DNA of 50,747 nt from Prevotella sp. (GTDB lineage: Bacteria > Bacteroidota > Bacteroidia > Bacteroidales > Bacteroidaceae), in assembly GCA_017428055.1 (NCBI GenBank), contig JAFRRN010000021.1:1-50747 (forward strand), given 5' to 3'. Of this stretch, positions 1 to 50,747 are shown one piece after another; position 1 is the first letter of the stretch, and each line of letters starts with the position of its first letter. The notes beneath the pieces were generated by a model. The model ran no database searches. It saw only the letters and a list, made by a program, of their open reading frames with translations, and was not told where the DNA came from. Both the position numbers and the translations under genes were made by a program.

Positions 1-533
1 AACGGCGGGGCATCATCGGGACCGTTAGGGGCGGTTGGTGGTATAGGCGGGGAGGGTGGGGTAGGTGGGAGGGAGGGTGACTTGCCCTTCTGCTTCAATG
101 CCACTTCCGTGGGTGGCAGACACATCTCGTCGTTGCAGGCACCATATTCAAGGTAACACTCGGCGGTGTATTCAGGCTTGGTGAACCTCACCTTCTGTAT
201 GAAAGTGACGGCATTCTCGAAATACCGCACCTCCATCCCAAACATCTTGTCGAAGTTCTTGATTTCCTTGCCCTCGGCTCGCAACGCTCCCACGGGTTCT
301 ATGCCGTCCATCTTCTCCACGTGGAACGTCGCTTCGATGGGACCGTCGTTGCCCAAGTTGGTGGAATAGACATGCCATCCCGGGGCTATCGTCCCCTTGA
401 AGATAATCTCTCCCTCGCCATTTCCCGTGGACTTGAGTGTCTGCGAGAAGTGCACGGGGTCTGCCATTTGCGCCCAAGCCCCCAATGAAAGGACGAGGGC
501 TGCCACCAACAGTGCTCTTTTCCTTATTTCCAT
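1..533 (-). CDS. DsbD-like thiol:disulfide interchange protein, N-terminal part (partial)
   Basis: Reading the minus strand from the ATG at 531-533 gives an open frame that runs off the window at base 1 (177 codons seen). It begins with a signal peptide (MEIRKRALLVAALVLSLGAWAQ), followed by a beta-rich domain ending in YGACNDEMCLPPTEV. That paired-cysteine CxxxxCLPPTEV motif is the redox pair of the DsbD alpha domain, which passes electrons to periplasmic thiol proteins. A proline-rich linker follows before the edge; in this family a multi-TM segment and a thioredoxin domain would come next, outside the window. The start overlaps the end of the upstream GH20 gene by 10 bp, so the two are probably translationally coupled. 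Full-length nature cannot be judged. Confidence 0.8.
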   Translation of the reverse strand, partial: MEIRKRALLVAALVLSLGAWAQMADPVHFSQTLKSTGNGEGEIIFKGTIAPGWHVYSTNLGNDGPIEATFHVEKMDGIEPVGALRAEGKEIKNFDKMFGMEVRYFENAVTFIQKVRFTKPEYTAECYLEYGACNDEMCLPPTEVALKQKGKSPSLPPTPPSPPIPPTAPNGPDDAPP

Positions 534-2152
534 AGATGTGGTGCTACTGCCCAATGGTGCAAACGGTATATCTCGCGCAAACGGGTGACACGCTCCTTGA
601 ACTCGTCGAAGTTCTTGTCCTGCGGCTGCATCCATTGCACTTCTGCCAACGCTGCCATACGCGGCAGCACTTGGTATTGTATCTGTGACTGATAGGCAAT
701 GTATTCAGCCCAAAGGTTTGCTTGCACTCCCCAGATGTGCTGTGCTTGCTCGGGCGTAAGGTCATCATCCACCGGCTCAAATTCATAGACCTTTTCCACC
801 GGCAAGAAACCACCTATTCCTAATGGCTCATTCCATGTGTCCTTTGTCTGATAATAGTCAAAATAGAGGTTGGCATTGGGAGTCATGATGACATCATGCC
901 CCAGTTTGGCACTCTCGGCGCCTGGCTTGGCACCTCTCCATGACATGATGGTGGCACTCTTTTCCACGTTGCAGCCCAACAGTTCATCCCATCCGATGAT
1001 TTTCTTGCCTTTGGAGGCGAGGTATTTCTCTACCCTTTTGGTGAAATATCCCTGCAAGCGGTCCTCGGCGCTCTGACCGTTCTCTGCCTTGATGCCCTCG
1101 TCTTGGATGCGTTTCTGGCACAACGGGCATTTCTTCCAACGGTCGCGGGGGCTCTCGTCGCCGCCGATATGGATATATTCAGACGGGAAAATGTCGATTA
1201 CTTCGTCCAAGACATCCTGCACGAATTGGAAGGTCTTTTCCTTTCCGGCACACAGAACATCGGCAAAGACACCCCAACGACGCTCCACCTCATACGGACC
1301 GCCCGTGCATCCCAATTCGGGATAAGCGGCGAGTGCGCCAATCATGTGGCCGGGCATGTCTATCTCGGGAATCACGGTGATGTATCTGTCGGCTGCATAT
1401 TTCACAATCTCACGACATTCGTCCTGCGTATAGAACCCGCCATGGGGAACGCCATCGTTGATGGGACTGTTGCGGCCGATGACCGTTCCCGACCGCCATG
1501 CGCCCACCGTCGTCAGTTTCGGCCACTTCTTGATCTCGATGCGCCAGCCTTGGTCTTCGGTGATGTGCCAATGAAACTTGTTCATCCCATGCAGGGCAAT
1601 CATGTCGATATACTCCTTCACCACGTCCAACGAGAAGAAATGGCGGGCGCAGTCGAGATGCATTCCACGATAGGCGAAACGGGGCGCATCTACAATGGAG
1701 ACGAATGGCAGCGACACCGTCGCCCCCTCTTTCATGATGGGCAGCGACTTGCGCAATGTCTGGATGCCAAGGAACACGCCCGCTGGTGTCGCCCCGGCAA
1801 TGTTCACTCCTTTCTTATCCACGGTGATGGTGTAACCCTCTTCGTTGGCAATCTTGGGATTGATAGTCAAGGAGATGTTTCCTTTCACGTTTTTCTTGTC
1901 TTTTACAGCCGTGGCGACACTGATTTGTGTCATCTCCTTGATGTATTCGGCAAGGAACCGGGCGTTGCGTTCCATGTCGGCGTTGCCCGTAGGATATACC
2001 ACCAACTTGGTGGCATCGAGCAGGTAAGCGCCCTCCTTGGCGAGGGTGATGGTTTGCGGACGCGGCACGACGTTGTAGTCTGCCGTCTGTGCGGATGTAG
2101 ACGCTACGCCAAGCAGCATCAGCATCAAGAATGATACCATAATTCTTTTCAT
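524..2152 (-). CDS. Beta-N-acetylhexosaminidase, GH20
   Basis: Secreted exo-enzyme removing terminal GlcNAc/GalNAc from glycans. From the chosen start (ATG 2150-2152) it has a signal peptide (MKRIMVSFLMLMLLGVASTSAQ), then the GH20b-like N-terminal alpha/beta domain to about residue 150, then the TIM barrel. The catalytic Asp-Glu pair lies in HIGGDESPRDRW, and the substrate-binding WHITEDQGWRIEI and LNPxxxxW-type segments are visible. The frame extends further upstream only from a TTG at 2182. A promoter -7 box overlaps that codon, so the internal ATG is preferred (542 aa). It ends inside the DsbD-like gene start. Specificity (host mucin N-glycans or peptidoglycan/chitin fragments) cannot be read from sequence. 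Confidence 0.93.
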   Translation of the reverse strand: MKRIMVSFLMLMLLGVASTSAQTADYNVVPRPQTITLAKEGAYLLDATKLVVYPTGNADMERNARFLAEYIKEMTQISVATAVKDKKNVKGNISLTINPKIANEEGYTITVDKKGVNIAGATPAGVFLGIQTLRKSLPIMKEGATVSLPFVSIVDAPRFAYRGMHLDCARHFFSLDVVKEYIDMIALHGMNKFHWHITEDQGWRIEIKKWPKLTTVGAWRSGTVIGRNSPINDGVPHGGFYTQDECREIVKYAADRYITVIPEIDMPGHMIGALAAYPELGCTGGPYEVERRWGVFADVLCAGKEKTFQFVQDVLDEVIDIFPSEYIHIGGDESPRDRWKKCPLCQKRIQDEGIKAENGQSAEDRLQGYFTKRVEKYLASKGKKIIGWDELLGCNVEKSATIMSWRGAKPGAESAKLGHDVIMTPNANLYFDYYQTKDTWNEPLGIGGFLPVEKVYEFEPVDDDLTPEQAQHIWGVQANLWAEYIAYQSQIQYQVLPRMAALAEVQWMQPQDKNFDEFKERVTRLREIYRLHHWAVAPHLWK

Positions 2153-2179
2153 GACAATTGTTGTTTTGGTTTTATGCGT

Positions 2180-2187
2180 CAAAGATA
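2180..2187 (-). promoter_or_regulatory. Bacteroidetes -7 box for the GH20 gene
   Basis: The minus strand reads TATCTTTG, an exact match to TAnnTTTG, about 28 nt before the chosen ATG. A good -33 TTTG is not evident at the expected distance. The box overlaps the alternative TTG start at 2182 and so argues for the ATG at 2152. Confidence 0.6.
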
Positions 2188-2328
2188 CGAAATAATAATG
2201 ACTTATACATCCGTTTCATCAAGAAAACTTTTAACGAATAGGTTGAAAGGGCGGGAAATCGTCAAGTTTTTTCATAAAAACAGGCTCAAATGAAGGCCAG
2301 TCTTACGCACAACATCCTAATTGGATGC

Positions 2329-2385
2329 AAAAACGCCCTTTTTTGGCGTTTTTTGGCAATTGCTTGATAATCAGGTTGTTATCAA
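2329..2385. repeat. Two hairpins in the gap between menA and GH20
   Basis: AAAAACGCC (2329-2337) pairs with GGCGTTTTT (2345-2353) around a T-rich loop, and TTGATAA (2364-2370) pairs with TTATCAA (2379-2385). Both lie in the 650-bp non-coding gap 2153-2801. They are downstream of menA on the minus strand, but too far from its stop to call as its terminator with confidence. Confidence 0.5.
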
Positions 2386-2436
2386 TTATGGATGTAAAGA
2401 ATGCCCTTTAGGGTGGTATTTTTATTGTATAAATAT

Positions 2437-2545
2437 GCCCATTTAACATTTTTTGGGCGGCATTTATCCCTCGTAGATGTGGCATTTATGGTCGGCGGAT
2501 GTGGCAGTTATCGACGATAAATGCCGCCCAAAAAATGTTAAATGG
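2437..2545. repeat. Perfect 30-bp inverted repeat over a 22-bp-period array
   Basis: Bases 2439-2468 and 2516-2545 are exact reverse complements (30 of 30), separated by a 47-bp spacer. Between and into the arms run direct repeats with a 22-bp period: units begin GGCATTTAT at 2459 and at 2481, and GGCAGTTAT at 2503. The 22 bp at 2437-2458 are themselves palindromic at the ends (GCCC...GGGC). No gene in this gap is credible. A plus-strand open frame from 2499 to 2954 runs antisense into menA and has no recognisable features. Confidence 0.85.
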
Positions 2546-2801
2546 CTGTCTTCGTGTGGAAAAAGGGATTTTTCGAGGTCATTTCGATGATATTGTAAGT
2601 CACGCGATTTCTATTTCGCGGATTTTCACGAGTGTCACTTTGTCAAGAAAAATGACATTTCGGAATCACTTATGGACATTGCATGGATTGGTGCCAATGG
2701 GCATTTACAGTTCTTCTCTAACGATGCCATTGGTTACAAGTACGTTGGTTTCTTCCCTCATAAAGGAACTGAATCGTTTCCCATGCCAAGGGTGGAATCC
2801 T

Positions 2802-3710
2802 TTAGAATATAAGGCCGATGGAAATAGCCAGTCCGTATACGAAAATGTTTCGGGCTGTCATGCCCAAGACACGGTTGAGGGCTGCTCCTTTGTTGATGCG
2901 GCGCATTTCTATGAAGGCGGCAACGTGGAGTGGGAGATATGTTATGATGGGTAGCCATGCCGCCCAGAAATGGCCTGTGAGGTGGTACATGTTACCCATG
3001 GCACATGCCAGGACACCCAATGCGAAATAGAGAATCCTGCCCCACCGTGCCCCTATAGCCACGATGAGGGTGCGTTTGCCGGCCCGTATGTCATTGTCGA
3101 TGTCGCGATAGTTGTTTATTATTAATAATGTGTCGATGACCAAACCACAGGCGATGGAAGCCAAGAGGCATTCCCAGGTGACGGTCTGCGACCCCTTGGG
3201 CATGGCGAGGTAATAGGTCATCGTGACGGGGACGATGCCAAAGAACAACAAGACGAGCGCGTCGCCAAATCCCATGTAGGAGAGGTGCGTGGTGTAGAGG
3301 AAGCAGAAACACACGCAAAGGATGCCGACGGCTATCAACCACCAACCCCCAAAGAATACCAAAGGCAGACCTATGGCACATGCCAGCGCGGTGACGATGG
3401 CCAAAGCCCAACGCATGGCGGGCATGGTGACCCATCCTTGTGCGCAGGCTCGCTTGGGGCCGAGGCGTGTCTCGTCGTCTGTTCCCTTGCGGAAATCGAA
3501 ATAGTCGTTCACGAAATTGGCATCGATTTGCATGACGAAGGCGAAGAGGAAGCATAGGATGGTGGGGAGGAGGCGGATATGGTGGGCGGAGTCTGCCCAT
3601 GCCAAGGCCGTGCCAATCATCACGGGGACGGCTGCTCCCGTAAGGGTCTTGGGCCGCGCTGCCTGTATCCACGCCTTGGGGGAGTTGACTTGAATTTGCT
3701 CTTTTTCCAT
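2802..3710 (-). CDS. menA: 1,4-dihydroxy-2-naphthoate prenyltransferase MenA
   Basis: UbiA-family integral membrane enzyme that attaches the polyprenyl tail to 1,4-dihydroxy-2-naphthoate, giving demethylmenaquinone for anaerobic respiration. 302 aa with about eight hydrophobic segments. The first Asp-rich motif is NDYFDFRKGTD near residue 70, preceded by DANFV; the second is YRDIDNDIRAGKRT near residue 200. N-terminal WIQAARPKTLTGAAVPVMIG is characteristic of MenA rather than UbiA. It starts from an ATG divergent from the HD-domain gene, with overlapping promoters in the 79-bp gap. No other men genes are in the window, so its operon context is not informative. Confidence 0.93.
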   Translation of the reverse strand: MEKEQIQVNSPKAWIQAARPKTLTGAAVPVMIGTALAWADSAHHIRLLPTILCFLFAFVMQIDANFVNDYFDFRKGTDDETRLGPKRACAQGWVTMPAMRWALAIVTALACAIGLPLVFFGGWWLIAVGILCVCFCFLYTTHLSYMGFGDALVLLFFGIVPVTMTYYLAMPKGSQTVTWECLLASIACGLVIDTLLIINNYRDIDNDIRAGKRTLIVAIGARWGRILYFALGVLACAMGNMYHLTGHFWAAWLPIITYLPLHVAAFIEMRRINKGAALNRVLGMTARNIFVYGLAISIGLIF

Positions 3711-3738
3711 GTTGGGTCGATATTATTATGGTTTTGTT

Positions 3739-3770
3739 TTTGCAAAAATAAAGATAAAACCGTATATTTG
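3739..3770 (+). promoter_or_regulatory. Full Bacteroidetes promoter for the HD-domain gene
   Basis: TTTG at 3739-3742, 20 bp, then TATATTTG at 3763-3770, an exact fit to TTTG-N20-TAnnTTTG. It lies 19 bp before the ATG at 3790. On the other strand the same interval carries TATCTTTA (3749-3756), a near-consensus -7 box for menA, so the divergent promoters overlap. Confidence 0.75.
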
Positions 3771-3789
3771 CAAAAATAATAGCCTAAGA

Positions 3790-4434
3790 ATGATGATTGA
3801 TTCGCAAGTCAGCCTGGACCTCATGCACTTCATAGAGACCAATATATTGCCACGATATGCCTCCTTTGGGAGCAGCCATGGCTTGGCGCACGTGCAAAGA
3901 GTGATAGCACGAAGCCTGGAACTGGTAAGGAATATTGGCGTGGACGTGAACATGGCTTACGTCATTGCAGCCTATCATGACATCGGCATGAGTGGACCAA
4001 GGGCCATCCACCATATCACCGGAGGGAAAATCTTGGCTGCCGACCAACGGTTGCGTAAGTGGTTTAGTGCCGAGCAGATTAAAACCATGCGCGAGGCAGT
4101 GGAGGACCATCGCGCCTCGTCGAGCCATGCGCCGCGTAGCATCTATGGGAAGATTGTGGCAGAGGCGGATCGTGACCTGGAGCCGGAGGTTGTCTTTCGA
4201 CGCACCATCCAGTTTGGATTGGAGAATTATCCCGATAAGGACAAGGAGGAACAATGGCAGCGGTTTATGGAACACATGCAGAATAAATACTCTTCGCACG
4301 GCTACATCACCTTGTGGCTTCCTAATTCGCCCAATGAAAAACATCTCAAGGAGATACGTTCTCTTATCTCAACACCTACGAGGTTGAGGGAAGTATTTGA
4401 GAGAATATACGGGGAGTTAATGAACAATGTTTGA
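3790..4434 (+). CDS. HD-domain phosphohydrolase
   Basis: 214 aa soluble protein of the HD superfamily (metal-dependent phosphohydrolases). The metal ligands are recognisable as H in SHGLAHVQRV (about residue 35) and the HD doublet in AAYHDIGMSG (about residue 70); a further conserved Asp is in VAEADRDLE. The open frame reaches further upstream (3709) but the promoter at 3739-3770 lies inside that extension, so the ATG at 3790 (or the adjacent one at 3793) is the start. The substrate is unknown; relatives hydrolyse nucleotides or act on small phosphoesters. It is a single-gene unit followed by a strong hairpin. Confidence 0.85.
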   Translation: MMIDSQVSLDLMHFIETNILPRYASFGSSHGLAHVQRVIARSLELVRNIGVDVNMAYVIAAYHDIGMSGPRAIHHITGGKILAADQRLRKWFSAEQIKTMREAVEDHRASSSHAPRSIYGKIVAEADRDLEPEVVFRRTIQFGLENYPDKDKEEQWQRFMEHMQNKYSSHGYITLWLPNSPNEKHLKEIRSLISTPTRLREVFERIYGELMNNV

Positions 4435-4518
4435 TGCCAGTGGCAATGTCGAGCGCACCTGACGGCGGGGAAACGGAGTTTTTCTCTTCCTTTTCTTATG
4501 TGTGATGTCTATACATAA

Positions 4519-4555
4519 TGACCCCCAAAAGTTGTTGTTTAACTTTTGAGGGTCA
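4519..4555. terminator. Hairpin between convergent genes
   Basis: TGACCCCCAAAAGTT (4519-4533) pairs with AACTTTTGAGGGTCA (4541-4555) with one mismatch and a 7-nt loop. It lies between the HD gene (plus) and the lipoprotein gene (minus). There is no clear T-tract, so a Rho-independent terminator is probable rather than certain. A second stem follows: TTGACGGAATA (4571-4581) with TATTCCGCCAA (4598-4608), one mismatch. Confidence 0.6.
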
Positions 4556-4681
4556 CTTCACATAGAAAAATTGACGGAATATGCACATTTTTGTCTCTAT
4601 TCCGCCAATTATCATGTTTGGGGGCAATGACATATTTTTCAAGTCTTTGCCGTCCCAAAAAGCATTAAATCATGAAAACCG

Positions 4682-5329
4682 TTAGTCGTCTTCTGGGGCA
4701 TAGGTGTATTGGAAGGTTCCTTTGCAATCTTTCATGTCGCCAGTCTTTGCACACTTCAATTTGCAACTGAAGCTGCCTTTCATTACATAGCCTTTTTCAG
4801 AGAAACCTTCAAATGTGAATGTTCTATTAGCCACCTGATTCATGGAATAAGAACCTTCCGAATCTGCTACGTATTCGTTTTTTTCGTCTGATACATACAA
4901 TATCCATAGGTCAAATGGCTTACAAATCCCATCTGACTCCTTGAGTTCATAACTCTTATTATAAATGTATCCAAAATAAAATTCTTCCCAACTTCCCCCT
5001 CTTAATCTATATTTTCCTGTTTGGGCTTTGAAATCACTCTTATAAGTGTAAAGTGCAATCGGCATACAAATTTCACCCATTTTTCCTAAAGATAAATACT
5101 CAACACGGAACAAATCCATTTTATTCCCTTTCTCGTCATTTACCTCATAAGTGAAACCCAATCCTGGGATAAACTCCACTTTCTTTGTCGTCCCATCAAT
5201 CGTCACTTCAATATAATCAAACTCTGACGATGAGTCTTCGTCATTGTCATCATCGCCCCCGCAAGAGGACATCACAAGGCTGCAAACAGCCACCATGGCA
5301 AATGCCATGAAACTCAAGTACTTTTTCAT
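4682..5329 (-). CDS. Small lipoprotein of unknown function
   Basis: 215 aa from the ATG at 5327-5329. The signal peptide ends in the lipobox LVMSSCGG, followed by an acidic DDDNDEDSSSE stretch, the kind of residues that in Bacteroidetes mark export to the cell surface. The rest is beta-rich with a conserved-looking end (CKGTFQYTYAPEDD). I do not recognise the family. The open frame continues upstream to 5464, but a promoter -7 box (5373-5380) falls in that extension, which supports the internal start. It is transcribed alone, toward the HD gene. Confidence 0.75.
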   Translation of the reverse strand: MKKYLSFMAFAMVAVCSLVMSSCGGDDDNDEDSSSEFDYIEVTIDGTTKKVEFIPGLGFTYEVNDEKGNKMDLFRVEYLSLGKMGEICMPIALYTYKSDFKAQTGKYRLRGGSWEEFYFGYIYNKSYELKESDGICKPFDLWILYVSDEKNEYVADSEGSYSMNQVANRTFTFEGFSEKGYVMKGSFSCKLKCAKTGDMKDCKGTFQYTYAPEDD

Positions 5330-5372
5330 TTCGTTTTGTTTTTGGTTATACATCATTGAATGAAATCCATGG

Positions 5373-5380
5373 CAAAGATA
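5373..5380 (-). promoter_or_regulatory. -7 box for the small lipoprotein gene
   Basis: The minus strand reads TATCTTTG, 43 nt upstream of the chosen ATG. This decides against the longer open frame starting at 5464. Confidence 0.6.
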
Positions 5381-5439
5381 ATGGTTAGCAGTCATTAAAC
5401 AATCATCCATTTCGTCCATTTGATGAGTAATGCCAATAA

Positions 5440-5471
5440 AAAAAGCATGAACTTGAGAGTCCATGCTTTTT
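5440..5471 (-). terminator. Rho-independent terminator of the Ton operon
   Basis: On the minus strand AAAAAGCATG and CATGCTTTTT (5462-5471 and 5440-5449) form a 10-bp stem with a 12-nt loop that runs into seven Ts. It is 29 nt after the stop of the TPR gene and closes the exbB-to-TPR cluster. Confidence 0.8.
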
Positions 5472-5500
5472 CTGTATATAAAGTAGGTATGATGAAATCG

Positions 5501-6949
5501 TTATTCCGCTGCTTCTTCTGTAGCCACTTCCTCGGTTGCCTCGGCATTGGCTGCGGCTTCTGCCTCAAAGTATTTCTTGGCAAGGCTGTTCTCGGGATCG
5601 AGTTCCAGTGTCTTCTCAAAGTACTCGCGGGCAGCGGCGGGGTCGCCCTTGGAACTCCAGAGGATGTAGCCCACGTTGCGATAAGCGGTGGTGAGATAGC
5701 CACGGTCATCGCTGTCGGTGGAGTTTGAAATCTCGTTGATGACATTCTTGTAAAGTTCGAGGGCTTGGTCGTCCATCTCTGCCTTGAAAGTTTCGTTGGC
5801 CTTTTGGGTAAGTGCCCATCCCTTCACTTGCGGATACTTGGCAATGACATCATCATAGACCTGCATGGCCTTGGCATAGTTGTCCTCTACGCCGTCTCCC
5901 TTCTTGACTTTAGCCATATAGATGGCAGCCAGTTTGTTGTATTCGGACAACTTGGCATTGGGATTGAGGTCAAGGTATTTCTTGCTGTATTCGATAGCCT
6001 TGTCCTCATCGCCCATCTTCGCGTATGTCTCGGAGATGTGCTGATAAGGCATGATGTTCTTGGAGTCTACCTCGATGGCCTTGTTGAACTTGGCGATAGC
6101 CTCTTCATACTGTCCAAGACCAGAGAGAGCCTGTCCGTAATAGATGAGGTCGCCCGAGTTGTTCTCGCCCTCCTCGGCAATGAGTTTCTTGGCATAATTG
6201 ACAGCCTCGTCATACTTCTCCGTACCAACGGCGTTGATGATGGCAAGACGGAGGAAAGCCTTTGAGCTTGGGAATTTGCTCAATCCAAACTTGGCAATAT
6301 CCAATGCCTTTGCTTTCTGGTTTACGGAACCCGCCACAAGGGCATACTCGGCAAGACGACCCTCATTGAGCTTGTCCATGTTTGCCTTTGAGTAATACTC
6401 GTATGCCTTATCCATGTTGTCGGCATTGAACATGAGGTGACCAAGTTCTGCATCCACCGGGAAGTCGGGATTAGTCTGGCGCAACTGGTTGATAGCGTCC
6501 TCTGCCCCTTGTGGGTCACGCTTGCGATACACATTGGCATAGCCAAGATAGCCATTGGGGTTCTTGGGGTCTTGGTGCATGGCTTGTTGATACCATCCTG
6601 CGGCGGCGCCACCATCGTCTTGCATGGAAGAGACATCACCCTTCAATACGTAAGCATCACCAAACTTATTGTTGATCTTGAGAGCCAAGTCGGCACACTC
6701 GATGGCGGAGGTGTAATTCTTCACGCCAAAATAGCTATAGCCCAATGCCACGATGGCTGCGGGGTCTTTCTTGTACTGTTTCTTATAGGCCTTCACCAAA
6801 TCCTTGGAGGCGTTCACGTCATTGGGGGCTGCTTCCAACGCTGCGGCGATGGGTTTGAGCGACTCCCTGAAAGCTTCGTTTTGGGCGTTGGCACCCAATG
6901 CGACACTCAAGGCAAAGATGCCTGCAAATAAATATTTCTTCGTGTTCAT
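5501..6949 (-). CDS. Periplasmic TPR-repeat protein of the Ton cluster
   Basis: 482 aa. Signal peptide MNTKKYLFAGIFALSVALGANAQ, then tandem tetratricopeptide repeats over most of the length; recognisable units include AIVALGYSYFGVKNYTSAIE, DLIYYGQALSGLGQYEEAIA and PYQHISETYAKMGDEDKAIE. The C-terminus is a low-complexity acidic Glu/Ala tail. TPR proteins act as protein-protein adaptors. This one is the last gene of the exbB-exbD-exbD-tonB-pstS run, 88 nt downstream of pstS and without an obvious promoter of its own, so it is probably cotranscribed. A role in organising the Ton complex or periplasmic partners is inferred only from position. Confidence 0.85.
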   Translation of the reverse strand: MNTKKYLFAGIFALSVALGANAQNEAFRESLKPIAAALEAAPNDVNASKDLVKAYKKQYKKDPAAIVALGYSYFGVKNYTSAIECADLALKINNKFGDAYVLKGDVSSMQDDGGAAAGWYQQAMHQDPKNPNGYLGYANVYRKRDPQGAEDAINQLRQTNPDFPVDAELGHLMFNADNMDKAYEYYSKANMDKLNEGRLAEYALVAGSVNQKAKALDIAKFGLSKFPSSKAFLRLAIINAVGTEKYDEAVNYAKKLIAEEGENNSGDLIYYGQALSGLGQYEEAIAKFNKAIEVDSKNIMPYQHISETYAKMGDEDKAIEYSKKYLDLNPNAKLSEYNKLAAIYMAKVKKGDGVEDNYAKAMQVYDDVIAKYPQVKGWALTQKANETFKAEMDDQALELYKNVINEISNSTDSDDRGYLTTAYRNVGYILWSSKGDPAAAREYFEKTLELDPENSLAKKYFEAEAAANAEATEEVATEEAAE

Positions 6950-7037
6950 AGAGTTAATTGTTTACTTTGTTAATAATTCCGTTTACACTCTCTATACCAC
7001 TATGACTTCGCCTTAAAAGGAAAAGTTTAAGTTGGTA

Positions 7038-7994
7038 TCATTTTTTAACTTTTACGTCTTTGATGATGATGTCTCCACGGAAGGGCAGCAAGCCCGACTT
7101 GAAGACGATGAGTTGCCCCTTGGGATTGGTCACGTAGTTGGCAAAGCTATACGGCAATGCCCGCTGTGGGTCTACCAAGATGGCATATATGGTCCTTACA
7201 AACGGATAGCGTCCGTCAAGTAAGTATGCCTGGTAAGGTTTCCAGCTGTTGTAAGGTTTTGCCTCATCTGTCAACGATACCGACATCACATGAATATTCT
7301 TGTTAAAGGTAGTGTTGGTGGTGTCTCGGCGGTCATTGAGCCAATTAGACCCGATTACACCAATGGCATTGGGTGTCTGGTCCACATAGTCGATAACCTC
7401 CTTACTTGTCTTCGATGCAACGATGTTAGGGCTGTTGATGGGTTTACCGTCAAGGATGGAGTCCACGACATAGTGCAAGGTAGCGGATTGCTTGTTGTCA
7501 AATACCACTTCTATCTCCCCCCTTTTTGAGCCGGGAATGATTTGGTTCCAATTGGTGACCTCGCCACTGAAGATGCGCTTCACGTCTTTCACGCTGATGC
7601 AAGTGTCATTATTATTCTTGTTGCAAATCAATGCCAAGCCATCGTAGGCAATAGGGAAGCATTCTGGAAGTTGCCTCTTGGTCTTCAAGTAGGCGACCTC
7701 GCTGGGTTTCAACGCACGGGATGTGAAGAACAAGCACGTCTTCAATTCCTTGATCTGGTTGAATCCCTCAATCTCATTGGAATAAATGGGGTCGAGTTTT
7801 GCTTTTGGAAACTCAAACTCGAATTGTCTCCTCAGCTCCTCAATGATGGGGCTGAAACTCTCGTCAGCATAGAACGAGATCTCTCCCGAAATACGGGTGT
7901 CTGTACGACCACCCCTGTCCTTCTTCCCGCAAGAGAAGAAGAACAGGGATGATAAAAAGAGTACAACTAATGTAGTTGATTGTCTCATGTTCAT
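7038..7994 (-). CDS. PstS-like phosphate-binding lipoprotein
   Basis: 318 aa, periplasmic binding protein-like fold of the PstS group. The lipobox is LFFFSCGKK. The core has a GEISFYADESFSPIIEEL start, the characteristic KRIFSGEVTNWNQI block (about residue 140) found in PstS-type proteins, and the C-terminal FANYVTNPKGQLIVFKSGLLP. Only 2 nt separate it from the tonB stop, so coupling is very likely. No pstC/A/B genes are near. In Bacteroidetes such a protein is regularly embedded between tonB and a TPR gene, so a function other than ABC phosphate uptake is possible. Two in-frame ATGs (7994, 7988) are equally good. Confidence 0.85.
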   Translation of the reverse strand: MNMRQSTTLVVLFLSSLFFFSCGKKDRGGRTDTRISGEISFYADESFSPIIEELRRQFEFEFPKAKLDPIYSNEIEGFNQIKELKTCLFFTSRALKPSEVAYLKTKRQLPECFPIAYDGLALICNKNNNDTCISVKDVKRIFSGEVTNWNQIIPGSKRGEIEVVFDNKQSATLHYVVDSILDGKPINSPNIVASKTSKEVIDYVDQTPNAIGVIGSNWLNDRRDTTNTTFNKNIHVMSVSLTDEAKPYNSWKPYQAYLLDGRYPFVRTIYAILVDPQRALPYSFANYVTNPKGQLIVFKSGLLPFRGDIIIKDVKVKK

Positions 7995-7996
7995 GA

Positions 7997-8839
7997 TTAC
8001 TGTAATCTGAAGGATACAGGTACATTGTATTTCACACGTACTGCAGCACCATTCTGCCTACCCGGAATCCAGTGTGGCATCGACTTCACGACGCGGGCTG
8101 CCTCCTTATCGAGCGACGGGTCAACCGAGCGAACAATCTTCACGTCGGTAATCGAGCCGTCCTTCTCAACGACGAACGACACAACGACACGACCTTGAAC
8201 GCCATTCTCCTGTGCCACGACGGGGTACTTCACGTTATCAGAGAGGAACTTCATCAACGCCTCGTTTCCACCAGGGAATGAAGGCATCTGCTCCACAACG
8301 TCGAACACCTTGTTGGCGACCTCTTTCTTCTCCTCAGATTCGTTCGTGTTCACGGCGATGTCGTTACGGATAGCCACGTCGGTACGGTCTTTGGTTCCTT
8401 CTTGGTCTTTCGTACCCACAGCCACCTTCTCGTCGAGGTCAGCCTGGTCTTTCACCTGGTTCTCCTCATTAACGAGTTCGTCCTTCTTAATTTCAGGCGC
8501 GGTGAACTTCTGTGTCTCACGAACTTGCTCTACGATTTTCTTAGGTTCGATCTTAGCCTTGATAACCGGCTCCTCTTTCTTTTCCTTCTTTGCCTGCTCT
8601 TGCAACTTAGACAATTCGAGTTGCTCCATGTAGGCTTGCCTCTCCTCATCAAGTTTCTGCAAGTGAACTTTGTAGGCAAGAGCTCCACCAATAAGACCTG
8701 CCGCAATGAGCAATATCAAGAGAGCCGTGATGTTACGCTTGGAAGTGCCTTTACGAAGTTGGTATGCTCCGTATTCTTGGTTTTTCCCATCAAACACCAT
8801 ATCGACCCATTTCGGATCATACAAATCAATCTTTGCCAT
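7997..8839 (-). CDS. tonB: Energy transducer TonB
   Basis: 280 aa. A cytoplasmic N-terminus of about 33 residues, one TM segment (ITALLILLIAAGLIGGALAY), a long charged periplasmic linker rich in Lys/Glu (EQAKKEKKEEPVIKAKIEP), and a C-terminal TonB domain starting at FPGGNEALMKFLSDN and ending with RVKYNVPVSFRLQ. It links the ExbB/ExbD proton motor in the inner membrane to outer-membrane receptors such as the one at 44430-47000. It sits directly after two exbD genes. Bacteroidetes genomes usually carry several tonB copies, so this need not be the only one. Confidence 0.93.
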   Translation of the reverse strand: MAKIDLYDPKWVDMVFDGKNQEYGAYQLRKGTSKRNITALLILLIAAGLIGGALAYKVHLQKLDEERQAYMEQLELSKLQEQAKKEKKEEPVIKAKIEPKKIVEQVRETQKFTAPEIKKDELVNEENQVKDQADLDEKVAVGTKDQEGTKDRTDVAIRNDIAVNTNESEEKKEVANKVFDVVEQMPSFPGGNEALMKFLSDNVKYPVVAQENGVQGRVVVSFVVEKDGSITDVKIVRSVDPSLDKEAARVVKSMPHWIPGRQNGAAVRVKYNVPVSFRLQ

Positions 8840-8867
8840 TTTCTTAGCTTGTTAGATGATTAAACAA

Positions 8868-9515
8868 TTACAATTTCACGCCTTTCTCCTCGAGGAGTTT
8901 CACGTCGTCGGGCGTAATCTTGTCAATCACGTATGTTCCAATGCTCAGAATCTGCATCTCGTCAAGAGCGTCGATCATGTTCTTGAACGTTGCATTATCA
9001 GTAGGCTTGATAACGATAGTCAGAGTGTTGACCTTTCCTTCCTTCAGTTCACCTTTCTTGATCTTGTTCAGCTCTTTCTGATAGGTGCTGTCGTTGTATT
9101 GGAGAGGATTGGCCTTTCGGTCATTTTTCAGGCGTTCAACAGCCAACAGGATTTGCTGCACGGGGCGTGTACCGTCGGCAATCACGTGGTTGCGCAACAC
9201 GTCGCGGATTCCCTTGTCTCCCCAAGTGGTCTCGGTGAGGTCATGGGCAGTCCCGTCGTTGTCGTATTCCTGGTAGTAAACCTTATCGTCTGCCGCAACA
9301 TAGAGGGTCACAGTCTGCGAAGCCTTGGCCTCTTGCTTTTGGTCTTCCGTCTGGTTCTCGTCGTTGCTCGGCATGGTCAGCTCCATGGTGCTTGGCTTGC
9401 TCAATGATGTACAGAGCATGAAGAAGGTGATGAGAAGCATGAGCATGTCCACCATCGGGGTGAAGTCCACCCTGACGGTCATCTTCTTTTGTTTGCTTTC
9501 TTTTTTCTTTGCCAT
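8868..9515 (-). CDS. exbD: Biopolymer transporter ExbD (second copy)
   Basis: 215 aa. Short cytoplasmic N-terminus (KKMTVRVDFTPMVDMLMLL), one TM helix carrying the proton-relaying Asp in MVDML, and a periplasmic domain about 150 residues long with a SIGTYVIDKITPDD end. It starts 2 nt after the stop of the other exbD. It forms the ExbB-ExbD motor that energises TonB. The periplasmic domain is longer than in proteobacterial ExbD, as is usual for this cluster type. Confidence 0.92.
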   Translation of the reverse strand: MAKKKESKQKKMTVRVDFTPMVDMLMLLITFFMLCTSLSKPSTMELTMPSNDENQTEDQKQEAKASQTVTLYVAADDKVYYQEYDNDGTAHDLTETTWGDKGIRDVLRNHVIADGTRPVQQILLAVERLKNDRKANPLQYNDSTYQKELNKIKKGELKEGKVNTLTIVIKPTDNATFKNMIDALDEMQILSIGTYVIDKITPDDVKLLEEKGVKL

Positions 9516-9517
9516 AA

Positions 9518-10201
9518 TTATCTGCCTCCCGTTACACTTCTAATATAGTCGTAAGCACCCGCAGCCTTGCCAGCGTCGAGTTGTGAAATCATGTAATAGT
9601 GGCTCTCGTCCATGTCCTGCAATTCGTTCATGACCTTCTTCACGGTCTTGTACGGGGTCTTGGCGTCAGCCTTGAGGGCAATCTTGATGTCCTGGTTGAC
9701 TGTACGCGCAGCATTCACCCATTGCTGGAACTGGCTCATTCCGCCATCTATACTGTCGAGTGGAATACCCTTCGTCGTGATGTACTTGGCACGGTTCTGG
9801 CTGTTCATCTGCAAGTATGAAGACAACTCGTCGATGGGAACGCCGAACATGGCCTCAGTCTTGAAGGTCTCAATTTGCTTCGGGGTCAGGTTCACAGAGA
9901 ACACACTTGTCATTTCTTCAAGGGTTCTGCCCAATTGGTCTGTGTTGTCAATGCTCATGAACACCTGCCCTTCGCCCGTCGGGGTGCCCTTGGCATCCAT
10001 CTCGGGGCTAACCACGATTGTCAGCACGCCGTTCTCAGGCACCTTGATTTCGGAGATAGACCCTGGTGTCATGACCTTCACGGGCTCATTCTTGACGAAC
10101 GTAGACGTCAACATGAAGAAGGTCAAGAGCAAGGTCATCACGTCCGACATAGGTGTCATGTCGATCCAGACGTCGCTTTTCTTAACTTTTACTTTACCCA
10201 T
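9518..10201 (-). CDS. exbD: Biopolymer transporter ExbD (first copy)
   Basis: 227 aa. N-terminal VKKSDVWIDMTPMSDVMTLLLTFF gives one TM helix with the conserved Asp (PMSDVM). The periplasmic domain contains an insertion-rich middle and ends IRSVTGGR. It is 31 nt downstream of exbB and 2 nt before the second exbD. The two paralogues differ strongly outside the TM segment, so they may form a hetero-dimer on one ExbB ring; that is inference. Confidence 0.92.
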   Translation of the reverse strand: MGKVKVKKSDVWIDMTPMSDVMTLLLTFFMLTSTFVKNEPVKVMTPGSISEIKVPENGVLTIVVSPEMDAKGTPTGEGQVFMSIDNTDQLGRTLEEMTSVFSVNLTPKQIETFKTEAMFGVPIDELSSYLQMNSQNRAKYITTKGIPLDSIDGGMSQFQQWVNAARTVNQDIKIALKADAKTPYKTVKKVMNELQDMDESHYYMISQLDAGKAAGAYDYIRSVTGGR

Positions 10202-10232
10202 AGTGATAAACGTTTTAAAGGGTTAGCAAAAA

Positions 10233-11063
10233 TTAAGCCTCGTCTGCGTGGTTTGCTTCGTATGTCTGAGCGATTGAATAACCAACCTCATCAAGTGCAA
10301 AGGTGAGCTTGTCTACCTTGTTTGTGTAGTAGTTGTAAGCCACAACGGCGCACCATGATGTACCGATACCGAAGGCAGTGTTAATAAGAGCCTCAGAGAT
10401 ACCTTGTGACAGTGCGGCTGAGTCAGCACCACCACCGGCAGACAGAGCGGAGAACGAACGGATCATACCAACCACAGTACCGAGAAGACCAGTCAGCGTA
10501 CCGAGGGTAACGATGGTAGCGATGATAGGAAGGTTCATGGTCAGCGTAGGCATCTCAAGCTGTGAGGCCTCCTCGTGAGCCTGTGAGATCTTGGCGATCT
10601 TCTGGGCTTTCTTGATGCCAGAGGTAGCTTCCATTTCCTTGTAAGCTCTCAAGGATGCGCCTACCACGTTAGCAACAGAACCTCTCTGCTTGTCACAGAG
10701 CTGCTGTGCCTTAGTGAAGTCATTGGCATTCAACGCTGCCTTGATTTCAGAGACGAACTTTGGAAGGGCTCCCTTACCAAAAGCGGTCTTCAGGGCGAGC
10801 CAACGCTCGATGGTCATGGCGATAACGGTGTACAACAACGTGTGGATAACAGGCACGATGATACCTCCCTTAAAGATTGTACCCCAAACGTCGATGGGTT
10901 GCTCCTTGGTGGCATCAGCAAAGTGTGACTCATGTCCGAACCAAGTGAAGAACAAGGTGAATGCGACGATTGCGCATACAACGATGATCCAAAACGCTCC
11001 TCTTACTCCCGTGAAGCCCTGTGATTTCTTAGCAGGGCTGGCTGTCTTTTGATTAGTTGCCAT
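10233..11063 (-). CDS. exbB: MotA/TolQ/ExbB proton channel family protein
   Basis: 276 aa. Three hydrophobic segments: GAFWIIVVCAIVAFTLFF (about 22-40), GIIVPVIHTLLYTVIAMTIE (about 68-88) and the paired C-terminal helices from PIIATIVTLGTLTGLLGTVVGMI to INTAFGIGTSWCAVVAYNYY. These carry the family signature of the TolQ/ExbB channel. It is the first gene of the operon and has a promoter about 115 nt upstream, leaving an AT-rich 5' leader. It builds the inner-membrane motor using the proton gradient. Confidence 0.92.
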   Translation of the reverse strand: MATNQKTASPAKKSQGFTGVRGAFWIIVVCAIVAFTLFFTWFGHESHFADATKEQPIDVWGTIFKGGIIVPVIHTLLYTVIAMTIERWLALKTAFGKGALPKFVSEIKAALNANDFTKAQQLCDKQRGSVANVVGASLRAYKEMEATSGIKKAQKIAKISQAHEEASQLEMPTLTMNLPIIATIVTLGTLTGLLGTVVGMIRSFSALSAGGGADSAALSQGISEALINTAFGIGTSWCAVVAYNYYTNKVDKLTFALDEVGYSIAQTYEANHADEA

Positions 11064-11176
11064 AATTTGAAATTTTAAATTTTTGGTTATAAAATAAATT
11101 TAAGTTGTTAATAATTGTTTTCTTTTTAATAATGTCTTTAGGTCAAATGCCATTCAATTATATATGTTACAACACG

Positions 11177-11184
11177 CAAAGATA
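11177..11184 (-). promoter_or_regulatory. -7 box for the exbB operon
   Basis: The minus strand reads TATCTTTG; a TTTTG lies about 23 nt further upstream. The predicted leader to the exbB ATG is about 105 nt and AT-rich, with no obvious hairpin. Confidence 0.55.
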
Positions 11185-11260
11185 ATAATTAAACGGAAAC
11201 TATGAGCCAAAACCGTACTTTTTAACGATTTTTTATATTTTCCGCATGGTATTTGTGTCC

Positions 11261-12454
11261 TTATTTCAACTTACCCAATGCCTCTTTCATCCTCTTGATG
11301 GCTACGCGAATGTTTTCATCGCTTGTGGCATAGCTCATCCGAAAGCAGTCGGGGTCGCCAAAAGCATCACCGCCAACCGTAGCCACATGCCCCACCTCAA
11401 GCAGATACATCGCAAGGTCTGACGAGTTGTTGACGACTCTCTCCCCGTCGCTCTTCCCATAGAAGCTGCTGCATTTCGGGAAAAGGTAGAATGCACCTTC
11501 GGGCTTGTTGACCTCAAGTCCGGGGATCTCCCTCGCCAGGCTGACGATCAAGTCCCTGCGACGCTCAAAGGCTTGCCTCATTTCCTCCACACAGCCCTGA
11601 CCTAACGTGTAGGCCGCCTCCGCCGCCTTTTGGCTGACGGAGCAGGGACCGCTGGTATATTGCCCTTGCAACTTGTTGCAACCTTTCACGATCCACTCTG
11701 GTGCTGCCAGATAACCTATGCGCCACCCCGTCATGGCGTAGGCTTTAGACACGCCGTTGATGACAATGGTGCGGTCTTTCATTCCCCCAAACTGGGCAAT
11801 GCTTTCGTGCTTGCCTTTATAGATGATGTGTTCGTAAATCTCGTCGGCGAGGACTAACAAGTCATCATGTCCCATGATGACCTCAGCTATTCCTTGCAGT
11901 TCCTCCCTTGAGTAGACGCTACCGGTAGGGTTACTGGGTGAGCAGAGGATCAGCATTTTCGTCTTGGGCGTGATGGCTTGCTCCAATTGTCGGGGTGTCA
12001 TCTTGAAATCCTGCTCAAAACCGGCATTGACGTAGACAGGCTCTCCCCCTGCCAACTTGACCATCTGTGGGTAACTGACCCAGTAAGGCGCGGGGATAAT
12101 CACCTCGTCGCCCTCATTGACCAATGCCATGATGGCGTTGCACACGCATTGCTTGGCCCCATTGCTAACCAATATTTCATTGATGGAATAATCCAGTTGG
12201 TTCTCATTTTTCAACTTGGCTACGATGGCTTTCCTTAAATCCACATAGCCAGGAACGGGTGAATATCTCGACCAATTATCGTCTATTGCTCTCTTGGCAG
12301 CTTCTTTGATATGGTCAGGCGTATTGAAGTCGGGCTCACCCACGCTCAAGTTGATCACGTCAATGCCCTGTGCTTTCATCTCGCTGCTCTTTTGTGACAT
12401 CGCAAGTGTAGCGGATGGAGCAAGGCGATTCAAGCGGTCTGATAGTTGTGCCAT
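11261..12454 (-). CDS. Pyridoxal-phosphate aminotransferase, aspartate aminotransferase type
   Basis: 397 aa, class I/II aminotransferase of the Ib AspAT group. Visible signatures: NLSVGEPDFNTPDHI near the N-terminus, SNGAKQCVCNAI, the CSPSNPTGSVYS block that binds PLP, DEIYEHIIY, and the PLP-lysine motif NGVSKAYAMTGWRIGYLAAP around residue 236; the C-terminal Arg that holds the substrate carboxylate is in FRMSYA. It converts aspartate and 2-oxoglutarate to oxaloacetate and glutamate, though prephenate or other substrates are possible in this group. It has its own -7 box at 12480-12487. Confidence 0.92.
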   Translation of the reverse strand: MAQLSDRLNRLAPSATLAMSQKSSEMKAQGIDVINLSVGEPDFNTPDHIKEAAKRAIDDNWSRYSPVPGYVDLRKAIVAKLKNENQLDYSINEILVSNGAKQCVCNAIMALVNEGDEVIIPAPYWVSYPQMVKLAGGEPVYVNAGFEQDFKMTPRQLEQAITPKTKMLILCSPSNPTGSVYSREELQGIAEVIMGHDDLLVLADEIYEHIIYKGKHESIAQFGGMKDRTIVINGVSKAYAMTGWRIGYLAAPEWIVKGCNKLQGQYTSGPCSVSQKAAEAAYTLGQGCVEEMRQAFERRRDLIVSLAREIPGLEVNKPEGAFYLFPKCSSFYGKSDGERVVNNSSDLAMYLLEVGHVATVGGDAFGDPDCFRMSYATSDENIRVAIKRMKEALGKLK

Positions 12455-12479
12455 CGATAACTTTAATTATAATGTTTTG

Positions 12480-12487
12480 CAAAAATA
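12480..12487 (-). promoter_or_regulatory. -7 box for the aminotransferase gene
   Basis: The minus strand reads TATTTTTG, an exact TAnnTTTG, 25 nt before the ATG. The -33 element is weak. Confidence 0.5.
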
Positions 12488-12631
12488 GTCATTTTTACAT
12501 TCTTAACGAAAAAAACTTTGCAATATTTCATGAATGGGAGTTTTTTTCTTACGAATTGTCTGTACGTTATGACGTTTCACAGGGGCTGCCTTTACGCTTT
12601 TCATCCTTGTTGAGGCATAATTACGGCGGCA

Positions 12632-12696
12632 GTCCAAGCCGCTTGGACACCTCGTCCAACATGCTTGGACGACCCGTCCAAAGGCTTTGGACTGCC
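12632..12696. repeat. Three 22-bp units with internal palindromes
   Basis: Units at 12632-12653, 12654-12675 and 12676-12696 all begin GTCCAA and contain TTGGAC, so each folds as TCCAA...TTGGA. Units 1 and 2 agree at about 16 of 22 positions. They lie in the 302-bp gap between ribBA (ends 12757) and the aminotransferase. Apart from the -7 box at 12480 nothing else is seen in the gap. Confidence 0.85.
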
Positions 12697-12756
12697 ATGA
12701 ACCGATAGCATTACGTGAATGAAGCCACCCATCGCTCGTTAAAAAGATATTTTGTT

Positions 12757-13971
12757 TCAACGGAGGTGCAATTCATGCCCCATCCTTTCCTGCTTCGTCT
12801 TTAGGTATTTGTAATCGTATGGATTGGGTGAAATCTCAATGGGAACGTTCTCGACAATCTCCAATCCGTAGGCTTCCAAGCCGACACGCTTGGTGGGGTT
12901 GTTGGTCATCAACCGCATCTTATGAACCCCAAGATGGCGCAGCATCTGCGCCCCACACCCATAGTCGCGCTCGTCGGGCTTAAATCCCAGATGCACATTG
13001 GCATCTACGGTGTCCATCCCTTCCTCCTGCAACTTATAGGCGGCAATCTTATTCATCAATCCTATCCCGCGCCCCTCTTGTTGCATGTAGATGAGTACAC
13101 CCTTACCCTCTCGCTCTATCATTTCCATTGCCTTGTGCAACTGCTCGCCACAATCACACCGCATACTACCGAGGATGTCACCCGTGGCACATGAGGAATG
13201 GACGCGGGTGAGGATGGGTTCATCCTCTTTCCACTCTCCCTTCACCAAAGCCATGTGTTCAATGCCATTGCTTTTTTGCCTGAAGGGTATCAACTTGAAA
13301 TGCCCATATTGCGTTGGCATATCCACCTCGTTGCCCACTTCTATGAGCGACTCTTTCCGTATGCGGTAGGCAATCATGTCCTTGATGGTGATGATTTTCA
13401 TGTCCCATGCCCTTGCCATTTCTTGCAACTGGGGCATCCTTGCCATCGTACCATCCTCGTTCATGATTTCCATCAATGCCCCTGCGGGATAGAGTCCCGC
13501 CATCCTACACAAGTCGATGGTCGCCTCTGTATGTCCGCTACGCCTCAACACGCCATTGTCCTGTGCGTAAAGTGGGTTGACATGCCCCGGTCGCCCGAAG
13601 GTCTCGGGCTTGGAGGCGGGGTCTGCCAGTGCCTTGATGGTCTCTGCGCGGTCATGGGCAGAGACACCCGTGGCACATCCTTCCAATTTGTCTATTGTCA
13701 CCGTGAATGGCGTTCCCAATAGAGAAGTGTTGTCTGTCACTTGGTGAGGCAAGTCCAACTCCTTGCACCTCTCCATCGTAATGGGTGCGCACAACAAACC
13801 GCGGGCGTTTTTCAACATGAAGTTCACCTTTTCGGGTGTAATCTTCTCCGCCGCGATAATCAGGTCGCCTTCATTCTCGCGGTCCTCATCGTCAACCACA
13901 ATGACAAATTTCCCCTCCTTGAAGTCCTTTACCGCTTCTTCTATGCTACTTAACTTAAAATCCATTGTCAT
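12757..13971 (-). CDS. ribBA: Bifunctional DHBP synthase / GTP cyclohydrolase II RibBA
   Basis: 404 aa, riboflavin biosynthesis. The N-terminal half (about 1-205) is RibB, making 3,4-dihydroxy-2-butanone 4-phosphate: [33 protein letters not shown]. The C-terminal half is RibA, opening GTP to the pyrimidine precursor: the zinc ligands are the three Cys in [19 protein letters not shown], followed by [11 protein letters not shown] and the RLMTNNP segment. The longest frame would begin with TTG at 13974; the ATG at 13971 or 13965 is more likely. It lies 37 nt downstream of the LptF/G-type gene and is probably cotranscribed with it. Confidence 0.95.
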
Positions 13972-14008
13972 CAATCTTTAGCAAAAGGAAATACACATTA
14001 TTTATATA

Positions 14009-15919
14009 TTAAACGCTGGCTGGGAGGATCTCGTCAATCCTCTTGCAAATGGCCTCGTTTGTCTGGCGGATGGTATGTAGGTCATGGGATAGTCGCAACC
14101 TAAACATCCACATCCTAAAATACAAGAACATCCCAACAGGAACCAAGAATGCCGCTACGATATTCATCCATTTCCTCTCAAATGGGCGTGTATGTGCCTT
14201 GACCGAGAGGACAGGGTATTTGTTGAGTTCAGACAATACCACCTTGTCTCTTGTGTTCCCCAGGTCTTCTATGACGCTCTCCAGCTCTTCATTGATCCTT
14301 TCTATCTCATGGTCAGGTTGGTACTTGAAGAATACCTTGACCACATTGGCAGGCTTGTGCAAATGATGTTCCTTGGAATATGCTGCCACTTCGTCGGTAA
14401 TGCGTTCCAACCTCACCTTGTCGGAGGCATAGTTGGGATTGTCGATAACGACCTCCTTACTTGCCACGTGCCGCTTCATCCTTAGCCCTAACAGCCGCAT
14501 GAGGAGGTGGCGGTAAGCATCGAGGTTGAACACCACGGAGTCATTGTTGGCCTTATAAGACACAAACACCGCGATGGGTGTCAGCACGGCGGGTGCAAGT
14601 CCCTTTCCAAACCATACTGTCCACATGCCCCCACGCGACATTCTATACCCCACGTTGTCAAGGATATAAAAGACGATAAACACCAGGACGGAAATGATGA
14701 CAGGGATGCCCAGCCCACCCTTCCTGATGATGGCTCCTAATGGTGCGCCGATGAAGAAGAATATCAAGCATGACAAGGCCAGGGTAAACTTATTGACGGC
14801 CTCTATCTGGTGTTGCCTGATCAACCTGTCGGCATCACTCGTAAACATACTTTTGAAGTCAAGCTCGCTCACCTGTGACTGCACCTTGCTCAATGCCCGG
14901 TTGACCATCTCCTGTTTCCGCTCGTCGGAAAGCCTGTCGTACACGCTGTCAATGTCCATTGATTTCGCACTCGCCCGCTGGAGTGCCGACAAAGAGTCCT
15001 TGGCAGATGCTGGTTGGACATAATACAGGGAACGCCTTGCTTCCCGGTAATACGAGCGTCCCACGCTATCGTATTCATGATTCAAGGAGTCTATCGACCT
15101 CTTGATTTGCGACAAGCTTTTCCCCCGTTCATTATTTGATAGCAGCGACGCGTCTGTCATGTTGAAGTCGCCATCATAATCAAGGATGATCTTCTTCTCC
15201 ACGAAGGTCTCACGGCGATAAGGAACGGAGGCACTGTTGGCCAATTCCGACGCTTGCATGTTCTCAAACCACTCACCACTCCAAAGACTTAGCACCAAGT
15301 GCTTCTTTTCCTCTGTGGATTGCAACATCCCCGAGTCGGCACGTATGATAGCCTGGTCTTCATAACTGCCCGTCATCCTGTATATCATGATTCCATAGAG
15401 TTTGCCCGTTTCCACATTCTTCTTTTGCACGAAAAGGTTGCAATTGGGGATGCCGTTGTAGAAAACACCTTCGGGAATCTCCAGCTCGGGGCTTTTCTGC
15501 TTCATGGATATCAAGAGCTGGGCCATCTTGATATTCGCCCGTGGACCAATGTCGTTTTGGAAAAAAAACGATGCCAGGCAGATGACAACCGAGAAAACGA
15601 TTAATGACCGGAAAGCTTGCATCAAGGAGATGCCTGCCGACTTGATGGCTGTCAGCTCACTGCTCTCGCCCAAGTTGCCAAAAGTGATCAGAGATGAAAG
15701 GAGGATTGCCAATGGCAACGCTTGCGGCACGAGCATCAGTCCCATATACCAAAAGAACTGCGCCAATATTTCCATCGACAAGCCCTTGCCTATCAAGTCA
15801 TCGACATAACGCCACAGGAACTGCATCATCAGCACAAACTGGCAGATGAATAATGTGCCTATAAAGAGCAAGCCAAACTGCTTGAGAATAAATATGTCTA
15901 ACTTCTTGATTCGAAACAT
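14009..15919 (-). CDS. LptF/LptG-type (YjgP/YjgQ) permease
   Basis: 636 aa membrane protein of the LPS export ABC permease family. Two N-terminal TM helices with KLDIFILKQFGLLFIGTLFICQF and a third near LMLVPQALPLAILLSSLITFGNLGESSELTA (a family hallmark), a periplasmic beta-jellyroll segment (about 120-400), then three C-terminal TM helices. It works with LptB2 to extract LPS and pass it to LptC/A. It is much longer than proteobacterial LptF/G (about 360 aa); Bacteroidetes versions have extra periplasmic and C-terminal cytoplasmic segments. A strong promoter at 16016-16046 precedes it and ribBA follows. Confidence 0.88.
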   Translation of the reverse strand: MFRIKKLDIFILKQFGLLFIGTLFICQFVLMMQFLWRYVDDLIGKGLSMEILAQFFWYMGLMLVPQALPLAILLSSLITFGNLGESSELTAIKSAGISLMQAFRSLIVFSVVICLASFFFQNDIGPRANIKMAQLLISMKQKSPELEIPEGVFYNGIPNCNLFVQKKNVETGKLYGIMIYRMTGSYEDQAIIRADSGMLQSTEEKKHLVLSLWSGEWFENMQASELANSASVPYRRETFVEKKIILDYDGDFNMTDASLLSNNERGKSLSQIKRSIDSLNHEYDSVGRSYYREARRSLYYVQPASAKDSLSALQRASAKSMDIDSVYDRLSDERKQEMVNRALSKVQSQVSELDFKSMFTSDADRLIRQHQIEAVNKFTLALSCLIFFFIGAPLGAIIRKGGLGIPVIISVLVFIVFYILDNVGYRMSRGGMWTVWFGKGLAPAVLTPIAVFVSYKANNDSVVFNLDAYRHLLMRLLGLRMKRHVASKEVVIDNPNYASDKVRLERITDEVAAYSKEHHLHKPANVVKVFFKYQPDHEIERINEELESVIEDLGNTRDKVVLSELNKYPVLSVKAHTRPFERKWMNIVAAFLVPVGMFLYFRMWMFRLRLSHDLHTIRQTNEAICKRIDEILPASV

Positions 15920-16015
15920 GATTCCATGGCTCTTTGCTTTTCGCAGAGTAACCTAACACTCCAATTACTCACCCATATCTCTTAAGATTTGGATGATGAA
16001 TTCTGAAATAGTCTA

Positions 16016-16046
16016 CAAAGGTAGACTAATTTTTATAACTGACAAA
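16016..16046 (-). promoter_or_regulatory. Full promoter for the LptF/G-ribBA unit, -7 box in a palindrome
   Basis: On the minus strand TTTG (16043-16046), 19 bp, then TACCTTTG (16016-16023). The -7 box is embedded in the palindrome AGTCTAC-n4-GTAGACT (16010-16027), which could be an operator. On the plus strand the same palindrome is followed by AATTTTT and could also end transcription, but no plus-strand gene lies upstream. Confidence 0.6.
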
Positions 16047-16169
16047 GTATTTTACATTTTATTAGTTTATTCATAACAAAACATTCCTATTCACATCATT
16101 CAATAACATCATTTAAATAAAAGCAAAAATATCCCTTATTTCTTGTATAAAAGAAATATTTTGACGAAC

Positions 16170-16202
16170 TTTGCGAAATAATTGGTTCCTAATGTATAAT
16201 TG
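16170..16202 (+). promoter_or_regulatory. Probable promoter for the ATP-grasp gene
   Basis: TTTG (16170-16173), 21 bp, TATAATTG (16195-16202), one mismatch to TAnnTTTG. Transcription would start close to the GTG at 16211, which makes the ATG at 16229 a serious alternative start. The rest of the gap 15920-16210 is AT-rich and otherwise featureless. Confidence 0.4.
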
Positions 16203-16210
16203 ATAGGAAA

Positions 16211-17419
16211 GTGAAACAAAAGAAAATAATGTTTCTTGGGGGCATCTATTATTCGATACCAGCCATAGAAGTAGCCCATCAACACGGATACCATGTTATT
16301 ACGGTAGACAATGTTCCTGGGAACATCGCTCATCATTATTCAGACGAATACCATAACATTAGCATTGTCGATAAAGATGCGGTTCTCTCTTTAGCAAGGA
16401 AGTTACAAATTGATGGCATATTGTCTTACGGAGTAGATCCAGGTGTCGTATCAGCGGCTTATGTGGCAGAACAGATGCACTTGCCTTTTCAATGCTCATA
16501 TAAGTCTGCTTGTATCTTGCAAGACAAATCTCTCTTCCGTCAATTCCTCGCAGATAATGGCTTTAATGTCCCCAAAGCCAAAGGTTATAACAATGTAAAC
16601 GATGCTTTAAACGAAGCAAATATCTTTCAATGGCCCATTATAGTGAAACCTGTTGATTCCGCAGGGAGTAAAGGGATTACAAAAGTATCTGACACCAAAG
16701 ACTTAAAAGATGCTTTTTCTACTGCATTAGAATTTTCACATAGCAAGCATTTCATCATTGAGGACTACCTTGATGTCTTGGGCTATCAGTCAACAGCTGA
16801 CTGTTTTACGGTAGATGGCGAATTGGCGTATGTCGATTATTCCGACCAATATTTTGATCCACAAACAGCTAATCCATTTGTCCCAACCATGAGGATATGG
16901 CCAACGACCATGCGACAATCTCACCAAGAGTATTTGACAAAAGAGCTCCAACGTCTTTTCACCCTTCTCAAATGCAAAACGGGAATCTATAACATCGAAA
17001 CCCGTATTTGTACAAACGGGAAAGCATATATCATGGAAGTGACACCAAGGGCTGGCGGCAACAGATTGGCAGAAATAGAACGAATAGGAACTGGGATTGA
17101 CTTGATTGAGGCAGAGGTCTGTAATGCAGTCAACGACCCCATCAAGGAAATCAAGATGCCACATTATGACGCATGTTACATGGGATATACCCTACATTCA
17201 TCTGCAAAAGGCTCATACCAGTCCATCGAGTATGAACACCAGTTCAAGACCCAACATTTCATTGACCAATCCATTTATATCAAAGAAGGTGACTTTATCG
17301 AACCTCTTACTGGGGCAAACAAAGCCATTGGAGATATTTTGTTGAAATTCAAAGATAGAGATGAGTGCGATTCATATTTACCTCAACTTACAAATTATAT
17401 AAAAATCAAATTAAAATAG
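16211..17419 (+). CDS. ATP-grasp domain protein (carboxylate-amine ligase-like)
   Basis: 402 aa. The N-terminal pre-ATP-grasp Rossmann-like part (KKIMFLGGIYYSIPAIEVAH), the ATP-grasp core with WPIIVKPVDSAGSKGITKV (about residues 140-160), FIIEDYLDV, and the metal/ATP-binding ending IYNIETRI...YIMEVTPRAGGNRLAEI place it among ATP-dependent carboxylate ligases of the CarB/PurK/BacD type. The substrate is unknown. It begins with GTG (16211) or ATG (16229). The gene is clearly more AT-rich than its left neighbours. It ends 13 nt before the GH31 gene, so it is probably cotranscribed with carbohydrate genes, an unusual pairing. Confidence 0.8.
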   Translation: MKQKKIMFLGGIYYSIPAIEVAHQHGYHVITVDNVPGNIAHHYSDEYHNISIVDKDAVLSLARKLQIDGILSYGVDPGVVSAAYVAEQMHLPFQCSYKSACILQDKSLFRQFLADNGFNVPKAKGYNNVNDALNEANIFQWPIIVKPVDSAGSKGITKVSDTKDLKDAFSTALEFSHSKHFIIEDYLDVLGYQSTADCFTVDGELAYVDYSDQYFDPQTANPFVPTMRIWPTTMRQSHQEYLTKELQRLFTLLKCKTGIYNIETRICTNGKAYIMEVTPRAGGNRLAEIERIGTGIDLIEAEVCNAVNDPIKEIKMPHYDACYMGYTLHSSAKGSYQSIEYEHQFKTQHFIDQSIYIKEGDFIEPLTGANKAIGDILLKFKDRDECDSYLPQLTNYIKIKLK

Positions 17420-17432
17420 AAAATGTAATCCC

Positions 17433-20366
17433 ATGAAACACTTATTATTCTTTATTTTGTCAATTCTTTGTTTTGGAACAACGAAGACTTATGCCATTAA
17501 CTATGAAAAACATGGAAATGTCATTACCATTCATATAACAAATGCAGACAAACAATCTGCAAAACTGATACAATTGGAAGTTCTTGGAGAGAAAATCATT
17601 CGCGTAAGGGCAACTCCCGAAGAGCAATTCGTTAAAAAGACCAGTTTAATCGTTGTTCCACAACGAACAAAAACCAAATACAATGCCACAGAAACTGATG
17701 GTAATGTCATCGTGAAGACTTCATCCGTCCAAGCAAATGTCAACACTTCTACTGGTAGAATAGAATTCTTTGATGCCAATGGGAAGAAGCTCTTGTCCGA
17801 AATCCATAAGGACGGGAAGACCTTTAAGCATTTCTATGTGCCAGAAAGAGAAATAGGCGCAGGAACGCTTACCGAGGAGCAACGAAACGGTTGGACTTGG
17901 CACGCGCAATTCGACTCCCCCGATGATGAAGCCTTTTATGGATTGGGGCAACATCAAGCTGAAGAGTTGAACATGAAGGGAAAGAACGAAGACCTTTTCC
18001 AATATAACACCAAGGTGAGCATACCGATGGTTTTGAGCAACAAAGGCTATGGCTTGTTGTGGGATTCTTATAGCTATTGCCGTTTTGGGAACCCCAACCC
18101 TTACCAACAACTGCATAAGGCTTTCAAACTCTACGACAAGAACGGGAAGGAAGGCTCTTTGACTGGCACGTATGTTGACAGAATCGGTAAAGTTATTGTC
18201 CGTGCTGAAGATAGCATTTACTTTGAACATGCCGTCCCTGAAGTCAATCCCGAGCATGGCAAGGATTTAGGCATCGACGCATTGCCCAAAGGATTTAACC
18301 TGGAGGGTGCGCATGTAACCTACCAAGGATATATTGAAGCACCACAAGACTGTAACTATCATTTCAACTTATACTATGCCGGCTACATGAAAGTGTTTAT
18401 CGACAACCAACAAGTGGTCGAGGAGCGTTGGCGCACGGCTTGGAATCCCAATGCTTGGAAATTCACTTGTAAGTTGAAGAAAGGCAAGCGCACACCCATC
18501 CGCATAGAATGGGATCCTGATGGTGGTGTGAGTTATTGTGGATTGCGAGTGGCCGTTCCACAAACGGAAGAAGAACAAAACCGCTTGAGCATCTGGAGTG
18601 AAATGAGCCGTGACATGGACTATTACTTCATCGCTGGCCCCACGATGGACGAGATTATCTCTGGATATAGGACATTGACAGGAAAAGCCTCTGTTTATCC
18701 CAAATGGGCATTGGGCTTTTGGCAAAGCCGCGAACGCTACAAGAGTTCTGCCGAAATAGAGGAAACGCTCAAGGAGTTTCGCGACCGCCACATCCCTATC
18801 GACAACATCGTGCAGGATTGGAATTATTGGAAACTCGACTCATGGGGCGACCATAAGTTTGAGACATCTCGTTTCCCCAACCCACAAGCCATGCTCGACA
18901 GCGTCCACCAGATGCACGGACGGTTCATGATTTCCGTGTGGCCGAAATTCTATGACACCGTAGACAACTACAAGGAACTTGACGCCAAAGGCTGGATATA
19001 CAAGCAAGCCATCAAGGACGACATTCACGACTGGCTCGGATTCCGCGGCTCTTTCTATGACGCATACGATGCTGGTGCGCGAAAGATGTTTTGGCGGCAG
19101 ATGAACGACCGTCTCTTCACCAAATACAACCAAGGCATCGACGCTTGGTGGATGGATGCCTCAGAACCTAATGTTAGAGACTGTACCCCGATGTGGTACC
19201 GCAAGGCATTGTCTGGACCGACCGCTCTTGGTAGTTCAACGGAGTTTTTCAATGCTTATAGCATCGTAAACGCTGATGCCATCTACAACGGACAGCGTTC
19301 CGTGAACAACAATAAGCGTGTGTTCTTGCTCACCCGAAGTGGATTTGCGGGCGAGCAACGTTATTCCACCGCTACTTGGAGCGGCGACATCGGCACACGA
19401 TGGGAAGACATGCGGTCACAGATGACGGCAGGAATGAATTATTCCATAGCTGGTCTTCCCTTCTGGGGAATGGACCAAGGTGGATTCTCCGTAGAGAATA
19501 GATTCTCCAAGGCACAGCAAATCTATGACCAGACAGGCGTAGAGACGGCTGACTTGACTGAATGGCGCGAGTTGCAAACCCGCTGGAACCAATTCGGATG
19601 CTTCATCCCTCTCTATCGCGCACACGGCCAATGGCCCTTGCGTGAGGTCTGGAACATCGCACCCGAAGACCATCCCGCTTACAAGACCATCGTGTGGTAC
19701 GACCAATTCCGTTATCGCATGATGCCTTACATGTATTCTATGGCTGGCTGGGCTCATTTCAGGGACTACACGTTGATGCGCGCACTCGTTATGGATTTCA
19801 CCGATGATGCCAACGTGAATGACATCAAAGACCAATGGATGTTCGGCCCGTCGTTGATGGCTTGTCCTGTGGGGTATTACAAGGCACGTAGCCGCGACGT
19901 TTATCTACCCAACAAATGCGGTTGGTACGATTTGTACAATGGCACTTATTATCAAGGTGGGCAAACCATTACCGTCAGTGCGCCATACGAGCGTATTCCT
20001 GTCTTCGTTCCAGAGGGCGGCGTCATTCCATTTGGCCCTGCCATGGAATGGAGCGACGAGAAGCCAGCAGAGTTGATACACCTATATATATATAGTGGAA
20101 AAGATGGCTCGTTCCAGTTATATGAAGACGAAGGAACCAACTACAACTATGAGAAGGGTAAGTATGCCACCATCGACATTAGTTACGACAACGCCAAGCG
20201 TACTGTTTCCTTTGGCAAACGCAAAGGTTCTTTCAATGGCATGTTGAAGTCTCGCCGTTTCAACATCGTCTTGATTGAGAATGGGAAACCAAGGGACTTG
20301 GACTTGGAGAATCCATCTGGGACAATGGTGGAATACAATGGGAAAGCAATTCAAATTCAATTATAA
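17433..20366 (+). CDS. GH31 alpha-glycosidase with PA14 insert, probable alpha-xylosidase
   Basis: 977 aa secreted enzyme. Signal peptide MKHLLFFILSILCFGTTKTYA, N-terminal galactose-mutarotase-like beta-sandwich, a PA14-like insert (about residues 278-375: GAHVTYQGYIEAPQDCNYHFN...), then the GH31 barrel from PKWALGFWQSRERY (about 422). The nucleophile is the Asp in WWMDASEPN (about 575) and the acid/base the Asp in TWSGDIGTRWEDM (about 652). PA14 inserted in the N-domain is the arrangement of alpha-xylosidases from xyloglucan utilisation loci, which remove xylose from xyloglucan oligosaccharides. The next gene is a xylose-type symporter, supporting that. The first 350 bases are more AT-rich than the rest. 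Confidence 0.88.
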   Translation: MKHLLFFILSILCFGTTKTYAINYEKHGNVITIHITNADKQSAKLIQLEVLGEKIIRVRATPEEQFVKKTSLIVVPQRTKTKYNATETDGNVIVKTSSVQANVNTSTGRIEFFDANGKKLLSEIHKDGKTFKHFYVPEREIGAGTLTEEQRNGWTWHAQFDSPDDEAFYGLGQHQAEELNMKGKNEDLFQYNTKVSIPMVLSNKGYGLLWDSYSYCRFGNPNPYQQLHKAFKLYDKNGKEGSLTGTYVDRIGKVIVRAEDSIYFEHAVPEVNPEHGKDLGIDALPKGFNLEGAHVTYQGYIEAPQDCNYHFNLYYAGYMKVFIDNQQVVEERWRTAWNPNAWKFTCKLKKGKRTPIRIEWDPDGGVSYCGLRVAVPQTEEEQNRLSIWSEMSRDMDYYFIAGPTMDEIISGYRTLTGKASVYPKWALGFWQSRERYKSSAEIEETLKEFRDRHIPIDNIVQDWNYWKLDSWGDHKFETSRFPNPQAMLDSVHQMHGRFMISVWPKFYDTVDNYKELDAKGWIYKQAIKDDIHDWLGFRGSFYDAYDAGARKMFWRQMNDRLFTKYNQGIDAWWMDASEPNVRDCTPMWYRKALSGPTALGSSTEFFNAYSIVNADAIYNGQRSVNNNKRVFLLTRSGFAGEQRYSTATWSGDIGTRWEDMRSQMTAGMNYSIAGLPFWGMDQGGFSVENRFSKAQQIYDQTGVETADLTEWRELQTRWNQFGCFIPLYRAHGQWPLREVWNIAPEDHPAYKTIVWYDQFRYRMMPYMYSMAGWAHFRDYTLMRALVMDFTDDANVNDIKDQWMFGPSLMACPVGYYKARSRDVYLPNKCGWYDLYNGTYYQGGQTITVSAPYERIPVFVPEGGVIPFGPAMEWSDEKPAELIHLYIYSGKDGSFQLYEDEGTNYNYEKGKYATIDISYDNAKRTVSFGKRKGSFNGMLKSRRFNIVLIENGKPRDLDLENPSGTMVEYNGKAIQIQL

Positions 20367-20386
20367 ACAAACATCAAGACTCATCT

Positions 20387-21859
20387 ATGTCACAAAACAA
20401 CGAAGGCTCAAGAGCCTACTTAATTTCTATCGTGATGGTCGCTGTACTCGGCGGCTTGCTGTTCGGTTATGACACCGCCGTTATCTCTGGTGCAGAGAAA
20501 GGCCTTCAAGCTTTCTTCATGGAGGCGAAAGACTTTGCTTATACAGACGGATGGCACGGTTTCACTTCTGCTTCCGCTCTCATCGGATGTATCATCGGTT
20601 CTGCACTTTCCGGCTTCCTTGCCACAAACTTGGGGCGTAAGAAATCATTGATTGTAGCAGGATTGTTGTTCTTCATCTCCGCATTGGGAAGCATGGAGCC
20701 GGAATTCTTGTTCTTCAATCATGGAGAACCCACTTTCTCCCTGCTCATCATGTTCAACATCTACCGAATCATCGGTGGTATCGGTGTAGGACTTGCCTCT
20801 GCTATCTGCCCGATGTATATTGGTGAGGTGGCTCCCTCGAACATCCGTGGTATGTTGGTTTCATGGAACCAGTTTGCCATCATCTTTGGTCAGTTGGTGG
20901 TGTACTTCGTGAACTTCTTCATCTTGGGCGACCATATCCAGCCGTTAGTGGAAGAGATGGGCAAGGGACTTGCCGCCATCAATCCCGCAGCCCAATGGAC
21001 AGTCACGACAGGTTGGCGTTATATGTTCGGAAGTGAGGCTGTTCCCGCAGGACTCTTCGCCTTGTTGATCTGCTTCGTACCCGAGACACCGCGTTATCTC
21101 GTCAGCATCGGACAAGACAAGAAAGCCGAGGGAATCCTTGCCAAGATCAATGGCTCGGCAAAGGCAGCCCAGATCCTGCAAGACATCAAGGACACCATGG
21201 TCGTGAAGACCGAGAAACTGATGACCTACGGCGCAATGTGTATCTTCATTGGCATCATGCTCAGCGTGTTCCAGCAGGCAGTTGGTATCAATGCCGTGCT
21301 CTACTATGCTCCACGTATCTTTGGCGATATGGGTATGGACAACCCGATGATGATTACCGTCTTCATGGGTGTCATCAATATCCTCTTTACCCTTGTGGCT
21401 ATCTTCACGGTGGAGAAATGGGGACGCAAGCCGTTGCTCATCTTCGGTTCGTTGGGTATGGCACTTGGTGCTTTTGGTGTAGCTGTGACCTTTGGCAACG
21501 AAAGCCTTTCGTATATCACCGCTGCCTCCTTGCTGATCTATGCCGCCTCGTTCATGTTCTCTTGGGGTCCCATTACGTGGGTGCTCATCGCGGAAATCTT
21601 CCCCAACACGATTCGTGGCGCGGCAGTAGCTATCGCCGTTGCGTTCCAGTGGATTTTCAACTTCATCGTCAGCTCAACCTTCGTGCCGATGTTCAACATG
21701 CACCTGACAGAGGGCGACGACTTCGGCCACTGGTTCACATACGGCCTCTATGGCATCATCTGCGTGATAGCAGCCATCTTCGTTTGGAAACTCGTTCCCG
21801 AAACCAAGGGCAAGACGCTTGAAGACATGAGCAGGTTGTGGAAACAGAATAAAAACTAA
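20387..21859 (+). CDS. XylE-like sugar:proton symporter (MFS)
   Basis: 490 aa, twelve TM helices, sugar porter family. Signatures: GGLLFGYDTAVISGAEKGL in TM1, LGRKKSLI after TM2, the PMYIGEVAPSNIRGMLVSWNQFAI block, FVPETPRYLV at the start of the central loop, QQAVGINAVLYYAPRIF in TM7, EKWGRKPLLIFG, and PETKGKTLEDM at the end. The insertion IQPLVEEMGKGLAAINPAAQWTV and the QQAVGIN context are typical of XylE, the D-xylose:H+ symporter. It is 20 nt after the alpha-xylosidase, so a release-and-uptake pair for xylose is the natural reading. Glucose or arabinose cannot be excluded. Confidence 0.88.
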   Translation: MSQNNEGSRAYLISIVMVAVLGGLLFGYDTAVISGAEKGLQAFFMEAKDFAYTDGWHGFTSASALIGCIIGSALSGFLATNLGRKKSLIVAGLLFFISALGSMEPEFLFFNHGEPTFSLLIMFNIYRIIGGIGVGLASAICPMYIGEVAPSNIRGMLVSWNQFAIIFGQLVVYFVNFFILGDHIQPLVEEMGKGLAAINPAAQWTVTTGWRYMFGSEAVPAGLFALLICFVPETPRYLVSIGQDKKAEGILAKINGSAKAAQILQDIKDTMVVKTEKLMTYGAMCIFIGIMLSVFQQAVGINAVLYYAPRIFGDMGMDNPMMITVFMGVINILFTLVAIFTVEKWGRKPLLIFGSLGMALGAFGVAVTFGNESLSYITAASLLIYAASFMFSWGPITWVLIAEIFPNTIRGAAVAIAVAFQWIFNFIVSSTFVPMFNMHLTEGDDFGHWFTYGLYGIICVIAAIFVWKLVPETKGKTLEDMSRLWKQNKN

Positions 21860-21862
21860 CGA

Positions 21863-21937
21863 ATGACTGTTATCCAATAATAACGGTCATATAGTAATTC
21901 AAAATCCGTAGTGCCATTCATCGGCATTACGGATTTT
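21863..21937 (+). terminator. Tandem hairpin terminator after the xylose genes
   Basis: First stem: ATGACTGTTAT (21863-21873) with ATAACGGTCAT (21880-21890), one mismatch. Second stem: 21901-21915 with 21923-21937, 15 bp with one G-T type mismatch and a 7-nt loop, ending in TTTTTAT. This closes the plus-strand unit. Confidence 0.75.
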
Positions 21938-21989
21938 TATCGGACACAAACACCTTTTTTAGCACAACGGAATATAGAATCTTCAACAA

Positions 21990-22896
21990 TTAATACGTTC
22001 CTCCCATTGCTCGATACAATTCTAACGTTCTTTTCATGTCGGTTATTTGACTTTTTGTTATGGTCTTGATGTCGTAATACTGACGACCTATAAACTTCAT
22101 TTTTGCAGAATTAGCCCCTACAAGAGCATAAATGAGCCCCTTATCACTACCTGTCAATACTTCATCAAACCATTCCCATATTTTCCCTCCATTTCCGCTA
22201 TCTGTTTCTGTATCGGATGGTATAAATTCATAAGCATTATTGTCTATAGAAAATTGTATTTTCTTAAAGAATAGCCAATTATCGGAGTAGTATTGAACCC
22301 TGAAACGCAAAGGTATAACTTGTCCATTCTGAGTTGCAAAGTACAAATAAATCCCATTGCGGTTTGTAAATTGAGGAGCAGATTTCGGTTCATACCAAAT
22401 TTTGCCATTAGGGTCGAATTCATCTTTCTTCACTCGAAAATATGGGAGAAGTTCTTTTATTTTTGCAGAGTCTACTTCGCTTTCTGGAACATTCCGTTTC
22501 TGTTTTAGAATCACTTTTTGAACTTCCCACAACATTATCCATAGACATATATTTCGCAACAATCTCTTCTTCTTGTTGAGCTTTTGTAAAAAAATCAATG
22601 TCAGAAATATCTACACCCTCAGAATTATAAAGTCTGAAACCAATGGGAATATCCAAATACTCTGACATACCCTTTTTTCGCATGTCTGAATATACCTTCT
22701 GAGAAATACTGAATTTAGAGAAAGCGTTCAGGTATGCTGCACTATCAGATGGAGCAGAAAGAATTTGCTCATCTTTTTCTTTTATAGAAGAACCACCCAA
22801 GACGCTTTGTTCTCTAACGATTTCAACATACTTATACTTCTTCTCACATGCAGTAAGAAGTATTAAGACGAAAAATAGTAACAATATTTTCTTCAT
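21990..22896 (-). pseudogene. Frameshifted lipoprotein gene of unknown function
   Basis: Two overlapping minus-strand frames read as one protein of about 300 aa. The first (from ATG 22896) gives a lipoprotein signal (MKKILLLFFVLILLTACEKK) and a charged domain with FFTKAQQEEEIVAKYMSMDN. The second, open from 22598 to 21990, continues with VDSAKIKELLPYFRVKKDEFDP and ends LYRAMGGTY. The switch needs removal of one base (or gain of two) somewhere near 22480-22520; a run of five Ts at 22515-22519 is the likely spot. It may be a true mutation, phase-variable slippage or a sequencing error. AT-rich. Family not recognised. Confidence 0.7.
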
Positions 22897-22927
22897 ACAA
22901 AACATTTTTAGTTATAGATTATTCAAA

Positions 22928-23011
22928 TTAAATACACAGGCCACCCCCACGCATTCCCAACTCATCACAAGCCTTTGTAACTCTAAAGTTGCCGTCGAAA
23001 TTACTGCGCAT
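22928..23011 (-). CDS. Possible 27-residue peptide upstream of the lipoprotein gene
   Basis: A small minus-strand frame from ATG 23011 to TAA 22928 encodes MRSNFDGNFRVTKA followed by CDELGMRGGGLCI. It ends 31 nt before the ATG of the frameshifted lipoprotein gene, in the same orientation. A TAATTTTG -7 box lies at 23110-23117, so both could share a transcript. The Cys and triple-Gly end is unusual for a chance frame but there is no other support, and it may be a remnant of an older gene. Confidence 0.25.
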   Translation of the reverse strand: MRSNFDGNFRVTKACDELGMRGGGLCI

Positions 23012-23550
23012 GTATACTCTAATACCCTTGTTACCGATTTATCCATTTATCCAAGGTGTGGTGATTGGGAGTATAGAGCCTATTATGTCTTTTGTACCGA
23101 AGAACGTTACAAAATTACATAATAATCTTCAAAAACTATGCCTCAAACTATGAACATCATATAAATATGATGGAATTGTTCACTTTTTGATTTAAGACAC
23201 GGAATTAAAAAGAATGGGAATAAAAGATTACGATAGATAGACCATATATTTACGATGGCTAAACCATAGGTTTACACTCCGCAAACCTACCCTTTCCTAT
23301 CTTGAAACCAATGGGTGTATATGTGTTGGCAACAAAAAGCAAAACACTCTGCCAAGTCATCTGTCATAACTATCTGTCTTTTCCTGATGTGGTTGACAAT
23401 TCCAATAAACAAATAGTGCTTTTTTAACACCCGTACAGTATTACAGTTACAGTTTACCTTTATGGAACTTACGATAGTTAGTTTATTATAATATAATAAA
23501 AATATTTATTCAAGCACAAACAAAAACTGTTATACTGTTCGTTCGTACGG
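23012..23550. other. Non-coding gap with a 22-bp-period repeat
   Basis: This 540-bp AT-rich gap lies between the frameshifted lipoprotein unit and the Fur-family gene. I see no gene in it. It holds a -7 box candidate (23110-23117, minus strand) and a short repeat array at 23227-23292 (separate entry). Confidence 0.6.
23227..23292. repeat. Three degenerate 22-bp units
   Basis: Units at 23227-23248, 23249-23270 and 23271-23292. Units 1 and 2 share TTACGAT.G.TA.ACCATA (16 of 22). Unit 3 keeps TTTAC and AAACC at the same offsets (11 of 22 with unit 2). Confidence 0.65.
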
Positions 23551-23979
23551 TTATTTCTTCATTTTACAGGCTGGGCACCAACCTTTAATCACGTAATTGA
23601 CGGTGGTCATTTCATAGCCATCGGGTAAATCCACTTGGGGGATTTTGATGTTGTCAAGGCAAAAGGTCTTCTGGCAACGCTCGCAAAAGAAATGAACATG
23701 CACGTCATCGTCATGCTCGTGGCTATGGCTATGGCAAACTTCATAGCGCACTCCGTCGCCACCGTCCTCAATGGCATGCACCAAATGATGCTCCTTGAAC
23801 AAGGTGAGTGTACGGAATATTCCCGACTTGTCGATGGTTAATATTATCTCCTCCAACTCGCTGAGCGACATCGGACGAAGGCTAGACAACAAGGCATTCG
23901 CAACGACAATCCGATTGGCTGTCGGCTTGATTCCGTGCGACTCCATCAATTGTATAGACAAATTCTTATCCATCGCCAT
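23551..23979 (-). CDS. Fur-family metalloregulator
   Basis: 142 aa. Winged-helix DNA-binding half (residues 1-80, with GIKPTANRIVVANALL and SGIFRTLTLFKEHHLVH), then the dimerisation/metal half. Metal sites: HSHSHEHDDDVHVHFFCERC, with the structural zinc Cys pairs CERC (about 100) and CPAC (near the end). The C4 zinc site and His-rich run recall Zur/PerR/Fur, but the specific metal cannot be assigned. The target genes are not evident; the acyl-CoA ligase upstream is in the same direction but is closed by a terminator. ATG at 23979 or 23973. Confidence 0.88.
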   Translation of the reverse strand: MAMDKNLSIQLMESHGIKPTANRIVVANALLSSLRPMSLSELEEIILTIDKSGIFRTLTLFKEHHLVHAIEDGGDGVRYEVCHSHSHEHDDDVHVHFFCERCQKTFCLDNIKIPQVDLPDGYEMTTVNYVIKGWCPACKMKK

Positions 23980-24021
23980 TATTTAAACCAAGAAAAGAAA
24001 GCAAATTCACTATGGCAAAAG

Positions 24022-24046
24022 GCGGTATCATTGATAAAGATACCGC
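24022..24046 (-). terminator. Terminator overlapping the end of the acyl-CoA ligase gene
   Basis: On the minus strand GCGGTATC and GATACCGC pair around a 9-nt loop and are followed by CTTTT. The stop codon (24028-24030) lies in the hairpin itself, so the gene's last codons double as the stem. Confidence 0.65.
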
Positions 24047-25674
24047 TTAATGGAATGCTTGGGGGTCTTCTCAAACTCTTCTGGGAAGATCTTGAAGTCG
24101 GAAACCTGTTCGTATTTTGAGATTAAGGTGTTCAATGTTTTCAAATTGCCCCTCATGATTTTCACTATCTCGTCGTTAGAGAGCTTCCGCTCCATCGCCT
24201 CTTGGTAGTTGGGATGAATCAATGCGATAATCTTCCCCTCTTTCTGCACCACGATGCTTTCTTCCACGTAGGGCAGGTTATTGAGTTTCTCCTCGATTTC
24301 CTCGGGGTAGATGTTCTGGCCGCTCGGTCCAAGGATCATGTTCTTGGAACGTCCGCGGATGGTGATGTTCCCCTCGGCGTCCATCGTTCCCAAGTCGCCC
24401 GTGTGCAGCCATCCCTTCTTGTCGATGGTTTCAGCCGTTGACTTCGTGTTCTTGTAATAGCCCAACATCACGTTGTCGCCCTTGGCAAGGATCTCGCCCG
24501 TCACGGTGGCAGGGTCTTCCGAATCAATCTTCACTTGCATACGGTCAACGGGAACGCCGCAAGTGCCACGCTTGAATGTCCTCCATCCCGTATAGCCGAT
24601 CAGCGGCCCGCTCTCCGTCATCCCATAACCGACGGTATAGGGGAGCTTGATACGGCGCATAAACTCCTCCACCTCCTCGTTCAAGGCGGCACCGCCAATC
24701 ACCAGTTCCATGAAGTTGCCCCCAAAGAGGTCGATGATCTTCTGACGTACCTTGGCAAGCACACGCTCCCTAAGGATGGGGATGCGCAACATCGTCTTCA
24801 TGGGTTGCTCCTCCAACTTGGGCAGTACATTCTTCTTGATGACCTTCTCCACGATAAGCGGCACGGTGATGATGAGTGACGGCCTCACGTCGGCATACGC
24901 TTGGAAGATGATTTTCGGGCTCGGTGTGCGTGTGAGGAATTGGGTATGGCAACCCTGTATAAACTCAAAGAGAAACGAGAAGAGCAAGCCGAAGGCATGT
25001 GCCATGGGCAACATGCACACATGCCCGTCGCCAGTCTTCAATTCGAGATGTTCCTGCGCAAAGACAAGGTTTGACACCAGGCTACGATAGGGTATCATCA
25101 CGCCCTTGGAGAAGCTCGTCGTCCCCGATGTGTAGCTGATATATGCCAACCCTTCCGCTTTCTCTTGGAAATACTTGATGTCGTCAGGTGTAAGCCCCTG
25201 TGGAAACCGTTTTTTATATAAACGGTTTACCTGGACAACGGTAGATGATATCTTCTTGTTGCGAGACACAAGCAACGCCCGGTCGTTAATGCAAACGATT
25301 ACCTTTACATTCGGCATGGACTGCTCGTCAAGGTTCTCCCAGACATTATCCCCCACGAAGAACAATTTGGCGTCGGAATGGTTCACGATGTTGTGGATGT
25401 TCTCCGCCTTGAAGTCATGGAGGATGGGGACGCATACGGCTCCATACGTCAATGTGGCAAGAAATATCACTCCCCAATTGGAGCTGTTGCGCCCACACAA
25501 GGCAACCTTGTCACCTTTCTTCACCCCCACCATCTCAAAGAGAATGTGAATCTCCTCAATGCCTTTAGCGACATCGTGATAAGTGAGCGTGTTGCCCCTA
25601 TAATCGGAGAGGGCATTGAGGTTCCAATTCCTGCGAATGCTCTCCGCTACCAATTGGTTAAACGTTGTTTCCAT
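24028..25674 (-). CDS. Long-chain acyl-CoA synthetase / AMP-binding ligase
   Basis: 548 aa, ANL superfamily adenylate-forming enzyme. The AMP-binding P-loop-like motif is SYTSGTTSFSKGVMIPY (about residue 175), the A5 motif VGYGMTESGPLIGY, then GWLHTGDLGTMDAEGNITIRGRSKNMIL (A7-A8) and the C-terminal lysine region KTPKHSIKRYLYQ. It most likely activates fatty acids to acyl-CoA via acyl-AMP at the membrane. It starts 2 nt after the stop of a PH-domain membrane protein and is the last gene of a three-gene operon. Shorter than eukaryote-like FadD forms; substrate length is unknown. Confidence 0.9.
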   Translation of the reverse strand: METTFNQLVAESIRRNWNLNALSDYRGNTLTYHDVAKGIEEIHILFEMVGVKKGDKVALCGRNSSNWGVIFLATLTYGAVCVPILHDFKAENIHNIVNHSDAKLFFVGDNVWENLDEQSMPNVKVIVCINDRALLVSRNKKISSTVVQVNRLYKKRFPQGLTPDDIKYFQEKAEGLAYISYTSGTTSFSKGVMIPYRSLVSNLVFAQEHLELKTGDGHVCMLPMAHAFGLLFSFLFEFIQGCHTQFLTRTPSPKIIFQAYADVRPSLIITVPLIVEKVIKKNVLPKLEEQPMKTMLRIPILRERVLAKVRQKIIDLFGGNFMELVIGGAALNEEVEEFMRRIKLPYTVGYGMTESGPLIGYTGWRTFKRGTCGVPVDRMQVKIDSEDPATVTGEILAKGDNVMLGYYKNTKSTAETIDKKGWLHTGDLGTMDAEGNITIRGRSKNMILGPSGQNIYPEEIEEKLNNLPYVEESIVVQKEGKIIALIHPNYQEAMERKLSNDEIVKIMRGNLKTLNTLISKYEQVSDFKIFPEEFEKTPKHSIKRYLYQ

Positions 25675-25676
25675 CT

Positions 25677-26144
25677 TCAGGCGTGTGCGTTGACCTCGGC
25701 TATTTGTTGGTTAATCATCGAAGAGAACTTCACAGGGTTCTCAATATGCGAAAAGCTGTTCGTCACCTCCCCCGTGGAGACAATCACCGTGCCATAGTCC
25801 AGGAGTCGCCCCATGATGCTCTGGCTGATGCTCACACCCTCACACCGCCTCAGTATCAAGTCGAGCGAGTTGCGTTTCACGATGCCACGCTTCAAGATCA
25901 GCCGCATGTTTGTAAGGATGTATTTACGGCCGCCATAAATGTTCACTGCCCATATCACCGCCGCAAGGGTCAGCAGCAAGGCGAAGCAGCACTGAAGAAG
26001 CAGCCCCGTGCCACCCGTCGGGACGACAAACTGCACAATGGCTATCACCACCAACAGGGCGGGCAGCCAATAGATGACCCAGTGCTGTCGAGCCTCATAG
26101 ACAATATGCTCACCATCCATCAGGTTTTTCTCGATATATCCCAT
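25677..26144 (-). CDS. Bacterial PH-domain membrane protein
   Basis: 155 aa. N-terminal EKNLMDGEHIVYEARQHWVIYWLPALL is the usual start of the YdbS/DUF304-type bPH family. Two hydrophobic segments (about 24-42 and 50-70) are followed by the PH-like beta domain with YILTNMRLILKRGIVKRNSLDLIL and LLDYGTVIVSTGEV. These proteins are membrane-anchored and of unknown biochemical role. It lies between a small single-TM protein (12 nt upstream) and the acyl-CoA ligase (2 nt downstream); a link to lipid handling is inferred from position only. Confidence 0.82.
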   Translation of the reverse strand: MGYIEKNLMDGEHIVYEARQHWVIYWLPALLVVIAIVQFVVPTGGTGLLLQCCFALLLTLAAVIWAVNIYGGRKYILTNMRLILKRGIVKRNSLDLILRRCEGVSISQSIMGRLLDYGTVIVSTGEVTNSFSHIENPVKFSSMINQQIAEVNAHA

Positions 26145-26156
26145 GGCTTTACCTGT

Positions 26157-26378
26157 TTAGTTGGCACTGAATCCTTTGGTGCTAATGGTCTTGATGACAT
26201 CCTTAATGGTCATCTCTTTCCAGCCGCCATCCAACAGGCGGGCATTGGTTTGGCGTTCTGCCTCTTTCTCCTCCTCATTGGCCTCGTACTGACAATTCTT
26301 TGCCTTCACCTCTGCCAACAGCCATCCCACGAGGGCTATTGAGAGGAGAACAAAGATCCCAAAAATCACTGCATTCAT
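26157..26378 (-). CDS. Small single-pass membrane protein
   Basis: 73 aa. One N-terminal TM helix (VIFGIFVLLSIALVGWLLAEV) and a charged cytoplasmic tail with a Glu-rich coil (NEEEKEAERQ) and a TIKDVIKTISTKGF end. The family is not recognised. It is the first gene of the operon with the PH-domain protein and the acyl-CoA ligase; a -7 box lies 37 nt upstream. Confidence 0.7.
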   Translation of the reverse strand: MNAVIFGIFVLLSIALVGWLLAEVKAKNCQYEANEEEKEAERQTNARLLDGGWKEMTIKDVIKTISTKGFSAN

Positions 26379-26414
26379 AATTGTTAGGTTTATTGATTGA
26401 TTTGATTTTGCCTA

Positions 26415-26422
26415 CAAAGATA
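26415..26422 (-). promoter_or_regulatory. -7 box for the PH/acyl-CoA ligase operon
   Basis: The minus strand reads TATCTTTG, an exact TAnnTTTG. A -33 TTTG is not clear. Confidence 0.5.
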
Positions 26423-26678
26423 AACAAAAAACCACAGAATTGTTATGACAAGGCGAAAAAAACGTTCGTAAACGATTCTATTTCTAAATTCTTTTGGAAA
26501 TCAGAGTGTTACCCATAAGACTGACAAGAACAGGTAACACTTTGGAAACGAGAGGACTTACATATTCCTACACGTTTTACACAAATCCAAAGAACGCTCT
26601 TACTGGTTGCAAAAGTACATGACAAATTTCATTCCGTCAAAGTTTATCATGCTTTATATCATTTGCCTTATCATACAT
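26423..26678. other. Gap at the left edge of the defence island, with an inverted repeat
   Basis: No gene is seen. AGTGTTACC (26505-26513) and GGTAACACT (26533-26541) form a perfect 9-bp inverted repeat with a 19-bp spacer. The string GTAACACTTTGG.AACG that starts in the right arm recurs at 31586-31602 on the far side of the island. Confidence 0.5.
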
Positions 26679-26972
26679 CTATGGAACAGAATTGATTTCA
26701 TTCTGAGCATAGACGATTGCATCATTCTTAATTTCATCCTCATCCTCCTCAACAATATCCAGCACTTTATCCGCTAACCATATTGTTAGCAGTTCTTTTT
26801 CATCAACCTCAAAGAGTTTTGCCATGATTGGAATTTGGCTCCGTTTTGCTTTCCTTTCACCACGTTCAATCTTACTATACATCGGAGTGTCAATCTCCAA
26901 TGCCGCACACAATTTTCGCTGCAACAACCCTCGTTCTTCTCTGAGTTCCTTTATCTTCTTTCCGAATATCAT
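26679..26972 (-). CDS. XRE-family transcriptional regulator
   Basis: 97 aa. N-terminal helix-turn-helix domain: KKIKELREERGLLQRKLCAALEIDTPMYSKIERGERKAKRS (about 5-45), followed by a helical C-terminal part ending in an acidic segment. It binds DNA as a dimer in this family. It is the last gene of the island, 132 bp downstream of the AlbA_2 gene. Two copies of a 22-bp sequence in that gap are its likely operators. A role in timing expression of the restriction-modification genes is inferred. Confidence 0.88.
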   Translation of the reverse strand: MIFGKKIKELREERGLLQRKLCAALEIDTPMYSKIERGERKAKRSQIPIMAKLFEVDEKELLTIWLADKVLDIVEEDEDEIKNDAIVYAQNEINSVP

Positions 26973-27005
26973 ACTTCAAATGTTTACGTTCAATTTCTGC
27001 CTCTG

Positions 27006-27104
27006 GCAAATTACAGGCAAATTAAATATTGCCCATTTATGCCCTTAAACAATGACTTTCATAACCCTTCTCTGTCATGCCAGCAAATTACAGGCAAATT
27101 AAAT
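27006..27104. repeat. Two exact 22-bp direct repeats upstream of the XRE gene
   Basis: GCAAATTACAG-GCAAATTAAAT occurs at 27006-27027 and again, exactly, at 27083-27104. Each copy is itself built from two 11-bp halves beginning GCAAATTA. The second copy ends at the base before the AlbA_2 stop codon. The spacing and place suggest operator sites for the XRE protein. Confidence 0.75.
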
Positions 27105-28535
27105 CTAAGTCCAGAATGGAATATATTTCATATAGCGTCGGGCTGTAGTAGGGTCAAGCGGCTTAATCCATTTCTTCTCTGTTGCCTCCTTTATCAGTCG
27201 TGAAATACTTCCTGCAGAAGTATCCTTTAGCCCAAATCGTTCTCTCAATGATCCATTGGTAAGTGCATTGCCTTCTACATATTTTACACAAGCATGCATA
27301 TATGTAGCCCAGAGTTTGTCTTCAATGGAAATATTTGAAAACTCGAAGTGGGAGAATAGTGAGACCTTTGTGGATTCCTGATAGATTTGAATACGTGGAG
27401 CAGGAAGTTGTTGTGTTTCGCAACTGATAATCATTCTATCCCAACCACGACCCAGTTCTTCGCACATCCTGAGTCTGCGCATCAGTGAAGCCAGTTTCTC
27501 GTTTCTTGACTTTGGTGGATTATCCACTATTCTCTTGATTTCCACAAGAGGAACGCCTGGATTTGTTACTTCAACCCTATACGTAAAGAGTTCAACAACG
27601 GGGCCAGCACCGGCAATATAGAAATCTTGGTGGATGATGGCATTTGCAATGGCTTCCCTAATGGCCGGTAGCGGAAAAGAACTATTTGTCACCCTGCGTA
27701 TTGAATTGATGTCTTCTCTTGACGGCAATAGCGTATTGACATACCTTACTGCTTTCTCCAAACTGACGGCATACCCTTCATACATTGTTTCCTCTTTGAG
27801 AATGGTGAGCCTGTTGTTTCCTTCATATTGCACCACTCTGATTGCCTTTCGCCCCAAACGTGGAAAGTCTGTCAACTTTTTGGCAAACAGGATTGCTCCA
27901 AGGTTTGTAATGGCATACAGCCCATTATCCTGTTTCTTAATAATACCCTCTTCTTCAAGATAATGGGCATACCCTTCCTTTTCCGTTGGAACTGGTATTT
28001 GTAGAATCTCAAAGTAAGAATCACAATCCAACAAGCGCAAAGCCTGTTGCAATGTCAGGTCAATCGCAACAAATGTATCTTCGAATTGCTCATGCCTGAG
28101 TCTGTCCCACAACTGAGCCTGTAAAACAGAGAACTCATAGACCTTCTTTGTATAACTGCCTACCCGTATGTAATCGACCTTTTCAAAGGTAACGGGTACA
28201 CCAAGAGCCTTAGCAATGATGATAATCTCAACATGCTTCCCGTCAATATCCACCGACTGGAATTCAAAGTCGGCATTCTTAGACAGGAGGTATCGCAGCC
28301 AGTTCTCTATCTCCTGATTCCCTTTCTTCGTATGCTTCAGTCTGGCATTTGTTCCAATTATGTTGTGCGTTCCATCCTCCACACCCCAAATCATATAGGC
28401 GTGAGAACGGTCTGCCAGCACAGCACTATTAGCCAAAGCACTGATGTCTTCACCTATCATGCGAGGCTCATCATTGTTATGCTTAAACTCCACCCATCCC
28501 ATGATGCACCAACTATTTCCGCTCAATTTCTTCAT
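27105..28535 (-). CDS. AlbA_2 / divergent-AAA domain protein
   Basis: 476 aa. N-terminal AlbA_2 (Schlafen-like) nucleic-acid-binding domain: GWVEFKHNNDEPRMIGEDISALANSAVL...MIWGVEDGTHNIIGT (about 13-65). The middle and C-terminal part matches the RecG-related helicase-like/HATPase_c_4 group, with FPLPAIREAIANAIIHQDF and the GxGxxR segment EELGRGWDRMIISC. It ends in a winged-helix-like SLRERFGLKDTSAGSISRLIKEA. Such proteins act as transcription regulators or defence components; the exact role is unknown. Its ATG overlaps the stop of the restriction gene (ATGA). Confidence 0.85.
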   Translation of the reverse strand: MKKLSGNSWCIMGWVEFKHNNDEPRMIGEDISALANSAVLADRSHAYMIWGVEDGTHNIIGTNARLKHTKKGNQEIENWLRYLLSKNADFEFQSVDIDGKHVEIIIIAKALGVPVTFEKVDYIRVGSYTKKVYEFSVLQAQLWDRLRHEQFEDTFVAIDLTLQQALRLLDCDSYFEILQIPVPTEKEGYAHYLEEEGIIKKQDNGLYAITNLGAILFAKKLTDFPRLGRKAIRVVQYEGNNRLTILKEETMYEGYAVSLEKAVRYVNTLLPSREDINSIRRVTNSSFPLPAIREAIANAIIHQDFYIAGAGPVVELFTYRVEVTNPGVPLVEIKRIVDNPPKSRNEKLASLMRRLRMCEELGRGWDRMIISCETQQLPAPRIQIYQESTKVSLFSHFEFSNISIEDKLWATYMHACVKYVEGNALTNGSLRERFGLKDTSAGSISRLIKEATEKKWIKPLDPTTARRYMKYIPFWT

Positions 28536-29616
28536 TTTACAACAAAAATCACATCAGCAAGGCTTGTGTAGTTTTGTTTCTTGAATGAAAATCCAATCTT
28601 TTTTAGCGACTCATTTGTGAAGGTATCAAGATAGTTTTGTACTTTTGGCTCTATCAAAGAGAATGCACGCTTCATCTTCCAAGACTGGTTCATGTCTGTA
28701 GAGTCGGCTAGAATAACAAAAAGTCTGTTCTCTGCACCAAAACGCATCTCGCCTTGGTGAGCGTATAACCATGTCATTAGCTCTACAGGATTGTTCTGAG
28801 CGTCTTTGATTACCCCACTCTTAGCATCATTAAGAGCCTTTATGACATCATTGCGACCCTGTTCAGATAGTTTTTCCGTTAGCGCGTAAATCTGCTGACT
28901 CTCCGAATCGTCACTACAAGCCGTAATTCCAAATTCCTTACCCTTTGACTTTAGCCACGATAAAATTCCCTTACCCAATTTGGCTTTAATTTTCTCTTCC
29001 ATATACTGATTGGGGAAGAATGTTACTTTCAGATCTACAGGATAATCATCAATAAAGAAGTCGACGCTTTTTATCTCGCCTACGGCAGAAATAACTCTTG
29101 GGTGGCGTTTGAACAAGGATTCAATAAGATACGATGTCCAGTTGTTATACCAGCTGTTTTGTACGTAGTTCCATGCATTGTTGGCAATTTCGCCCTGTTT
29201 GCTAACTAATTCATCGTATTCGCTAATGACTTTGACATATCTGCTGACAAGATGTTTGTCCAAAGAATTGTTCTGGTCGCCGCCCCATGCATAGTACTGC
29301 ACTTTGTAAAGGTCGTCTTTCAGTTTTTCTTCGTCAACACCTATTGAAGTGTACCACTCATGGTTCTTACCTTGAAGGTATCTGTCAAGCATGGACTTGG
29401 CATCATCGTGATTCTCCAATAATTCGAACAGCTCAACGTTTTGTTCAGATATTTTGTAGATGTCAGCGTCAGTTCGTTATCATTTAAGAATTGATCAATT
29501 TGCTTGCCGCGACAAACAGCACGCACTTTCAGCCAAAGCAAGGCATTGGCATTATTGTTGAACGCATATAAGTTCTGGGCACGAAATTCCTTGTCCCATT
29601 TTTCAAAGTTGCTCAT
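28532..29616 (-). pseudogene. Probable type II restriction endonuclease, frameshifted
   Basis: The first frame starts at ATG 29616 (MSNFEKWDKEFRAQNLYAFN), 8 nt after the methyltransferase stop, and runs to about 29460. The second frame is open from just below 29477 to 28532 and continues ADIYKISEQNVELFELLENHDD... to ADVIFVVK. The second frame has no ATG at its beginning, only a TTG at 29419. Joined, they give about 361 codons. A PD-(D/E)xK-like site is in SVDFFIDDYPVDLKVTF. Restoring one base near 29455-29476 would reconnect the frames. Adjacent to a methyltransferase, this is most simply a broken restriction gene; a sequencing error is possible. Confidence 0.72.
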
Positions 29617-29624
29617 CTCTATTT

Positions 29625-30689
29625 CTATTTTGGTGTACAAATCATAAGAATCTCACTGCTACCCGCCACACTGCCTTTTCCGCCACGGCCAGCACTATAA
29701 GTCTTTCGCTCAACCTTTACATCGCGATACGGCTCTATCATAGCCATCATCGTATCAATGTCAGGATAGCTCCGATCGTTATAGCTTACAAGCCATGTTG
29801 GGATGTTCTGCGATAGTTCAAACATTCTGCGCAAATTGTCAACGGCTTCGCAATTTTTGTCAAATCCGCTATATCGTTTCGGTTCATAGCGTTTCGTTCC
29901 ATTAACAAATTGCTTGTCCTTCCAGTATTCCACAAATGTTTCCAACAGGTGATAGAATGACTGATAGTCAGCATGACTATTACAATATGGAGGGTCAAAA
30001 TATACAAGGTCTACACCTTCAAGCCTCGGAAGCAGGTCGAGAACATTTTCATGGTAGCTTTTATTATGCTCTTGATTGTCGAAGACAGCAGCATTGTACC
30101 CAGGCAATAATTCCAGAAACAATTCCTTTAGCGGACGAATAAGGCTGCGGTTTCTTTTAATACGGGCAGGGTCAGCAGCATAGTTGAGTGCCTGGGTGTG
30201 TGCAAAATGTCCCATCGTTACTTTACGAGTCATACTCCTACACATCACGGTAAGTGCCAACGACTGCTTGTATGGATTATCGAGTTTACTAACATTACTC
30301 CTGAAGCTATCGGCAAAAGCAGCTTCTTCGCGGGTAAAGAACAAATCGGCGAAAAGAGACTCCATCAAATTAAAGTCCTCAGGATTACTGTTCTCTGCAA
30401 ACAGAATCGCAGTATCATCCGAAGAAAGCATTATGCTTGGATTCTCAACAAGAGCCTTACCAATGTGATAATTAAAACTCATAAAATCATTAGTCAACGT
30501 TCTTTTTCCCAACTGTTTCATCATATAAGCAACAGACTGAGAGCCTCCGAATGCATCCAAAACAGTGTCGACGCTCTCAGGTATAAATTTTGCAATCCAT
30601 CCTCTATGGATGAATTTTGCTCCCAAATATTGTGGTTCAGGGAAATTATAGTCTAAATAATCATTGTTATTAAACAAGTCTCGTGCCAT
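29625..30689 (-). CDS. D12-class N6-adenine DNA methyltransferase
   Basis: 354 aa from ATG 30689. Motif X/N-terminus PEPQYLGAKFIHRGWIAKFI, motif I VLDAFGGSQSVAYMMKQLG (about residue 40) for S-adenosylmethionine binding, and motif IV DLVYFDPPYCNSHADY (about 225) with the DPPY catalytic tetrad. It methylates adenine in a recognition sequence that cannot be deduced here. The longer frame begins only with TTG (30776) and would cover the repeat region 30748-30812, so the ATG is preferred. It protects DNA from the adjacent restriction enzyme; if that enzyme is dead, this is an orphan methylase. Confidence 0.9.
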   Translation of the reverse strand: MARDLFNNNDYLDYNFPEPQYLGAKFIHRGWIAKFIPESVDTVLDAFGGSQSVAYMMKQLGKRTLTNDFMSFNYHIGKALVENPSIMLSSDDTAILFAENSNPEDFNLMESLFADLFFTREEAAFADSFRSNVSKLDNPYKQSLALTVMCRSMTRKVTMGHFAHTQALNYAADPARIKRNRSLIRPLKELFLELLPGYNAAVFDNQEHNKSYHENVLDLLPRLEGVDLVYFDPPYCNSHADYQSFYHLLETFVEYWKDKQFVNGTKRYEPKRYSGFDKNCEAVDNLRRMFELSQNIPTWLVSYNDRSYPDIDTMMAMIEPYRDVKVERKTYSAGRGGKGSVAGSSEILMICTPK

Positions 30690-30747
30690 ATTTATCTTTC
30701 TTCTGTTTTTTATCTTGCGTTTTTCAAATTGTTGTTCTATTTTCGAC

Positions 30748-30812
30748 TTACCCACTAACTTTTCCGAGTTACCCAATAAGTGAATTGTAGTAACCCACTA
30801 ACTCTAATTCAT
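30748..30812. repeat. Three ~22-bp units upstream of the methyltransferase
   Basis: TTACCCACTAACT at 30748, TTACCCAATAAGT at 30769 and TAACCCACTAACT at 30791 are spaced 21 and 22 bp. They lie just upstream of the methyltransferase and overlap the end of the small gene 30809-31150. They are a candidate operator for restriction-modification control. Confidence 0.65.
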
Positions 30813-31150
30813 TTACAGGACATATTGTTTACTATATCTCCTGCATCTTTGCCTTCTGACATAAAATGCTTCATACTTTTTGTCTCATATTCACTTCTTA
30901 ATTGAATATGTTTTTGTAACTCTTGCTGTTCAAACGGAGTAATAAAACCACCTCTTTGGCTAATCTGATTATACATACTTGCTATTTGATAGTTTTCTTC
31001 GTTGATATGGCGGAGGCAGTCATTATATTGATGGCGGTTATACTCATAAGATAATATATCAACGGCTAACTTCATGAAAGGGTTGCCATTGTATGCTTGC
31101 TTTGCTTTTTCAAGCATAGCTTCAAATACTAATTCGTTCAACTTATACAT
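30809..31150 (-). CDS. Small hypothetical protein at the head of the defence operon
   Basis: 113 aa, hydrophilic and largely helical (MYKLNELVFEAMLEKAKQAYNG...QQELQKHIQLRSEYETKS). No signal peptide, TM segment or known motif. An exact -7 box lies at 31187-31194, so it is probably the first gene of the transcript leading to the methyltransferase and restriction genes. The family is not recognised. Confidence 0.6.
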   Translation of the reverse strand: MYKLNELVFEAMLEKAKQAYNGNPFMKLAVDILSYEYNRHQYNDCLRHINEENYQIASMYNQISQRGGFITPFEQQELQKHIQLRSEYETKSMKHFMSEGKDAGDIVNNMSCK

Positions 31151-31186
31151 GCAAATCCCTGTATTTGATTTGTCAAAATCTGATTA

Positions 31187-31194
31187 CAAAGATA
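31187..31194 (-). promoter_or_regulatory. -7 box at the head of the defence operon
   Basis: The minus strand reads TATCTTTG, 37 nt before the ATG of the small gene at 31150. The -33 element is weak. Confidence 0.5.
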
Positions 31195-31202
31195 CGAAAA
31201 GA

Positions 31203-31798
31203 ATTGCAGACTGTAGGATTTCCGTTCAATAATCTGCAATGTTTTATGTTATTTTCAGGAATTTTGCTTATTTGGGATGCCGATTGAGATTATTCGGTTC
31301 GTTAGAGTATGGACAGGCAAACCGACTTCTTTGACGAGCGAAGCGGCAAGCCGATTACGGAGGTCAAACAAAGAATTATTTAAAGCAAGGAGTTTTCAGC
31401 GGCTAACAGAGTTTTGAGCGGCTGAAAACATACCTTGCTGTGGTTCTGGTGAACATAATATTCAGCTCTTGAAGCGAATGCTGTTTATAGGAGAAGTCAA
31501 ATATGACAGAACATGTATATCATTCCGAGGCACCAGAATTCTCATACAGACCCCCGATTTCACACATATTACCCAAACAATCGTAAGTAACACTTTGGTA
31601 ACGGAACAGCCTCAACAATCGTCCAGACTCATAAATCTCAGAAAAGTACAAATTAGCCGAAATGGGCTAATTTATAACGACTTACGCAGAAAACAACGTA
31701 ATAACTTCCACATACCAAAAACCATTGATTTCCGTTGGAATAGTAACTCCCATCAACCCCTGCCAAATCCGTCTAATTGTAAATCAAGCCAGCATATT
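31203..31798. other. Long non-coding gap with structured segments
   Basis: About 600 bp with no credible gene; a plus-strand frame at 31469-31819 looks random. Structures: ATTGCAGA/TCTGCAAT (31203-31210 with 31233-31240); a larger imperfect hairpin 31385-31438 (GCAAGG-GTTTTCAGC with GCTGAAAAC-CCTTGC); and AAATTAGCC/GGCTAATTT (31650-31658 with 31665-31673). The minus strand 31257-31390 has an uninterrupted frame without a start codon. Confidence 0.5.
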
Positions 31799-31830
31799 TT
31801 TGGCGGTTGCATAAAATAGAAGTAACTTTG
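31799..31830 (+). promoter_or_regulatory. Full promoter for the EamA permease gene
   Basis: TTTG (31799-31802), exactly 20 bp, TAACTTTG (31823-31830). This is one of the cleanest matches to the Bacteroidetes consensus in the window. The ATG at 31849 is 18 bp downstream. Confidence 0.75.
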
Positions 31831-31848
31831 TAGCGTTATAAATGATGT

Positions 31849-32775
31849 ATGGCAATGATTGCTGAGAGGAGAAACGACGGGATGCTTGTGGCTCACCTGT
31901 CCATGTTTGGGGCGTGTGCGGGTTGGGGGCTAATGGCTCCCGTGGGCAAGGAGGCGATGCTGCATGGCGTGAGCGGCCTGTCGATGGTGACCTTCCGCGT
32001 GGTGGGTGCTTGCTTGCTCTTTTGGCTGACATCGTTGTTTGTCCATAGGGAGCATGTCCCGCGAGGCGACAAGCTGATGTTTGCAGGTGCCGCCATCTTC
32101 GGCCTGTTGTTAAACCAGTGTTGCTATACGTTGGGGTTGAGTCTCACATCACCCATCAATGCGAGCATCGTCACCACCTCCATGCCAATCTTCGCCATGC
32201 TTCTGTCGGCTCTGATCTTGAAAGAACCCATCACGGGCAAGAAAGCCATTGGCGTATTGATGGGCTGCTCTGGGGCGTTGATGCTCATCCTCACCTCAGC
32301 ATCGCACGTGAGCGACAAGGTGGGCGACATCCGTGGCGACCTACTCTGCCTCTTCGCGCAGTTCTCTTTCGCGCTTTACCTTTCCCTCTTCAACCCGCTC
32401 ATCCGCCGTTACAACGTCTTCACCATCAACCGATACATGTTTTCCTGGGCTTCCATCATGCTCCTGCCATTCACCTTTGGTGAAACAATGGACACGGTGT
32501 GTTCGCACTTGCCTGTTAAGACATGGATGGAAGTGGGATATGTGGTGTGCGTCGGCACGTTCCTCTGCTACATCCTCACGATGGTTGGGCAGCGCGCCTT
32601 GCGCCCCACCGTGGTCTCAGTATACAACTATGTGCAACCCATCGTCTCGGTCTTCGCCTCGTTGCTAATGGGCGTAGGCGTGTTGAAACCCACCCATGCC
32701 CTTGCCGTCATCCTCGTATTCACGGGTGTCTGGCTCGTCACGAAGTCAAGGGCGAGGGATGACTCCCGTAGATGA
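31849..32775 (+). CDS. EamA/DMT-family permease
   Basis: 308 aa, about ten TM helices in two homologous EamA halves (about 15-145 and 165-305). Features: MFGACAGWGLMAPVGKEAM with the first helix, LTSPINASIVTTSMPIFAMLLSALILKEPITGKKAIGVLMG closing the first half, and YVQPIVSVFASLLMGVGVLKPTHALAVILVFTGV closing the second. Drug/metabolite exporters of this group move amino acids, nucleobases or sugars; the substrate here is unknown. It precedes the GH3 gene by 60 bp and may share its transcript. Confidence 0.88.
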   Translation: MAMIAERRNDGMLVAHLSMFGACAGWGLMAPVGKEAMLHGVSGLSMVTFRVVGACLLFWLTSLFVHREHVPRGDKLMFAGAAIFGLLLNQCCYTLGLSLTSPINASIVTTSMPIFAMLLSALILKEPITGKKAIGVLMGCSGALMLILTSASHVSDKVGDIRGDLLCLFAQFSFALYLSLFNPLIRRYNVFTINRYMFSWASIMLLPFTFGETMDTVCSHLPVKTWMEVGYVVCVGTFLCYILTMVGQRALRPTVVSVYNYVQPIVSVFASLLMGVGVLKPTHALAVILVFTGVWLVTKSRARDDSRR

Positions 32776-32835
32776 CAAGCCGAACAACAGCCTACATAAA
32801 TTGACAATCATGACAATAACAAATCACCTAAACAA

Positions 32836-34980
32836 ATGAAACACTTATTGATAACCCTCATGTTGACAGCAACCATTTCAACATCTGCGCAAGACGGACA
32901 GAACCGCCTTGCGCAACAAGCTACCGACATCATTTCACAAATGACGCTCGAAGAGAAATTCACTCAGTTGATGAACGAGACACCCGGCATCCCACGATTG
33001 GGCATCGAGCCTTACGACTGGTGGAACGAGGCGTTGCATGGCGTGGCACGCGACGGGCGAGCCACCGTCTTTCCGCAGCCCATCGGGCTGGGCGCCACTT
33101 TCGACCCTGCCTTGGCGAAAGAGATAGGGGATGCCATCGCCACGGAGGGGCGGGCGAAATACGTAGTGGCACGTAAGAACAACAACTACTCCCGCTATAC
33201 GGGATTGACGTTCTGGAGTCCCAATGTCAACATCTTTCGCGATCCACGATGGGGTAGGGGTATGGAGACATACGGCGAAGACCCTTTCCTCACGGGTACG
33301 ATGGGCACGGCCTTCGTGCAGGGGATGCAAGGCAACGACCCCGTGTATCTCAAGGCGGCCGCCTGCGGCAAGCACTATGCCGTCCACTCCGGGCCTGAGG
33401 CGACGCGCCATACGGTGAACGTTGAGCCATCAAGACGTGACTTGTGGGAAACTTACTTACCCGCGTTCCAAATGCTTGTGCAAAAAGGGAAAGTGGAGAT
33501 CATCATGGGTGCCTATAACCGCGTGTATGGCGAAAGCGCGTCGGGTAGCAAGTTCCTACTTACCGACATCCTGCGTAAGCAATGGGGATTCCAAGGGCAT
33601 ATCGTGAGCGATTGCGGAGCGGTGACCGACATTTACGAGGGTCATCGGATTGCCAAGACGGAGGCGGAGGCCTGCGCCATAGCCATCAAGGCGGGCCTCA
33701 ACGTGGAATGTGGCACTACATTTAAGGCGATGAAGGAAGCGCTGGCGCAACATCTTATCACAGAGGCAGACATTGACAGGGCGTTGATGCCGTTGATGAT
33801 GACCCGCCTGAAATTGGGCATCCTCCAACCCGACGACAATTGCCCTTACAACCATGTGGGTGAGGAGGTGATAGGATGCGAAAGGCACATTGCGCTTGCC
33901 AGACAAGCAGCCGTGGAGAGCATGGTATTGCTGAAGAACGATGGCGTGTTGCCCTTGAAGAAAGACATCCACACGCTGTTTGTCACAGGAGCGGGAGCAG
34001 CCGACGCATTTTGGCTGATGGGCAATTACTTCGGTATCTCAGACCGCTATTGCACCTACTTGCAAGGTATCGTGTCGAAAGTGAGCAACGGTACGGCAGT
34101 CAATTACCGTCCCGGCGTGATGGAGAGTGCGCCCACACGCAATTCCATCAACTGGGCGGTGGATGAAGCCGCCGGGGCGGAATACACCGTGGTGGTGATG
34201 GGAAACAACGGGAACCTCGAAGGCGAGGAGGGAGAGGCTATCGACTCCGAGCGTGGCGACCGCGACGGCATCGGTCTGCCGGAGAGCCAGATGAAGTTCC
34301 TGCGCGACATCAGGGCGCGCAAGCATAGCGGAGTCATCGTCGTGTTGACGGGAGGCAGCCCTGTGGACGTGCGGGAGATCTCGCAATTGGCAGATGCCGT
34401 CATCATGGCTTGGTACCCTGGGCAAGAGGGAGGTTATGCGCTGGGCGACCTACTCTTTGGCGACGCTAACTTCTCTGGCAAGTTGCCAGTGACCTTCCCT
34501 GCCGATGGCGACAAGTTGCCACCGTTTGAGGATTATTCCATGAAGGGGCGCACCTATAAGTATATGTCCGATAACGTCTTTTATCCGTTTGGCTATGGGT
34601 TGAGTTACGGAAAGGTAGATTACGCAAACCTCCGCGTGACAGCCGACAAGAAGAAAGGGGCGACCGTCCAAGTGACACTTGCCAACCATTCATCATGGCC
34701 TATTACCGAGACCCCACAAGTATATGTATCAGCGCCAAATGCTGGCTTTACCGCCCCCATCCAGCAACTGGCAGCCTTCCAACGTGTCGCCCTCATGCCC
34801 GGGGAAAGCAAAGAAGTGCAATTCGACGTCCCCATAGGACGACTGATGACCGTACAGGAAGATGGAAGTAGCAAGCTCACCCGTGGCGAATACTTATTCA
34901 CGGTGTCAAATGCCGCTCCCTCGGCAAGGAACAAAGACCTCGATGTGAGTGCCTTGAGCCTACAGGTACACATCAAATAA
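32836..34980 (+). CDS. GH3 beta-glycosidase, probable beta-xylosidase
   Basis: 714 aa with signal peptide MKHLLITLMLTATISTSAQ. N-terminal (beta/alpha)8 barrel starting DIISQMTLEEKFTQL, with NVNIFRDPRWGRGMETYGEDPFL and the HYAVHSGPE motif. The nucleophile Asp is in VSDCGAVTDIY (about residue 258). Then comes the alpha/beta sandwich (AAVESMVLLKNDGVLPL...) and a C-terminal FnIII-like domain. The SDCGA nucleophile context and EALHG start are typical of GH3 xylosidases/arabinosidases rather than beta-glucosidases (SDW), so exo-beta-xylosidase is favoured. It is followed by a terminator. Confidence 0.9.
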   Translation: MKHLLITLMLTATISTSAQDGQNRLAQQATDIISQMTLEEKFTQLMNETPGIPRLGIEPYDWWNEALHGVARDGRATVFPQPIGLGATFDPALAKEIGDAIATEGRAKYVVARKNNNYSRYTGLTFWSPNVNIFRDPRWGRGMETYGEDPFLTGTMGTAFVQGMQGNDPVYLKAAACGKHYAVHSGPEATRHTVNVEPSRRDLWETYLPAFQMLVQKGKVEIIMGAYNRVYGESASGSKFLLTDILRKQWGFQGHIVSDCGAVTDIYEGHRIAKTEAEACAIAIKAGLNVECGTTFKAMKEALAQHLITEADIDRALMPLMMTRLKLGILQPDDNCPYNHVGEEVIGCERHIALARQAAVESMVLLKNDGVLPLKKDIHTLFVTGAGAADAFWLMGNYFGISDRYCTYLQGIVSKVSNGTAVNYRPGVMESAPTRNSINWAVDEAAGAEYTVVVMGNNGNLEGEEGEAIDSERGDRDGIGLPESQMKFLRDIRARKHSGVIVVLTGGSPVDVREISQLADAVIMAWYPGQEGGYALGDLLFGDANFSGKLPVTFPADGDKLPPFEDYSMKGRTYKYMSDNVFYPFGYGLSYGKVDYANLRVTADKKKGATVQVTLANHSSWPITETPQVYVSAPNAGFTAPIQQLAAFQRVALMPGESKEVQFDVPIGRLMTVQEDGSSKLTRGEYLFTVSNAAPSARNKDLDVSALSLQVHIK

Positions 34981-35007
34981 AAAAAAGGAAGCAACCTATA
35001 ATCGCAT

Positions 35008-35055
35008 AAATACCCGCGCAAATGATCATAGCGTGGGTATTTGTCTTTTTTATTT
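35008..35055 (+). terminator. Rho-independent terminator after the GH3 gene
   Basis: AAATACCCGCGC (35008-35019) pairs with GCGTGGGTATTT (35031-35042), one mismatch, 11-nt loop, followed by TGTCTTTTTTATTTT. Confidence 0.8.
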
Positions 35056-35062
35056 TGCCCTT

Positions 35063-35128
35063 GGCCGCACACCCTTTTGGCTATGGCCGCACGGTCTTTT
35101 GGCTATAGCCGCACGGTTGCAAATGCCG
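35063..35128. repeat. Three 22-bp units after the GH3 terminator
   Basis: 35063-35084 and 35085-35106 are GGCCGCAC-n3-CTTTTGGCTAT and differ at only three of 22 positions. The third unit (35107-35128) keeps the GCCGCACGGT part. They lie in the gap between the GH3 gene and the convergent DUF4298 gene. Confidence 0.85.
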
Positions 35129-35178
35129 CATCCATTCCCGACAATAGACATGTTTGTTACCGATAGATGTATCGGTTA

Positions 35179-35472
35179 TCACCGTTGTTTGAGCAGTTTC
35201 TTCAGGTCATTGTCGTCTGCAAGCAGGTCCCATAGGCCGTCCTCTGACAATACGCCCCGTTTCAAGTCCTTGGGCAAAAGCCCCTTCTCGTCCGCCTCGA
35301 AGTCCTCTACCCATTCACCTTTGTCAAAATAGTGCTTCAATGCCTTGATGGAAGGTTGTGCTTTCTTGTACCTTCTCATTGCCTCATATAGCTTACTCAC
35401 AGCCTCGGAGGCGATGTCGAAATGCGCTTCCATCTGCTGGATTCTCTCGATTCGTTCCATGTTGCCAAACAT
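35179..35472 (-). CDS. DUF4298 family protein
   Basis: 97 aa, charged, helical, no signal or TM. Begins MFGNMERIERIQQMEAHFDI (ATG 35472, or MERIE at 35460) and continues with SKLYEAMRRYKKAQPSIKALKHYFDKGEW and LPKDLKRGVLSEDGLWDLLAD, which matches DUF4298 as I know it. Function unknown. Its ATG overlaps the stop of the double-cupin gene (TAATG), so it is translationally coupled as the last gene of the Wzi operon. Confidence 0.8.
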   Translation of the reverse strand: MFGNMERIERIQQMEAHFDIASEAVSKLYEAMRRYKKAQPSIKALKHYFDKGEWVEDFEADEKGLLPKDLKRGVLSEDGLWDLLADDNDLKKLLKQR

Positions 35473-36407
35473 TATTTAGTTAGTAGGTGTGCTTGCTTAT
35501 AATCCTCATAGTCGCGAATGTAGTCGTTGTCATCGTAAACGTCGGATGTCAGGGCGAGGCAGATGGAGCCAGAGGAGAACTCTTGTTCGTGGCTCCAGAT
35601 GCCGGGAGGGATATGAAGACCGTAATATGGGCGGTTGAGAATGACGGTGCGGCGATTGGTGCCATCGTCCAATACCACTTCGAAGCTGCCACTTGCCGCC
35701 ACCAGCAGTTCATGGCAATTGAGGTGTACGTGCCCGCCGCGTGTCACTCCGCCGGGAATGTCGTAAGTGTAGAACACGCGCTTGATGTCAAAGGGCAAGT
35801 CTTTGCCGCCGTTGAGTGCCGTGATGTTGCCCTCGCGAATTTCCACCTTGGGCAATGGGATAAGGGGGCAGTCGTAGACGGAAGCCTTGTTTTTAAATGA
35901 AGAATGATGAATGAAGAAAGAAGAATCGTTTGATGGAGAACCAATGACATGGGGTGATTCTACATTTTCAGCAAAAGGACTGTTGTCTGAACTCCTAAAC
36001 TCCTGAACTCCTGAACTCCTAAAACTCCTGAATACTTCATAGTCATAGATATAATCCTCCGGCGTATAGGGGATAGACGCCAGGACGAGGGCGACGGAAT
36101 TGGTGGAGAAGTTATTCATCGACCGCCACCAGCCCCGTGGGACGAAAAGCCCATAATAGGAACGGTTGAGCGAGAAACACCTCTCCCCGTTGCCGTCATC
36201 GAGCAACACGTCAAAGCTACCCGACAGGGCGATGATAAATTCCTCGTTTTGCTTGTAGGCGTGACCGCCACGGGTCTCCCCTCCCGGTACGTCGTATATC
36301 CAATAGGTACGTGCGATGCGGAAAGGTATTTCCTCGCCCTCTTCGATGGCGGAGAGGTTCCCTCGAAGGTCTACATGTTTGGGCAATTGTATGATTCTTG
36401 GTTCCAT
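35472..36407 (-). CDS. Fused tandem FdtA/WxcM-type cupin protein
   Basis: 311 aa with two homologous cupin halves: residues about 1-125 (PKHVDLRGNLSAIEEGEEIPFRIARTYWIYDVPGGETRGGHAY...) and about 180-311 (PKVEIREGNITALNGGKDLPFDIKRVFYTYDIPGGVTRGGHVH...). Each has the GGxTRGGHxH start of FdtA-type dTDP-4-oxo-6-deoxy-glucose 3,4-ketoisomerases and the YYGLxxPxGxW block. The first half reads RGGHAY where the second has RGGHVH, so one expected His of this block is missing. The linker (about 130-180) is Ser-rich and encoded by simple repeats. A surface-sugar role fits the neighbouring Wzi-like gene. Confidence 0.85.
   Translation of the reverse strand: MEPRIIQLPKHVDLRGNLSAIEEGEEIPFRIARTYWIYDVPGGETRGGHAYKQNEEFIIALSGSFDVLLDDGNGERCFSLNRSYYGLFVPRGWWRSMNNFSTNSVALVLASIPYTPEDYIYDYEVFRSFRSSGVQEFRSSDNSPFAENVESPHVIGSPSNDSSFFIHHSSFKNKASVYDCPLIPLPKVEIREGNITALNGGKDLPFDIKRVFYTYDIPGGVTRGGHVHLNCHELLVAASGSFEVVLDDGTNRRTVILNRPYYGLHIPPGIWSHEQEFSSGSICLALTSDVYDDNDYIRDYEDYKQAHLLTK
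35987..36036. repeat. Simple tandem repeat inside the double-cupin gene
   Basis: Tandem copies of CTCCTGAA/CTCCTAAA (period 8-10) across 35987-36036 encode the SFRSSGVQEFRSS part of the linker. A second low-complexity AG-rich stretch (AATGAAGAATGATGAATGAAG, roughly 35897-35930) encodes the other end of the linker. The copies differ slightly in length but keep frame. Confidence 0.75.
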
Positions 36408-36408
36408 G

Positions 36409-36942
36409 TTAATGTTTCTTGAATGTCAGGCGAAGCATGTCGGACGACAAGGTCATCCTTGTGTTCTTGAGCTGTTCTATCGCAAAGAGCTCTTCCGCTT
36501 GGTTTATGCCTAAGTGTTTGAGGGTTGGCGTTAGTTCCGCTATGGGGTCTCCTGTCTCTCGGTCGTTGATCCGGGGGTCGCTGAGGGCGAGTGCATCGCC
36601 GTCTATGGCAAACCGCATGATATAGACGGTATCGGGTCGGTCGTTGTCGCGCAGCTGCAACAGGTTCGCCTGGAAAGCCCAGAAGATACGGTTTTCGCTT
36701 AAATCCACGGCGGTTCCCGTAGCGAGGGTGTCTATCTTCACGAGATGCCAGTTGCCGTCGATGTTTCCCTTGGAATGCGTCTCCACCTCGCAAGAAACAC
36801 ATAAGGCGCAGAGGATGCATAAGACACCCAGGGCGCAGAGTGTTCCGATGGCGCAGGGCTTTCGTATGGGAAAGGGGAGGAAGGCCAGGATGGCATTCCT
36901 TGGTTCTCTCATTCTTGATATGCGGGCATCTGTATTTTTCAT
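36409..36942 (-). CDS. Lipocalin-like lipoprotein
   Basis: 177 aa from ATG 36942 (MKNTDARISRMREPRNAILAF). A long n-region leads into a Cys-rich hydrophobic signal (GTLCALGVLCILCALCVSC) whose last Cys is the lipobox. The mature part is a small beta-barrel-like domain: GNWHLVKIDTLATGTAVDL, FWAFQANLLQLRD and TLSSDMLRLTFKKH, resembling the lipocalin-like lipoproteins common in Bacteroidetes. It starts 11 nt after the Wzi-like stop and ends 1 nt before the double-cupin ATG. Function unknown. Confidence 0.75.
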   Translation of the reverse strand: MKNTDARISRMREPRNAILAFLPFPIRKPCAIGTLCALGVLCILCALCVSCEVETHSKGNIDGNWHLVKIDTLATGTAVDLSENRIFWAFQANLLQLRDNDRPDTVYIMRFAIDGDALALSDPRINDRETGDPIAELTPTLKHLGINQAEELFAIEQLKNTRMTLSSDMLRLTFKKH

Positions 36943-36953
36943 CTTGGTAAACT

Positions 36954-38516
36954 TTAATGCGTGAAAAGCTTGGAAATAGTGAGTTGGAATCCTTGGTTGT
37001 TGCCACGGATATTCCCCGCGTCCATGCCCCATGCCCCTTTCACCTTCCATCCGTGATGGAAGCGATAGTCGGCTTCCAACAGGACACTGAGGTTGTGCCG
37101 GTTCTTGGTATAGGGATAGGTGTATGTGCCGAGGCCGTCATGCCATGTCACAAGCGAGCGATAGTGGAGCCGCTCCGTGGGATTGCCGTCAACCCCCAGG
37201 TGGAATGCCATGAAGCGGTTGTTATGCACGTAGATGTCGCCATTCTCGTTGTAAATGGGCGATAGATACAATGGATTTCCCATCACCTGCCCCCAGTGTT
37301 GCCATCCCGTGAAGATGTAATGGTTGTAGAAGTCGTCGTTTCCCCCGATATGATTGGACAGTCCCTGTGAATGGTCGTGGTAGAGAGGCCCGCTTTGGTA
37401 CTTGGTGTAGAGATATTCAAAAACGATATTTCTCAACCATCGATTGTATTTGAAGTTGAGCTCCGCCCCTAACATCCAGTCCTTGAAGGCATAGAGTAGG
37501 TACCGCGACCTCTTCTTCTCGTTCCACTCCTCCCCCGTGCCATAACCGTCGTAGTCAAGGTTAAGCATCGAGGAATGGTCCTCAAAGTATCTGTCGGCAT
37601 AGATGCTCATCGTCCAGTCGTCGGCATCATACCTCACACGCACCAACCAACTGCCCAATTGGTTGCCCTCGGCATTCTCGTAGGGCGTGTCTTTCTCTAC
37701 ATGTTCGCTGCCCCCAGGCACGAAAGCCCTGTAGTAACTTCTTAGGTTGGCGTCGCTTTTCACGATCCTGATGGAGTCGCCCCACATCGGCATATAAGAC
37801 ATGCCACCGAAGGTACATGCCATCTCCAAGCCCATTTCCAGCGACAGGGGATAAAACCCCTCCTCGTTCCCGATCCTGATGAACCCCGACTTGCTATGGT
37901 ATCTGACGTTGTCGGCATATTTGCTTTGACGGTTTGTGAAGTCGTGCTGCCACTTGTCGTCGGTCATCCTGCCGTATGCCACGTGTCCCTTGATGCCAAG
38001 CCAGCCATTGCTGAAAGGCAAGACCCAATAGTCGGGCAACGCTAACCGCACTTGCGGTACCGGACGGGCATTGGTTCCCAATGTCTGCGAGCCGCTGCTA
38101 AGGTCGTTGTTCTTCATTTGCAAGGGATAGTGTTTACTTCCGACGGTAAGTGTGCCATGGAGCCAACGCACCTCGGCGAAAGCCTGTTGGATGATGATGT
38201 CACTGGTATAATGATAAGGCACGGCGACATCTATGCCATAGCCAATGCCCCATCGCCTGACGCTGTCCATGCGCAGGGGGCGAGTGACAGACCCCCGTAG
38301 GTATCCGTTAGTCTCTTCCAAAGAGCTGAGGCCGTATTTGTTGGCATTGAGCCAGAGGGGTGTCTTGCCGTGTGAGAGCGCCCCTTGCATCTCCACCTCG
38401 TATTGGATGCCTTTTGTCCATTCCAACCTTCCCGCATCGCCATAGTCCATCCATTCCTGTGGAAATGCAGGAATGAGGTATGACAGGATAATGATAACAA
38501 CAGGAAGACGTTTCAT
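36954..38516 (-). CDS. Capsule assembly Wzi-family outer-membrane protein
   Basis: 520 aa from ATG 38516. Signal peptide MKRLPVVIIILSYLIPAFPQ, then a series of amphipathic beta-strands ending in an aromatic residue/His (LTISKLFTH), as for outer-membrane barrels. The motif TGSK/VGSKHYPLQMKNNDLSSGSQTLGTNARPVPQVRLALP is characteristic of the Capsule assembly protein Wzi family. In E. coli, Wzi is an 18-strand barrel anchoring group 1 capsule. Here no wza/wzc are adjacent; it leads an operon with a lipocalin-like lipoprotein and a sugar-modifying cupin. The frame upstream of 38516 is without a proper start. Confidence 0.82.
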   Translation of the reverse strand: MKRLPVVIIILSYLIPAFPQEWMDYGDAGRLEWTKGIQYEVEMQGALSHGKTPLWLNANKYGLSSLEETNGYLRGSVTRPLRMDSVRRWGIGYGIDVAVPYHYTSDIIIQQAFAEVRWLHGTLTVGSKHYPLQMKNNDLSSGSQTLGTNARPVPQVRLALPDYWVLPFSNGWLGIKGHVAYGRMTDDKWQHDFTNRQSKYADNVRYHSKSGFIRIGNEEGFYPLSLEMGLEMACTFGGMSYMPMWGDSIRIVKSDANLRSYYRAFVPGGSEHVEKDTPYENAEGNQLGSWLVRVRYDADDWTMSIYADRYFEDHSSMLNLDYDGYGTGEEWNEKKRSRYLLYAFKDWMLGAELNFKYNRWLRNIVFEYLYTKYQSGPLYHDHSQGLSNHIGGNDDFYNHYIFTGWQHWGQVMGNPLYLSPIYNENGDIYVHNNRFMAFHLGVDGNPTERLHYRSLVTWHDGLGTYTYPYTKNRHNLSVLLEADYRFHHGWKVKGAWGMDAGNIRGNNQGFQLTISKLFTH

Positions 38517-38536
38517 AGACACCTTATTATATATAT

Positions 38537-38546
38537 GTAACGTTAC
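38537..38546. promoter_or_regulatory. GTAACGTTAC palindrome in a divergent promoter region
   Basis: A perfect 10-bp palindrome 20 nt upstream of the Wzi-like ATG, in the 155-bp gap to the divergent Gly-rich gene. It could be a regulator site; no direct support. Confidence 0.3.
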
Positions 38547-38624
38547 TTTTGGTGATTTATTGCATTTAGGGATTTTCCCCCATCGTTTTAGGGAAATTCC
38601 TTTTTTTTGTTTGTTGGGTTGTCG

Positions 38625-38632
38625 TATCTTTG
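38625..38632 (+). promoter_or_regulatory. -7 box for the Gly/Ser-rich protein gene
   Basis: TATCTTTG, exact, 39 nt before the ATG. The matching -33 position is inside a T-run (38601-38608). Confidence 0.55.
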
Positions 38633-38671
38633 CACCGTGAACATTAGAAATCATTTTAAAACCGTAAGATT

Positions 38672-39613
38672 ATGAAGAAGTTGATCATCGCCTTGACATC
38701 ACTGTTCGTTATGACAGTATCGGCAAATGCAATGAGTTATGAGCAAGCACGCCAGCAGGCGCTGTTCCTCACAGACAAGATGGCGTATGAGCTGAACCTC
38801 ACGGAAGAACAATATGAGGCTGCTTACGAGGTGAACCTCGATTACCTCATGAGTGTCAACAGCCAAACTGACCTCTATGGTGCATACTGGCAGCAACGTA
38901 ATCTCGACCTAAGCTATATCCTGCTCGACTGGCAATATCGCATGTATGTGGATGCAGCCTATTTCTATCGTCCGCTCTATTGGAACGCAGGATATTGGCA
39001 CTTTGGCATCTATGCACGCTATCCGCACCGTGACTACTTCTATTTTGGCAGGCCACATTTCTTCCATGTATACCGTGGAGGGCACAGTTGGAGGATGAAT
39101 GGTGGTCGCAGCTGGTATCACGGACGCACTTTTGGACCACGCCCAGGACATGACAGGGTAGGGATGCGCGACGGCTTCAACCGTGGAGACTTCGGACGCG
39201 GCGGTAGCCATGGCATACAAAATGGTCGCAGCGTAAGCCCCTCTAACCGTAATGGTGGCGCACCGGGCAACTATGGAGGCAACAGGTCGTTTGGCAATGG
39301 TGGCTCACGGAGCATTGGCAGCAATAGCACACGCGAGAGCAGCACACGCACGACGGTGACCCGTCCCAGCGGCAGTAGCTTTGGTAACTCACGTTCCAAT
39401 GTGCAGTCAACCACACCACGCAGCACATTCACCCCGCGCAGCGGCTCGGTCGGCTCCTCGTCTAATCGTTCGATGAGCGCACCGTCGCGCAGCACGAGCG
39501 GCTCTTTCGGCGGCGGAAGCCGGGGTGGGTCTTTCAGCAGTGGCAGCCGTGGCGGTGGAGGCTCCTCATCGGGTGGCAGCCATGGCGGAGGCTCATTCGG
39601 AGGAAGAAGATAA
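38672..39613 (+). CDS. Secreted Gly/Ser/Arg-rich protein
   Basis: 313 aa. Signal peptide MKKLIIALTSLFVMTVSANA, then a helical N-terminal domain (about 22-75: QARQQALFLTDKMAYELNLTEEQYEAAYEVNLDYL), an aromatic Tyr/His/Trp-rich middle (about 80-150), and a long low-complexity tail of Gly, Ser, Arg and Asn (about 155-313) ending GGSFGGRR. The basic tail suggests binding to polyanions or the envelope, but that is inference. The family is not recognised beyond the low-complexity design. Single-gene unit with a promoter and a terminator. Confidence 0.75.
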   Translation: MKKLIIALTSLFVMTVSANAMSYEQARQQALFLTDKMAYELNLTEEQYEAAYEVNLDYLMSVNSQTDLYGAYWQQRNLDLSYILLDWQYRMYVDAAYFYRPLYWNAGYWHFGIYARYPHRDYFYFGRPHFFHVYRGGHSWRMNGGRSWYHGRTFGPRPGHDRVGMRDGFNRGDFGRGGSHGIQNGRSVSPSNRNGGAPGNYGGNRSFGNGGSRSIGSNSTRESSTRTTVTRPSGSSFGNSRSNVQSTTPRSTFTPRSGSVGSSSNRSMSAPSRSTSGSFGGGSRGGSFSSGSRGGGGSSSGGSHGGGSFGGRR

Positions 39614-39630
39614 TAATTAGGTAATTCATC

Positions 39631-39667
39631 ATAGTTAAGAGTCCATGGTCCATGGGCTCTTAACTAT
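39631..39667. terminator. Bidirectional terminator between convergent genes
   Basis: ATAGTTAAGAG (39631-39641) and CTCTTAACTAT (39657-39667) form a perfect stem, extended by CCATGG on both sides. It lies between the plus-strand Gly-rich gene and the minus-strand dehydrogenase, whose stop is 2 bp away. Confidence 0.75.
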
Positions 39668-39668
39668 A

Positions 39669-40637
39669 TTATGCAACGACGTTTTGTGGCTTTCCCTGGA
39701 TGAATGCGCGAACATTCTCTGTGGCAATGTCAATCAATCTCACCCTTGCCTCGTAAGTTGCCCATGATATATGTTGCGTGATATAGGCATCGGGGCAGTG
39801 TATCAATGGGTTGTCGGCTGGCGGTGGCTCCTGGCTAAGGACATCGGCACAATAGGCGGCAATCCTTTTCTCATTGAGGGCATCGGCAACATCTTTCTCA
39901 TTGACCAACGGTCCCCGTCCTGTATTGATGAGGATGGCAGTGGGTTTCATCTTGCGTAAGGCATCCGCATCAATGAGGTATCGGGTCTCGGCGGTCAGAG
40001 GGCAATGCAATGAGACCACATCGCTATGGATGAAAAGTTCATCGAGAGATACTTTGCCGATGCCTGTGGGAAGCATGTTCGCGGGCTTGCTGCTATAGGC
40101 AATCACTTTCATCCCAAAGGCTTGCGCAATGGCGGCAACACGTTTCCCGATGTTACCAAGTCCCACGATGCCCATTGTCTTTCCCGCCAATTCCATCAAG
40201 GGCGTGTCCCAATAACAGAAATCGATGCTGTCGCTCCAATCACCTTGTTTGTTTTTATAGGCATAACGTTCTACATGATGAGCCACGGTAAGTAGATGGG
40301 CAAATACCATTTGCGCAACGCTATCGGTGCTATAGGCTGGTACGTTGGCCACGGTAATGCCCCGTTCCCTGGCGGCTTCCACATCGATGACGTTATATCC
40401 CGTGCCGAGAACGCCAATATACCGTAGGCGTGGCAACGACTCAAGCTCCTTTTTGCCAATGCAGACCTTATTGGTTAGGATGATTTCTGCCTCCTTGGCA
40501 CGTTCAATGATTTGTTCGGGTTTGGTGCGATCGTAGATGGTCAAGTTTCCTAATAGCCCCAGTTTGTCCCAGGAGAGGTCGCCGGGGTTGGTGGTGTAAC
40601 CGTCGAGGATGACGATTCTCATGCTCTTGTCAGTCAT
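39669..40637 (-). CDS. D-2-hydroxyacid dehydrogenase (NAD), glycerate dehydrogenase-like
   Basis: 322 aa. NAD-binding GIVGLGNIGKRVAAIAQAFG (about 150-168). Catalytic Arg is in NTGRGPLVNEKDV, Glu/Asp in ADVLSQEPPPADNPLI, and His in QHISWATYEAR near the end. The overall similarity is to hydroxypyruvate/glycerate dehydrogenases (HprA-like), which reduce hydroxypyruvate or related 2-oxoacids. ATG at 40637 or 40622 (MRIVILDG); the latter begins exactly at the first strand. It follows the histidine phosphatase gene by 21 nt and is probably cotranscribed. Confidence 0.88.
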   Translation of the reverse strand: MTDKSMRIVILDGYTTNPGDLSWDKLGLLGNLTIYDRTKPEQIIERAKEAEIILTNKVCIGKKELESLPRLRYIGVLGTGYNVIDVEAARERGITVANVPAYSTDSVAQMVFAHLLTVAHHVERYAYKNKQGDWSDSIDFCYWDTPLMELAGKTMGIVGLGNIGKRVAAIAQAFGMKVIAYSSKPANMLPTGIGKVSLDELFIHSDVVSLHCPLTAETRYLIDADALRKMKPTAILINTGRGPLVNEKDVADALNEKRIAAYCADVLSQEPPPADNPLIHCPDAYITQHISWATYEARVRLIDIATENVRAFIQGKPQNVVA

Positions 40638-40658
40638 GGTGATGTTGTCTTGGTTTGT

Positions 40659-41255
40659 TTATCTGACAAATTCGTCAAAATTGCTTTTGAGGCTGATGGT
40701 GCTGGAGACATTCTCTGGCGATATGGCATATTCTTTCCCTTCGGGAAGAAGCCGCAACTCACGGAGTTCGGCATTGTTCATCTTGGGAACGGTGTGAATG
40801 GGCCTGTCGAAATAGACGCTCTGGATGGCTTTGTTGACGATGCCATGCCCCACGGCAAGGACGGTCTTGTTGGGATATTGCCGTCTAATCTCCTCAAGGA
40901 ATCTTGATGCCCTTTCCGTTAATTGCGACAATGTTTCCATGTCTTCGGGCCACGGCTCGTCCTTTCCGATGTCTGGGATATAGCGTCCTGTGAACTGTCC
41001 GCAGTCTCTCTCGCGCAGCAAGGGCATTGTGACGACTTCCTTCCCATGTGGCTCGGCGATGATTTTGCAGGAGTCGATGGCTCGCTTGAGGTCGCTGGAG
41101 ATGAACACATCAATGGGTTCGTTGGCAAGTCGGTTGCGCAGTTCCGTCATCTGCTTGATGCCTTTTTCGTTAAGTTCACCCTGCCGATGCCCTTGTATGA
41201 TGTGCTTGGCATTGTCAATGGTTTCTCCGTGTCGTGTCAATAATAGGATGGTCAT
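40659..41255 (-). CDS. Histidine phosphatase (phosphoglycerate-mutase-like)
   Basis: 198 aa. The catalytic RHG signature is in MTILLLTRHGETIDNAKHIIQGH (residues 8-10), with Arg in SSDLKRAIDS, the acid Glu in LLRERDCGQF and the second His in VLAVGHGIVNKA. Members hydrolyse phosphomonoesters or move phosphate; the substrate here is unknown. The frame extends to 41285 only from a TTG, and an exact -7 box (41283-41290) covers it, so ATG 41255 is the start. It is followed by the 2-hydroxyacid dehydrogenase. Confidence 0.88.
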   Translation of the reverse strand: MTILLLTRHGETIDNAKHIIQGHRQGELNEKGIKQMTELRNRLANEPIDVFISSDLKRAIDSCKIIAEPHGKEVVTMPLLRERDCGQFTGRYIPDIGKDEPWPEDMETLSQLTERASRFLEEIRRQYPNKTVLAVGHGIVNKAIQSVYFDRPIHTVPKMNNAELRELRLLPEGKEYAISPENVSSTISLKSNFDEFVR

Positions 41256-41282
41256 AAAAGATGATTTTTGATGTTTCAGTGA

Positions 41283-41290
41283 CAAAATTA
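41283..41290 (-). promoter_or_regulatory. -7 box for the histidine phosphatase gene
   Basis: The minus strand reads TAATTTTG, exact. It excludes the TTG at 41285 as a start. Confidence 0.55.
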
Positions 41291-41298
41291 CAAAAAAG

Positions 41299-41330
41299 AT
41301 TGTGATTCACCCATATTATTCTTAATTTTG
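41299..41330 (+). promoter_or_regulatory. Promoter for the DUF308 gene
   Basis: ATTG (41299-41302, one mismatch), 20 bp, TAATTTTG (41323-41330, exact), 26 bp before the ATG at 41357. Confidence 0.6.
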
Positions 41331-41356
41331 CGGCAAATCTTTACAAAAGCGAAGTC

Positions 41357-42007
41357 ATGAAGATCTTTTTCTCCTCATTGGTAAGGGCCGTGGTTGCCGC
41401 GATAGTGGGCATGTTGATACTTGAATATCGGGAAGATACGGTTCGATGGATTACCGTCGCCTCGGGTGTTTTGTTCTTTGTCTCGGGAATCATTTCCTGT
41501 GCCATCTATTATAGTGGCAAGCAGAAAGCCGAAGGGCAAAAAGTCTATGATGCCGAGGGAAACTTGGTGTCGGCGGGGTTGTCGCCCAATTTCCCGTTGG
41601 TGGGTCTCGGTAGCATCATCCTTGGTATCATCCTGGCAGTCATGCCCGTGTCGTTCATCACAGGGGTTATGTATGCGATGGCGGCTATCTTGATCTTGGG
41701 AGCCATCAACCAGTTTGTGAATTTGGGGCGGGCAACCCGTTTCTGCCGTGTGGGCTTCTTCTATTGGCTGTTGCCTTCGGTTATCCTTTTGGTGGCATTG
41801 TTCTTGATTTTCAAGCCTATTGAGATGGCTACCACACCCTTGTTGCTCACGGGATGGTGCATGTTGCTTTATGCTGCCACGGAGATAGTCAATGGTCTCA
41901 AACTCGTGGCTGCTAACCATGAGCGTAAGATAATGGAGAAAGAGAAAGAGGTTGTTGTCCAAAAGGAGGAACAACTTCCTGCGCCTTCCGACGACTCAGC
42001 ATCATGA
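41357..42007 (+). CDS. DUF308 / HdeD-like membrane protein
   Basis: 216 aa with about six TM helices in three pairs. GMLILEYREDTVRWITVASGVLFFVSGIISC, PLVGLGSIILGIILAVMPVSFITGVMYAMAAILILGAINQFVNL and PSVILLVALFLIFKPIEMATTPLLLTGWCMLLYAATEIVNGLKL match the repeated DUF308/HdeD pattern. The C-terminal tail is charged (ERKIMEKEKEVVVQKEEQ). Function unknown; E. coli HdeD is linked to acid resistance. It converges on uridine kinase and the two stop codons share TCATGA. Confidence 0.82.
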   Translation: MKIFFSSLVRAVVAAIVGMLILEYREDTVRWITVASGVLFFVSGIISCAIYYSGKQKAEGQKVYDAEGNLVSAGLSPNFPLVGLGSIILGIILAVMPVSFITGVMYAMAAILILGAINQFVNLGRATRFCRVGFFYWLLPSVILLVALFLIFKPIEMATTPLLLTGWCMLLYAATEIVNGLKLVAANHERKIMEKEKEVVVQKEEQLPAPSDDSAS

Positions 42008-42631
42008 ATTGACCTCTGGCATCAACCCCTCAATGTACTTGCATAGGATGCCGATGCCCTTGAGATTCTCGCCGCCTTGCGGGATGATGAGGTCAGCATA
42101 TCGCTTCGTGGGCTCGATGAATTGCTCGTGCATGGGCTTAAGAACCTTGAGATAGCGGTCTACAACCATCGAGACGGTACGTCCGCGGTCGATAGTGTCG
42201 CGCTGGATATTGCGGATGAGCCGCTCATCGGGGTCTGTATCGACAAAGATTTTCAAGTCCATCAAGTCTCGTAGCTTACGGTTGAGCAGTGTCATGATGC
42301 CCTCGATGATGATGACGGGCTTCGGCTCCACGTGGATGGTATCGGGCAATCGGTTGCAGAGCAGGTAGGAATAGGTGGGTTGCTCGATGGCATTGCCTTG
42401 TCGCAACTCATTGATTTGCTTGTAGAGTAGTTTCCAGTCGAAGGCATCGGGATGGTCGAAGTTGATGGCGTGACGCTCCTCTTCCGTCATGTGCGACGTG
42501 TCGTTGTAATAAGAGTCCAAGGGAACGACCGCCACATAGTGCGGTGGCAATGCCTCGACGATTTTCTTCACGACGGTGGTCTTGCCCGACCCCGTGCCGC
42601 CGGCGATACCGATAATGGTTACTTTTTCCAT
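42002..42631 (-). CDS. udk: Uridine kinase
   Basis: 209 aa. P-loop GIAGGTGSGKTTVVKKI (residues about 8-24), then VVPLDSYYNDTSHMTEEERHAINFDHPDAFDW, the substrate-binding block typical of uridine/cytidine kinases, and IIEGIMTLLNRKLRDLMDLKIFVDTDPDERLIRNIQRD. It phosphorylates uridine and cytidine to UMP/CMP in pyrimidine salvage. It is the third gene of a unit with a secreted nuclease-like enzyme and a DNA-glycosylase-like protein (12-nt gap), which suggests use of imported nucleosides. Confidence 0.94.
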   Translation of the reverse strand: MEKVTIIGIAGGTGSGKTTVVKKIVEALPPHYVAVVPLDSYYNDTSHMTEEERHAINFDHPDAFDWKLLYKQINELRQGNAIEQPTYSYLLCNRLPDTIHVEPKPVIIIEGIMTLLNRKLRDLMDLKIFVDTDPDERLIRNIQRDTIDRGRTVSMVVDRYLKVLKPMHEQFIEPTKRYADLIIPQGGENLKGIGILCKYIEGLMPEVNS

Positions 42632-42643
42632 GTTATTTTGGTT

Positions 42644-43216
42644 TTATGTGATGTCTTGAAACAAGTGGGCATAATATTCTGCCTTGCGCTCTACCTTCAT
42701 GGGATAGGCGCGTGAACTGCTGGGCATACGATAGAGCCGCATGTCCTTGCCTTTATATTTGAAAGAGGTGTAGGATCCCACTTTGGGTTGAGTGATTTGG
42801 AATTGACCGCAAAAGATGTCGGTCGCCTTTTGCCCTGTCGTCACAACGACCTCACATTGTGGGATGCGGCTCAACAGGGCATCTAAATCCGTCTCTTCCA
42901 CCACTTCCAAGTCTTTGTCGGAAGCTGTGTTGTTGAGCCTTCTCACGGCAATGGCGGTGTCGAACAACCCTATATGTCGATCGTTGAGGAATGGGATGAT
43001 GCGGTCAAGGACAAACTCCTTACGCTCCTCGTCAACGAAATGCGCCTTGTCATCGTAGAATAGAATGCCCATGATACGCCACATGTCGTTGATGAAGTTT
43101 GGATAGAAAAAGTCCATGCACCAACGCTTACGTGAAGGAGGGAAACTGCCGAGCATCAACACGCGGCATCCGTCGGGCAGGAAAGGTTGCCAAGGGTGGT
43201 GTTCCACTTCTGCCAT
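42644..43216 (-). CDS. Uracil-DNA-glycosylase-superfamily protein
   Basis: 190 aa from ATG 43216. The GCRVLMLGSFPPSRKRWCMDFFYPNFINDMWRIMG start matches the UDG superfamily core (GxxP loop) of Mug/UDG-like proteins, and CEVVVTTGQKATDIF plus RMPSSSRAY (position of the second active-site block) follow. In this subgroup the catalytic details differ from Ung, so the base specificity is not assigned. It starts 8 nt after the stop of the secreted EEP enzyme and ends 12 nt before udk. The upstream extension to 43288 overlaps the EEP gene and is rejected. Confidence 0.78.
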   Translation of the reverse strand: MAEVEHHPWQPFLPDGCRVLMLGSFPPSRKRWCMDFFYPNFINDMWRIMGILFYDDKAHFVDEERKEFVLDRIIPFLNDRHIGLFDTAIAVRRLNNTASDKDLEVVEETDLDALLSRIPQCEVVVTTGQKATDIFCGQFQITQPKVGSYTSFKYKGKDMRLYRMPSSSRAYPMKVERKAEYYAHLFQDIT

Positions 43217-43224
43217 ACGTCGGC

Positions 43225-44277
43225 TTATTGTTGTTCCTTGACAAGATAAACGACGACGGGAAGGTGGTCGCTGAACCCATTGAGCCATACGCCGCCAGCG
43301 GTAGTGCGGAGGGGAGACCCCTTGTATTTGCCCTCTTGTTGGATGAGATAGTCGCGGCGGAATATTTGTGGCTTCAGATACTTCAATGTGCTATAATCCT
43401 TGGTGCCGGCTTGGTCAAGCACGTTGGGAGTCATGACAATCTGGTCAAACAAGTTCCAAGAGCCATTGTACATCAAAGTGCCACGTCCCTCCTTGGTGAG
43501 GATGTTGTACCAGGGGTTAAACATTTCATCAGGTTTCACCTTGGCGAGGTCGCCTTTCGCACCCAATTGTTCCGTCATGCTCTTGTTGATGGGGTCGTCG
43601 TTCATGTCGCCCATGACAAACACCTTGCAATTAGGGTCATCGCGGAGCAGCGAATCTTTCAACACACGTACCTGCTTGCCTGCCAACTCACGATAATAGG
43701 CACCTGAAAAACGGCTGGGCCAGTGGCATACGACGACCGTCACATGCTCGTTTGCCAATGTTCCGCTCACCGTCAAAAAACCACGGGTGGCGCGGTTGCT
43801 GTCAGCTGGCAACTCATAGACGTATGGTACCAGTTTGACATCGCGCACCGTGAAAAGGCTGGGATTGTAGAGCATGGCACAATCCACGCCGCGTCGGTCG
43901 GCACCTTCCACATGTGCATATTTATATCCTCGAGCAGATAGAGGCTCCTGTGCCGTCAAGTCGTCAAGCACCTTGCTGTTCTCCACTTCACTCAAGCCGA
44001 TAACGGCGCAGCCCACACCCGGTAGCATGTCTGTTCCCATGTCTGCCAAGGCACGTGCCATGTTACGTAATTTGTTGGAATACTTCAGCCCATCCCACTT
44101 ATTTGTACCCGTGGGAAGGTACTCATAGTCGTTCTTTCCCGTGTCATGACAGGTGTCAAATAGGTTTTCTTGGTTGTAGAACCCTACACCATATACGGAG
44201 AATTTTCGTTGTGCGGATGTGGGTAGTGCGAAGAATAACGCCAACACCCATAGGATAGATTGCTTTGTCATCGTCAT
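43225..44277 (-). CDS. Secreted endonuclease/exonuclease/phosphatase-fold enzyme
   Basis: 350 aa from ATG 44277. Signal peptide MTMTKQSILWVLALFFALPTSAQ, then the EEP fold: GFYNQENLFDT (Asn/Glu metal site), CAVIGLSEVENSKVL (Glu), VVVCHWPSRF (His), FVMGDMNDDPIN (the GDxNDxP metal/catalytic motif) and WLNGFSDHLPVVVYL (SDHxP). These match DNase I-like/exonuclease III-like Mg-dependent phosphodiesterases. A signal peptide with no lipobox suggests periplasmic or secreted location. It is divergent from the TonB receptor operon and is the first gene of EEP-UDG-udk. The substrate (DNA, RNA, or other phosphodiesters) is unknown. Confidence 0.87.
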   Translation of the reverse strand: MTMTKQSILWVLALFFALPTSAQRKFSVYGVGFYNQENLFDTCHDTGKNDYEYLPTGTNKWDGLKYSNKLRNMARALADMGTDMLPGVGCAVIGLSEVENSKVLDDLTAQEPLSARGYKYAHVEGADRRGVDCAMLYNPSLFTVRDVKLVPYVYELPADSNRATRGFLTVSGTLANEHVTVVVCHWPSRFSGAYYRELAGKQVRVLKDSLLRDDPNCKVFVMGDMNDDPINKSMTEQLGAKGDLAKVKPDEMFNPWYNILTKEGRGTLMYNGSWNLFDQIVMTPNVLDQAGTKDYSTLKYLKPQIFRRDYLIQQEGKYKGSPLRTTAGGVWLNGFSDHLPVVVYLVKEQQ

Positions 44278-44296
44278 GTTAGTTAGTATTATGCTG

Positions 44297-44304
44297 CAAA
44301 TATC
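44297..44304 (-). promoter_or_regulatory. -7-like box for the EEP-UDG-udk unit
   Basis: The minus strand reads GATATTTG, one mismatch to TAnnTTTG, 20 nt before the ATG. The divergent plus-strand box TTACTTTG (44381-44388), also one mismatch, serves the receptor gene. Both sit in the 152-bp gap 44278-44429, so co-regulation is possible. Confidence 0.4.
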
Positions 44305-44429
44305 GTAATTAAATCTGAATAATCGTATATAATCGGCGGAAAAAACATCAAAAATCCTTTTATTTTTCAAATATATTTAGTTACTTTGCACCATATATTA
44401 AACCTAACAACTATTATTCATTTTTATAT

Positions 44430-47000
44430 ATGCAAGAAAAACTGAAACTCGTTGTGATGAGCCTCTGCTGTTCAACGATGGCTTTCGCACAAGTCACGGA
44501 GACAGAAGAGCAAAAGACCAGTTCGCTCAGCGAATCGGCATTCACGTTCACCGAGGCACAGTTGGGAGAGGACGACGACATGTCGCAGAATGTCACCATC
44601 CTCAACTCTAACACCAATGTGTATGCGTCACAGGTGGGATACCAGTTCTCGCCTGTGCGCTTCCGTTACCGTGCCTACAACCAGAAGTACAACGAAGTGT
44701 TTGTCAACGGCGCACCCATGAACGACATGGAGCGCGGGCAGTTCAGCTATTCCATGGTGGGTGGCTTGAACCAACAGACACGCAACGTGGACTTCGCCCT
44801 CCCCTTTGAGGGAAACAGCTTCACCATGCCCGCTATGGGCGGTAGTAACAATTACAACTTCCGTGCGGGGAGCATGGCGGCGGGGCATCGCATTACACTT
44901 AGTGGTGCCAATCGCAACTACACCGTGCGTGGGATGTACACATACGCTTCAGGATTCAACGAGAAGGGATGGGCTATCGCCGCCAACCTCACCTATCGTT
45001 GGGCAAAGGAGGGATATGTGGAAGGAACGTTCTACAATGCCCTTAGTTATTTCCTCGGGGTACAGAAGAAATGGGACAACGGCCACTCGCTCTCCCTTTC
45101 CACTTGGGGAAATCCCACCGAGAGGGCATCGCAAGGTGCTTCCACCGATGAGGCTTATTGGCTTGCCAATGACCGTTATTACAATCCTTATTGGGGATAC
45201 CAAAACGGCCACAAGCGCAACTCGCGCGTCGTCAACGACTTTGCGCCGTCTGCCATTGCCACATGGGATTGGAACATCAACAACGACATGAAACTCACCA
45301 CGTCGCTCTTCGGCAAGTATTCGATGTACAAGAGTACCAAGCTCAATTACAACAATGCCGAGAACCCCCAGCCTAATTATTGGAAAAACCTTCCCAGTTC
45401 CTATTACGATGTGTGGGATGAGACCAATGCCACATACCGCACGGAGCTTGCCCTCAACGACTGGAACACGGCTCGCGACTTCTGGCTCGCCTCCAAGGAG
45501 AACCGGCAAATCAACTGGGACCGCCTCTATTGGTCCAACAAGAATGCTGCCGCCACGGGAGCAGATGCCCTCTACTATGTGCAAGCCAAGCACAGCGATA
45601 ACCTGACGTTCAACCTGTCGTCAACGTTCACCGAGCGGATGGGCGACAAGAAGACGTGGAACATCGGGGGAAACATCGCGTCCAATGTGGGAAGGCATTA
45701 CCAGACGATGGAAGACATGCTCGGTGCCTCCACGTTCCACAACATCAACTCGTATGCCCTCGGTACGTATGACATCATCAACCCCTACGTGCAATACGAC
45801 CTCAACACCATGGGAGCCAACGGGCAAGGCAAACTCGTCTATGAAGGCGACAAGTTCGGTTACGACTATGCCCTGCGGGTTTACAAGGGAAACATCTGGA
45901 GCAGCTATTCTGCCACGTCTGGTCCCTGGCACGCGATGATTGCCGGGCGTATGGGGCAGACCGCCATGAATCGCAAGGGATATATGCGCAATGGTATGTT
46001 TGCCGATAACTCATACGGAGCAAGCGAGACGGCATGGTTCAGCGAGGCAGGAGGAAAGGGTAGCCTTTCGCTCGATGCAGGTCGTGGCCATGTGTTTAAG
46101 TTAGGCGTAGGATATGAATGGAAAGCACCTTTGGCTAATGCCGCATTTGTCTCGCCAGAGATGAACAATGACTTCGTGAGCAACCTCAAGGATGAGCATG
46201 TGTTTAGTTCGGAGTTTAGTTACCAATACCAGAATGCTTGGGTTCATGCCAACCTGAATGCTTATTACAGCCGTGTTGACCATGCGACGGAATGGCAAAA
46301 CTTCTATTTTGACGACATCAACTCGTTCTCATACGTCTCCATGACAGGTATCGAGAAAGAATATTACGGCGTGGAATTAGGATTGGACTTCAAGGTCAAT
46401 TCCGCTTTCAACATCAAGGCTCTCGGCACATGGGGCGAAGCCAAGAACATCAACAATGCCAATGTGAGATACATGAGTTCCACCAAGCGCACCTACACCG
46501 ACGACATCGTGATGAACAAGGGTATGCGCGAGGCAGGGACACCGCTCACGGCTGCCAGCCTGATTGCCAGCTATCATTCAGGAGGATGGTTTATCGACCT
46601 CAGCGGCAACTATTACGACCGTATCTATCTCTCTTATTCGCCATCTTATCGCTACCAGGGAACGCTCACCACGATGGGCAGCATCGATAACTTCGGCGAC
46701 TTCATCGTACCAGAGCAAGCCAAGGGGCATGGCGGATTCATGCTCGACGGCTCCATTGGCCGCAACATCCGCCTGCGCCACGGCAACATCTCCATCAACC
46801 TCATGGTGACGAACATCCTCAACAACCGCAACATCGTGACGGGTGGATATGAGCAGAGCCGTTCTGACTATACCGTCAAGGACGACGGAAGCGGCAACAC
46901 CGTGCGCAACAACTCGCGTACCTATAAGTTCTCGAAGAACCCGATGAAGTATTATGCCTACGGCACCAACGGAATGCTTAACATCGCCTATAAATTCTAA
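44430..47000 (+). CDS. TonB-dependent outer-membrane receptor without SusD partner
   Basis: 856 aa. Signal peptide MQEKLKLVVMSLCCSTMAFAQ, a short acidic stretch, then a plug domain (DDDMSQNVTILNSNTNVYASQVGYQFSPVRFRYRAYNQ...VFVNGAPMNDMERGQFSY) directly after the signal; the carboxypeptidase-regulatory-like domain of SusC-type receptors is missing. The rest is a beta-barrel with many aromatic strands ending GTNGMLNIAYKF, a classical outer-membrane C-terminal Phe. No SusD homologue is near; instead two lipoproteins (DUF5689-like and OB-fold repeat) follow at 14 and 28 nt. It probably imports a ligand these lipoproteins bind, using the Ton system. Confidence 0.9.
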   Translation: MQEKLKLVVMSLCCSTMAFAQVTETEEQKTSSLSESAFTFTEAQLGEDDDMSQNVTILNSNTNVYASQVGYQFSPVRFRYRAYNQKYNEVFVNGAPMNDMERGQFSYSMVGGLNQQTRNVDFALPFEGNSFTMPAMGGSNNYNFRAGSMAAGHRITLSGANRNYTVRGMYTYASGFNEKGWAIAANLTYRWAKEGYVEGTFYNALSYFLGVQKKWDNGHSLSLSTWGNPTERASQGASTDEAYWLANDRYYNPYWGYQNGHKRNSRVVNDFAPSAIATWDWNINNDMKLTTSLFGKYSMYKSTKLNYNNAENPQPNYWKNLPSSYYDVWDETNATYRTELALNDWNTARDFWLASKENRQINWDRLYWSNKNAAATGADALYYVQAKHSDNLTFNLSSTFTERMGDKKTWNIGGNIASNVGRHYQTMEDMLGASTFHNINSYALGTYDIINPYVQYDLNTMGANGQGKLVYEGDKFGYDYALRVYKGNIWSSYSATSGPWHAMIAGRMGQTAMNRKGYMRNGMFADNSYGASETAWFSEAGGKGSLSLDAGRGHVFKLGVGYEWKAPLANAAFVSPEMNNDFVSNLKDEHVFSSEFSYQYQNAWVHANLNAYYSRVDHATEWQNFYFDDINSFSYVSMTGIEKEYYGVELGLDFKVNSAFNIKALGTWGEAKNINNANVRYMSSTKRTYTDDIVMNKGMREAGTPLTAASLIASYHSGGWFIDLSGNYYDRIYLSYSPSYRYQGTLTTMGSIDNFGDFIVPEQAKGHGGFMLDGSIGRNIRLRHGNISINLMVTNILNNRNIVTGGYEQSRSDYTVKDDGSGNTVRNNSRTYKFSKNPMKYYAYGTNGMLNIAYKF

Positions 47001-47014
47001 AACCCTACAGAGAT

Positions 47015-48376
47015 ATGAAACAGATGAAATATATCCTAATGGCCATCGTGGGGACATTGTTCGTCGCTTGCATGGGCGAAGACTATGCAGAACCCGCCTT
47101 GGAACAATCACCATACGGCAATAACGCCTTGACGGAGTCTAACCTGCTGACCATCCAACAGTTGAAAGACAAATATGCCAACATCATCGCCAATAGCGGC
47201 ATGGTGGAGGTGGAACAGGAAACGCAAATCAAGGGCATCATCACGGGCAATGACATTGGTGGTAATATATATAATGAGGTGTCCATACAAGACGAGACGG
47301 GTGCATTGCTTGTGTGTATCGCACAGGGTGGACTCTATGGACCGCTCGCCGTAGGGCAGGAGGTTCTCATCGAACTCAAAGGCCTCATGATTGGAGGGTA
47401 TGGGATGCAACCCGAAATTGGCGGTGTCTATACCAACCAAAACACGGGGGCGCAATCCATCGGACGCATGAGCCGTTATCTTTGGAACACTCATTATAAG
47501 TTGATTGGGACTCCCAATCCCACCAAGGTGGAAGAGATGATAGAAGACTTCGACCAGGCGCAAATGACCAATGCCAACTACCTTGCCGCCAATTGTGGCA
47601 AGATCATGAAGATAAGGGGCGTGACGCTTAAAGATGCCAACGGCAAGAAAGTGTATGCGCCCGACGACGGCAGCGTGTCGCTCACCGCTAACTGCGCCAA
47701 CCGTGCCTTTACGGGCATCGACCAGAATAGTCTCGTGTTGCGCACCAGCACGTATGCCGACTTCGCCAACACCATCATGCCCGAAGGGGAACACGACATC
47801 GTGGGCATCTTCACGCGCTATCGCAATACGTGGCAAATCCTCCTTCGCACCCTTGATGACGTGAGGGAAGCAGAGCCAGAGCCAACGGCATTGTTTGAGG
47901 AGTCGTTCTTAGATGCGGAGCGCAAGCAAGGAGACTTCACCATCGTAAATGTGGTTATGCCCGGCGACTTGAACTATGTTTGGAATTGGGATAGTCGCTA
48001 TGGCATGAAAGCATCTGCCTATCTTAACTCAACCAACCACGCAACAGACAGTTGGCTCGTATCGCCCGCCATCGACCTCAGTGGAGTGAGCGATGCCACG
48101 TTGACCTTCTCACAGGCATTCCGCTATGGCAATGGTGCAGAAGACCTCCATGTGTATGCCACAACGGAAGCATTCGACGGGGCGACCATCGATGCAAGCA
48201 AGTGGAAAGAACTCACTCTCGACCAATGGCCAGAAGGCACGTCATGGACATTCATCACCAGCACCACGTCGCTGAAAGACTATGCCGGGAAGAATGGCGT
48301 ACGCATCGCCTTCCGATACACCAGTACCGACAAGGCTGCCGCCACATGGGAAATCCAGAATGTTTCGATAGATTAA
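47015..48376 (+). CDS. DUF5689-type surface lipoprotein
   Basis: 453 aa. Lipobox GTLFVACMGEDY followed by acidic residues, as in surface-exposed Bacteroidetes lipoproteins. The N-terminal half (about 40-270) has TIQQLKDKYANIIANSG and VEQETQIKGIITGNDIGGNIYNEVSIQDETGALLVCI, matching DUF5689, an OB-fold-like domain. The C-terminal half (about 290-453) is a beta-sandwich of the choice-of-anchor/MAM-like type (LFEESFLDAERKQGDFTIVN...DSWLVSPAIDLSGVSDATLTFSQAFRYG). It lies 14 nt after the receptor. The ligand is unknown; OB folds often bind single-stranded nucleic acid or oligosaccharide. Confidence 0.82.
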   Translation: MKQMKYILMAIVGTLFVACMGEDYAEPALEQSPYGNNALTESNLLTIQQLKDKYANIIANSGMVEVEQETQIKGIITGNDIGGNIYNEVSIQDETGALLVCIAQGGLYGPLAVGQEVLIELKGLMIGGYGMQPEIGGVYTNQNTGAQSIGRMSRYLWNTHYKLIGTPNPTKVEEMIEDFDQAQMTNANYLAANCGKIMKIRGVTLKDANGKKVYAPDDGSVSLTANCANRAFTGIDQNSLVLRTSTYADFANTIMPEGEHDIVGIFTRYRNTWQILLRTLDDVREAEPEPTALFEESFLDAERKQGDFTIVNVVMPGDLNYVWNWDSRYGMKASAYLNSTNHATDSWLVSPAIDLSGVSDATLTFSQAFRYGNGAEDLHVYATTEAFDGATIDASKWKELTLDQWPEGTSWTFITSTTSLKDYAGKNGVRIAFRYTSTDKAAATWEIQNVSID

Positions 48377-48404
48377 ATTGATAAAAACAAAAAAGAACAA
48401 CAAT

Positions 48405-50126
48405 ATGAAAAAGCTATTTTATTCATTATTCGCCCTGGCCATGACGGCCATGACATTCACCAGTTGTGAGGATGTACCCATGCCTTACGACGACCCCACC
48501 ATGAACCAAGGCGGTGGCAACACGACGGTCATCGACCCGACGGGAACGGGTACGCAAGACGACCCCTTCAACGTGATTGCCGCCATCAACTACGCACAGC
48601 AGTTGGAATTGGGAGAGGAAAGCGACAAAGACATCTACATCAAGGGAGTTGTGGTGTCCATCGCCGAGAACTACACGCTGCTATACGGTAACGCCCGCTT
48701 CTACATCTCCGATGACGGCACAGCCAAAAACCAACTCCTCATCTATCGCGCACTATACTTGGGGAATAGGAAGTACACCGATGGCGACCTCCTCCAAGAG
48801 GGCGACTCCGTGATTATCTGCGGAAAGGTAACCAACTATAACGGAACTCTCGAGACCGCGCAAAACAAGGCCTACCTCTATTCGCTCAATGGGCAAATCG
48901 TAGAAAGCAGCAGCTCAGCAGCCGGGGATCCTACAGGAACGGGTACGCTTGAAGACCCGTTCAACTCCGTGGCAGCCATGGCCTTCTGCGAGGAATTGGG
49001 AGTAGGAAACGAAAGTGACAAGGATTATTACATCAAGGGTAAGGTGGCCACCATTACCGAAAACTATTCCACCCAATATGGAAACGCCCAGTTCACCATC
49101 TCCGACGACGGTACGGCTAAGGGGCAGTTCCTGATTTACCGTGCGCTTTATCTTGGGAACAAGAAATATACCGAGGGCGACCTCCTCAAAGAGGGCGACG
49201 AAGTCATTGTCTGCGGAAGATTGACCAATTATAACGGCACGGCAGAAACCGCACAGAACAAGGCTTACCTCTACTCGCTTAATGGGGTGACGGGCGGCGA
49301 CACTCCGACACCATCGGGCGAAGCCAAGGGCAGCGGCACGTTGGAAGACCCGTTCAATGCGGTTGCCGCCAATAATTATGCCAGTTCCTTGGCTGCCGAT
49401 GCCAAGAGCGACAAGGATGTCTATATCAAGGGTAAGATTTCGTCCATCGCCAACAACGGGGCGTTTGGCACTCAATACGGCAATGCTACATTCTATATCT
49501 CTGATGATGGAACATCCAACAATGAGTTCTATGTCTTCCGTACTCTCTATTTAGGAAACAAGAAATATGACAACACTAACGACCCGAACATCAACGTAGG
49601 TGATGAGGTCATCATCTGCGGAAAGGTGACAAACTACAGGGGCAACACACCCGAGACATCAGCCAATGAAAGCTACATCTATTCGCTCAACGGCAAGACC
49701 GAAGGCGGCGGTGGTGAAGAACAGCCCAAAGATGCTGGCACTTACGACAGCCCGCTGACCGTCACGCAAGCCATCTCCCTCGCCAATGCCGATGCCGCAT
49801 GGGTGAAAGGCTACATCGTAGGCTATGTCACGGGGCAAGTGATCAGCACAGGCGCGGTGTTCTCTGCCGAGGGTGCTACGAACACAAACCTGCTCATTGC
49901 CGCCTCCGCCTCCGAGACCGATGTCAGCAAGTGTATGCCCATCCAGTTGTCGCGCGACTATCGTGCCGACTTCGCCCTTGACGCCAACCCTGGGATGTTG
50001 GGCAAGGAAGTCATCATCGCCGGGCAGTTAACCACCTATTTCGGTGTTCCTGGCTTGAAATCTCCTACCTACATCGAGGCCAATGGCAAGAGCGTAGGCA
50101 ATAAGGTCAAGTTCCGAAAGAGATAA
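48405..50126 (+). CDS. Multi-OB-fold surface lipoprotein (DUF6359-like repeats)
   Basis: 573 aa from ATG 48405 (the frame upstream starts only with TTG). Lipobox MTFTSCEDVP. Three tandem modules of about 125 residues each start TGTGTQDDPFN, TGTGTLEDPFN and KGSGTLEDPFN. Each continues KDxYIKGxVxxI...YGNAxFYISDDGT...FRxLYLGNKKY...GDEVIICGKVTNYxG..ETxxNxxYIYSLNG. A fourth, divergent module follows a Gly-rich linker (TYDSPLTVTQAISLANADAAWVKGYIVGYVTG). Modules resemble the OB-fold lipoproteins grouped as DUF6359. DNA is also repeated, so the modules arose by internal duplication. Third gene of the receptor operon; ends before a strong terminator. Confidence 0.83.
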   Translation: MKKLFYSLFALAMTAMTFTSCEDVPMPYDDPTMNQGGGNTTVIDPTGTGTQDDPFNVIAAINYAQQLELGEESDKDIYIKGVVVSIAENYTLLYGNARFYISDDGTAKNQLLIYRALYLGNRKYTDGDLLQEGDSVIICGKVTNYNGTLETAQNKAYLYSLNGQIVESSSSAAGDPTGTGTLEDPFNSVAAMAFCEELGVGNESDKDYYIKGKVATITENYSTQYGNAQFTISDDGTAKGQFLIYRALYLGNKKYTEGDLLKEGDEVIVCGRLTNYNGTAETAQNKAYLYSLNGVTGGDTPTPSGEAKGSGTLEDPFNAVAANNYASSLAADAKSDKDVYIKGKISSIANNGAFGTQYGNATFYISDDGTSNNEFYVFRTLYLGNKKYDNTNDPNINVGDEVIICGKVTNYRGNTPETSANESYIYSLNGKTEGGGGEEQPKDAGTYDSPLTVTQAISLANADAAWVKGYIVGYVTGQVISTGAVFSAEGATNTNLLIAASASETDVSKCMPIQLSRDYRADFALDANPGMLGKEVIIAGQLTTYFGVPGLKSPTYIEANGKSVGNKVKFRKR

Positions 50127-50158
50127 GTGCTTGAAAAAAGAGTCATTTGATATGACAT

Positions 50159-50228
50159 AAGACAAAAATCTTCAAAAACCTAACGTTAATCCATCTGATT
50201 TCCGCTTGTTTTTGAAGATTTTTGTCTT
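50159..50228. terminator. Perfect 21-bp hairpin between convergent genes
   Basis: 50159-50179 and 50208-50228 are exact reverse complements (21 bp) with a 28-nt loop. The arms contain runs of A on the left and T on the right, so it can act as a terminator on both strands: for the receptor operon and for the DUF5675 gene. Confidence 0.85.
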
Positions 50229-50237
50229 AATCACAAC

Positions 50238-50690
50238 TCACCTCACCGTGATCCACACTCCCTCGCCACGGTCTTTCGCCTCCACGATTTTCTGTTTCAG
50301 GCGATGCACCCACGTGTTGGAGTTCCACACATGCCCCACGGTCTTGTTCTCGCCCACGAGGATGCAGCCCTGCGTGTCCGCTACCGAGTTGCCAGCATGT
50401 ATGCGAATGCCCTCAAACATCGGTACGCCGAGCAACAACGGCAACCATTTCCCGAACTTCTCCGACTTGGTAATCACCACGGGGTAGCGGCCTTCGGGGA
50501 TGGCGGTCTTGCCCGCCACCTTCCTGCCCTTCTTACCCCATCCGATGTCCCGCCAAGTGGGTTCCAACGTGTCGCAGAGATACACCTCCCGCTCGCCCGC
50601 GAGAAACTCATCGTCCACCCGTTCCCTGACGGCAAGCCTACCTATCGTGTAGTTTCTCCTTTTCGCTATTCTTGTCAATACCAACTCCAT
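50238..50690 (-). CDS. DUF5675 family protein
   Basis: 150 aa from ATG 50690 (MELVLTRIAKRRNYTIGRL). No signal or TM. Conserved blocks: VYLCDTLEPTWRDIGWGKKG, GKTAIPEGRYPVVIT, FEGIRIHAGNSVADTQGCILVGENK and VHRLKQKIVEAKDRGEGVWITV. These match DUF5675, often found in phage-related and Bacteroidetes genomes; the HxGNxxxDTxGCILVG motif resembles a Cys-His active site of L,D-transpeptidase-like proteins, but catalysis is unproven. The longer frame to 50720 begins with TTG. The last 57 bases of the window hold nothing I can identify. Confidence 0.8.
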   Translation of the reverse strand: MELVLTRIAKRRNYTIGRLAVRERVDDEFLAGEREVYLCDTLEPTWRDIGWGKKGRKVAGKTAIPEGRYPVVITKSEKFGKWLPLLLGVPMFEGIRIHAGNSVADTQGCILVGENKTVGHVWNSNTWVHRLKQKIVEAKDRGEGVWITVR

Positions 50691-50747
50691 AAAAAAACTG
50701 TTTAACTGTTTTTTCGCCAAGGACCAGCCTTCACATATACGCCAGTG

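Follow-up and report, generated by a model that had tools for sequence, protein, structure and literature searches.

A stretch of 50,747 nucleotides from Prevotella sp., referred to here as the window, contains a locus in which a secreted EEP phosphodiesterase, a predicted TonB-dependent outer-membrane receptor, and a DUF5689 lipoprotein are encoded side by side, and this trio probably (at a rough probability of 0.58, on the strength of homology, gene order, and conservation) provides the organism's outer-membrane DNA uptake for natural transformation. Because the same trio is found in Riemerella anatipestifer, a duck pathogen in which the receptor and lipoprotein have been reported to be needed for DNA uptake (PMC8459023), this locus may well be how DNA passes the outer membrane across the Bacteroidota. 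The trio may perhaps act as a TonB-powered DNA importer that serves nutrition as well. A first-pass annotation of the same DNA had proposed a surface system that binds, imports, and consumes nucleic acids; the binding and import part of this proposal gains from the finding that homologues of the receptor and of the DUF5689 lipoprotein are essential for R. anatipestifer transformation, and the nucleoside-salvage part receives no support from homology.

The minus-strand unit of the locus comprises udk, encoding uridine kinase (positions 42002–42631; NF004018, 282.9 bits, above the cut-off), a UDG-superfamily-like gene (42644–43216), and the EEP gene (43225–44277; Exo_endo_phos_3, PF19580, 313.8 bits, with a signal peptide recognized by eye). 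An intergenic region of 152 bp (44278–44429), delimited from the sequence, separates the divergent starts of the EEP and receptor genes, and the plus-strand unit then comprises the receptor (44430–47000), the DUF5689 lipoprotein (47015–48376), and an OB-fold/DUF6359 lipoprotein (48405–50126). ORF calling and family searches with the six proteins returned the gene positions of the first-pass annotation, and the gaps that it gave agree with the sequence, both those of 12 and 8 nt among the minus-strand genes and the 152 bp that part the two divergent genes. Promoter and terminator scans yielded 5 and 10 sites, respectively, as against 9.0 and 7.0 in shuffles, and were given no weight. A sequence search of solved structures returned no match for the receptor, the EEP protein, the DUF5689 lipoprotein, or the OB lipoprotein.

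In R. anatipestifer, markerless deletion of either RA0C_RS04915, containing PF13620, or RA0C_RS04920, containing DUF5689 and DUF5017, was reported to lower transformation below detection (PMC8459023). The R. anatipestifer genome used here (G865), which belongs to the window's class, was found via a published tonBB primer present in 1 of 320 genomes of the family, with the second and third tonBB primer strings matching the same locus. In its region, recA and comEC are separated by four genes, and two more lie between comEC and the consecutive EEP, receptor, and DUF5689 genes; this order fits the tags RS04870 (RecA), RS04895 (ComEC), RS04915, and RS04920 with concordant Pfam domains, and matching this order to the ladder of tags places the EEP gene at RA0C_RS04910. 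Against the R. anatipestifer copies, blastp gave 1.5e-79 for the window receptor (26% identity over 884 columns), 1.5e-52 for the EEP protein (31% identity), and 1.5e-19 for the DUF5689 protein. The window thus resembles RA0C_RS04910-04915-04920 in having a receptor gene followed by a DUF5689 gene, with a divergent EEP gene and homologous sequences throughout, and its genome likewise encodes ComEC and DprA. It differs in that the trio shows 23–31% identity, the receptor is without a CarboxypepD_reg domain, an extra OB/DUF6359 lipoprotein is present, and the EEP gene is followed by the UDG-like gene and udk, instead of by the accD-like and comEC genes of R. anatipestifer. Receptor identities to the R. 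anatipestifer copy were 45% for Bergeyella (from one MAG), 61.6% for Chryseobacterium, and 41.8% for Empedobacter, the printed values being 60.46, 65.9, and 42.49%, respectively (PMC8459023).

By profile score and tree placement, the window receptor is assigned as an orthologue of RA0C_RS04915. Indeed, profile A1 gave 957 bits for the window receptor and 769 bits for that of R. anatipestifer, with orthologues scoring at least 660 bits and the next matches at most 290.6 bits, a split copy in one genome (G340) excepted. In a tree built by a quick method with 36 of the fetched orthologues, these all fell on one side of a branch with SH-aLRT 100, and nine paralogues on the other. Taken alone, the window receptor matches no Pfam or NCBIfam family significantly, but 17 of the 33 aligned orthologues match Plug (best E-value 1.2e-7). 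CarbopepD_reg_2, matched by 21 of the 33, is missing from the window copy, which bears out the earlier description of a receptor lacking the SusC-type N-terminal domain. The receptor profile matched four chains among solved structures, all of them resembling its N-terminal regulatory domain.

The conserved unit consists of three genes: the EEP gene, the receptor gene, and the DUF5689 lipoprotein gene. This was seen in a set of 76 loci in which all six-frame ORFs were scored and from which four later loci were excluded: besides the window itself, the set takes in 52 from the window's order (50 at 240 bits or more and two weaker), 20 from other groups of the class, and three from Riemerella. DUF5689 lies directly downstream of the receptor in 73 of the 76 (the exceptions being L070, L078, and L130), and an EEP gene lies at most 1.5 kb upstream in 55, divergently in 53 of them, with a median gap of 146 nt; 16 loci with room for an EEP gene carry none. 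Since whole genomes contain only one to four EEP matches (40 genomes), the linkage in 55 of 76 loci exceeds chance. Of 68 loci in which the receptor has an upstream gene, a count based on greedy longest ORFs had placed an EEP gene beside it in 47, longer false ORFs having hidden EEP genes. In 80 named loci chosen by the receptor alone—the best 80 of at least 587 confirmed relatives among the matches listed, partly overlapping the 20 loci from other class groups, and with two (L149 and L117) that look like one contig—EEP and DUF5689 were each present in 79. The linkage also survives rearrangement, as in the one-strand orders EEP-receptor-DUF5689 (L246) and receptor-DUF5689-EEP (L245). Thus, these three of the genes for which a neighborhood survey had been suggested do recur together elsewhere, and the fourth, encoding the OB-type lipoprotein, occurs in only 6 of the 76 loci.

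The EEP protein is predicted to adopt the EEP fold with conserved active-site residues. Its AlphaFold2 model has a mean pLDDT of 88.2, and residues N35, N38, E97, E99, D132, H185, D224, N226, S336, D337, and H338, presumably catalytic, do not vary in any sequence of two alignments, of 20 and of 29 sequences, counting the window's own copy. Nucleases are among the fold matches of the model, as are a sugar phosphatase and a sphingomyelinase, and a mannosyl-6-phosphatase ties with TDP2, so the fold leaves the substrate unfixed. In all eight genomes examined, the window's included, ComEC contains DUF4131 and Competence domains and has no Lactamase_B match; from this lack of a nuclease domain together with the EEP linkage, we infer that the linked EEP protein is a candidate transformation nuclease. 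Some ComEC proteins elsewhere are described as having no nuclease domain, and S. pneumoniae as using EndA (PMC12455585). The likeness of the EEP protein to EndA or to the Lactamase_B domain of ComEC concerns a proposed role only, namely removal of the non-translocated strand. EndA has a fold other than EEP, which sets the window enzyme, a putative nuclease, apart. H. pylori ComEC is reported to have no nuclease domain in a species that also has no EndA (PMC12455585), and a missing ComEC domain alone therefore does not require an EEP-type nuclease. The EEP gene is not among the 16 genes given as recovered in the 3,000-mutant R. anatipestifer screen (PMC8459023).

In the mechanism proposed, the surface lipoproteins (DUF5689 and, in the window, the OB-fold lipoprotein) would trap extracellular DNA, which the receptor would then move across the outer membrane, powered by ExbB-ExbD-TonB. 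The secreted EEP enzyme would cleave the DNA, possibly degrading one strand, and ComEC would import one strand for DprA and RecA to act on in the cytoplasm. We infer the DNA cargo, the direction of its transport in the window organism, and the roles of the EEP protein and the OB lipoprotein in their entirety. Phyletic co-occurrence bears little on this mechanism: of 177 genomes, 175 have ComEC and 174 have HHH_3, and this near-universal presence makes their co-occurrence uninformative and the presence of ComEC and DprA weak evidence; moreover, the best HHH_3 matches fall mostly in frames of about 700–820 aa, unlike the small ComEA, so that the HHH_3 count is likewise uninformative. In R. anatipestifer, loss of tonBA or of tonBB was reported to reduce transformation, and the authors attributed the tonBB effect to iron (PMC8383284). 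F. johnsoniae reportedly has every one of the homologues, but attempts to transform it failed in the conditions used (PMC8459023).

An alternative is that the receptor complex imports DNA or oligonucleotides as nutrients, with the EEP enzyme and others degrading them for phosphate, carbon, or nucleosides, and with transformation a by-product in some species. The receptor orthologue, which occurs at 240 bits or more in 51 of 119 genomes of the window's order, is more widespread than transformation is known to be, and this breadth favors a nutritional role, as does the EEP gene being followed by the UDG-like gene and udk in the window and in one congener. However, the window is the one locus of the 76 with a UDG homologue, and three have a udk match; of two further genomes of the genus, one keeps EEP-UDG-udk and the other does not. 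The two genes are thus genus-level neighbors outside the conserved unit, rare beyond the genus and not kept throughout it, and the nuclease-UDG-udk nutrient circuit of the first-pass annotation is not supported. The UDG-like assignment is itself a weak call: the protein, without a Pfam match up to E 1, reaches 42.1 bits with TIGR04274 against a curated cut-off of 80. Nor is any nucleoside-salvage neighbor conspicuous at the loci, as judged from six profiles and, for other neighbors, partly by eye. Medium phosphate or peptone has been reported to alter transformation in the two Riemerella species, with effects of opposite sign (PMC8383284, among others), which is in keeping with a nutritional role; the tested phenotype of the homologues, on the other hand, is transformation (PMC8459023). 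Overall, a primarily nutritional system is considered unlikely.

The receptor might instead take up another ligand, such as a phosphorylated compound, a metal complex, or a surface glycan, and be needed for transformation indirectly, via envelope state or nutrition. A DUF1343 gene is likewise described as essential in the R. anatipestifer screen (PMC8459023), so indirect envelope effects are possible. However, both adjacent genes are reported to be absolutely required, as against partial effects such as that of apolipoprotein N-acyltransferase (PMC8459023), and the constant neighbor is a nuclease-superfamily gene, making a different ligand quite improbable. A SusC/SusD-type polysaccharide utilization locus would account for the layout of receptor, surface lipoproteins, and secreted enzyme, and for the CBM-like jelly roll of the DUF5689 protein, and it is the outer-membrane receptor with surface lipoproteins that the window shares with such importers. 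It was rejected as highly improbable: the DUF5689 and OB lipoproteins have no SusD match, the receptor has no SusC/RagA match, no glycan-active enzyme is found among the six proteins, and the SusC/RagA model is matched by 1 of 10 Flavobacteriia orthologues, weakly (1.3e-4).

With DNA uptake as the preferred reading, the trio would perform the same task as the type IV pilus-type systems of other Gram-negative bacteria, moving DNA across the outer membrane; unlike in those systems, no pilus family was matched by the window's six proteins. A more general model, somewhat doubtful and offered tentatively, is that in Bacteroidia a TonB-energized receptor and DUF5689 surface lipoprotein replace a type IV pilus or secretin, that a dedicated secreted EEP nuclease carries out the strand processing that ComEC, without its nuclease domain, cannot, and that the window represents a form in which an OB-fold lipoprotein serves as DNA trap. 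The R. anatipestifer study called its own model speculative and left the strand-degrading protein unidentified (PMC8459023), and for competent P. gingivalis the route of DNA into the periplasm is described as still unclear in a 2024 paper (PMC11532111). A P. gingivalis 16S primer matched none of the 375 genomes of the order that were searched and none of 249 in one family (f9). The receptor-lipoprotein pair has now been traced into the window's order, Bacteroidales, with the adjoining EEP protein a candidate for the missing nuclease; if this is correct, a TonB-powered route of gene acquisition would exist in a dominant gut phylum.

With respect to the lipoproteins, that with DUF5689 (223.1 bits) also contains a choice-of-anchor J domain (65 bits), a CBM-like jelly roll, and is by sequence a homologue of RA0C_RS04920. 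No OB match to its DUF5689 half appeared in the fold list, which is uninformative as the jelly-roll half fills it, and hhalign of the DUF5689 domain against the OB repeats of the other lipoprotein gave a probability of at most 1.4%. The OB lipoprotein, with a lipobox recognized by eye, matches tRNA_anti-codon (PF01336) in three stretches (56.6 bits, 2.4e-15) and DUF6359 (PF19886; 122.2 bits, 1.1e-35). Its low frequency among the loci makes it an accessory of a minority of them and no general substitute for SusD, in whose place the first-pass annotation had put such lipoproteins; the general partner of the receptor is the DUF5689 lipoprotein. The ORF of the OB/DUF6359 lipoprotein begins earlier than the gene start given above, at a TTG at position 48378.

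The locus in the window is a homologue of a known, mechanistically unstudied transformation locus of Riemerella anatipestifer. The six genes described in the first-pass annotation, with their gaps and divergent layout, were borne out by the open reading frames of the window and their translations; signal peptides and lipoboxes were called by eye. Family searches matched the udk gene to the uridine kinase family, the UDG-like gene weakly to the UDG superfamily (42.1 bits against a cut-off of 80), and the secreted enzyme of the minus strand (43225–44277) to the EEP family. The first lipoprotein of the plus strand (47015–48376) contains DUF5689 and choice-of-anchor J domains, and the second contains three OB-type repeats and DUF6359; the receptor's own sequence (44430–47000, plus strand) gave no significant match in these searches.

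The literature lead offered by DUF5689 is a study that screened R. anatipestifer transposon mutants for natural transformation genes (PMC8459023). According to the accessible text of that study, RA0C_RS04915 (tags in this form are R. anatipestifer locus tags) is an outer membrane protein with a CarboxypepD_reg domain, the adjoining RA0C_RS04920 carries DUF5689 and DUF5017, and each is essential—that is, transformation fell below detection in markerless mutants. The same text describes homologues as widespread in the phylum Bacteroidetes and, in a second statement, RS04915 homologues as restricted to Flavobacteriaceae. In the authors' speculative model, DNA is bound by RS04920 and carried across the outer membrane by RS04915, with the strand-degrading protein left unidentified in the accessible description; RS04910 is named there only as an upstream gene, with unchanged transcription.

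The R. anatipestifer sequence was located with a tonBB primer from the available text of PMC8383284, which matched exactly in one of 320 family genomes (G865); two further tonBB primer strings fall in the same 3-kb locus, and one with two junction bases has no match to it. Genome searches placed G865 and Chryseobacterium-type genomes in the class of the window, whose source we read as Prevotella-like, within Bacteroidales. G865 encodes a single strong receptor orthologue (769 bits; next match, 181), in the order recA, four genes, ComEC (602 aa), a 145-aa gene, an accD-like carboxyltransferase, EEP, receptor, and DUF5689. If the tags rise by five per gene from RS04870 (RecA), ComEC falls at RS04895, the receptor at RS04915, and the DUF5689 gene at RS04920, in agreement with the published assignments and with the Pfam domains of the G865 genes; by the same ladder, the EEP gene would be RS04910. 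Between the window and R. anatipestifer, identity is 26% for the receptor (E 1.5e-79), 23% for the DUF5689 protein (E 1.5e-19), and 31% for EEP (E 1.5e-52).

A sequence profile built from 33 receptors (A1) found single-piece matches of at least 660 bits in 45 of 296 phylum genomes, plus one split copy (G340), all within the window's class; the next match scored 290.6 bits. Among 177 class genomes, 44 match at 1e-100 (43 at 770 bits or more, one at 349), and of 119 genomes of the order searched with the window receptor, 71 match at 1e-15 and 51 reach at least 240 bits, with two such copies in G078. In a tree made by a quick method, with 12 of 42 inner branches open, 36 orthologues separate from nine paralogues (SH-aLRT 100) and broadly track genome groups. 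Broken orthologues occur in G340 (contig C19, near 402753; split, one TGA) and G030 (locus L034; one TAA), and the gene may thus be decaying in some lineages.

The DUF5689 gene lies directly 3′ of the receptor in 73 of 76 loci, and EEP is found no more than 1.5 kb upstream in 55, of which 53 are divergent with a median gap of 146 nt; of the remainder, 5 stop at a contig edge and 16 have room yet none. Because each of 40 orthologue-bearing genomes contains only 1–4 EEP matches, such adjacency would rarely arise by chance. In a partly overlapping set picked by receptor alone, the best 80 of at least 587 Flavobacteriia-type relatives, 79 loci have a divergent EEP gene and 79 a DUF5689 gene downstream; a contig end accounts for one of the two misses. 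In two relatives from the window's own family, all three genes share a strand, ordered EEP-receptor-DUF5689 in L246 and receptor-DUF5689-EEP in L245, with EEP still adjoining; this points to a functional tie that goes beyond a common promoter. The other genes are rarer in the 76 loci (OB-type lipoprotein in 6, udk match in 3, UDG in 1); within the genus, L244 shares the window's EEP-UDG-udk order, and L243 lacks both UDG and udk.

The analysis traces the transformation-locus homologue into the window's order and adds a third conserved member, EEP, not considered in the accessible text of PMC8459023. Among the papers listed by text searches, which covered published articles but only a minority of those behind subscriptions, none was seen to link the EEP gene to transformation or to describe the locus in Bacteroidales.

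Genes for ExbB, two ExbD, and TonB stand in a row elsewhere in the window (7997–11063, minus strand; Pfam MotA_ExbB, ExbD, ExbD, TonB_C), followed by a PBP_like_2 gene (7038–7994, minus strand). The R. anatipestifer TonB systems include an ExbB-ExbD-ExbD-TonB set, and loss of its tonB lowers transformation; the reductions are reported for loss of tonBA or tonBB, the tonBB effect being ascribed to iron by the authors (PMC8383284, accessible text). The window's ExbB-ExbD-TonB set may be linked to its receptor.

At several loci (L044, L058, L071, L123, and others), a tandem pair of DUF5689 genes follows the receptor instead of one. Downstream of DUF5689 in L037, L056, and L072 lies a recurring trio of about 245, 450, and 120–145 aa, by eye glycosyltransferase-like, dihydroorotase/amidohydrolase-like, and lipoprotein-like, with similar sizes at other loci. 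The DUF5689 Pfam model also matches in Bacillus subtilis, one of the control genomes, perhaps in the extracellular nuclease YhcR. Elsewhere in the window, a low-GC stretch (27105–30776, minus strand) is a possible island for restriction-modification or defence; its minus-strand genes encode a D12-class adenine methyltransferase (29625–30776), a 295-aa product without family match (28532–29419), and a Schlafen/AlbA_2 and recG-like protein (27105–28535).
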